Below, piece by piece: positions 1 to 38,140 of a stretch of 38,140 nucleotides of DNA (position 1 is the stretch's first letter; each line of letters opens with the position of its first letter). A program made the translations under genes and the position numbers. The notes under the pieces were generated by a model. That model was not told where the DNA came from. It made no database searches and was given only the letters and a program-made list of their open reading frames with translations. The stretch comes from an uncultured Planctomycetaceae bacterium (lineage in GTDB: Bacteria; Planctomycetota; Planctomycetia; Pirellulales; UBA1268): positions 1 to 38,140 of the forward strand of contig CAJXFK010000012.1 in NCBI GenBank assembly GCA_913052575.1, given 5' to 3'.

Positions 1-349
1 AGATCATGATTGAGACTACAACTGGAGAAAAGGAGTTAGCGATCGTGCCTCGCCAGAAGAACTGGGGCCGATTTACATGGAAGCCATAAAGCGACGCTGT
101 CGTCCCCGAAACGGCTGAGAACTGATCATGCGACAAATAGGTGCAAAACATTTTGATGGTAGTTTTGCGTCTAGATGTACGTGTATGTTCAATAAAAAAT
201 TGAACGATGGGTTGAGTGATCTTAGTTCAAGCCTGCGGCTTTTATTCAGATGAGGGCCATGGAGAGAATGCAGTTGGAGATAATCAATAGCCTGCAACCC
301 GGCTGAAATTCTACGTGAATACACGTGAGTGTGACGTAATGTGAGTTGG

Positions 350-3300
350 CTATTGGGCTGGTATAGGTATTACTAAAGGCATGCCGCCATCGGAGATGGT
401 GCTCGTGGCGCCGGCAATCAATCTCTGTTGATCTGTAAACTCAAGCCGAACGTTGTCAGATATCCGACCATTTGTTGCTTGAATAAGAAAGGTGTGCCGT
501 ATTCTGCAGATATCCGGCTCGACCATGTGGCTTGCTGATAGAGACGCGCCAGATACTACAGCTTTCAGGAGCGGCAAGTGTGACGACTGTTCAGCAGGAT
601 GTTCTTCAACAACACTCACTTCAATAATGTTTTTTGATTGTGGCTTTTTACGAGTAACTAATATCTTGGAACCCGGTAAACCAGGGAAGGAAAATTCCTT
701 CTCTACTTCTTCTGATAAGTCATTGACGAGTATTAGAAGGTCAGGATTCACCTGATCAAACCGAAACCACGCCTTGACGAGTGCTTTAGTTGCGAGGGGT
801 GGCCACTGCGGTGCGATAAGATCAAACACCGGTACAGATCGGTTTTTTTGAAGTGTCATATCGTAGAAGGTATACGGTATGCCGATTGGCTTATCTTGTT
901 TCAGTGGTTGGACTTCGACCCAGATGCTCGTTGGGCGTTGCGAATAGCTGTTTGCTTCATCGTTCTGTATCGATATTGGGATTCGCACGTCGTTCATGGT
1001 GCGAGATGCCAAGTGCACACCGAAGAAACTTTTTCTTCGAGAATCAATTGGATCAACAAGACCACTTTTACTATCACGAAGTCCTTGTTCAGTTCCGCCA
1101 TCATATCGCCGAAACTCAATGGATCGCCCGCCATTTGTGACATAAAGATCTAACGATGTATTGTTTTCAGCAGCGAAGCGTCGAGATGGAGGACGAGGCC
1201 CTGTTTCTAAGAATGCATCGTAATTGACAATACTTCGAGGTATCGAGCGAGGTAGTGTGCAAGTTTCCTCAAGGTGGAGAGTTTTGTTTACAGCATTCGG
1301 GCCCGAAACTCTCCACTGTAAAAGTCGAAATGAATCACGAAGAGATTTTAAGAGTGCTGCTGGGTCAGTAGCTTCGTAGAACTTTCCACCCGAATTATGA
1401 GCTACATCTCGCACTTCAGCCATGCGCATTGCTCGCTCCATTCCATTCGACTCTAAAGCGAACCCGATGATATCAATTCGAAGCGGTATCGAACGGCGTA
1501 AATTCTTCTGCGCTAATTGTCTTGTGACTCCAGGTGCTGTTGTAAACTGGCCTCCCGATTGATCATTCGCACCGTCTGTTACAACAAGAACATGTCCTGG
1601 TATGGCACTGTGTGAGCCGTCAAAATCTGTACCGATGGCCTCCGAAATTGCACGATACAGCGGCGTTTCACCGCCAGGAGAGATTGGTGACAAAATACTG
1701 TCTATTTCAAGTGCGACGCCTTGTGTGAGCGGTTGCATAGGTAACACTTGCTCAACATCATCTCCTGGAACCAGATTAAATGGTTGATCATTTTTCTTGG
1801 CAGTATCTTTTGCTTTTTGGCCAAGATCTGTCAGTGAGGAAGAGTAGTTTCCCTTTTCATCACGACTCCATTGTGTTCGGTGTCCATAGAGCCACAGTGA
1901 AACATCCCAGTCACCAGCTGAGACTAGATTATCGAGGACTTGTTGGACAGCCGCGCGACCAGCATCCAGTCGAGTTCGCCCGTCCATCATTCTGCGTCCC
2001 ATACTTCCTGAACAATCAAAAATAATTGCAACGGCTTGAGTCTGAGAAGCATCACCGTGGACGGTGATTTTACTCAGGTCACTAGACTGTGTATGCCACT
2101 GTGTCATTCGTGAGGCTGTTGCTGATACGACAGGAACCCCTTGGACCATTTTGTGGCCTCGATACCAGACTACAAAGTCAAGAGCAGGAACTTCATTTTC
2201 TTCAAGGCGGCGACTAATTGCAGCATCAATTTTCCAAGATTCAGGTTTTGTGTTGTCATATAAGCAAACCGGCAGTTGTGTGATAGGCTTCGAAGAAGAG
2301 TCTTTAATTAATGTCGGTAACGGCTCCGACTCCGCACCGGGTGCCAACCAAACTGTTGCCACTCCTCCGGGGATCCCCGGTGATGAGGGCTCAAGCTTTA
2401 TTGAAAGAGAGGCAGGGAGGTCAGAAGACAATGGCGCAAGCGTAATACGTCGTGGTGAGAGTTCGATTCTGGAAAATTCTTCAATTGAAACTTCTGCGTC
2501 ACTAAGACGTTCCTCGAATTCCTGTTCAAGAAGATCGTCACGTTTGGCACCGTATTTATCTGTTACAATTGTAGCTATGCTGAGTAGACGCCGTGACTTA
2601 ACGAGGCAAAATGGTTCGCTGCCCGGGGCAATGGCATTCCAGAAATCATCGAGTGTCAATTCCGATAAACGTATCAACCGTCGATAAGTAAGATTGGCAA
2701 AATACGTGATTTCAGGGTCATGCTCTTTTCCAGTTATAAATTTCAGCTGGTCGCATACGAGAAGTGCATGGCGACGATTGTCCACAGAGGCACCCTCTAG
2801 GATCGCCAGAAGAGTTTTGGAGTTGTCAGAATTTTGCTGTGCAGCTCGGTTAACCTGGGTTTTAATTTTGGAAAAATCTTCATCAAAATTGCGAGATACC
2901 TTCCTTAATACGGAGGATTGAAGTCCTACGTAGGCGGCAAATTCTTCTGTTGAAGATGGAAGCCTGTTTTGCTGTGGAACATCATCAAGAAATTGCGCGG
3001 TGACAGGGAATGAAAAAGAACCATCTACGCGTACACTTCCTTGCTCAAAATTAGATTCTGTGCTCTGTTTGATTGGTTTTGTTACGCGAGCAAAATTCTT
3101 TGCATATTCCTCAATAAGTTGTTGTTCAAGTTGATTGGATCTCATGAGCAATTGAATTCTGGTGCCAGCGGGAATGAGCGGGGTAAGCAAGGCCCGGCGT
3201 ATTGCGCCGAGAGTTTGAGGGCTGTCCGGCGCGGCTGCAGCGAGATTCCTGCAGTGATCGAGGTAGCTGTTGAGAAGCTTTTTAAAGTTTTTATCAGCAG

Positions 3301-5476
3301 CCTGCTGATACTTTTCAATAAAAGTAAATTGCTTCTGAGAATCCCGTTCGGCAGGGCTCGCCAGCATTGCGAGGCTTCGAAAGCTGCGGTAATACCGTCG
3401 GCATGAAGTAAGTAAGTCTTTTATAAAACTTGGCTGAAGTGTTGAGGGTTTTTGCTGGTCTGCTTGTATTTGTGCTTCCCGTGTCCACCAATCAAGAAGA
3501 TAAGGCAATTCTGAGTTGAGTTGATCAAGTGTTTTGAGGACCTGCCACCGCCGAGTAAGTTCACTTTTCAGTACTTTGAAATCATTGTGTACCTGTGCAG
3601 CGAGATCAACCGCGTCCCGCATGGAATCTGAGTCACCCACAAAGGTGAGGTCGATTGCTCTTCTGAGCATGTCCATAGCCTGTTTAAAATTTCGTTGATC
3701 TGCCGGTGAAGAGTGGAGCCGTCTAGATCGGCCAATTGCGATGTTCCGTGAATCTGCGACACACTGAATAAGTTTTGGAAAGAGTGAAGGGGAACGGCTC
3801 CAAGCGTCATTCTGACTCCATTCTAAGAGCATTCTGATGAAATGGAGTTGCGCAGAACTAAAAGAATCATTATCTGGAGAAGGCCCGACGTAATCGAGCC
3901 AACGCCGAAGGTAAGGGCGACTAATATCTTTCCCCGAATCCATTCGCAATAAAAGAAGTTGCCATGCCTGTTTTAAGCGATCCTGCCATACATTGATATC
4001 ACCTGTCGTGGTTGCGACAGATTGTTTTGAATCTTCAAGTAGCTTGTCAATTGCCTCTAGCTCTGCCCGCTGATCACTTTCTGGACTCTCAGTCAGTTGG
4101 GCCAATTCCTGGTCAAGCAGTACATACTCTAAAGAAGTGATGGGGCGTTGAAGCCTGCTTTCAAGTTGCTCAGCAAACGCATCGTTCACGCCTTGTATTT
4201 TCGATGTGGCAATGCCGTAGTGTCGTAGCCGCTCCGAACGAAGTAAAAGATTTTGATATGTGCCCCATAAGACAGGTCTTGTATTTTTTCGTAATTTACG
4301 GATTTCATCAACAGCGTTCCACCGTTGTGTCAACCAACTGATGTCAGGTATTGATAGAGATTTGATATTGAGTGTACCTCTTGGTCCTTTAGACCAACTC
4401 AACATCACGCTGTCTGACTTGATGGAAGTTTTGAGACCTGGAGAAGATGTACCAAGCAGTTTCGGTGTTTGACGTGACCCAAAGACTGTAGTTGCAAAGT
4501 GATCAACTTTATTTTGAAGGTATTGGCTGAGTTCAAGTAGGGAAACTTGTCCGTCACTATTTCCATATGGTTTTGCATCGGCAACTCCTTGAAGGCCTCT
4601 AGCGAAGTGCGTTGTGAACGAAGAACCACCAAGGTATTCGCTTGTCAATATTCTTTGACCGGCTGAATAAGGCAACATGACCCATAGTCGATCATGATTT
4701 CCTTGATCAACTATTGTCTCTACAGCTGCAGGAAATCCTGTTCCAGCGAGACCTGATGGCCATGACTGTTCATCTTTCCCGCAGTCTAAGACAGTCACTA
4801 CATTGATATTTGGTTGAACAGCAGCACGAATGCCAGCTAGAAGTCGTTCTACTGAAATGAAGTCGGCATCCGAAAGCGCCAGTGGTTGAGCACTTTTAAG
4901 TGGAGGCACGAGAAAAGGTTTACCGGTTTTATCAATGGCTGCAATGGCGGTTATGTAGACCAATACGGTGTTGCGATCCGGCCCACCAGGACGAGCTTCT
5001 TTGAGTGTTCGTGTGATGTAAGGCATGAAATCTGTGCCGGTCGTGAGTTCTCCAAATGCCGAGCTGATGTCACTAACAGTTGCAGCCATGGGCGCAAAAA
5101 ATCCATTTCCTGGAGAATTGAGGTCAAGAAGAAGTTTTTTGTCTTCTTCTACCAAAGGCAGTGGGCCAAAGGGGGCTTGATAGTTCGTTGCAAATGCGGT
5201 GACTATTGGAATAGGCCTGTGAAGTGTCAACAAAAGTTGCACAAGAAAGACAAGCACTCCGATCGTTGCAGAGGTAATGAATAAACGAGAAGTCCAGAGC
5301 AGAACCCGCTCAAGGATCGTTCGCTGGAAGTCAGAACTCCTCCATGATTTTGAAGGGCTCGAGTCGTTGTTGAGGAGGCTTTGTTCAGGTATATAATCTG
5401 CACCGTCAGACATTTTTGCCTGGCTTTTAGTTCGCCACGATTGCGGTTTCGAAGAGCTTTTTTTATCTGGACCCAT
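350..5476 (-). CDS. Giant (1708 aa) single-TM protein: N-terminal TM, degenerate caspase-like (peptidase C14-like) domain, long helical middle, vWA domain with intact MIDAS, C-terminal beta-rich region
   Basis: ORF track. TM around aa 62-84 (LFITSATIGVLVFLVQLLL). Caspase-like fold features: VLVYITAIAAID, VVTVLDCGKD, SAGQRILTSE...SSFTTHFARGLQGVAD...DGQVSLLELSQYL. vWA: AIIFDCSGSMG (DxSxS), GGETPLYRAI, VLVVTDGAND. Confidence 0.85.
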   Translation of the reverse strand: MGPDKKSSSKPQSWRTKSQAKMSDGADYIPEQSLLNNDSSPSKSWRSSDFQRTILERVLLWTSRLFITSATIGVLVFLVQLLLTLHRPIPIVTAFATNYQAPFGPLPLVEEDKKLLLDLNSPGNGFFAPMAATVSDISSAFGELTTGTDFMPYITRTLKEARPGGPDRNTVLVYITAIAAIDKTGKPFLVPPLKSAQPLALSDADFISVERLLAGIRAAVQPNINVVTVLDCGKDEQSWPSGLAGTGFPAAVETIVDQGNHDRLWVMLPYSAGQRILTSEYLGGSSFTTHFARGLQGVADAKPYGNSDGQVSLLELSQYLQNKVDHFATTVFGSRQTPKLLGTSSPGLKTSIKSDSVMLSWSKGPRGTLNIKSLSIPDISWLTQRWNAVDEIRKLRKNTRPVLWGTYQNLLLRSERLRHYGIATSKIQGVNDAFAEQLESRLQRPITSLEYVLLDQELAQLTESPESDQRAELEAIDKLLEDSKQSVATTTGDINVWQDRLKQAWQLLLLRMDSGKDISRPYLRRWLDYVGPSPDNDSFSSAQLHFIRMLLEWSQNDAWSRSPSLFPKLIQCVADSRNIAIGRSRRLHSSPADQRNFKQAMDMLRRAIDLTFVGDSDSMRDAVDLAAQVHNDFKVLKSELTRRWQVLKTLDQLNSELPYLLDWWTREAQIQADQQKPSTLQPSFIKDLLTSCRRYYRSFRSLAMLASPAERDSQKQFTFIEKYQQAADKNFKKLLNSYLDHCRNLAAAAPDSPQTLGAIRRALLTPLIPAGTRIQLLMRSNQLEQQLIEEYAKNFARVTKPIKQSTESNFEQGSVRVDGSFSFPVTAQFLDDVPQQNRLPSSTEEFAAYVGLQSSVLRKVSRNFDEDFSKIKTQVNRAAQQNSDNSKTLLAILEGASVDNRRHALLVCDQLKFITGKEHDPEITYFANLTYRRLIRLSELTLDDFWNAIAPGSEPFCLVKSRRLLSIATIVTDKYGAKRDDLLEQEFEERLSDAEVSIEEFSRIELSPRRITLAPLSSDLPASLSIKLEPSSPGIPGGVATVWLAPGAESEPLPTLIKDSSSKPITQLPVCLYDNTKPESWKIDAAISRRLEENEVPALDFVVWYRGHKMVQGVPVVSATASRMTQWHTQSSDLSKITVHGDASQTQAVAIIFDCSGSMGRRMMDGRTRLDAGRAAVQQVLDNLVSAGDWDVSLWLYGHRTQWSRDEKGNYSSSLTDLGQKAKDTAKKNDQPFNLVPGDDVEQVLPMQPLTQGVALEIDSILSPISPGGETPLYRAISEAIGTDFDGSHSAIPGHVLVVTDGANDQSGGQFTTAPGVTRQLAQKNLRRSIPLRIDIIGFALESNGMERAMRMAEVRDVAHNSGGKFYEATDPAALLKSLRDSFRLLQWRVSGPNAVNKTLHLEETCTLPRSIPRSIVNYDAFLETGPRPPSRRFAAENNTSLDLYVTNGGRSIEFRRYDGGTEQGLRDSKSGLVDPIDSRRKSFFGVHLASRTMNDVRIPISIQNDEANSYSQRPTSIWVEVQPLKQDKPIGIPYTFYDMTLQKNRSVPVFDLIAPQWPPLATKALVKAWFRFDQVNPDLLILVNDLSEEVEKEFSFPGLPGSKILVTRKKPQSKNIIEVSVVEEHPAEQSSHLPLLKAVVSGASLSASHMVEPDICRIRHTFLIQATNGRISDNVRLEFTDQQRLIAGATSTISDGGMPLVIPIPAQ

Positions 5477-5563
5477 AACAGTTTCTGCGATGAAATTGAG
5501 TTGAATGAAGTGTCATGTGATGTTGGCTTTTTATTATTTGAACGACATGAAGATTTCTGTTTC

Positions 5564-7267
5564 TTATCTGTTTTGTAAGGCGTTGGGACGATTTTTTACA
5601 ATGAAAAAATCATGGACAAACTGTATCAAAACCGCGAGTGTTATCAGTGTTGCGGGAATACGTAGCCATGTGACTAGTCGAGGTGCTTGTAATGCAGCGG
5701 TATTCTGCTCGGTGTGCTTTTCGCTAGATTCAGACGATGGGTTTCTATGAGCAACGACTTTATTGTTTTGTCCTGGTACGACCATGGTTTTTGTTGATGG
5801 AATTCGAGGTGCGGCGATGGTGTGGTTAGATTTTGTAGCCGTAGCATTTGGAAGAGCAGGTCTCGGTAGTTTTGGTTGACTTTGAACAATTTTTGCTGCA
5901 GGTTTGGTGAGTGAGTGAGACGAAGGTAACCCAATGCCAGCCCATCTCGGATTGTTTTCTAGAAATGATCGTTGATGTTCGGTGCTTCTTGGTGGTAGCT
6001 GAATGTTGTGAATTGAGTTCTGTGTGCCAGCAGATGCATGTTGTTGCAGGGTCGAGTCATTGATATGAGTCTGGTTAGAAGATTTGTTCGTCCTGTTTAC
6101 CGGGCTTTCAGTAGATGCCTGTCTAGTATTTATCCATGGGTGAGGGATTATCTCAGCGTAGCGATCTTCTTGTTCAGTATTGTTGGAGGGGGTAGATCGT
6201 TTTGATCGGCGTAATAGAACACTTTTTATTGCCTGTCGGACTGGTTTTTCCGACACGGCTTGTGGCGATGGTGGTGGTAGTTGTTCTACAGGGAATTGAA
6301 GAGATTCTGGGATGGCCGCGGGAGTAGGCTGTTGATCAGAGTTGAAATCATCAGGAGGAATAGTAAAAAGTGGTCGGTCAATAAAACATGGTTCATTATC
6401 GTCGCTATATGGTAATTCGCGATCAGTTACGATGGGCAATTCTCGTACGACTTGTGAATTAAATCCACTAGCAAACTGTTGGCAGTCGCAAGCTTGGCAA
6501 GCCTGGAGTGCTAATTCTGCAACCGTCCGGACCCGTTCACTTGTTTCAAGAAAACATCCGTTTTCGTCACGTCCATGGGCTAGCTGTTCGAGTTTCTTTC
6601 TCATGTCTGGGCTGCAACACGGTCCGTGTCCATTTCCACAGGGACATTCTTCTTTTGAAGGATCTTTGCAAACTGGTTTGCCTGTGATATGGGACATGAC
6701 TTTCTCTTGACACTCTTTCATTTTCTTGACACAGACACGCTCTTTTGGTGGTGCTTTTCCAAAAATACGATCAATGAAGTCACAGAACTTCTTCTCGATA
6801 GTTTTTTTAAGATCATGACAAACTTGAATACATCCAAGTGCTTTTCGTGTTGACTTTTTTTGTTCTCTCGACTGACACCCACTAGCAGTTTTGAGTGCAG
6901 CTAGTACCGCAGCGTATCGTACGGGTTCATCAGGATCGCCCATTGCAGCAACGATTGCTGGGCCGACTTCTGGATGTTCAGGAGAGCAGCCCATATTGGC
7001 AAGGTACTCCAAGGCCTTTTTCTTTTTGCAGATTTTATGTTTGGCAGCTTTTGCTTTAGCGGCTGCTTTAATTGCAGGGTTTTGAGAGTATTGGTCAGCA
7101 CCGATGCCAAGAGAGCTCCAGATAGTTGTCGGTGCTTCTTGCGCGTGCGATGTCAGTGTTGTCGTGTTAATTAAAATCATGACAACGAAAAGTCTGCGAA
7201 GGCACTGGTGTACGACACAGCACGTCAATAACGGCATCCATGATTTTTCCGTGTTCATTCTGTGCAT
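5564..7267 (-). CDS. Cys-rich HEAT-repeat-like exported protein (567 aa) with N-terminal signal, Pro/Ser/Asn-rich middle and C-terminal TM
   Basis: ORF track. Signal-like N-terminus (RLFVVMILINTTTLTSHAQ), HEAT-like segment (EVGPAIVAAMGDPDEPVRYAAVLALK-type), many Cys (CPCGNGHGPCC, CQACDC), C-terminal TM (LRIPATLITLAVLIQFVHDFFIV). Start codon uncertain. Confidence 0.75.
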   Translation of the reverse strand: MHRMNTEKSWMPLLTCCVVHQCLRRLFVVMILINTTTLTSHAQEAPTTIWSSLGIGADQYSQNPAIKAAAKAKAAKHKICKKKKALEYLANMGCSPEHPEVGPAIVAAMGDPDEPVRYAAVLAALKTASGCQSREQKKSTRKALGCIQVCHDLKKTIEKKFCDFIDRIFGKAPPKERVCVKKMKECQEKVMSHITGKPVCKDPSKEECPCGNGHGPCCSPDMRKKLEQLAHGRDENGCFLETSERVRTVAELALQACQACDCQQFASGFNSQVVRELPIVTDRELPYSDDNEPCFIDRPLFTIPPDDFNSDQQPTPAAIPESLQFPVEQLPPPSPQAVSEKPVRQAIKSVLLRRSKRSTPSNNTEQEDRYAEIIPHPWINTRQASTESPVNRTNKSSNQTHINDSTLQQHASAGTQNSIHNIQLPPRSTEHQRSFLENNPRWAGIGLPSSHSLTKPAAKIVQSQPKLPRPALPNATATKSNHTIAAPRIPSTKTMVVPGQNNKVVAHRNPSSESSEKHTEQNTAALQAPRLVTWLRIPATLITLAVLIQFVHDFFIVKNRPNALQNR

Positions 7268-7496
7268 TACTGTGAAATACAGGCTCGTTTATCCGTGTCG
7301 AGCGCATCCATGCTGCTCTTCTGGAAGGTTGGGAGACAACGAACTCCCACCTTTCATTTGTTATCGGTACTTGAAGTCTGCCGAATGATGCATGCAGAAG
7401 GGCCAACGGTCACCTTACTATGGAAGACTGTGACGATGAGGTAAGGCTGGGTGGCAACGCGGCAGTCTGTCGATCGTATCGTCTCAAATGAAATAT

Positions 7497-10400
7497 TTAT
7501 TGCATCTTAAGAGCAATCGTTGCTGGTGGGGCAGGGGATGCAGGCAGTGTAATTTTCATTAAATCTGACCGTCTTGTTGTGTTTCGAATAGCACCCTGCG
7601 CAGAGACGGAGTATTCGCCTGGCTCTAAGTTAGTAAACTGGAATTCACCTTTCTTTCCAGTCTTGACGGTTCGTTCTCCTGCAGGCCCTGTAAGGCTGAC
7701 AGAGACATCTGGTTCACCCTTCCCGTCAAGGGTGACACGACCAATAATATCGTTATTCGGACTGGCTGGTTTTGCGGCAATGTCAAGCCAGACACGATTT
7801 GGTGGGCTGCTCAATCCAACTTTATCAACAGCGCGTATGAGTAGTGGAAGTCGAACACCTGGTGATAATTTTTCCGTTTTAAGATTAATTTCATATCGAA
7901 CGTCACCAAGCCAAACCGCGGGCTCCCATTTTTCTGGTTTCCCAAGCCCTTTTATATCTACGGCCCATTCAACATTTGCAAGTCCAGAAACTCCTGGTCG
8001 AACACGATCTGGTGCGATAAAAAATCCATCTGATACATCATCAGCTACTCGTATTGGAATCTTAAGTTCTCTACCTACGATTACTGACGCTGATGGTGGT
8101 GAATCAATCTGGGGGGCTGTTCCGTCAAAGACAATTGTCCTGCTGTCAGTTGCACTTGTCTGTCTACCAGCGAATGAAACTCGTGCGATAGCAGTGACAT
8201 CAACATTGGAAAAGCCCTTTCCACTCGCCTCTACTTTCCAGTCAGAGACTTCAGTGGTGACTGAAAGTTGTTTCAGTTTTTTAGGCATCTTGAAAGTTAT
8301 TTGTCGGTCATTTCTTCCAGACCATGCAATCTGTTCACCAGCTCGGCTAGCAGACCCAACACTGATTGGACGAAAGACAATATCAATGGAACCGCTGTCA
8401 CCACGTGCGGTTTGAAAGGTGTCAGCAGGGGCATCGACTTCGAGGGAGAAGGGAATGACGGCAGTTGGTGAACGGACAAGTGTGCGCAGTGTTTCTGGTT
8501 GTTTTATACGAATGCTTCTCCAGTCATACTGGGGGTATTGAGCAACCTTGTCAGTTGTAGGCGAACATTCTAAGGAATAAATGAGAGCGCGAGGATAATC
8601 ATTGATATCAAGAGCAAAGTAAGCCTGTCCACGATCTGGACCAGTCCATGTTGCTATAGCAAAATCTGATAACGTCGACTTTTGAATGCGTATGTCGGGT
8701 TTTCTAGAGACAACAGAAGGCATAGTTTTAATTTGAGACTGATTGCGGCTCGGTGCAAGTAGTGGTTTGAGCGATGCGACAAGGCCTGCCGGTGGAAAGG
8801 CTTCAACTGCAGGAGAAAGTGGACGCAAAAGGACCCGTATTTCACGACGGCTGGCGTCATAGACGGCATTTGAATCAACGAAATGTCTAGGGTGAATTGG
8901 CGTTAGATGTATTCGAAAAACTATTTTGTTCGTTGTTCCAATCTGCGTGTAATCTTCTACAACGACCGCAAGTTCACTTCCCACTTGAATGTCTTTTTTT
9001 TGTTTTTCCGGCGCATCTGGTGAGGGGAGTGCTCCTTTTGTTTCAGGTTCCGAAATATCTTTTTCCGGTTCGTTCTGTTTCTCACCACTCTCATTTTCCT
9101 GGTCGCTTTTCTCTGCAGGAGGAGCAAGCTTAACCCTCGTTACCCCGGTGTCTGATTGAAGGGTTATATTCTTGGCGACTAGTATTGGCTTTAGTGATTT
9201 TTCTTTTTGATTAATTGCTGCGGCAAGTGCTTGAAAGGTTTCCAAGGCGGTTGTTTTAATGAGATCATTTTGTGCCGAAAATACCTGCACTGTAACCTGC
9301 TTTTTGATGTCAGAGAGATTTTCAATTCCTAATTCCCACTCTGTGGTGCCAGATGGCCATGGACGTAGGGTAAGTGTTGGCGCGGTTGATGCACGGCCAA
9401 TTCCAGTGGAATCAATGGGTTTGTTTGCTTTGTATGCAATATGAGTCCATCCGTTTGAATCTTTTGGACCGACAACGGTAAGAGGATGACCACGTGCGGC
9501 AAGGACAATGTCACGACTGTTGAGTAACGGTAAAACAATTTCTGCACACGTATTCTTGGTGCCTGCATGTAGGGTCATTTGAATTTTTGCAGACTGATCT
9601 TTCGTGAATAGGGTTGAGGTTGCAAGACGCTTTACCTCGAAGCGTGCTTGATTGCCCCTCCAACCAAGTTCTGATGCTGAGAATTTTATATTTCGGCCTA
9701 TTAGATCACCACTTAATCGAGACAGTTGAAATACAGCGGGATCGAATGAAAAAGAGACTTGGTCCTCGAATATCTCTTTGCTTGGGCCCTCGTAGGTAGC
9801 ATTGATGCCGATGCGGTCTTCATCAAATGTATTGTTTGCGATTTCAAGAGTGAGCGGTAACCTTTCGGGCAAATGGAGGTTCGGAGGTGGAAGGATTACT
9901 TCGCTATTAGCAGCAAAGGCATCCCGCCAGTCCAGTGAACGTAAAGCACCAGCCAGACAGTCGTTCTTAATCCGGTCTTGGGGATCACTAAACTCACGAG
10001 ACGTTGAAAGGGACTTAAGTTTTTGGAAAATCTTGGCAGTTACCCTGCCCAGTCCAAGTACTTTGTCAATTAGCTTATCGTTATCTTGTAAAGTCGAGAT
10101 CTTAGAAAGATCTTCGAGGTTGGTTTGTGCCTCTTGTATGTCCTCGCCGAGCTGCAAGATCATTTCGGGAGCATTGTCTTTTGCACTGAAGCCTAGTGCT
10201 ACCGAAAAGAAATCGAGTTGTAGGTTTACTAATCGCCTTATCTGCAAAAGGTCTGATTCTGTAAGCAAGCGTTTTGTTCTTATGGCTGCGTGCGACGCGG
10301 GAGTGAGTGCATTGGTAGTAAGTGCAGGTTTTTTTCTGGTCCCTAATAAGTACTGTTTTTTTAGGCGACTTCTAGTCGACTGGGTGATCGCAGGTGAGCC

Positions 10401-12611
10401 AAGGATTCTAGTTAGTTCGTGATATGCCGTTGTTGGTTCGTCTGGAGTACCACCCAATAACGTCGTGGTTGTTGTATCAATAAACTCCCTCAGTGATCCA
10501 TTTTTATGTAATAACAGTTGCGTTTGTGAATCAAGTAGGTTCATTAGCCGCCGGTCGTTCGTTTGTTGGTTGCTGTAGGTGTTTATTAAGTGAGTTGCGG
10601 CTGTGACTTCATCAAGGCAATTTCGAATTACTTGCTCGTCTACGGTCGAGGGCAGGTTGCCTCCTGAGAGTCGACCATTGAGCTCTATCGCATCATTCGT
10701 AGAAAAGATTGCATCATTTCTCGCTTGGAGAAGCTGGCCTACTTTTTCAGGAAGATTGAGCCAGGGTTCTTGCACTTGAGAAGCCGTTCCCGATTCAATT
10801 GCTTCATCAATTATGGCCGCGGTAGAAGACTGCGATGACATGTCATTGCCCAAACTTTTTTTTGCGTCAATCTCTTGAAGCGATCTTGTAAGAGACTTCA
10901 GGAATGATCTTGCTTCATCACTTCTCTTGCCACCTTCTAGTTCGGTAAGTTCAGCGAGCGCAATGTAATGACTTGCTCCGTTGAGTACGTGAGGCGCGTA
11001 GTCTTTTAAACCAATCTTGAGTGTGCTGTTGCGTTGGGGGCGTCGGCCTATATTTTCGAGTAGTTGCCAAATATCAACAACAGTGTTGACTCGAGGCTTC
11101 TTGGATTTCGGGTCACTACTCTTTGGGCTATCTGTCGAGTCCTTTTTTGTCGAACTCTTTTTATTCGATTTTTGTGGGCTTTCCGGTTGCACACCACCTT
11201 CCTGAGGTGTGTTGTCTTGAAGAGGAGATTCTTCTACCTGGCTCTTGTCATCTTGAGATGAGCTCGCACTATTGTTCTGCTGAGAATCTGATTTTTTATT
11301 CTTTGGTTGGGTCGTGTTCACCTGACTTTTTTCAGGCAACGGCTTGTCGAGTTCATCTTTTGCTTCAGAGTCAGGAGATGCTGTCGGGGTGTTGGCTGTT
11401 GCAGTGGCCTTAGCTGCCGGCTCTGAATTTTCGTTAGTCAGAGGTTGTTGCTTCTGGGTTAATTTTGTTTGATCCGAAGAGCCCCCTGAGAACCATTTTG
11501 ATAGCCATGTACTACCAGTATCAAACGTTCGTGTAGGCGCACGAATGAGACGAATATTCGGAGGGATTTCATCAATCGGGATCCTGCCAGACCCAATTTT
11601 CCAGATCACCGGATGTTGGCTGTGTCGACCACCGGTGGTTGCGCGCGACCATGCATATGTGACTATATGTACAAATCTAGCGAGTTCATCGAGTTCGATG
11701 ATTCCGTCTGCGTCTCCCCACGGGCTTTTATCTGCTTCGCCAAGTAGGGCGAGTTCAAAGGCTTTGCTAAATAGACTCCGGTTGTCGCTCAGGCTTACAT
11801 GAGAGAACTCCAAAGAATCGTTGGATGTAATAAGCCAACTGTCACCGACAGCGAGGTGTTTTTTTCCATTGCTTAACGCAGCAAGTTCTGTATCTAATTT
11901 ACTGGGTACAAAATTACCAAGTGTTCCGAGCCTAGGGTCCCAAGAAATATTGCCCAGATCCATAGCGATGAGCGTTGTGTTGTTGCTGCCGGCTCCAAGC
12001 GAGTCGAGAACATGACTGCAGCGGACCAAGCCACTTGGCGAACCACCTTCTAAAGAAAAGTCGGCGGCGGCAAGTTGGCAATGGTTTCTAGTTGGGGAAC
12101 CTTCTTCGGCAGTTGAGGAAATAAAAGACTGAGCCCTCACGTACGCCAGAAGGACATCTTTTTGCCGAAGTTTGAAGTCCTGGATTTTGCCAACGAGTTG
12201 ATCTCGTATGGCATCTGATGTTTCGTAATTTGATAGTCGAACAACACCACGCCCTGTAGCCGGGCTGCAACGTCCGCTGAGCACTTTTTGGATACCAGAG
12301 ATATCTAGATCTCGATATGCAATTGGTTGTAATCCAGCTTGATAGTTGTCAATCGCAAGAGTGACGCATGTCGTTTGCCAGGTCGTGAGCGGAGCAATAC
12401 TGATGAACGCAATTGTGATAATAGCAACGAGTGTCGCTGTCGTGAACATAATGCGGCGGGCCCAGGGGTCACCGCCTACTTTTTCTTTTGACCGATTCGT
12501 ACCTCTCCAGTTTTTTGCATCAAACTTATTTGAATCTGACGGCATTGTCTCAGAGCCAATGTTTACATTCGTCTCTGGGAGTGTTGATTTAGATTCAGGG
12601 GTGTCACTCAT
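7497..12611 (-). CDS. Giant (1704 aa) single-TM protein: degenerate caspase-like domain, low-complexity S/K/D/E/P linker, helical region, Ig-like/beta-rich region, C-terminal carboxypeptidase-regulatory-like domain
   Basis: ORF track. TM aa ~54-74 (MFTTATLVAIITIAFISIAPL). Caspase-like layout: VLLAYVRAQSFIS ... NRSLFSKAFELALLGEADKSPWGDADGIIELDELARFV. C-terminus IIGRVTLDGKGEPDVSVSLTGPAGERTVKTGKKGEFQFTNLEPGEYSVSAQG. Confidence 0.83.
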   Translation of the reverse strand: MSDTPESKSTLPETNVNIGSETMPSDSNKFDAKNWRGTNRSKEKVGGDPWARRIMFTTATLVAIITIAFISIAPLTTWQTTCVTLAIDNYQAGLQPIAYRDLDISGIQKVLSGRCSPATGRGVVRLSNYETSDAIRDQLVGKIQDFKLRQKDVLLAYVRAQSFISSTAEEGSPTRNHCQLAAADFSLEGGSPSGLVRCSHVLDSLGAGSNNTTLIAMDLGNISWDPRLGTLGNFVPSKLDTELAALSNGKKHLAVGDSWLITSNDSLEFSHVSLSDNRSLFSKAFELALLGEADKSPWGDADGIIELDELARFVHIVTYAWSRATTGGRHSQHPVIWKIGSGRIPIDEIPPNIRLIRAPTRTFDTGSTWLSKWFSGGSSDQTKLTQKQQPLTNENSEPAAKATATANTPTASPDSEAKDELDKPLPEKSQVNTTQPKNKKSDSQQNNSASSSQDDKSQVEESPLQDNTPQEGGVQPESPQKSNKKSSTKKDSTDSPKSSDPKSKKPRVNTVVDIWQLLENIGRRPQRNSTLKIGLKDYAPHVLNGASHYIALAELTELEGGKRSDEARSFLKSLTRSLQEIDAKKSLGNDMSSQSSTAAIIDEAIESGTASQVQEPWLNLPEKVGQLLQARNDAIFSTNDAIELNGRLSGGNLPSTVDEQVIRNCLDEVTAATHLINTYSNQQTNDRRLMNLLDSQTQLLLHKNGSLREFIDTTTTTLLGGTPDEPTTAYHELTRILGSPAITQSTRSRLKKQYLLGTRKKPALTTNALTPASHAAIRTKRLLTESDLLQIRRLVNLQLDFFSVALGFSAKDNAPEMILQLGEDIQEAQTNLEDLSKISTLQDNDKLIDKVLGLGRVTAKIFQKLKSLSTSREFSDPQDRIKNDCLAGALRSLDWRDAFAANSEVILPPPNLHLPERLPLTLEIANNTFDEDRIGINATYEGPSKEIFEDQVSFSFDPAVFQLSRLSGDLIGRNIKFSASELGWRGNQARFEVKRLATSTLFTKDQSAKIQMTLHAGTKNTCAEIVLPLLNSRDIVLAARGHPLTVVGPKDSNGWTHIAYKANKPIDSTGIGRASTAPTLTLRPWPSGTTEWELGIENLSDIKKQVTVQVFSAQNDLIKTTALETFQALAAAINQKEKSLKPILVAKNITLQSDTGVTRVKLAPPAEKSDQENESGEKQNEPEKDISEPETKGALPSPDAPEKQKKDIQVGSELAVVVEDYTQIGTTNKIVFRIHLTPIHPRHFVDSNAVYDASRREIRVLLRPLSPAVEAFPPAGLVASLKPLLAPSRNQSQIKTMPSVVSRKPDIRIQKSTLSDFAIATWTGPDRGQAYFALDINDYPRALIYSLECSPTTDKVAQYPQYDWRSIRIKQPETLRTLVRSPTAVIPFSLEVDAPADTFQTARGDSGSIDIVFRPISVGSASRAGEQIAWSGRNDRQITFKMPKKLKQLSVTTEVSDWKVEASGKGFSNVDVTAIARVSFAGRQTSATDSRTIVFDGTAPQIDSPPSASVIVGRELKIPIRVADDVSDGFFIAPDRVRPGVSGLANVEWAVDIKGLGKPEKWEPAVWLGDVRYEINLKTEKLSPGVRLPLLIRAVDKVGLSSPPNRVWLDIAAKPASPNNDIIGRVTLDGKGEPDVSVSLTGPAGERTVKTGKKGEFQFTNLEPGEYSVSAQGAIRNTTRRSDLMKITLPASPAPPATIALKMQ

Positions 12612-12803
12612 TGGGTTTTCGATCTGTATTCTGTTACAAACAATTACGAAGAGACGAGGGCAGACACGAATTTATGACGGTTTTTACCCACTCGTTTGCG
12701 ACACGACTCTGAGATATTAGACTATATTTCTTTGTTTTGGGACGAGATAACAACTGTGCTTTTCTCAATTTCTATTCCTTAGTCGTCAGCTCAGAGAATT
12801 TAA
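12612..12803. promoter_or_regulatory. Divergent intergenic/promoter region between the giant-protein operon (minus) and the T6SS operon (plus)
   Basis: 192 bp between divergently oriented large ORFs; no specific promoter element assigned. Confidence 0.5.
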
Positions 12804-14273
12804 ATGCGTCATTTGCAGGTCCATTGGTCTGAAGGAATGTTTCTGCGTCCGCAACATTTTCAGGCGGCTGATCGTCACCGAGAGGAACAGCAATCATTAT
12901 CAGTTTCTGTGAATGATCCCTGTTGTTATGGCTTCTCAATTTTAGAGATAGATCAAAGAGCGCTTGCGAATAGGCAACTAGAAATACGCAGTTGTCAGGC
13001 TCGCTTTAGAGACGGCACGCTTCTTTCTTTCGAGCAGGGAGAAGAGCCAGACCGGATCAGTCTTGAGCCGGCAGCAAAACAGGTAGAGGCTCTTTCTGCA
13101 TCGCTCTCAAATATCCAAGAAACAACCGACGATATTCGAGTATATCTTGGTATCCCAAGATATGGACCATTTACCTCGAATGCCTCGGCTTTTGCCGAGA
13201 CTGAAAAATGCCGAAGCAAGATCGTACGGCAGGAAGTGGCTGATGATACCTCTGGTACAAATGAACAGGAGGTAGAGTTCAGACAGTCGAACGTACGGGT
13301 CCTTCTTTCAACGGACGACCTTTCTGGTTATGAACTCCTGCCGTTAGCTCAAATACGTGGACTTGCAAGCCGGGAGACTGCTCCTGAGATTGATGCTAGT
13401 TTTTTTCCGCCTGTTCTTGCTGTATCTGCGTGGGCTCCTCTTTGCCATGACATAATTCGCAGCACGTACGACATGATCGGTAAAAAAGTCGAGGTACTTG
13501 CGGAGCAAGCGACAACCCGGCAAGTAGGCTTTTCAAGTTCTGAGCCAGGCGATCTTGATCGACTTTTCATGTTATCGAAACTTCTTGAAAGCCAGGGATC
13601 TCTGAAGGTTTTAGCGTTTGCCCCGGGTATTCATCCAAGAGAAGCTTACACTGAGCTTTGCCGCCTTGCTGGTTCACTCTCGGTATTCGAGCCAGATCGG
13701 CGTCTCGCTGAGATCATGCCCTATGACCATGATAATTTGGCAACAATTTTTCATTCAATCATGAAACAAATTGAGAGAATGCTGTCTCGCGTAACGAATC
13801 TTGAGTTTGATCAGCGCTACTTTGTTGGTGCTGGCCATGCAACACTTGCGGCAACTCTTGATGCGAAATGGCTTCAATCAGACTGGGAATGCTATGTTGG
13901 TGTTTTAAAGGGTGATATGACTGAAGAGACGTGTCACCGTCTTTTGACGGGAGATAGTCACTTGGACTGGAAGCTCGGAAGCGCTGAGGATGTTGATCGT
14001 ATATTTCGTCTGGGTTTGCCTGGGCTAGAGCTGCGTACAGCAGAGCAGATTCCACGGCCTCTTCCAACGCGTGGTGGTTGGCTTTATTTTCGTATCAACA
14101 CGAATTCGCCCGCTTGGCAATCAATACAAGTGAATCAGGCGATGGGCATTCGGCTGAGAGACACACTCATAACAAACCCAGAGCAATTACCTGGTGATCG
14201 CCGCGTGGAAGTTGTCTTCGAAGGTCGCAAAAGTGCAATTGAGTTTGCTATCTTTGCTGTCCCGACCCTTTGA
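12804..14273 (+). CDS. tssK: T6SS baseplate subunit TssK (ImpJ/VasE)
   Basis: Characteristic N-terminus VHWSEGMFLRPQHFQAADRHREE; 489 aa; first gene in T6SS order. Confidence 0.95.
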   Translation: MRHLQVHWSEGMFLRPQHFQAADRHREEQQSLSVSVNDPCCYGFSILEIDQRALANRQLEIRSCQARFRDGTLLSFEQGEEPDRISLEPAAKQVEALSASLSNIQETTDDIRVYLGIPRYGPFTSNASAFAETEKCRSKIVRQEVADDTSGTNEQEVEFRQSNVRVLLSTDDLSGYELLPLAQIRGLASRETAPEIDASFFPPVLAVSAWAPLCHDIIRSTYDMIGKKVEVLAEQATTRQVGFSSSEPGDLDRLFMLSKLLESQGSLKVLAFAPGIHPREAYTELCRLAGSLSVFEPDRRLAEIMPYDHDNLATIFHSIMKQIERMLSRVTNLEFDQRYFVGAGHATLAATLDAKWLQSDWECYVGVLKGDMTEETCHRLLTGDSHLDWKLGSAEDVDRIFRLGLPGLELRTAEQIPRPLPTRGGWLYFRINTNSPAWQSIQVNQAMGIRLRDTLITNPEQLPGDRRVEVVFEGRKSAIEFAIFAVPTL

Positions 14274-14296
14274 TTAAATGAAACTAGCGAGTCGGT

Positions 14297-14914
14297 ATGA
14301 CACAAGATTTTCAATCTGCAGCAATTCCTGTAATTCTCGCCATAATCGGTCTGGCGAAACGTGCGGCGAGTGGGGAAGCTGGACCTGTTGAAGCTGAAAG
14401 AGCTGCTCTGCGTGTTTCTTTCGAAAAGGCTGCGGCCATCTGCCGAGGCCCCGCAGCAGAAGATTGGCGGCTCGCAAGTTATGCTTTGGCATCAGCAGTC
14501 GACGAACTTCTCATTGTCGACATTACTTGGTCAGGACAGGCTTGGTGGGAAAATCATGCCATGGAGGTAGAGCTGTTCGGTACGCGAAAAAGGGCGACCG
14601 AATTTTTCACTCTTTCAGAAAAGGCTGCATCTTTGCCAAGAGGGAATGCATTGCAGGTCTTTGTCGCTGCTGTAGTTATGGGTTTCCAGGGGACACACAG
14701 GGAACGTCCGGATGCTTTAGAGGCATGGCTTAGAACGCATAAACAGGGCATAAAACTATCGCTAGATCGTCCGGTAACACCTTCATCAGGACCAGAGGTA
14801 GCAGGCGGTGGTCCGCTCACCGGACGTATTCTTCTCTTGTGGAGTTTATTTTCGTCTCTTCTGCTTGGGGCGTTCTTTATTGTCACGGCTTGGTCCGTCT
14901 TTTATTTGCTGTAA
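14297..14914 (+). CDS. tssL: T6SS membrane protein TssL (DotU/IcmH family), C-terminal TM, no peptidoglycan-binding extension
   Basis: 205 aa; EDWRLASYALASAVDELLIV...W; VELFGTRKRATEFFTLSEKA; C-terminal TM ILLLWSLFSSLLLGAFFIVTAWSVFYLL. Confidence 0.88.
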   Translation: MTQDFQSAAIPVILAIIGLAKRAASGEAGPVEAERAALRVSFEKAAAICRGPAAEDWRLASYALASAVDELLIVDITWSGQAWWENHAMEVELFGTRKRATEFFTLSEKAASLPRGNALQVFVAAVVMGFQGTHRERPDALEAWLRTHKQGIKLSLDRPVTPSSGPEVAGGGPLTGRILLLWSLFSSLLLGAFFIVTAWSVFYLL

Positions 14915-14958
14915 ACTACGAGTCCAACCATTGGCCTAATTAACGTGGACAGCGATAA

Positions 14959-16356
14959 ATGGATACGCTACTGAGTTTCCTGCTTTCGCCCTTGCGTCTC
15001 ATCTTTGGCCCCATCCAATGGTTTCGGCAAGCATCTTTGGCGGCCCGGCTGGCGTTTCTGTTTGGTGTCTTTCAAATTGTTATTGTTTTGCTTGCCACAA
15101 GTGCTGTGCTTTTTGCTGGCGAATGGGTTGTGCTTCAGTTGTGGTGGAGTCCGGGCAAAATATTTCTTTTGCTTCTGTTATTTATTAGCGTGCCAATACT
15201 GGTCTATCGTTCTGCCTTGCTTTGGTGTGAGATCCCCACAGCAAGATGGCCAGATGTCACGAGTGCTTGGAATACAATCATTCAAGATTTGAAAAGACAA
15301 GATGTCGATCTTGAAGAGTGGCCAGTCTATTTAGTTCTAGGCTCAGATGGTAATGGGCTTGAGTCAGCACTCTTTCACTATGCAGCGACACCGTTGCTTT
15401 TGTCAGGAAGTCCTGGTGCAGGCGCACCTTTACATGCATATGCAACAAAAGAAGCAGTGTATATTACCCTAAACAGTATTGGTCACACTGCTGCTGCAGC
15501 AAAAGCGTGTCGGAATCAAAAAAGCGATTCCGATCACCAGTATGGTAGGAAGGAAGAGGCATCTCGTTTAGATGCATTGTGCAGCCTTCTAGTCATGGAA
15601 CGGGCACCCTTCGTACCGATCAATGGAATTTTATCACTTGTGCAGGTTGATTATGCACATCTGGTAAGTCAACCACTTACGAAATTAGCCATCGCTCAGG
15701 CACAAGATTTTCAGCGTATAACACATCGTTTAGGCGTTCGAGCCCCGGTCACGTTTTTAGCCGTAGGCCTTGAGAATGAGGCTGGCTTTGCTGATTACGC
15801 CGAATTGCTATCAGCAGAGCAGCAACCAAAAGTGAATGCTGACCAGACGGTTAGTAAGCCAACTGGTCGTGAAGAGGCGAAAGGTGTTCGTTTTCCAGTC
15901 GGTATTCGACCAACGAATGATCAACTTACTGCGGTAGCAGCCAACGCGATGGGACCATTGACTGACAATATTGCGGAGATGGTGCTGGATCCTGCAAGAC
16001 TGCCAGAACAACAGCGTCGCATTCGTTTGCTTGAACTGCTCTGTCGTATTCGTTTACACGGAGCGTCTCAGTTGAATGAGGTGCTCCAGCAAGTTTTTTC
16101 AAATAATCTAACTACTGCGGATTTACCATTGCTAAGCGGAGCGTTTGCTGGAGCCCTCGGCCCTGAACCGGAGAAGCAAGGTTTTTTAGCTGGTGTCTTA
16201 TCACATTTGAATGATCAGCAAGCGGAACTTGACTGGACAAGAAAGAGCCTCAGAAGTGACGAACGGGCTCGTCGTGCAGCAAGAATTCTATTCGGGCTGA
16301 CAATGGCCTTATTGCTTCTTTCTTCCGGCATGCTTTGGTGGAAGTTGGTGGCGTGA
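14959..16356 (+). CDS. tssM: Short TssM/IcmF-like inner-membrane protein (465 aa), degenerate P-loop, lacks periplasmic C-terminal domain
   Basis: Two N-terminal TMs, WPVYLVLGSDGNGLESALF at the usual Walker A position, PFVPINGILSLV, RLGVRAPVTFLAVGLENEAGF (TssM-like), single C-terminal TM then stop. Confidence 0.75.
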   Translation: MDTLLSFLLSPLRLIFGPIQWFRQASLAARLAFLFGVFQIVIVLLATSAVLFAGEWVVLQLWWSPGKIFLLLLLFISVPILVYRSALLWCEIPTARWPDVTSAWNTIIQDLKRQDVDLEEWPVYLVLGSDGNGLESALFHYAATPLLLSGSPGAGAPLHAYATKEAVYITLNSIGHTAAAAKACRNQKSDSDHQYGRKEEASRLDALCSLLVMERAPFVPINGILSLVQVDYAHLVSQPLTKLAIAQAQDFQRITHRLGVRAPVTFLAVGLENEAGFADYAELLSAEQQPKVNADQTVSKPTGREEAKGVRFPVGIRPTNDQLTAVAANAMGPLTDNIAEMVLDPARLPEQQRRIRLLELLCRIRLHGASQLNEVLQQVFSNNLTTADLPLLSGAFAGALGPEPEKQGFLAGVLSHLNDQQAELDWTRKSLRSDERARRAARILFGLTMALLLLSSGMLWWKLVA

Positions 16357-17018
16357 GCAAGTTTCCAAAGAAGCATGAGCGAGTGTTTCTTTTGCATCAG
16401 GGTCTGGTTCGTGCTCTTGCGTGGCGATTGCATCGCCGAACCGGAAGATACGTTGAAATTGATGATCTTATTGCATACGGTCAGATTGGTTTACTTGAGG
16501 CAATTCGGTGTTTTGATGAAGAACGTGGCATTAAGTTTTCGACGTATGCATGGTATCGAGTGCGAGGTGCAATTTTCGATGGCCTTATGAAGATGTCATG
16601 GTTTAATCGAATTGCATTTGAGCAGGGCGAATACGAATTCGAAATAAAGGAAAAATCATCGAAGCCAAAAAAGACGCTTCAGTCAGAGAAAAAAGAAAGT
16701 CAAGATCGGTCAAGTATTCGTCGTCAGCAACAGCCGTCTTTGTCTGGTGGTTTTGATGGTAACGTGCCGGGCGATCTTAAAGGAGTTGATTCGGTAGTTG
16801 TTCACAGAGAGTTGCTGGCGTTTCTTAGAGATCTTGTGTCAAATCTTCCGGAAAAAGAAGCGCAACTCATCAAAGAAAAGTTTTTTGTGGGAAGAACTCT
16901 CACAGAGGCTGCCCGCCGTGTTGGCATTAGTGTTGCTTGGGCAAGTCGTCTTAATGCACGAACACTTGCAGATTTGCGAATCGTATTGGAGCAGTCTGGC
17001 TTTGCTGCAGGCGACTAA
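16353..17018 (+). CDS. Sigma-70 family (FliA/SigB-like) RNA polymerase sigma factor, regions 2 and 4
   Basis: Region 2: VRALAWRLHRRTGRYVEIDDLIAYGQIGLLEAIRCFDEERGIKFSTYAWYRVRGAIFDGL. Region 4 HTH: LTEAARRVGISVAWASRLNARTLADLR. ORF track begins at TTG 16335; GTG at 16353 overlaps the tssM stop as GTGA and is preferred. Confidence 0.88.
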   Translation: MSKFPKKHERVFLLHQGLVRALAWRLHRRTGRYVEIDDLIAYGQIGLLEAIRCFDEERGIKFSTYAWYRVRGAIFDGLMKMSWFNRIAFEQGEYEFEIKEKSSKPKKTLQSEKKESQDRSSIRRQQQPSLSGGFDGNVPGDLKGVDSVVVHRELLAFLRDLVSNLPEKEAQLIKEKFFVGRTLTEAARRVGISVAWASRLNARTLADLRIVLEQSGFAAGD

Positions 17019-17261
17019 TGAATGGCCATTCACCTTTCAGGATTGCCATGAACAAAGAGCGCTGTGGAGCATGTTGAAGCACTGCAATGGGGGCCGATTC
17101 ATGCCCAACACGTGGTCAAGGAAGCGATTAATACGTGCAATCGATACAAATGGAAAGACGAAGACTGCTCGAAGCACACGAACGTGTAATTTTTAGACTA
17201 TTTGGATGAAAACGAGTGTACTCTTTAGAGAAACTTTGCCAATTACGGAAAATAAAATGCC

Positions 17262-18413
17262 ATGACGCTCTCATTTGATTTTGACGTTGAAGGTTTCGCG
17301 GCTGCGATAAGTGAAGAGCAGCCCTGCGGGATGAATCTTCAGATAACTGACGAGGGCCGTGCAATTCGATCCAATCTACGGGACCTTCGGGAAGAGTCCC
17401 GTCGTCTCGAGAGGCGAGCAGATGAAGGGGATGAAAGTGAAGGTGGCTGGGCATCAGCTCGATCAACATGGACACAACTTCGAGATCAGTCTATCGAGGT
17501 ACTCACAAACAATTCAAAAGATCTCGATGTTGCAGCCATGCTCACTGAATCGCTTTGTCGTACGGATGGTTTTGCGGGGCTTCAGGCTGGCTTCCAGGTC
17601 ATGGGCCTGCTCGTGGAGGCTTTCTGGAACGAAGTTTATCCAGTTCCTGATCCTGAGGACGGTGTAACTGACGAAACTCTTATTATTGAAGAACGGGTAC
17701 TTCCAATCCAACGCTTAGCGGGTCTGGAGCTAGAGGGACTGTTGGTTCCCGGCATACTACACATTCCACTTGCCGTAGGTCGTTCAGATCAGTCGTATGG
17801 GTTGTGTCATTGGCGGAGTAGTCGGGAACTAGTTGGCGAAGACAACGAAGAAAAACTTCAACTTGCAGTTGATCGAGGAGGGGTATCTCCAAGTCAGTTT
17901 GAACAGGCAGTGTCGGAGACAGATATCGGAGAAATCACTGCTGTTTACAAGGATCTCCTTTCTGCAAATGAGACTTGGGCAATGCTTGTTGATGCGATTT
18001 CAGAAATGTCTGAAGGTAAAGCAGTTGTTCCTGCGAGTCAGATACGTGATATTTTCGAAGAATGCATTGATGCAATAAAAGTTTTTGCACCGAGTGCGAT
18101 ACCTCAAGAATCATCAGGAGATGAAGATCCAGCCGGTGTAGACGGACAAGAAAAAAATGAAGGAGATGCTGGAGGTCTCTACCCAGCCAACCGCGAAGAG
18201 GCATTTCAGCGGCTTGAGAAAATAGCTGATTATTTCGAAACGCATGATCCGCACAGCCTCGTGGCTGCACAAATACGGAATATCGTAAAACTTGGTCGAT
18301 TGTCGCGAGGGGAATATTACAAACAGCTTCTTCGTGATGAATCAGCACTCAGCCTCCTTTTCCGCGCAGCTGGTATGGATGAGCAAATCCCCGACAATAA
18401 TGATGGATACTAA
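17262..18413 (+). CDS. tssA: T6SS protein TssA (ImpA family)
   Basis: 383 aa; EEQPCGMNL near N-terminus, [52 protein letters not shown] is typical of ImpA-N; C-terminal [22 protein letters not shown]. Confidence 0.92.
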
Positions 18414-18553
18414 GAATATTTTTTAAGGTTCAGAAAAGGCAAGGGCTTGGCAGGCACCCTGAATCGTGTATTCTAAACGTTATTCGAGGTTGGTTTTCAG
18501 ATACACACCAGTCACAGCGGTCAGTCCACAACCGCTTCTTGAGGGAGGCAATA

Positions 18554-19117
18554 ATGCCGGAATCAGTTCACGGAAAACTTTCACGAGTCCGAAAGCCGCG
18601 AGTACATATCACGTACGAAGTTGAGACAGAGGGCGCTACGGTTGTCAAAGAGTTGCCATTTGTTGTTGGCGTGATGGGTGATTTTTCGGGCAATCCTACA
18701 GAGCCATTGAAACCACTGAAGGACAGGAAATTTGTCTCAATAGATCGTGACTCGTTCAGTGATGTCATGAGGCGAATGACGCCTGGAGTTGAGATGAAAG
18801 TCGATAACACACTAGCTGGCGATGGAAGTGAATTAGCCGTTTCACTTAAATTTTCATCGATGGAAGATTTCGAGCCGGCGAAAATTGTTGAGCAGGTGGA
18901 GCCACTTCGAAAACTTCTTGACACTCGAAACAAGCTTCGCGAACTCATGAGCGCTGTTGACCGAGCCGATGGTCTTGAAGATGAGATTGAAAAACTTTTG
19001 CAAAGTGACGACCAGCTGAAAGCGCTTGCTGGTGAGATTGGTGTTGGTTCAGGGGATGCAGCAGATTCGTCTGACTCTTCCAGTGATGATTCTTCTAGTG
19101 ATGGCGATGGTGCTTGA
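18554..19117 (+). CDS. tssB: T6SS contractile sheath small subunit TssB (VipA)
   Basis: [38 protein letters not shown] ... [19 protein letters not shown]. Start set at ATG 18554 after GAGGGAGG; ORF track starts at TTG 18539. Confidence 0.95.
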
Positions 19118-19174
19118 ATAGTTTAAGTCAAGCGAATGTGAAAATTTTTGAATGAGTCTCAAAGGAAAAATACA

Positions 19175-20671
19175 ATGAGCACAGGCGAATCACAGCAACA
19201 AGAGAGCGTTGCAGCAGAACAGTCATCTGCCGGGCTGCTTGACCAGATAACGACCATGATGCCTCGGGCGGTAGAAAAGCCTCGACGTAATGAACTCATT
19301 CGTTCTCTCGTTGAGGAGTCTTTGAAGGGTACTGTAAAGTTCGACAAAAATGTTGGAAAGACAATCACGAATGCAATGACCGCGATTGACGCCGCAATGT
19401 CGACGCAATTAGCAGCAATTATGCACAACGATGCCTTTCAAAAGCTTGAAGGTTCTTGGCGTGGTCTTCATCACCTTGTTATGAACTCAGAAACAGGGGC
19501 ATCACTGAAAATACGGGTCATGAATATTGGGAAGCGAGAGCTTTTCAAAGATCTTGATAAAGCTGTTGAGTTTGACCAAAGCCAAACATTTAAAAAGATT
19601 TATGAGGCAGAATTTGGTTCTCCTGGTGGTGAGCCATACGGAGCACTTATCGGTGATTATGAATTCACGAATCACCCTGAAGACATTGACACGCTTTCGA
19701 AAATGTCACAGGTTGCGGCAGCTGGATTTGCACCATTTCTTTCTGCAGCAGATCCGAAACTCATGGGGATGGACAGTTACTCAGAATTGTCGAAGCCACG
19801 TGATCTTGAAAAAATCTTTCTTGATGAGAGCTATGCGAAGTGGAGGAGTTTTCGTGATTCTGATGACTCTCGGTTTGCAGTTTTGACAATGCCGAGATCT
19901 CTTTCACGACTGCCATATGGGAAGAATACGAAGGTAGTCGAAGAGTTTGACTATGAAGAGGTTGAGCTTGACGAAAAAGGTAACTCAAAGCCAGTTGAGC
20001 ACGGTAACTACTCATGGATGAATAGTTCGTATGTTCTTGGTGCCCAGATGACCTCTGCGTATTCAAAATTCGGTTGGTGCACGGCAATTCGTGGAGCGGA
20101 AAATGGCGGTAAGGTTGAAGGTCTACCTGCTCATATCTTCACAGCCGATGATGGTGATCAGGCCATGAAGTGTCCTACAGAGATTGCTATTACAGATCGC
20201 CGTGAAGCTGAATTGTCCAAGCTCGGTTTCCTTCCGCTTTGTCACTACAAAAATACGGACTATGCCGTTTTCTTTGGCGCGCAGACGACGCAAAAGGCGA
20301 AAAAGTACGACAAGCCTGAGGCAACAGCGAATGCCGCAATTTCTGCTCGACTGCCGTACATTATGGCTACATCTCGTATTGCTCATTTCTTGAAAGTAAT
20401 TGCAAGAGATAAGATCGGATCATTTATGGAACGACAGGACTGTGAGGACTGGCTAAAGCGGTGGATAGCGAACTATGTGTCCACTGATCCGCACCCGAGT
20501 GATGATGTGAAGGCGAGATATCCTCTCGCGGAAGCAGAGATAAAGGTTGAGGATATTCCGGGTTCGCCAGGAAGCTATAACGCTGTGGCTCATTTGCGTC
20601 CGTGGTTGCAGTTAGAGGAATTAACATCAAGTCTGCGACTAGTCGCTAAGATTCCGGCTAAGAGTGGTTGA
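19175..20671 (+). CDS. tssC: T6SS contractile sheath large subunit TssC (VipB/EvpB), copy 1
   Basis: [75 protein letters not shown]. Start set at ATG 19175; ORF track starts at TTG 19148. Confidence 0.95.
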
Positions 20672-20758
20672 TAACTTGATCAGCAACGTGGTCTTAGGGG
20701 TTGTTAATCACTAACCTTAAGGTTCGTTGTTTGTAAGTGGCTTTCTCGGTCGAAGCGT

Positions 20759-22426
20759 ATGAATTCAATGAATCCGGACCGTGGGGTAGAAGCGTCTCTG
20801 GCAGTCCAAGCTCTGCCCGGCACAGAGAAAGCCGCTGATTTTCGCTCCTCTGCTAGTGCGCTCAATCCAGCGCTTCTGTCTCTCGCTGAAAGAGGGACGT
20901 CTGCGCTGGCGTCGATACGAGGTAGAGGCGAGGCGTCTATTCTTGCTTCTGACGACCTCAATCACGTTTTTCGGACGTGGGCGGCGTCACGAATCCTCTT
21001 AGGAAAGCAAGTTACTCGTAGTGAGATACTCTGCAAACTCGGTGAAGATGTCGCTGCTATCGACAAGGCACTCAATGTGCAAGTGGACACGATTTTACAC
21101 CATACTGCACTTCAGAAACTTGAAGGTAGTTGGCGTGGGTTATTTTATCTTGTGAACCAGGCAGAAGGGGCTAATTCAGACTCTGGGACAGGGGTTGGGG
21201 GCAAGCCGCGAGTCAAGGTTCGTGTTCTTTCTGTAAAAAAAAGAGAGTTGCGTAGAGATCAAGAAACAGCTGTTGAATTCGATCGTTCTGACTTGTGGCA
21301 AAAGGTCTATGAAAATGAGTTTGGAACCGCTGGAGGTATTCCGTACGGATTGCTGGTTTGTGATCATCAATTCAGTCACCATCCGGATGACGTAAGTTTG
21401 TTATCAGGAATGTCTGAGACAGCAATGGCAGCCTTTGCACCATTACTTGTATCGCCAGAACCCACAATTTTTGGAAGCGAACAATTGAATGATCTTGAAA
21501 ATCTCCCTAGGATCACAGATACACAAGCATCAAAACAGTTTATTAAATGGAAAGCATTACGTGAGCGTGAAGAATCAAGGTTTATCGGCTTGCCTTTACC
21601 GAGGGTGTTAGGTCGGCATGGATATAACGGTTTAATTGGGCACCCTAACGCTTTGGCAGCAGATGAACGGAGTTGGGAACAACGGGGGTTTCGGTACAAG
21701 GAAAAAACCGAGGCAGTCAACGGGTCCGGAAATCTTTGGATGAGTGGCGTATGGCCGTTCGCAAGTATTGTTATCAGAGAATTTGGTAGGTCTGGTTGGT
21801 TTGCAAACCTCCGGGGTGGTTCCCGTGGTGTTGGAGGTGGCGGGGAAGTAGCTGGACTTCCTAAGGATACTTTCTCTGGGTTTGAGAATTCAAATGTTCT
21901 CAGGGGGCCGACGGAGGTTAACATTCCATCAGATTTGGGGGAAGAGTTTGAACAGGCTGGAATGATACCACTTGAAGCGACGGGTTCAGATGGGCGAGCC
22001 GTTTTTCACTCTAATATGTCGCTTCACAAACCCAAACTTTTTGACGACCAAAAAATTTCAGAAAATGAGCGGCTTTCATCAATGATGCAGTATGTGCTCT
22101 GTGTCTCACGGTTTGCGCAGTATCTTAAAGTGATTCTTCGAGACAAGCTCGGAAGTTTCACTGAGGCTCCTCAAGCAGAAAAATTCCTGAGTGATTGGGT
22201 TCATCAGTATGTCAGTCCAGATGATCAGGCTTCAGATGAGACTCGAGCGAAAATGCCACTGAGGGCCGCTGAAATTGAGGTGCAGGATGATCCGGGGTCG
22301 GGCGGAACCATGAAAGTCGTCATGCGGTTACAGCCACATTTTCAGATTGATAGAATCGATTCGACCCTTCGTCTCATTTCAGCAGTACATTATGACCCTA
22401 ACAAGATGTCTTCTCGGAGAGGCTAG
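20759..22426 (+). CDS. TssC-family protein, copy 2 (divergent paralogue, 555 aa)
   Basis: [82 protein letters not shown]; colinear with TssC1. Confidence 0.92.
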   Translation: MNSMNPDRGVEASLAVQALPGTEKAADFRSSASALNPALLSLAERGTSALASIRGRGEASILASDDLNHVFRTWAASRILLGKQVTRSEILCKLGEDVAAIDKALNVQVDTILHHTALQKLEGSWRGLFYLVNQAEGANSDSGTGVGGKPRVKVRVLSVKKRELRRDQETAVEFDRSDLWQKVYENEFGTAGGIPYGLLVCDHQFSHHPDDVSLLSGMSETAMAAFAPLLVSPEPTIFGSEQLNDLENLPRITDTQASKQFIKWKALREREESRFIGLPLPRVLGRHGYNGLIGHPNALAADERSWEQRGFRYKEKTEAVNGSGNLWMSGVWPFASIVIREFGRSGWFANLRGGSRGVGGGGEVAGLPKDTFSGFENSNVLRGPTEVNIPSDLGEEFEQAGMIPLEATGSDGRAVFHSNMSLHKPKLFDDQKISENERLSSMMQYVLCVSRFAQYLKVILRDKLGSFTEAPQAEKFLSDWVHQYVSPDDQASDETRAKMPLRAAEIEVQDDPGSGGTMKVVMRLQPHFQIDRIDSTLRLISAVHYDPNKMSSRRG

Positions 22427-22474
22427 TATCTCAGCTGAAGGCATTAACCCCGAAATAGTGAAAAGAGGACTGTG

Positions 22475-23275
22475 ATGGCGACAGTAAGTGAAAAGCTCAA
22501 GCAGGGCGATCTTCACGGGGCTATTGGTTTAGCTTCTGAAGCAGTGAAAGCAGACCCGAAAAAGTTCGAACATCGTTGGTTTCTCGCTGAATTACTCATC
22601 CTCGCAGGAGATGATGATCGGGCCGATAAGCAGCTTGATACTCTCATAACACTTGACCCACGATTTGCAGTTGCCGCAACGCCGGTGCGGCAACTTATAC
22701 GAGCGGAAACAAAACGCAAACAGTTTTTCGACGAGGGAAGGGTTCCGGATTTTCTGGATGGTGCTTCTGAATCACTACAGGCACGGCTTGAGGCATTCGT
22801 GTTGTTACGAGACGGGCAGCCTGACGCAGCAGGAGAAGTTGTAAAGAAAGCAGAGTGCTCAAGGCCAGCTCTTTCTGGGCAGATAACAATCGATGGTAAC
22901 TGCAAGAAGTTTGATGATATTCGTGATCTCGATGACATTACAGCAGAGGTCTTCGAAGTATTAACGCATACGGGAAAGTACTATTGGATTGAGATGAGTC
23001 AGGTCAAATCGATTGAATTTCAGTCTCCGAAACAACCGCTCGATCTTATCTGGCGAAAAGCAAAAATGGTGGTAACAGATGCTTTTGATGCTGAAGTTTT
23101 TCTTCCTTCAGTATATGGAAGCCAAAAAGATATTGATGATTTGGCAAGACTCGGTAGGCGGACCGAATGGGTTGGCGAACCTGATCAAGCTGTTACCGGT
23201 ACCGGGGGGCGCAGTTTTGTACTTGATGGTGAAACAGAAGTGAATATGTTGCAGATCGAATCACTCGAGTTTTAG
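22475..23275 (+). CDS. tagJ: T6SS accessory protein TagJ (ImpE/SciE family)
   Basis: TPR-like N-terminus (LKQGDLHGAIGLASEAVKADPKKFEHRWFLAELLILAGDDDRADKQLDTLITLDP); ImpE-type C-terminus (YYWIEMSQVKSIEFQSPKQPLDLIWRKAKM). Start ATG 22475 preferred over GTG 22472. Confidence 0.88.
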   Translation: MATVSEKLKQGDLHGAIGLASEAVKADPKKFEHRWFLAELLILAGDDDRADKQLDTLITLDPRFAVAATPVRQLIRAETKRKQFFDEGRVPDFLDGASESLQARLEAFVLLRDGQPDAAGEVVKKAECSRPALSGQITIDGNCKKFDDIRDLDDITAEVFEVLTHTGKYYWIEMSQVKSIEFQSPKQPLDLIWRKAKMVVTDAFDAEVFLPSVYGSQKDIDDLARLGRRTEWVGEPDQAVTGTGGRSFVLDGETEVNMLQIESLEF

Positions 23276-23459
23276 TCGCTTCAAAATTGATCACTCGTGT
23301 TGGTTGAACACGGCAAAGTCTAAGTAAGTCAGAGAAATATGAGCCAATTCTCTACTTTTCATATTTCAGAATGGGTCTAGAACCAGTGTGGTATTCTAAC
23401 GTGTAAGTATTTTGTCATGAATCCTGGCAAGTAGTATTCGTTCGAGTTGAGGAAATGTT

Positions 23460-23966
23460 GTGCCGGACACAGGTAATGTTTTTGCAAGGGAGCAACTGCG
23501 CCCAAGTATTCTTGACCGACTTCTGGATGATGATCCTGAAACGACACGTGAGCCAGTTTGGCAACAAGCGGCTGTTCTCGAATCTTTGCGAGATACTGTC
23601 TGTAGAGACCTTCAATATCTATTGAATTCAAGGCGATGCCTGGAAGAGTTGCCCGAGAATTTCCCAGAACTACACTCATCGTTACTGAATTACGGGCTTC
23701 CGGACCTGCAGAGCCTTGAAATCCGTCAAGGAAGGGCGGGGCAGCAAATCGCGCATCTCATTGAGGAAGTGATACGCGATTTTGAACCAAGGCTTCGTGG
23801 CGTTCGTGTCAGGTCCAAAGGTCTAGATAATCATGCTAGTGACTCCTTGAGACAGCTGAGTTTTGAAATAGATGCGGTACTGGTTATTGAGCCCCTCAAG
23901 GAACCGGTGCTTTTTACATCATCATTTAATTCAATTAGTGGCGAATTCAACGTCGAGGGTGGGTAA
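23460..23966 (+). CDS. tssE: T6SS baseplate TssE (gp25-like)
   Basis: LRPSILDRLLDDDP, LRDTVCRDLQYLLNSRRCLEELPENFPELHSSLLNYGLPDLQSL, IRDFEPRLRGVRV. GTG start. Confidence 0.92.
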   Translation: MPDTGNVFAREQLRPSILDRLLDDDPETTREPVWQQAAVLESLRDTVCRDLQYLLNSRRCLEELPENFPELHSSLLNYGLPDLQSLEIRQGRAGQQIAHLIEEVIRDFEPRLRGVRVRSKGLDNHASDSLRQLSFEIDAVLVIEPLKEPVLFTSSFNSISGEFNVEGG

Positions 23967-25844
23967 ATGAGTGACGACATGCTTCCGTACTACGAGCGTG
24001 AATTAGCGCTTTTGCATTCATTGGCAGGCGAGTTTGCTGAGCAGCATCCGAAGGTAGCAGCCCGTTTATCAATTGGTCGTGGAGGGTCTCAAGATCCGCA
24101 TGTCGAGCGACTACTGCAAGGGACAGCATTCCTCGCGGCGGATATTCATAAACGGCTAGATGATGATTTTCCAGAACTAACTGATAGCTTGCTTGACATG
24201 GTGTGCCCGCACTACCTGCGTCCTGTTCCCTCAATGTCGGTTGTTGAGTTTGCCCTTGATCGAAAGCAGGCATCACTTACATCTGGTTATGAAATTCCGC
24301 GTGGCACAGAACTTGAATCGGAACCAGTTGATGAACAGCCATGTATTTATCAAACATGTTTCAATACAAGAGTCTGGCCGATTCGTATTTCAGATGTTAA
24401 TGTTGCTGGCCCGCCCTTTCAGCTTCCAGCTATTCCGCCCATCGGTACGGCTATGGTATTGGACATAGTGCTTGAAGCTCTGTCACCGAAAGTACCAATT
24501 TCAAAATTACAGATTGATGAATTACGCTTTTTTCTTCATGCGGATACGGGACAGTCAGTCTTTCATCTTTACGAGTCAATGTTAACTCGTTGCAACGGAA
24601 TTATGGTCTCAACTGGGCCTGATGATCGGTCGCCAGTAATTTTAAATCCGGAGTGTCTCGTTGCAGCAGGATTTGAGGATGACGAGGCTGCGTTGCCAGA
24701 AGAGGCTAGAGGCTTTTCTGGACATCGCTTGCTCACTGAGTTTTTTACACTGCCGCAGAAGTACCTCTTTGTTGACCTTCAGAAGATTCCAGAGAGTGTG
24801 ATTAAAAAATCTGGATCAAAACTTCATATTTCAATTTTGCTTGCAGACTTCGATCAAAATCTTGAAAGGTCCGTTTCACGATCAAATATTCGACTGGGCT
24901 GCTCACCTATTGTAAATCTCTTCACACAACCTTTCGACCCATTCACTGTTGACGGAACAAAATCAGAATACTGTGTTGTGCCTGATGCTCGTCGTGCCCG
25001 AGCGATCGAGGTTTATGCAATTGACAAAGTTCAAGTAAGTGATCCCGGTGGAGAACCGGTCGAATCTACACCGTTCTATAAACTTTCAACAAGTTCATCT
25101 CTTGCTGGATTGCAAGAAGCAAGCACTGTGAAATGGATGACGCATCGGCGCATGCATCGTGAGCCGCGTCCCGATGGCATTGTTGATGGGGCAAGTGATG
25201 TTTGGCTAAGCTTGGTCGACCAACAGAAGGGGCAAATTGGTCTGATAGATAAAACAGTGCATACGTCTGGACTATGTACAAATCGGAATCTACCAAGCCG
25301 TTTGCCATTCACCGGTAACCGACCAAGATTGAATATTCGGTCTGGCCAAGGTCCAATCGGTTCAATTTTATGTCTTGTTCGACCAACTGCACCTGCTCGA
25401 GTACGACCGGGTCAGGGAGCAATATGGAAGCTTGTATCACATCTTTCTTTGAATCACCTTTCGCTTGCCAGCGAAAAGCCCGGAGACGCAGCAGCTGCAT
25501 TGAGAGAGATGCTTCATCTCTACCTGCTTGATAATATAGAAGACTTTGAGCAAAAGCGGCGATGGATAGAGGGAGTCCGAGACATCTCGAGTAGTCGTAT
25601 TGCTGCTCGAGTTGGTACGGCTGTGAATGGTGTGTGCCAAGGAGTTGAAGTGAGGGTTGAGTTGGATGACGAATACTTTGACTTTCGGACAGGATTTCTA
25701 TTTTCCAGCGTACTGGAACGTTTTTATGCTGCTTGGGTTAACATAAATAGTTTTACTCAGTTGGTGTCGACTTCAAGACAACGGGATAGCCGTCAGGAGG
25801 AGTGGTCCTGGCCACCGCGATCTGGTTCAAAGGTCTTGGTATGA
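23967..25844 (+). CDS. tssF: T6SS baseplate TssF (VasA)
   Basis: MLPYYERELALLHSLAGEFAEQHPKVAARLSI ... DPHVERLLQGTAFLAADIHKRLDDDFPELTDSLLDMVCPHYLRPVPSM. Confidence 0.96.
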   Translation: MSDDMLPYYERELALLHSLAGEFAEQHPKVAARLSIGRGGSQDPHVERLLQGTAFLAADIHKRLDDDFPELTDSLLDMVCPHYLRPVPSMSVVEFALDRKQASLTSGYEIPRGTELESEPVDEQPCIYQTCFNTRVWPIRISDVNVAGPPFQLPAIPPIGTAMVLDIVLEALSPKVPISKLQIDELRFFLHADTGQSVFHLYESMLTRCNGIMVSTGPDDRSPVILNPECLVAAGFEDDEAALPEEARGFSGHRLLTEFFTLPQKYLFVDLQKIPESVIKKSGSKLHISILLADFDQNLERSVSRSNIRLGCSPIVNLFTQPFDPFTVDGTKSEYCVVPDARRARAIEVYAIDKVQVSDPGGEPVESTPFYKLSTSSSLAGLQEASTVKWMTHRRMHREPRPDGIVDGASDVWLSLVDQQKGQIGLIDKTVHTSGLCTNRNLPSRLPFTGNRPRLNIRSGQGPIGSILCLVRPTAPARVRPGQGAIWKLVSHLSLNHLSLASEKPGDAAAALREMLHLYLLDNIEDFEQKRRWIEGVRDISSSRIAARVGTAVNGVCQGVEVRVELDDEYFDFRTGFLFSSVLERFYAAWVNINSFTQLVSTSRQRDSRQEEWSWPPRSGSKVLV

Positions 25845-27100
25845 CTGATTTCAAAAAGTCGATCGAAATGGAAGAGTTGGTAAGGAAAGCGTCTGAAGTA
25901 CTACGACAGCTCGTTCAAGAACCACAGTCATATGATTTTTTTCAGGCAGTCCGTCTTCTCGATCAGATTCAGCTGACTAATCGATATGCTAGAGAGGGAT
26001 TAAAAGCAGATTCGTTAGTAAAACCAGCAGGAACTGGGCCGATTACTCAGGCACCTTCTCTACTAGGGAAAAATACTCCATCTCAATGGGCTCTTCAAAA
26101 GTTTTTTGGTGACACACTACGATTTGAGTCATCTGCCTCACTCCAATTTCCAGAGGGAGCTTTGACTAAGATCAGCGTGCCGCAAGATTGGTTTGGTGAC
26201 TACACAGATCACCATGACTTCACAACTGACGATGAAATGGTGCGTCTTGAGCTATCAAGTTTCGGTCTGATTGGTTCGACTGGCAAATTACCACAACACT
26301 ACACAACACTTGTCGTTGAACGCTCACGACGCTTTCGTGATCAAACGTTTCGACATTTTCTCAATATTTTTACTCACCATTTTACTGTGAGGCTTTATCG
26401 CTCATGGGTAAAGTATCGAGGGGCAGTCGGCTACGAATACCAAAAATCAGCACACAGTGTTGGGAAGCGTGCAAGCAATCTTGTCGGTGAGTCAGACCCA
26501 TTAACGGCTTGTATTGCTGCAATTATCGGCATCGGAACACCTGGTTTAGCAGATCGTCTCAATGTTCCTGATGAGGTACTTTACTACCATGTTGGGAATC
26601 TGGTCAGCCGGCCTCGAACTGCAGAATCACTGAAGAAAATGATCAGCGATGTTTTTTCAGTCAATGCTGAAATAATACCTTTTGTAGGCAACTGGCTTGT
26701 TCTACGGAAGAAAGATTGTACACGGCTTGCAAGCCAGGGTAATCCACATGGCCGTCATGCTGCTCTTGGCAAATCTGCGATTGCGGGTAGCCGAGTATGG
26801 GATAGCTCATCAGCTTTTGAGGTACGGCTTGGGCCGTTGAGGGCAGAGAAGTTCAGTCGATTTCTCCCAGGTCAGCCGGATCTCATAGCGGCGGGTGATC
26901 TTCTTCGATTTGCAGCGGGTGCACAGTTTTCAATTAAGATTCGATTGGTTCTCAAAGCAGCAGAAGTGCCACCAGTTCAACTTCTTGCCCAGGAGCCAGA
27001 AGTGCCTCTGTGCCCAAGACTTGGGTGGTCCACGTGGTTACCATGTCACGCAGAGTTTGAGAGTGATCGCGATGAGACGTCATTCCAAATCACCTCGTAG
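25841..27100 (+). CDS. tssG: T6SS baseplate TssG (VasB)
   Basis: QEPQSYDFFQAVRLL; FGLIGSTGKLPQHYT; RDQTFRHFLNIFTHHFTVRLYRSW. ATGA overlap with the tssF stop (25841-25844); ORF track starts at 25802. Confidence 0.94.
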   Translation: MTDFKKSIEMEELVRKASEVLRQLVQEPQSYDFFQAVRLLDQIQLTNRYAREGLKADSLVKPAGTGPITQAPSLLGKNTPSQWALQKFFGDTLRFESSASLQFPEGALTKISVPQDWFGDYTDHHDFTTDDEMVRLELSSFGLIGSTGKLPQHYTTLVVERSRRFRDQTFRHFLNIFTHHFTVRLYRSWVKYRGAVGYEYQKSAHSVGKRASNLVGESDPLTACIAAIIGIGTPGLADRLNVPDEVLYYHVGNLVSRPRTAESLKKMISDVFSVNAEIIPFVGNWLVLRKKDCTRLASQGNPHGRHAALGKSAIAGSRVWDSSSAFEVRLGPLRAEKFSRFLPGQPDLIAAGDLLRFAAGAQFSIKIRLVLKAAEVPPVQLLAQEPEVPLCPRLGWSTWLPCHAEFESDRDETSFQITS

Positions 27101-27322
27101 AAAAAGACTTGTTTTGGTATCAAACGAACAAGATTCTCAGTGAATTCTTATGACCGGTGTTTTATAGCAGAGTCTTTAAAAACCTGAAAAATAAGGTAAT
27201 CTCACGTGTAGTTTCGAGGCAATGCATTGCCGGTCACATCTAGTATTTTCTATCGTTAAAAAATGTGAACGGGCTTTCAGTGATGCACGTGGCGTATTTT
27301 TTCACATTAAAGGTTTCTAGAT

Positions 27323-30001
27323 ATGGCTGGTCTTGATCTAAAGTCACTCATTGGAAAACTGAACCCAGTCTGCCAGCGGTCGCTTGAGGGTGCCGCTGGT
27401 CTTTGTTTGTCGCGAACGAATTATAATGTTGAAATAGAACACTGGTTAGTAAAACTTTTGGAGCAGCCAGGTAATGATATTTGTTTGCTGCTCAAACATT
27501 TTGAAATTGATCAGGGAAATCTCTTAGCAGATCTGACAAAATCTATCGACCGGTTTAAAACTGGTAATGCGCGACCGCCACTCTTGTCTCCAGAGGTCTG
27601 CGACTTGATTAAAGAAGCTTGGCTTCTTTCGAGTGTCGACCACAATGAAAGCCGTGTCCGCGGGGCTTGGCTATTATTGGCTCTACTTTCAAATGAGGCT
27701 TTATCCCAGCGAGCAGTTGCTTCTTCGGATGAATTTCGACGTATTGCTCCAGAGGTGTTGGTTCGTGAAGCCTCACGGGTGTTTTCGCGTTCAACGGAAT
27801 CGGACTATATGCCCGGGGGGTCGTCTGGTGACAGTGAGGGTGTTGATGGAAGTTCTTCATCAGGCGAAAGGAAAGGGCCGACGAAAACACCCGGCTTAGA
27901 TCAGTTTACAATTGACCTCACAGCAAAAGCAAAAGCTGGTGGTATTGATCCTGTGTTGGGTCGTGAAGCAGAGGTCCGTCAGATTGTGGATATTCTGACG
28001 AGGAGACGACAAAATAACCCGATTCTGACAGGTGAGGCCGGTGTAGGAAAAACTGCTGTTGTTGAAGGTTTTGCTCAGCGGATTGCCTCCGGTGATGTTC
28101 CAGAGCCTTTGAAAAATGTTCAGATCCGGACATTGGATCTTGGGTTATTGCAGGCTGGCGCAGGTGTAAAAGGAGAGTTTGAGAATCGTTTGAAGGGTGT
28201 TATTGATGAGGTGAAAAAGTCACCGACACCGATCATTCTCTTTATTGATGAAGCTCATACCATGATTGGCGCGGGTGGCCAGGCGGGACAGGGTGACGCT
28301 GCAAATCTTCTCAAACCAGCTTTGGCCAGAGGCGAATTGCGAACAGTAGCAGCAACAACATGGGCAGAATATAAAAAATATTTTGAGAAAGACGCAGCTC
28401 TTGCCCGGCGATTTCAGGTCGTGAAGGTGGAAGAGCCAACTGATGGTATTGCTTGCAGAATGCTTCGTGGCATCGTCGCTACGCTTGAGTCGCACCATAA
28501 AGTGACAGTCTTAGACGAAGCAGTTGTTGATGCTGTCAAATTATCACGACGATATATCCCTGCTCGGCAATTACCGGATAAAGGTGTCAGTCTGCTCGAT
28601 ACAGCATGCGCAAAGGTAGCGATTGGTCATTCCTCAACACCTCCTGCGATTGAAGACTCAGCAAGAAGTATCGATGCAATTGCAGTCGAAATGAATCTCC
28701 TTGAAAGAGAGCAGAGTACAGGTGCAGACCATTCCGAGGCGCTTCAGGAACTGGGTGTCCGCAAAACTGAATTTGAAAAATCACTCGCTGTTCTGAAAGC
28801 AAAATTTGATGAAGAAACGAGGCTTGTTCAACAGATTCAGGCAGAACGTGCGACAATTCTTGCGGCATTAGATGAAAAAGATGAGTCGCAATTGTCAGAG
28901 CAGGATGCCACAGCTCGTCGTCAAACACTGCAGTCATTAGAAAAGCAGCTCAAAGAAGTACAGGGCGAAACACCGTTGGTAAGCCCTTGTGTTGATCAAC
29001 AGGCAATTGCTGAGGTCATTGCGGGTTGGACAGGTATCCCCGTTGGGAAAATGGTCTCAGATGAAATTCAGGGTGTCCTTGACCTTAAATCAAAACTCGA
29101 AGAACGGGTTGTTGGGCAGTCTCATGCACTTGAAGTGATCGCTGAGCGAATTCGCACAAGTCGAGCGGGACTAACCGATCCGAAAAGACCAACAGGAGTA
29201 TTTTTGTTAGCTGGTACGAGTGGTGTTGGAAAAACTGAAACGGCATTAGCTCTTACAGAACTCCTTTTTGGTGATGAGTCAAACATGACAACCATAAATA
29301 TGAGTGAGTTCAAAGAAGAGCATAAGGTGTCGCTCCTCATGGGCTCGCCTCCGGGGTATGTCGGGTACGGTGAAGGTGGCGTCCTGACCGAGGCAGTGCG
29401 AAGAAGGCCGTATGGGGTGATATTGCTCGATGAAATGGAGAAAGCACACCCGGGGGTGCAGGATATCTTCTATCAGGTCTTTGATAAGGGGCAAATGAAA
29501 GATGGAGAAGGAAGAGATATAGATTTCCGTAATTCTGTCATCATCATGACAACAAATGCAGGAACCGATACGGTCATGAAGTTGTGTGATGATCCAGAGA
29601 CTCGACCTGAGCCAGATGCGCTTGCCGACGCTCTACACGATGACCTCCTGAAGCATTTTAAGCCGGCATTTCTCGGACGACTGACCGTTATCCCGTACTA
29701 TCCGCTTCCAGATGATATTCTTGGGATGATTTGTGAGTTGAAACTCAAGTCAATTGGCAGACGTGTGTTTGAGTCCTATAAGGCGGACTTTTCATGGCAG
29801 CCAGAAGTGGTTAAGGCAGTCATTGATCGTTGTAATGAGGTTGACAGTGGAGCACGCATCATCGACCGAGTGCTTTCGGGCACCATGTTACCGGAACTTT
29901 CAACACGTCTTCTTGCAAAATTGGCTGAGGGACAGATTGTGGAAGGTGTTACCGTGCAATGGGATTCAGAAAAGGGAGATTTCCAGTACGAAATCACCTA
30001 A
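27323..30001 (+). CDS. clpV: T6SS AAA+ ATPase TssH (ClpV)
   Basis: Two AAA+ modules: GEAGVGKTAVVEGFA / ILFIDEAHTMIG and GTSGVGKTETALALTELLFG / VILLDEMEKAHPGVQ; Clp N-terminal domain; 892 aa within T6SS locus. Confidence 0.96.
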   Translation: MAGLDLKSLIGKLNPVCQRSLEGAAGLCLSRTNYNVEIEHWLVKLLEQPGNDICLLLKHFEIDQGNLLADLTKSIDRFKTGNARPPLLSPEVCDLIKEAWLLSSVDHNESRVRGAWLLLALLSNEALSQRAVASSDEFRRIAPEVLVREASRVFSRSTESDYMPGGSSGDSEGVDGSSSSGERKGPTKTPGLDQFTIDLTAKAKAGGIDPVLGREAEVRQIVDILTRRRQNNPILTGEAGVGKTAVVEGFAQRIASGDVPEPLKNVQIRTLDLGLLQAGAGVKGEFENRLKGVIDEVKKSPTPIILFIDEAHTMIGAGGQAGQGDAANLLKPALARGELRTVAATTWAEYKKYFEKDAALARRFQVVKVEEPTDGIACRMLRGIVATLESHHKVTVLDEAVVDAVKLSRRYIPARQLPDKGVSLLDTACAKVAIGHSSTPPAIEDSARSIDAIAVEMNLLEREQSTGADHSEALQELGVRKTEFEKSLAVLKAKFDEETRLVQQIQAERATILAALDEKDESQLSEQDATARRQTLQSLEKQLKEVQGETPLVSPCVDQQAIAEVIAGWTGIPVGKMVSDEIQGVLDLKSKLEERVVGQSHALEVIAERIRTSRAGLTDPKRPTGVFLLAGTSGVGKTETALALTELLFGDESNMTTINMSEFKEEHKVSLLMGSPPGYVGYGEGGVLTEAVRRRPYGVILLDEMEKAHPGVQDIFYQVFDKGQMKDGEGRDIDFRNSVIIMTTNAGTDTVMKLCDDPETRPEPDALADALHDDLLKHFKPAFLGRLTVIPYYPLPDDILGMICELKLKSIGRRVFESYKADFSWQPEVVKAVIDRCNEVDSGARIIDRVLSGTMLPELSTRLLAKLAEGQIVEGVTVQWDSEKGDFQYEIT

Positions 30002-30104
30002 CCTTTTTTTAAAAAAAAGATTTAGTTCCGCAAGAAATTGTGCATACTCAAGATAATAGTAAGGCGGCGAGAGAATCCGGTGGGTCACTCATGCCGTCTG
30101 ATAC

Positions 30105-30127
30105 GTGAAAAACATGTTGTTTTTCAC
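30105..30127 (+). promoter_or_regulatory. Perfect 10-bp stem, 3-nt loop hairpin upstream of hcp1 (GTGAAAAACA TGT TGTTTTTCAC)
   Basis: Direct reading; 46 nt upstream of the hcp1 ATG. Confidence 0.7.
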
Positions 30128-30173
30128 AAGATTTTAAATCTCGAAAGCGACTCACTGCTTGAAAGGAAAGAAA

Positions 30174-30659
30174 ATGGCACTCTACGTACAGTGCAAGGAT
30201 ATTGAAGGAGAAGCAACTGATAGCAATCACCAAAAGTGGATCATTTGCGACTCGGCTTCTTTGCCAGTTTTTCGGTCAATCCCAAGTGGTGCGGTTGACC
30301 AGCAACGAACCAAGGGCGAAACAAGTCTCGGTGACATTACCCTTGTTCGTCAGCTTGATAAGTCTTCACCAAAATTGATGGAGGCGTGCGCTCTTGGTAA
30401 ATTCAACAAAGAAGTAAAAATTGAGTTTACAACTACCACAGGTGGTAAGACCGATACATATCTAAGTTGGAAGCTCGAGAATGTTGTTTTCACTGGCTAT
30501 TCATGTCATGGCAACTCATCCGGTGAGCCTTTGCCTAGTGAGCAAATCAGTATGAACTTTACGAAAATAACGAAGACCTATACCGAGTTCGATAATAAGA
30601 CCGGCTCCAAGAAGGGTAATGTCGAAGCGTCCTATGAAATGGGTGCAAACAAAGCCTAA
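30174..30659 (+). CDS. hcp: T6SS tube protein Hcp, copy 1
   Basis: Hcp-family layout: DIEGEATDSNHQKWI, LGDITLVRQLDKSSPKLMEACALGKFNKEVKIEF, ENVVFTGYSCHG. ATG 30174 after GGAAAG; ORF track starts at 30159. Confidence 0.93.
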   Translation: MALYVQCKDIEGEATDSNHQKWIICDSASLPVFRSIPSGAVDQQRTKGETSLGDITLVRQLDKSSPKLMEACALGKFNKEVKIEFTTTTGGKTDTYLSWKLENVVFTGYSCHGNSSGEPLPSEQISMNFTKITKTYTEFDNKTGSKKGNVEASYEMGANKA

Positions 30660-30703
30660 GTGGAATTAACTGTAGACGAATTTGTCTACTGCTTGCCCCA
30701 ACG

Positions 30704-30729
30704 CCGCCCCGGATGCAACTCCGGGGCGG
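30704..30729 (+). promoter_or_regulatory. GC-rich hairpin in the hcp1-hcp2 spacer (CCGCCCCGG-N8-CCGGGGCGG)
   Basis: Perfect 9-bp inverted repeat, 8-nt loop; no T tract follows, so not a classical terminator. Confidence 0.7.
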
Positions 30730-30763
30730 TAGGGTAAACGGGCAAGAGCTCAGGAGAAGATTG

Positions 30764-31288
30764 ATGTCTGGCAAGCAACAACCAACTGAACGAACCACAA
30801 AAATCGGTACAGGTTTTGTTAAGATTGGAGACTTTAAAGGTGAAGCAACGGATACCAATCACTCTGGTTGGAGCATTTGTCATGGGCTATCGGCACCAAT
30901 AACTCATAGTACCGGTGGTTTTCAGCAAAGGGAACGAACGGCTGGGGCGACCTGTCTTGGTGATGCTCTGGTAGTGAAGGATCTAGATAGCGCGAGTGTC
31001 AAGGTCAAGAAGGCTTGTGCAACAGGTCAATTGCTACCCAAGGTCACCATAGAATTATGTACGATTGTGGACGGTTCTGCGGAGCCGTACCTCGCCTACG
31101 AACTAGAAAACGTTATCGTTACAAATTATGACCTGGTCGAGACGGATCAGGAGGGCCGGATACTTCCATGCGAATGTGTCAAGCTTTCGTATACAAAAGT
31201 AACATGGACGTATACGAAGTACGATACGATGGGTAAGAGTCAGGGTAAGGTTACCGACTCTTACGCAATAGGCGAAAAGTCGTCGTAG
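30764..31288 (+). CDS. hcp: T6SS tube protein Hcp, copy 2 (divergent)
   Basis: FKGEATDTNHSGWSICHGLSAP, CLGDALVVKDLDSASVKVKKACATGQLLPKVTIEL, ENVIVTNYDL. ATG 30764 after AGGAGA; ORF track starts at 30713. Confidence 0.92.
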   Translation: MSGKQQPTERTTKIGTGFVKIGDFKGEATDTNHSGWSICHGLSAPITHSTGGFQQRERTAGATCLGDALVVKDLDSASVKVKKACATGQLLPKVTIELCTIVDGSAEPYLAYELENVIVTNYDLVETDQEGRILPCECVKLSYTKVTWTYTKYDTMGKSQGKVTDSYAIGEKSS

Positions 31289-31300
31289 TAAGGGCGGAAT

Positions 31301-33385
31301 ATGAGTAAATACACGCAAGATGACGAACCTCTCGCGATTGAAACACCGCTTGGCAAAGATGCACTTTTGCTGGAGTCATTCAAAGGTCAAGAAACTCTCA
31401 GTGGCCTTTTTCATTTTGAGCTGACGTGTCTCAGTGTCGAAGATCAAATTGATGACACAAAGATTGTTGGGAAAAAAGTAAGCTTTCGAGTAGATAAGGG
31501 CAGTGGGAATCCTCGCTGGTTCACTGGATACGTAAAGCAATTCTCTTGGGCCGGGCGTAATGAAAAACTTACTATGTGGAACCTTGTAGTTGTTCCATCA
31601 CTTTGGTTTACATCGCTAACAAGTGACTGTAAAATTTTTCAGGAAAAGTCGACGCCAGACATACTTTCAGCAGTTCTGGGCGACTGTTCTGAATTGACAG
31701 TTTCAAAAAAACTGAGTGAGTCATATTCGCCATGGGAGTATTGCGTTCAATATCAGGAGACCGATCTCGCGTTTGTGAGCCGTCTCATGGAGTTTGCAGG
31801 TATGACTTACTTCTTCGAGCATGCAAAAAATAGTCTGTCAATGGTGATCGCAGATTCAAACTCGGCATTCACGGATTGCGATGATGGACAGGTTGATGCC
31901 ATTCAAGGCTTTTCGTCTCCCGATGAACCTGGTCAGTTGATAACGTGGAAACACGACCATTCGTTTCGTTCCGGGAAGTTTGTGCAAACAGACTATAATT
32001 TCGAAGATCCGTCCACAGATCTACTGGTGACTTCTAAAGGGAAGTCTCCTTATCCATCGGCTTCCAATGCTGAACTGTTTGATTACCCTGGCGACTATAT
32101 CAAAAAGTCTGATGGTGAATCACTCGGGAAATATCGGATTGAAGCAGCTGAATTACTTTCAGATGTAGCGAGTGGAAAAAGTTCATGCCGATCATTTTCA
32201 CCGGGTTATACATTCAAAATAGGAGATCATCCAAATTCTTCAGAAAAAGGAAAGAAATATCTGCTGATAAAAGTGAGCCATCAAGGGAGTAATAAAGGCG
32301 TTTACGGAACTGCGTCTGAGTCAGAAGTGGCATTTAGTTATGAAAATACTTTCGAGTGCGTTCCTTCTGAGACTGTGGCCAGAGTGCCTCAGTCCACCCC
32401 ATGGCCTTCTGGAACAGTGCAGACAGCGTTGGTGGTCGGTCCATCTGGTGAAGAAATTTATACAGATGAATATGGACGTATTAAGGTTCAGTTTTATTGG
32501 GATCGATATGGTGAAAAAAATGAGCAGTCTTCTTGTTGGATTCGTGTTTCCCAGTCATTAGCTGGACCACAATTCGGTTCACAATTCCTTCCCAGAGTTG
32601 GTATGGAAGTTGTTGTATCGCATTTGGATAACAACCCGAATCGACCGCTTGTCACTGGAGCGGTTTACAACGGAACAAACAAGCCGCCGTTTACCTTGCC
32701 AGATAGTGCTGCTCAGAGTGGAATTCAGACAAGAAGTACGAAAGATGGTCAAGAGGATCAGGCAAATCAACTCATTTTCGACGATACCAAAGACTCGGAA
32801 ATGGTTACTTTTCATGCACAAAAAGATTTTACTCGTGTTGTCGAAAACGATGACTCCGTAGAAGTAGGATTTGATACAAAAGATAAGGGTGACAGGTCAG
32901 TCAAGGTTTACAATAACCTGACCGAAGAGATTGGTTCAGATGGCTGTGACGATGGCACTCGCTCCATGACCGTGTACAAAGACAATCAGACAACAGTCTC
33001 GACAGGTGACGAGACATACACTGTGAAACAAGGTGATGCGACCTATGAGGTGACAAAAGGAAAACAGGCAATTACTGTCGGAAAAGGTCAGGTAATTGAA
33101 GTGGGCGATGGCCATTCGCTCACCGTCAAGTCAGGTGATCATACTCTGAGTGTAAATAGTGGCAGTGGGTCTATGAAGGCTACTTCATGGACAATTGAAG
33201 GTACGCAATCAATTACATTAAAAGTTGGCAGCAATTCGATTGAAATTGGTCCTAGTGGCATCAACATCAAGGGAACGACAGTCAGTGTGAAGGGGAACAC
33301 TTCGGCGAGCATTGAGGGGCTGACAACCTCTATCAAGGGAACCACCGCTCTGACTCAGTCAGGCGCAATCATAAAGATAGGCTAA
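31301..33385 (+). CDS. vgrG: T6SS spike protein VgrG (TssI)
   Basis: IETPLGKDALLLESFKGQETLSGLFHFELTCLS; gp27/gp5-like body; GQEDQANQLIFDDTKDSEMVTFHAQKDF; C-terminal beta-prism repeats; no obvious C-terminal effector domain. Confidence 0.96.
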   Translation: MSKYTQDDEPLAIETPLGKDALLLESFKGQETLSGLFHFELTCLSVEDQIDDTKIVGKKVSFRVDKGSGNPRWFTGYVKQFSWAGRNEKLTMWNLVVVPSLWFTSLTSDCKIFQEKSTPDILSAVLGDCSELTVSKKLSESYSPWEYCVQYQETDLAFVSRLMEFAGMTYFFEHAKNSLSMVIADSNSAFTDCDDGQVDAIQGFSSPDEPGQLITWKHDHSFRSGKFVQTDYNFEDPSTDLLVTSKGKSPYPSASNAELFDYPGDYIKKSDGESLGKYRIEAAELLSDVASGKSSCRSFSPGYTFKIGDHPNSSEKGKKYLLIKVSHQGSNKGVYGTASESEVAFSYENTFECVPSETVARVPQSTPWPSGTVQTALVVGPSGEEIYTDEYGRIKVQFYWDRYGEKNEQSSCWIRVSQSLAGPQFGSQFLPRVGMEVVVSHLDNNPNRPLVTGAVYNGTNKPPFTLPDSAAQSGIQTRSTKDGQEDQANQLIFDDTKDSEMVTFHAQKDFTRVVENDDSVEVGFDTKDKGDRSVKVYNNLTEEIGSDGCDDGTRSMTVYKDNQTTVSTGDETYTVKQGDATYEVTKGKQAITVGKGQVIEVGDGHSLTVKSGDHTLSVNSGSGSMKATSWTIEGTQSITLKVGSNSIEIGPSGINIKGTTVSVKGNTSASIEGLTTSIKGTTALTQSGAIIKIG

Positions 33386-33414
33386 TAGTCATTTAGAAGC
33401 GGTGGAGCATACAT

Positions 33415-34020
33415 ATGCAGATAGTAACACTCGATCAGTTTCCAACGAAAGAAGCATCGCGCAGTCGACTCGCAAAGCTAGCACTCGAAGACGAGGCTCT
33501 TTCTTTCTTGAAGACAGCGGAAGATGAACTGCCAGGTGGTTCTGTTGTTGAAACTGCTCGGATGATGACCGAATCGGGACTGCTAAATGATGCTTGTAGT
33601 GTTCTTGCACAGGCCCTTACTCGTCGAGGGGCTGTTTGGTGGGCATGTTGTGCTGCAAGAGGAGAATCTGGTGGTGGTCCGACTGATCACGAAATGCCGG
33701 CTCTTGTCTGTGCGGAAGCATGGGTGACTGCGCCGGAGCAAAAAAAGGCCTACGCTGCAGAAGCGTCATCCACCGAAATTGGTTTGGCATGTCCAGCGGG
33801 TTGCGCTGCCTTAGCCGCTTTTTTAGCTGGAGAATCAATCGCACCGCCGCACCTTGATCCATTGCCACCAGAGCCACATTTTGCGGGGCTTGCAGTGACT
33901 GGTGCTATTCGTTTGGCTGCCGAAAGAAGAGAGCCAGCAGAATCATCCGCCCATCTCAAAAAATTACTTGAGTTAGGTTTTTCGATTGCGTCGGGTGAAA
34001 ATATCTGGAAAGAAACTTAA
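33415..34020 (+). CDS. Conserved-looking hypothetical protein (201 aa) downstream of vgrG; possibly DUF6931-like
   Basis: Co-oriented ORF 29 nt after vgrG; AVWWACCAARGESGG and PLPPEPHFAGLAVTGAIRLAAE motifs. Family name is a recollection, not verified. Confidence 0.7.
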   Translation: MQIVTLDQFPTKEASRSRLAKLALEDEALSFLKTAEDELPGGSVVETARMMTESGLLNDACSVLAQALTRRGAVWWACCAARGESGGGPTDHEMPALVCAEAWVTAPEQKKAYAAEASSTEIGLACPAGCAALAAFLAGESIAPPHLDPLPPEPHFAGLAVTGAIRLAAERREPAESSAHLKKLLELGFSIASGENIWKET

Positions 34021-34148
34021 AAACATCAGTGGATAAGAAATTATTGCTTAAATTTTACGGAGCTTCAAAATTGAAGTGTCTATAGCCTATTTTTTCTATT
34101 CTAAGATGTTGTGAGCTTTGGTATTCAGAAATAATTCAATAGATACCG

Positions 34149-35270
34149 CTACTTGTTTGTTTGCCGCAGTTTTTCAATAGCAAGCATGTCACATGAATAA
34201 TTCATTGTGGCCCGTTCATGGAGTCGGACCTGCCATGATGCATTTTTCATGTCATTCACCAGATGCATGTTGTGTAAAGATGCCGGATGTTCTTTAGAGT
34301 TTAATAACTGACGAATGATCGTTGCAGGGGACCCTTTTGTGTCAGTTCTTTGAGAATGTCCGCCAATCCAAGCTTCGGTTGGTGTTGCTGAAGTAGACCA
34401 ATCATAAGGACTGGCGAGAACGCATCGTCCAGTAGGTTCTAGAGTCCGTTCGATTTCCTGAAGTGCAGTGAGTGGGGAGTGCACACAATCGAGTACATTG
34501 AGACTGGAAGTAAAGGAAAATAGATTGTCGCTGAAAGGAAGAGCAGTCACATCACAACACCAAAAGTCAATGTTTGCTTTTACGGTTTGTGAATATTGGT
34601 CAGCCACGGAGAACGTGTGTCGGTCGTAAGCAAGGCCTGTCCTTCGTAGTGGGTATTCAACAATACCACTCGCATGGATTTGTTGAGCCCTTCGTAGCAG
34701 AGATATATCGAGGTCGATCCCAACAACAGGTCGTTGAAGATGATCCGCCAATTCATAGGTAGTGCGGCCTACAGCGCATCCCATATCGAGCCCCGGACCA
34801 CTCGCAGTAGATAGTTTCTTTGGAAATAAATCGATCCCTTGTTTGAGCAAACGAGCGATGGCTCCAGGAGATGTGATTTGCCCAACCGACTTGTTAATAG
34901 CTGGATCAAATTCTCCCCAGTGGTCCCACGTATATGACGATCGTCGTTGTCGTTCGTCATCGAAACCAGAACCAGATCCGCAGCAATCCCCAAGTAGACT
35001 CTCAAGACTTTCGGAGAAACTGTCACGTGCACGAATTCGATCAATCCATCCGGAGACAATAGGACGTAGCTGAGGAACGATAACAGGAATGCCGTCAAGA
35101 ATAGGAAATTCATGGCGACACGCTGGCTCCGGGCAGCAGAGAATTCCCTCAATAATGTTGTTCGTGTCTTGTCGAACCAAAGTGTTGAGAATGAGTTGCT
35201 TTGGCTCACGCGTTTGTGCACGACAGACAGGACATACCGGTTTCAAAAGTTCAAAGTGAGAAAGTTGCAT
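34149..35270 (-). CDS. SAM-dependent class I methyltransferase with N-terminal Trm112-like zinc-ribbon domain
   Basis: CPVC...CCPEPAC followed by HEFPILDGIPVIVPQ; LDMGCAVGRTTYELADHLQRPVVGIDLDISLLRRAQ (motif I); DFWCCDVTALPFSDNLFSFTSSLNVLDCV. Confidence 0.85.
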   Translation of the reverse strand: MQLSHFELLKPVCPVCRAQTREPKQLILNTLVRQDTNNIIEGILCCPEPACRHEFPILDGIPVIVPQLRPIVSGWIDRIRARDSFSESLESLLGDCCGSGSGFDDERQRRSSYTWDHWGEFDPAINKSVGQITSPGAIARLLKQGIDLFPKKLSTASGPGLDMGCAVGRTTYELADHLQRPVVGIDLDISLLRRAQQIHASGIVEYPLRRTGLAYDRHTFSVADQYSQTVKANIDFWCCDVTALPFSDNLFSFTSSLNVLDCVHSPLTALQEIERTLEPTGRCVLASPYDWSTSATPTEAWIGGHSQRTDTKGSPATIIRQLLNSKEHPASLHNMHLVNDMKNASWQVRLHERATMNYSCDMLAIEKLRQTNK

Positions 35271-35288
35271 CGTACCTTTTGGCCGTAA

Positions 35289-35672
35289 TCAACCGATTAA
35301 AACGGTGGGGGCACCTGGTGGCAAGATTGTGCCTGTGGGACTTGGAATTGGTGCAATGCATGTCGCATGAAGGGTTGAATCACCAACGCGGGCAGCCGGC
35401 ATATTGGCAATGATTACAGTTGCTGAGCCCTTGTCGATAACTCCTGGGCCACCAGGAATACAGGAAGGAAGAAGACATATCATTGTCTGATCCGTTATCC
35501 TGGCTGCTGGCTGATTCGCGATCATAACAGTTGGAGCCCCAGAAATAATTGCCAGTGGCAGGGCGGGATGTGGCACAGGTGTTGGGACTGGTGCAGGTGG
35601 GTGAATTGGAGCATGGCAGTGCGGTGCTGCTTGTAGTGCCTGATCTCCCAGTCGTGCTGCGGGCTGTCCCAT
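35289..35672 (-). CDS. PAAR-domain protein (T6SS spike tip)
   Basis: MGQPAARLGDQ...CHAPIHPPAPVPTPV...ISGAPTVMIANQPAARITDQT...GSATVIIANMPAARVGDSTLHATC. ATG 35672 preferred; ORF track begins at TTG 35687. Confidence 0.9.
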   Translation of the reverse strand: MGQPAARLGDQALQAAPHCHAPIHPPAPVPTPVPHPALPLAIISGAPTVMIANQPAARITDQTMICLLPSCIPGGPGVIDKGSATVIIANMPAARVGDSTLHATCIAPIPSPTGTILPPGAPTVLIG

Positions 35673-35713
35673 TGTCGGAGCTCTCAATAAAAGGTTTGTA
35701 GAGAAATGCGATT

Positions 35714-35819
35714 ACTATTGTGGTGGCTAGCTTCGATTATTGCAGTCTAGCAAAGACTGTTCTTTTAAGGAAATTAAGTGTCCTGGCACGTATGCCAGCA
35801 ACTATTTGTTGGTGGCTAG
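35714..35819. repeat. Near-identical direct repeats (ACTATTGTGGTGGCTAG / ACTATTTGTTGGTGGCTAG) flanking two short inverted repeats
   Basis: Repeats at 35714-35730 and 35801-35819; hairpins CAGTCT-AGCAA-AGACTG (35743-35759) and CTGGCA-CGTA-TGCCAG (35783-35798). Confidence 0.55.
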
Positions 35820-36460
35820 AAAAATGAGCTTTCATAAATAAAGAATTCATCGAATTGTAAAGCGTATTTTGTGCTTTTAAAAGGAATAATGCATGATTTC
35901 AAGTGTTGTGCAAGCCATGCGCTATTGCTGAATCCCCACATCTTCAATCGAGTTAACAAAGATCGAAGTGAGCTTCGGTGTACTGTGCTACAAAAAATGC
36001 TAATTACTCGCTTTACGGCTTGAGTCAATATTCAATAAGCAAAGACAGAGATCTGTAATTTAAGTGCACCAGTTGAAACAAAGTGCCGAGAAGGCAGCTT
36101 GGATTAATTGTGCGAAGCTTCAGGCGAGTGACTAGACATGTGTTGCTTTGGTTCTTTCGGGATGTGGGCCAAAGAGATTAAAGGTAGCGTAAAGCATCAG
36201 GTTCTTGATCAAAGTTCCATATCAATCAGTCGTCTTGGGTTGATATAAAAATTGCACGGATAGCCTTGGAAGTTTTGATTGAAAATCATGTGAGAGACCA
36301 CCAAATACTCATTGATAATGATTTTTAAATGTGATTATTTCGGGGGGTTCATCCTGTTTTATTGTTTGAGAATCACGAACAGTGTTTTAGGATAAGGGAA
36401 ACTATTTTTTATGAAAAAAGTTCTTGTTTTCACAAATGTAATTCCAGAGAGTCATTCTCG

Positions 36461-37795
36461 GTGAGAGTATTATTCATTGAAGTCGATACTGAGCGTTCGT
36501 GGGCTGTCGCCTCGGTTGGCCCAGCCTTTTTGGCCTCTGTGCTTCGTCAGCATGGACATAGCGTTCATTTCTTTCGGATGACCTTAGATCACACATCGAA
36601 CGATGTGGCTGAGCATGTTCGTTCTTGTGGGGCGGAATTGATTGGGCTGTCACTCACTACCCGTCAGTGGTTAAGAGCACGCCAGTTGGCTCATGACCTG
36701 CGAGAGTACTTCGAAATACCTGTCGTTGCTGGTGGTTTACATCCAACTTTTTCGGCTGATGACGTGTTGCAGACTGATGGTATCGACTATGCCTGTATCG
36801 GTGAAGGAGAGACGGCAATGCTCGATCTTGTTCATGCTATTGAATCTGGAGGATCCGTAGCAGGAATAAGAAATATTCAAGAGAAGGTAGGTGAGCGTCC
36901 TGCTCTGAGGCCACCATATTCACCAATCGACAGTTTGCCATTTGTTGCACGAGACCATCTTGATGAGCACCAGGGTGTTTGTCACATGACCACGCAGCGA
37001 GGCTGTCCTTTTCCTTGCACGTATTGCGGCGCGCGAATGTATAACCAGCTCTATCGTGGAGCCGAGACTGCATATGGTCGCAGGCGATCGATCGACAATG
37101 TCATGGCTGAACTCCGGCAACTCAAGCAGTCTGGAAAGCTTTCATACGTTATCTTTCTTGATGATACATTTACAATCCACCCTACATGGGTCAAAGAATT
37201 TTGCTCAATTTACAGGGAAGAAATAGGGGCACCATTTTCACTTCACGCAAGAGTTGAAACAGTGAATCAACAATTGCTGATTGAACTTGCTGGAGCGGGC
37301 TGTTCACAGATTACATATGGTGTTGAATCTGGGAGTGAACGCATTCGTCATGAGGTGATGAAGCGGCCTGTCACAAACCAACAGTTTCTTGATGTGTTTG
37401 AATGGACGCGTTCGGCAGGGATATCCCTCACGGCGAATTTCATGTTGGGGTTGCCAGAGGAAACACCATCTGACTTGCAGATGACGTATGATCTTGCAGA
37501 AGAGCTTGATGTTCTCGATTTCGGTTACTTTGTTTTCTATCCTTATCCAGGAACAGAGCTTTTTTTCTTATGCCAATCAAAAGGCTATTTGCCTGAGAAT
37601 TATTTGGATTTGCCAGCAAATCATCGGGAATCAATCCTTTGTCTTCCAACACTGACAAATAAAGTGATTGGAGAATATTACGATAAATTTACCAATCTGC
37701 GTATAAAACGTTATCGGGATCATTTTGGTATCGATATTGAATCCCAAGAATTCATTGCGGCGAAGCAAGCCCAAGATCTCGCCCAAACAGGCTAG
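36461..37795 (+). CDS. B12-binding-domain radical SAM protein
   Basis: N-terminal cobalamin-binding-like segment (SVGPAFLASVLRQHGHSVHFF...VVAGGLHPTFSADDVL...ACIGEGETAM) and CPFPCTYC radical SAM motif. GTG 36461 preferred over the ORF track start 36362. Confidence 0.88.
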   Translation: MRVLFIEVDTERSWAVASVGPAFLASVLRQHGHSVHFFRMTLDHTSNDVAEHVRSCGAELIGLSLTTRQWLRARQLAHDLREYFEIPVVAGGLHPTFSADDVLQTDGIDYACIGEGETAMLDLVHAIESGGSVAGIRNIQEKVGERPALRPPYSPIDSLPFVARDHLDEHQGVCHMTTQRGCPFPCTYCGARMYNQLYRGAETAYGRRRSIDNVMAELRQLKQSGKLSYVIFLDDTFTIHPTWVKEFCSIYREEIGAPFSLHARVETVNQQLLIELAGAGCSQITYGVESGSERIRHEVMKRPVTNQQFLDVFEWTRSAGISLTANFMLGLPEETPSDLQMTYDLAEELDVLDFGYFVFYPYPGTELFFLCQSKGYLPENYLDLPANHRESILCLPTLTNKVIGEYYDKFTNLRIKRYRDHFGIDIESQEFIAAKQAQDLAQTG

Positions 37796-37872
37796 TTTGA
37801 GGTCTACAACATTTGAAAAATGCTTGGAATTTGTGGGGTGGCGACGCGAAGAAGTTCGTTGCGGATTCGGTA

Positions 37873-38136
37873 TCACGCAGGTGATGTGGCACTGCTGGTA
37901 GCAGAGCCTTCATGGAAACCTTCCCAGCCTACTGGTGCGGGCCGACAGGGCAGAATTACCTCTTCACAGGCAGCGCGACGGGTGCGAGCAAGTTGGTCGA
38001 TCTCTTGTTGTAGCGCTTTGACGTAGTTGATTTTTTCTTCTGTTGAAAAACGGTGGCTCCGTCCATTTTCACCGGGTTGAGTCTCCTCGACGTGCTCCCA
38101 TGCTTTGATCGCAGCGTTGCAAAGCGCTGATTGCAT
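37873..38136 (-). CDS. Short hypothetical protein (87 aa), 5' end at window edge
   Basis: ORF track only; coiled-coil-like stretch RFSTEEKINYVKALQQEIDQLARTRRAACEE. May extend beyond the window. Confidence 0.35.
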   Translation of the reverse strand: MQSALCNAAIKAWEHVEETQPGENGRSHRFSTEEKINYVKALQQEIDQLARTRRAACEEVILPCRPAPVGWEGFHEGSATSSATSPA

Positions 38137-38140
38137 GGCA

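Follow-up and report, generated by a model that had tools for sequence, protein, structure and literature searches.

Several group 3 sigma factors are held by anti-sigma factors, e.g. FlgM, RsiG, SpoIIAB, and RsbW. In the co-translated pairs SpoIIAB-sigmaF and RsbW-sigmaB, the regulator gene is located directly upstream of the group 3-like sigma gene and overlaps it. A sigma factor that governs a T6SS is described in Xanthomonas citri: EcfK (ECF43), an ECF sigma factor, is activated by the kinase PknS and turns on the T6SS (PMC13147305, PMC8999054, PMC8103513). PknS phosphorylates EcfK in sigma2 and in the non-conserved sigma2-sigma4 linker, which leads to activation of the T6SS (PMC13147305). 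Further T6SS regulators that have been reviewed comprise RpoN with VasH/Sfa2, RpoS, and RpoE (PMC10482370). Searches of the open-access literature yielded neither a T6SS sigma factor in Planctomycetes nor an account of T6SS control in Planctomycetota.

The present analysis concentrates on a sigma factor gene, denoted SIG, in a T6SS cluster on a stretch of 38,140 nucleotides (the window), with Planctomycetaceae MAGs among its closest named relatives. With a rough probability of 0.68, SIG is a T6SS-dedicated, ECF-shaped sigma factor that is normally co-translated with its cognate regulator, a small protein denoted SAP, and the family of the window (f1) has a derivative that does without SAP and is tied to tssM. 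SIG is probably a built-in on/off switch of the T6SS. All T6SS genes of the window lie on the + strand, in the order tssK-tssL-tssM-SIG-tssA-tssB-tssC1-tssC2-impE-tssE-tssF-tssG-clpV-hcp-hcp-vgrG-DUF6931. The genes around SIG are:

12804..14273, + strand: tssK (Pfam, NCBIfam)
14297..14914, + strand: tssL (DotU) (Pfam)
14959..16356, + strand: tssM, short (465 aa), IcmF N-terminal domain only, hydrophobic segment at the end (Pfam)
16353..16356, + strand: GTGA stop/start overlap of tssM with SIG
16353..17018, + strand: SIG, T6SS-associated sigma factor, 221 aa, sigma2 and sigma4, no sigma3 (ORF, Pfam, NCBIfam, structure model)
17262..18413, + strand: tssA (Pfam, NCBIfam)
18539..19117, + strand: tssB (Pfam, NCBIfam)
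19148..20671, + strand: tssC1 (Pfam)
20759..22426, + strand: tssC2, second sheath paralogue (Pfam)

A preliminary description of this DNA had placed a sigma factor ORF at 16353-17018 between tssM and tssA, which ORF calling, Pfam matches, and the neighbouring genes confirm. The GTGA overlap it reported is likewise present: the GTG start codon of SIG (16353-16355) overlaps the stop codon TGA of tssM (16354-16356). Since a TTG at 16335 is an alternative in-frame start that could open the ORF, we infer the GTG start, which is favoured by an equivalent NTGA overlap in 7/7 f1 relatives where tssM adjoins SIG.

Several features of the cluster recur in relatives. Short TssM proteins are also encoded in other planctomycete clusters, suggesting a reduced membrane complex, and a doubled tssC (19148-22426 in the window, consecutive large-subunit paralogues) is common among related clusters. 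The DUF6931 protein (33415-34020) that follows vgrG has counterparts next to vgrG or PAAR genes in numerous related T6SS loci (L092, L093, L104, and L111, among others). Beside the T6SS genes, the - strand harbors three ORFs at 350-12611. Two of these are very large, with 1708 and 1704 aa (weak vWA and carboxypeptidase-regulatory-like matches), and one has 567 aa; relatives of the second and third ORF of this set adjoin tssK in family members.

The SIG protein is divided as follows:

16392..16601, + strand: sigma region 2, residues 14-83 (Pfam PF04542, E 5.1e-13; confident helices in the model)
16602..16793, + strand: sigma2-sigma4 linker, residues 84-147, not conserved
16839..16979, + strand: sigma region 4, residues 163-209 (Pfam PF04545, E 9.9e-7; conservation)

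Judged by region 2 and the helix-turn-helix of region 4, SIG is a putative sigma70-family factor that would bind core RNA polymerase. Region 4 carries the recognition helix typical of the family (GIS..WASRL), the AlphaFold model has confident sigma2 and sigma4 helices, and both a Foldseek search with this model and a PDB sequence search recover sigma factors, including FliA and WhiG. PF04542 and PF04545 are both present in 55/55 SIG relatives, and Sigma70_r3 (PF04539) was detected by Pfam neither in the window SIG nor in any of the 55 family members. Since Sigma70_r3 was detected (6.5e-9) in a canonical FliA-type paralogue encoded elsewhere in the genome, the missing sigma3 cannot be put down to the method. 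The label FliA/SigB-like, which the preliminary description had used, is appropriate insofar as FliA/WhiG is the top NCBIfam match of the window SIG (3e-25), but the scores stay far below the curated cut-offs of both models (89 vs 190 bits for FliA_WhiG, 69 vs 234 bits for SigBFG), and SIG is therefore not a FliA orthologue. The window SIG also exceeds the cut-off of the broad sigma70-ECF superfamily model (73 vs 43 bits), with FliA_WhiG as its best family, and PF07638 (Sigma70_ECF) gives a weak match in 35/55 relatives; the tree described below holds no ECF sequences. SIG shows neither of the two marks of group 3, a sigma region 3 and a score above the curated cut-off, and with a FliA/SigB-like sigma2 and a sigma4 joined by a linker, without sigma3, it has an ECF-like architecture.

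The distribution of SIG was surveyed in 398 genomes of the class with at least 90% completeness, plus the window's own genome, with SIG called at E < 1e-55. Orthologues were found in 55/398 genomes, all 55 of which harbor T6SS genes; the tssB family is present in 142/398. The association between SIG and tssB has a Fisher p of 8e-25, a value that ignores shared ancestry and counts non-independent events. Two SIG genomes have no tssB match (53/55 do), and in both (G014, G023) SIG lies by tssA at a contig end. In 43/55, tssB follows SIG on the same strand at a distance below 4 kb; the remaining 12 are mostly contig breaks with tssKLM or tssA adjoining SIG, and include G250 and G354, where SIG is located at a contig edge. 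The T6SS cluster of G076 (L066) lies within 6 kb of SIG in opposite orientation, and in G042 (L051) and G295 (L078) a SAP-SIG pair is located away from T6SS genes. Around these two pairs (L051:8702-9933 and L078:8905-10049), no T6SS gene was found close by; the neighbours in L051 are tRNA synthetase genes.

The order SIG-tssA-tssB-tssC is almost invariant, with tssKLM upstream, divergent, or elsewhere. A search of the phylum retrieved this order from two further genomes, G462 and G498, which belong to other classes. SIG is spread over numerous families and no fewer than three classes. The dedicated transcriptional control that the preliminary description had suggested is thus well supported by comparison: SIG occurs only in genomes with T6SS genes and lies directly upstream of tssA-tssB-tssC, with L051 and L078 as exceptions to adjacency. 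Many T6SS genomes have no SIG (89 of the 142 with tssB), and in L098 (G010, same family) the gene order of the window is kept without it, with tssA next after tssM (236 bp); SIG is therefore not essential for a T6SS. The cluster of G010 represents a natural deletion. Within the genus, SIG was found in 0/9 relatives.

In the phylogeny, the SIG sequences form one clade (97/96) apart from the FliA-type sigma factors, with f1 nested inside (100/100). Six genomes with weak SIG matches (7e-26 to 1e-29) were set aside; one of them, L091, groups with the FliA-type sigma factors and was left out of the clade as mis-assigned. Among the matches of the phylum search at 1e-54 to 1e-40, L119 is a genuine SIG, and L121-L127, which have region-3-like sequence and no T6SS, were rejected. 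A sigma-like ORF without recognisable region 3 (L120:8854-9810, - strand; E 5e-50 to the SIG profile) lies on a contig without T6SS genes and could be an outgroup of SIG.

In nearly every examinable cluster outside f1, an unannotated small ORF of ~130 aa, SAP, is located directly 5' of SIG. Two examples are:

L066:9530-9922, + strand: SAP ORF
L056:10075-10464, - strand: SAP ORF

Its sequence pattern is LL..VL..T ... VA..L..DP....RL..LW..L. A profile of SAP matched in 47/398 genomes, once in each, all of them SIG genomes. These are 47 of the 48 SIG genomes outside f1, and SAP adjoins SIG except at contig ends; the sole genome missed, G144, has a weaker match (E 0.002) at the expected place. The profile search gave no match in the 7 f1 SIG genomes or the 343 SIG-free genomes, among the ORFs of the window, or in the window's own genome. 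The stop codon of SAP overlaps the start codon of SIG as NTGA in 24/42 cases, and nearly all other pairs are at most 15 bases apart. In f1, tssM occupies the place of SAP 5' of SIG, with the same NTGA overlap (7/7). The translational coupling to tssM that had been proposed for the window hence applies to f1 only, and elsewhere SIG is coupled to SAP.

The structure model of SAP is an all-helical bundle. Neither Pfam nor PHROGs gave a match to SAP, and a Foldseek search of the model against the PDB found nothing with E ≤ 0.001; in NCBIfam, matches are single and scattered, one of them weak to a ChrR-type anti-sigma factor (E 0.025, 1/39). SAP lies outside any known anti-sigma family of Pfam, NCBIfam, PHROGs, and the PDB. 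As to an anti-sigma factor, for which a search had been recommended, none is encoded in the window, but the related clusters have SAP, a strong candidate for such a partner. A second trait follows the same distribution. Outside f1, essentially all SIG proteins have a helical sigma2-sigma4 linker with the segments (R/K)YE..A..VL and W(L/F)...(T)..LA..YL; in a small number of them, such as L096, the second segment is degenerate. This second segment is missing from every f1 SIG, and the f1 orthologues have unrelated linkers, mostly shorter or Ala/Pro-rich. As f1 is nested in the SIG clade, it probably lost SAP and the linker helix, either at once or in succession. Their joint absence is a single event and thus suggestive, though no proof, of SAP binding to the linker.

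SAP is most likely a candidate anti-sigma factor or obligate cofactor that regulates SIG, and were it an anti-sigma factor, it would represent a new family. In the ancestral state we propose, SIG would be co-translated with the small helical SAP, which would regulate it in either of these roles, probably by contact with the helical linker. Active SIG would direct RNA polymerase to T6SS promoters, most simply that of the adjacent tssA-tssB-tssC sheath operon, and in the feed-forward logic envisaged here, the T6SS assembly genes would be transcribed only while SIG is active. With SAP and the helical linker gone and the start of SIG overlapping tssM, the output of SIG in f1 would probably be set by transcription and translation of tssK-L-M. 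The family f1 is therewith a natural case of a sigma factor that has lost its partner together with the possible docking helix of that partner.

A more specific version, which we put forward tentatively, regards SAP and SIG as an undescribed sigma/anti-sigma pair: SAP, from a new all-helical family of anti-sigma factors, would hold the sigma3-less SIG via its linker and free it upon T6SS assembly or attack, in the manner of FlgM and FliA; in f1, a direct link to the translation of tssM would have taken the place of this checkpoint. To a similarly doubtful degree, SAP might act in the opposite sense, as an obligate activator, chaperone, or assembly partner (a split sigma factor) from which the f1 SIG proteins would now be independent. 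The near-absolute pairing of the two genes and the lack of a known anti-sigma domain in SAP (Pfam, NCBIfam, PHROGs, PDB) speak for an activator; the upstream overlapping gene order, which resembles SpoIIAB-sigmaF and RsbW-sigmaB, and the persistence of a conserved sigma factor after loss of the partner point to an inhibitor, though both observations are still compatible with an activator.

Regarding the promoters on which SIG might act, a scan of the region for promoter-like sites yielded one:

18447..18474, + strand: sigma70-like site TTGGCA-N16-TATTCT upstream of tssB (scan; regional count not above chance)

Near SIG, the scan found no other promoter-like site on the + strand, and shuffled sequence contains sites of this kind in equal number. 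In the intergenic region between SIG and tssA (17019..17261, + strand), the scan found no promoter-like or terminator-like site on the + strand. Across genomes, SIG-positive clusters outside f1 show an enrichment of sigma70-like boxes upstream of tssA (z 3.7, n=34), which SIG-free clusters do not (z -0.5, n=14); in f1, where the sequences compared are related (n=6), the enrichment is upstream of tssB (z 8.1). The preliminary description had advised a motif search, which, applied to the sequences preceding tssA, tssB, and further genes, recovered no SIG-specific motif: de novo two-box motifs were little above shuffled sequence, some being ribosome-binding-site-like, and consensus scans for FliA, SigB, ECF, sigma54, and sigma32 gave no convincing enrichment, with only the sigma70-like boxes standing out. 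On this pattern, the sites enriched before tssA and tssB could be housekeeping sigma70 promoters.

These results bear on an unlikely alternative, according to which SIG is a true sigma factor, regulated by SAP where this is present, whose main targets are effector, immunity, or unlinked genes co-expressed with the T6SS. It would account for the missing SIG-specific motif upstream of the tss genes, for the sigma70-like sites, which suggest housekeeping transcription of the core, and for the SAP-SIG pairs located away from T6SS genes in G042 and G295. Against it, SIG is nearly fixed directly 5' of tssA-B-C in spite of cluster rearrangement, which points to the sheath operon as target. Under the preferred reading, a T6SS-dedicated SIG with SAP as its regulator, the confinement of both proteins to T6SS genomes and the fixed place of SIG by the sheath operon provide a direct, testable handle on T6SS control.

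Two further explanations are very improbable. The preliminary description had region 3 replaced by a K/S/Q-rich linker; the absence of region 3 was corroborated, while the Ser/Lys/Gln-rich stretch turned out to be peculiar to the window SIG when orthologues were compared and carries no conserved signal. Residues 106-135 of this linker have a pLDDT <50 in the AlphaFold model and are predicted to be disordered. A conserved role of the stretch was rejected, as it is unconserved in the nearest relatives. The window SIG might be switched on by Ser/Thr phosphorylation of this Ser-rich linker, since phosphorylation of the EcfK linker by PknS activates a T6SS (PMC13147305) and the linker of the window SIG is rich in Ser and Lys, yet the same lack of conservation argues against it. 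So does the Pfam scan of window proteins, which turned up no kinase and hence not the adjacent kinase gene that marks the EcfK/PknS system. That SIG is a sigma-like passenger of T6SS clusters, without regulatory role, would agree with the SIG-free cluster of the same order in L098, but hardly with conserved sigma2 core residues, a single clade without wider distribution, and a position fixed across families and classes.

Compared with the known systems, SIG shares with VasH/Sfa2, which act with sigma54 (RpoN), that a transcription activator inside the T6SS cluster is tied to cluster expression (PMC10482370); VasH/Sfa2 are enhancer-binding proteins for the unrelated sigma54, whereas SIG itself belongs to the sigma70 family. 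Among the group 3 sigma factors FliA, WhiG, and SigB, FliA/WhiG are most similar to SIG in region 2, but the SIG family is devoid of region 3 (0/55) and forms a clade separate from the genome's own FliA-type sigma factor. SAP lacks a kinase domain and any Pfam, NCBIfam, or PHROG family, and the SAP-SIG pair nevertheless has the upstream overlapping gene order of SpoIIAB-sigmaF and RsbW-sigmaB. EcfK and SIG both consist of sigma2 and sigma4 only and are encoded in a T6SS region; EcfK is required for T6SS expression, and its activity depends in an important way on the linker. The two differ in that ECF43 is paired with a Hanks-type kinase, whereas region 2 of SIG is FliA/SigB-like and its partner outside f1 is SAP. 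By analogy, SIG probably works like EcfK in outline.
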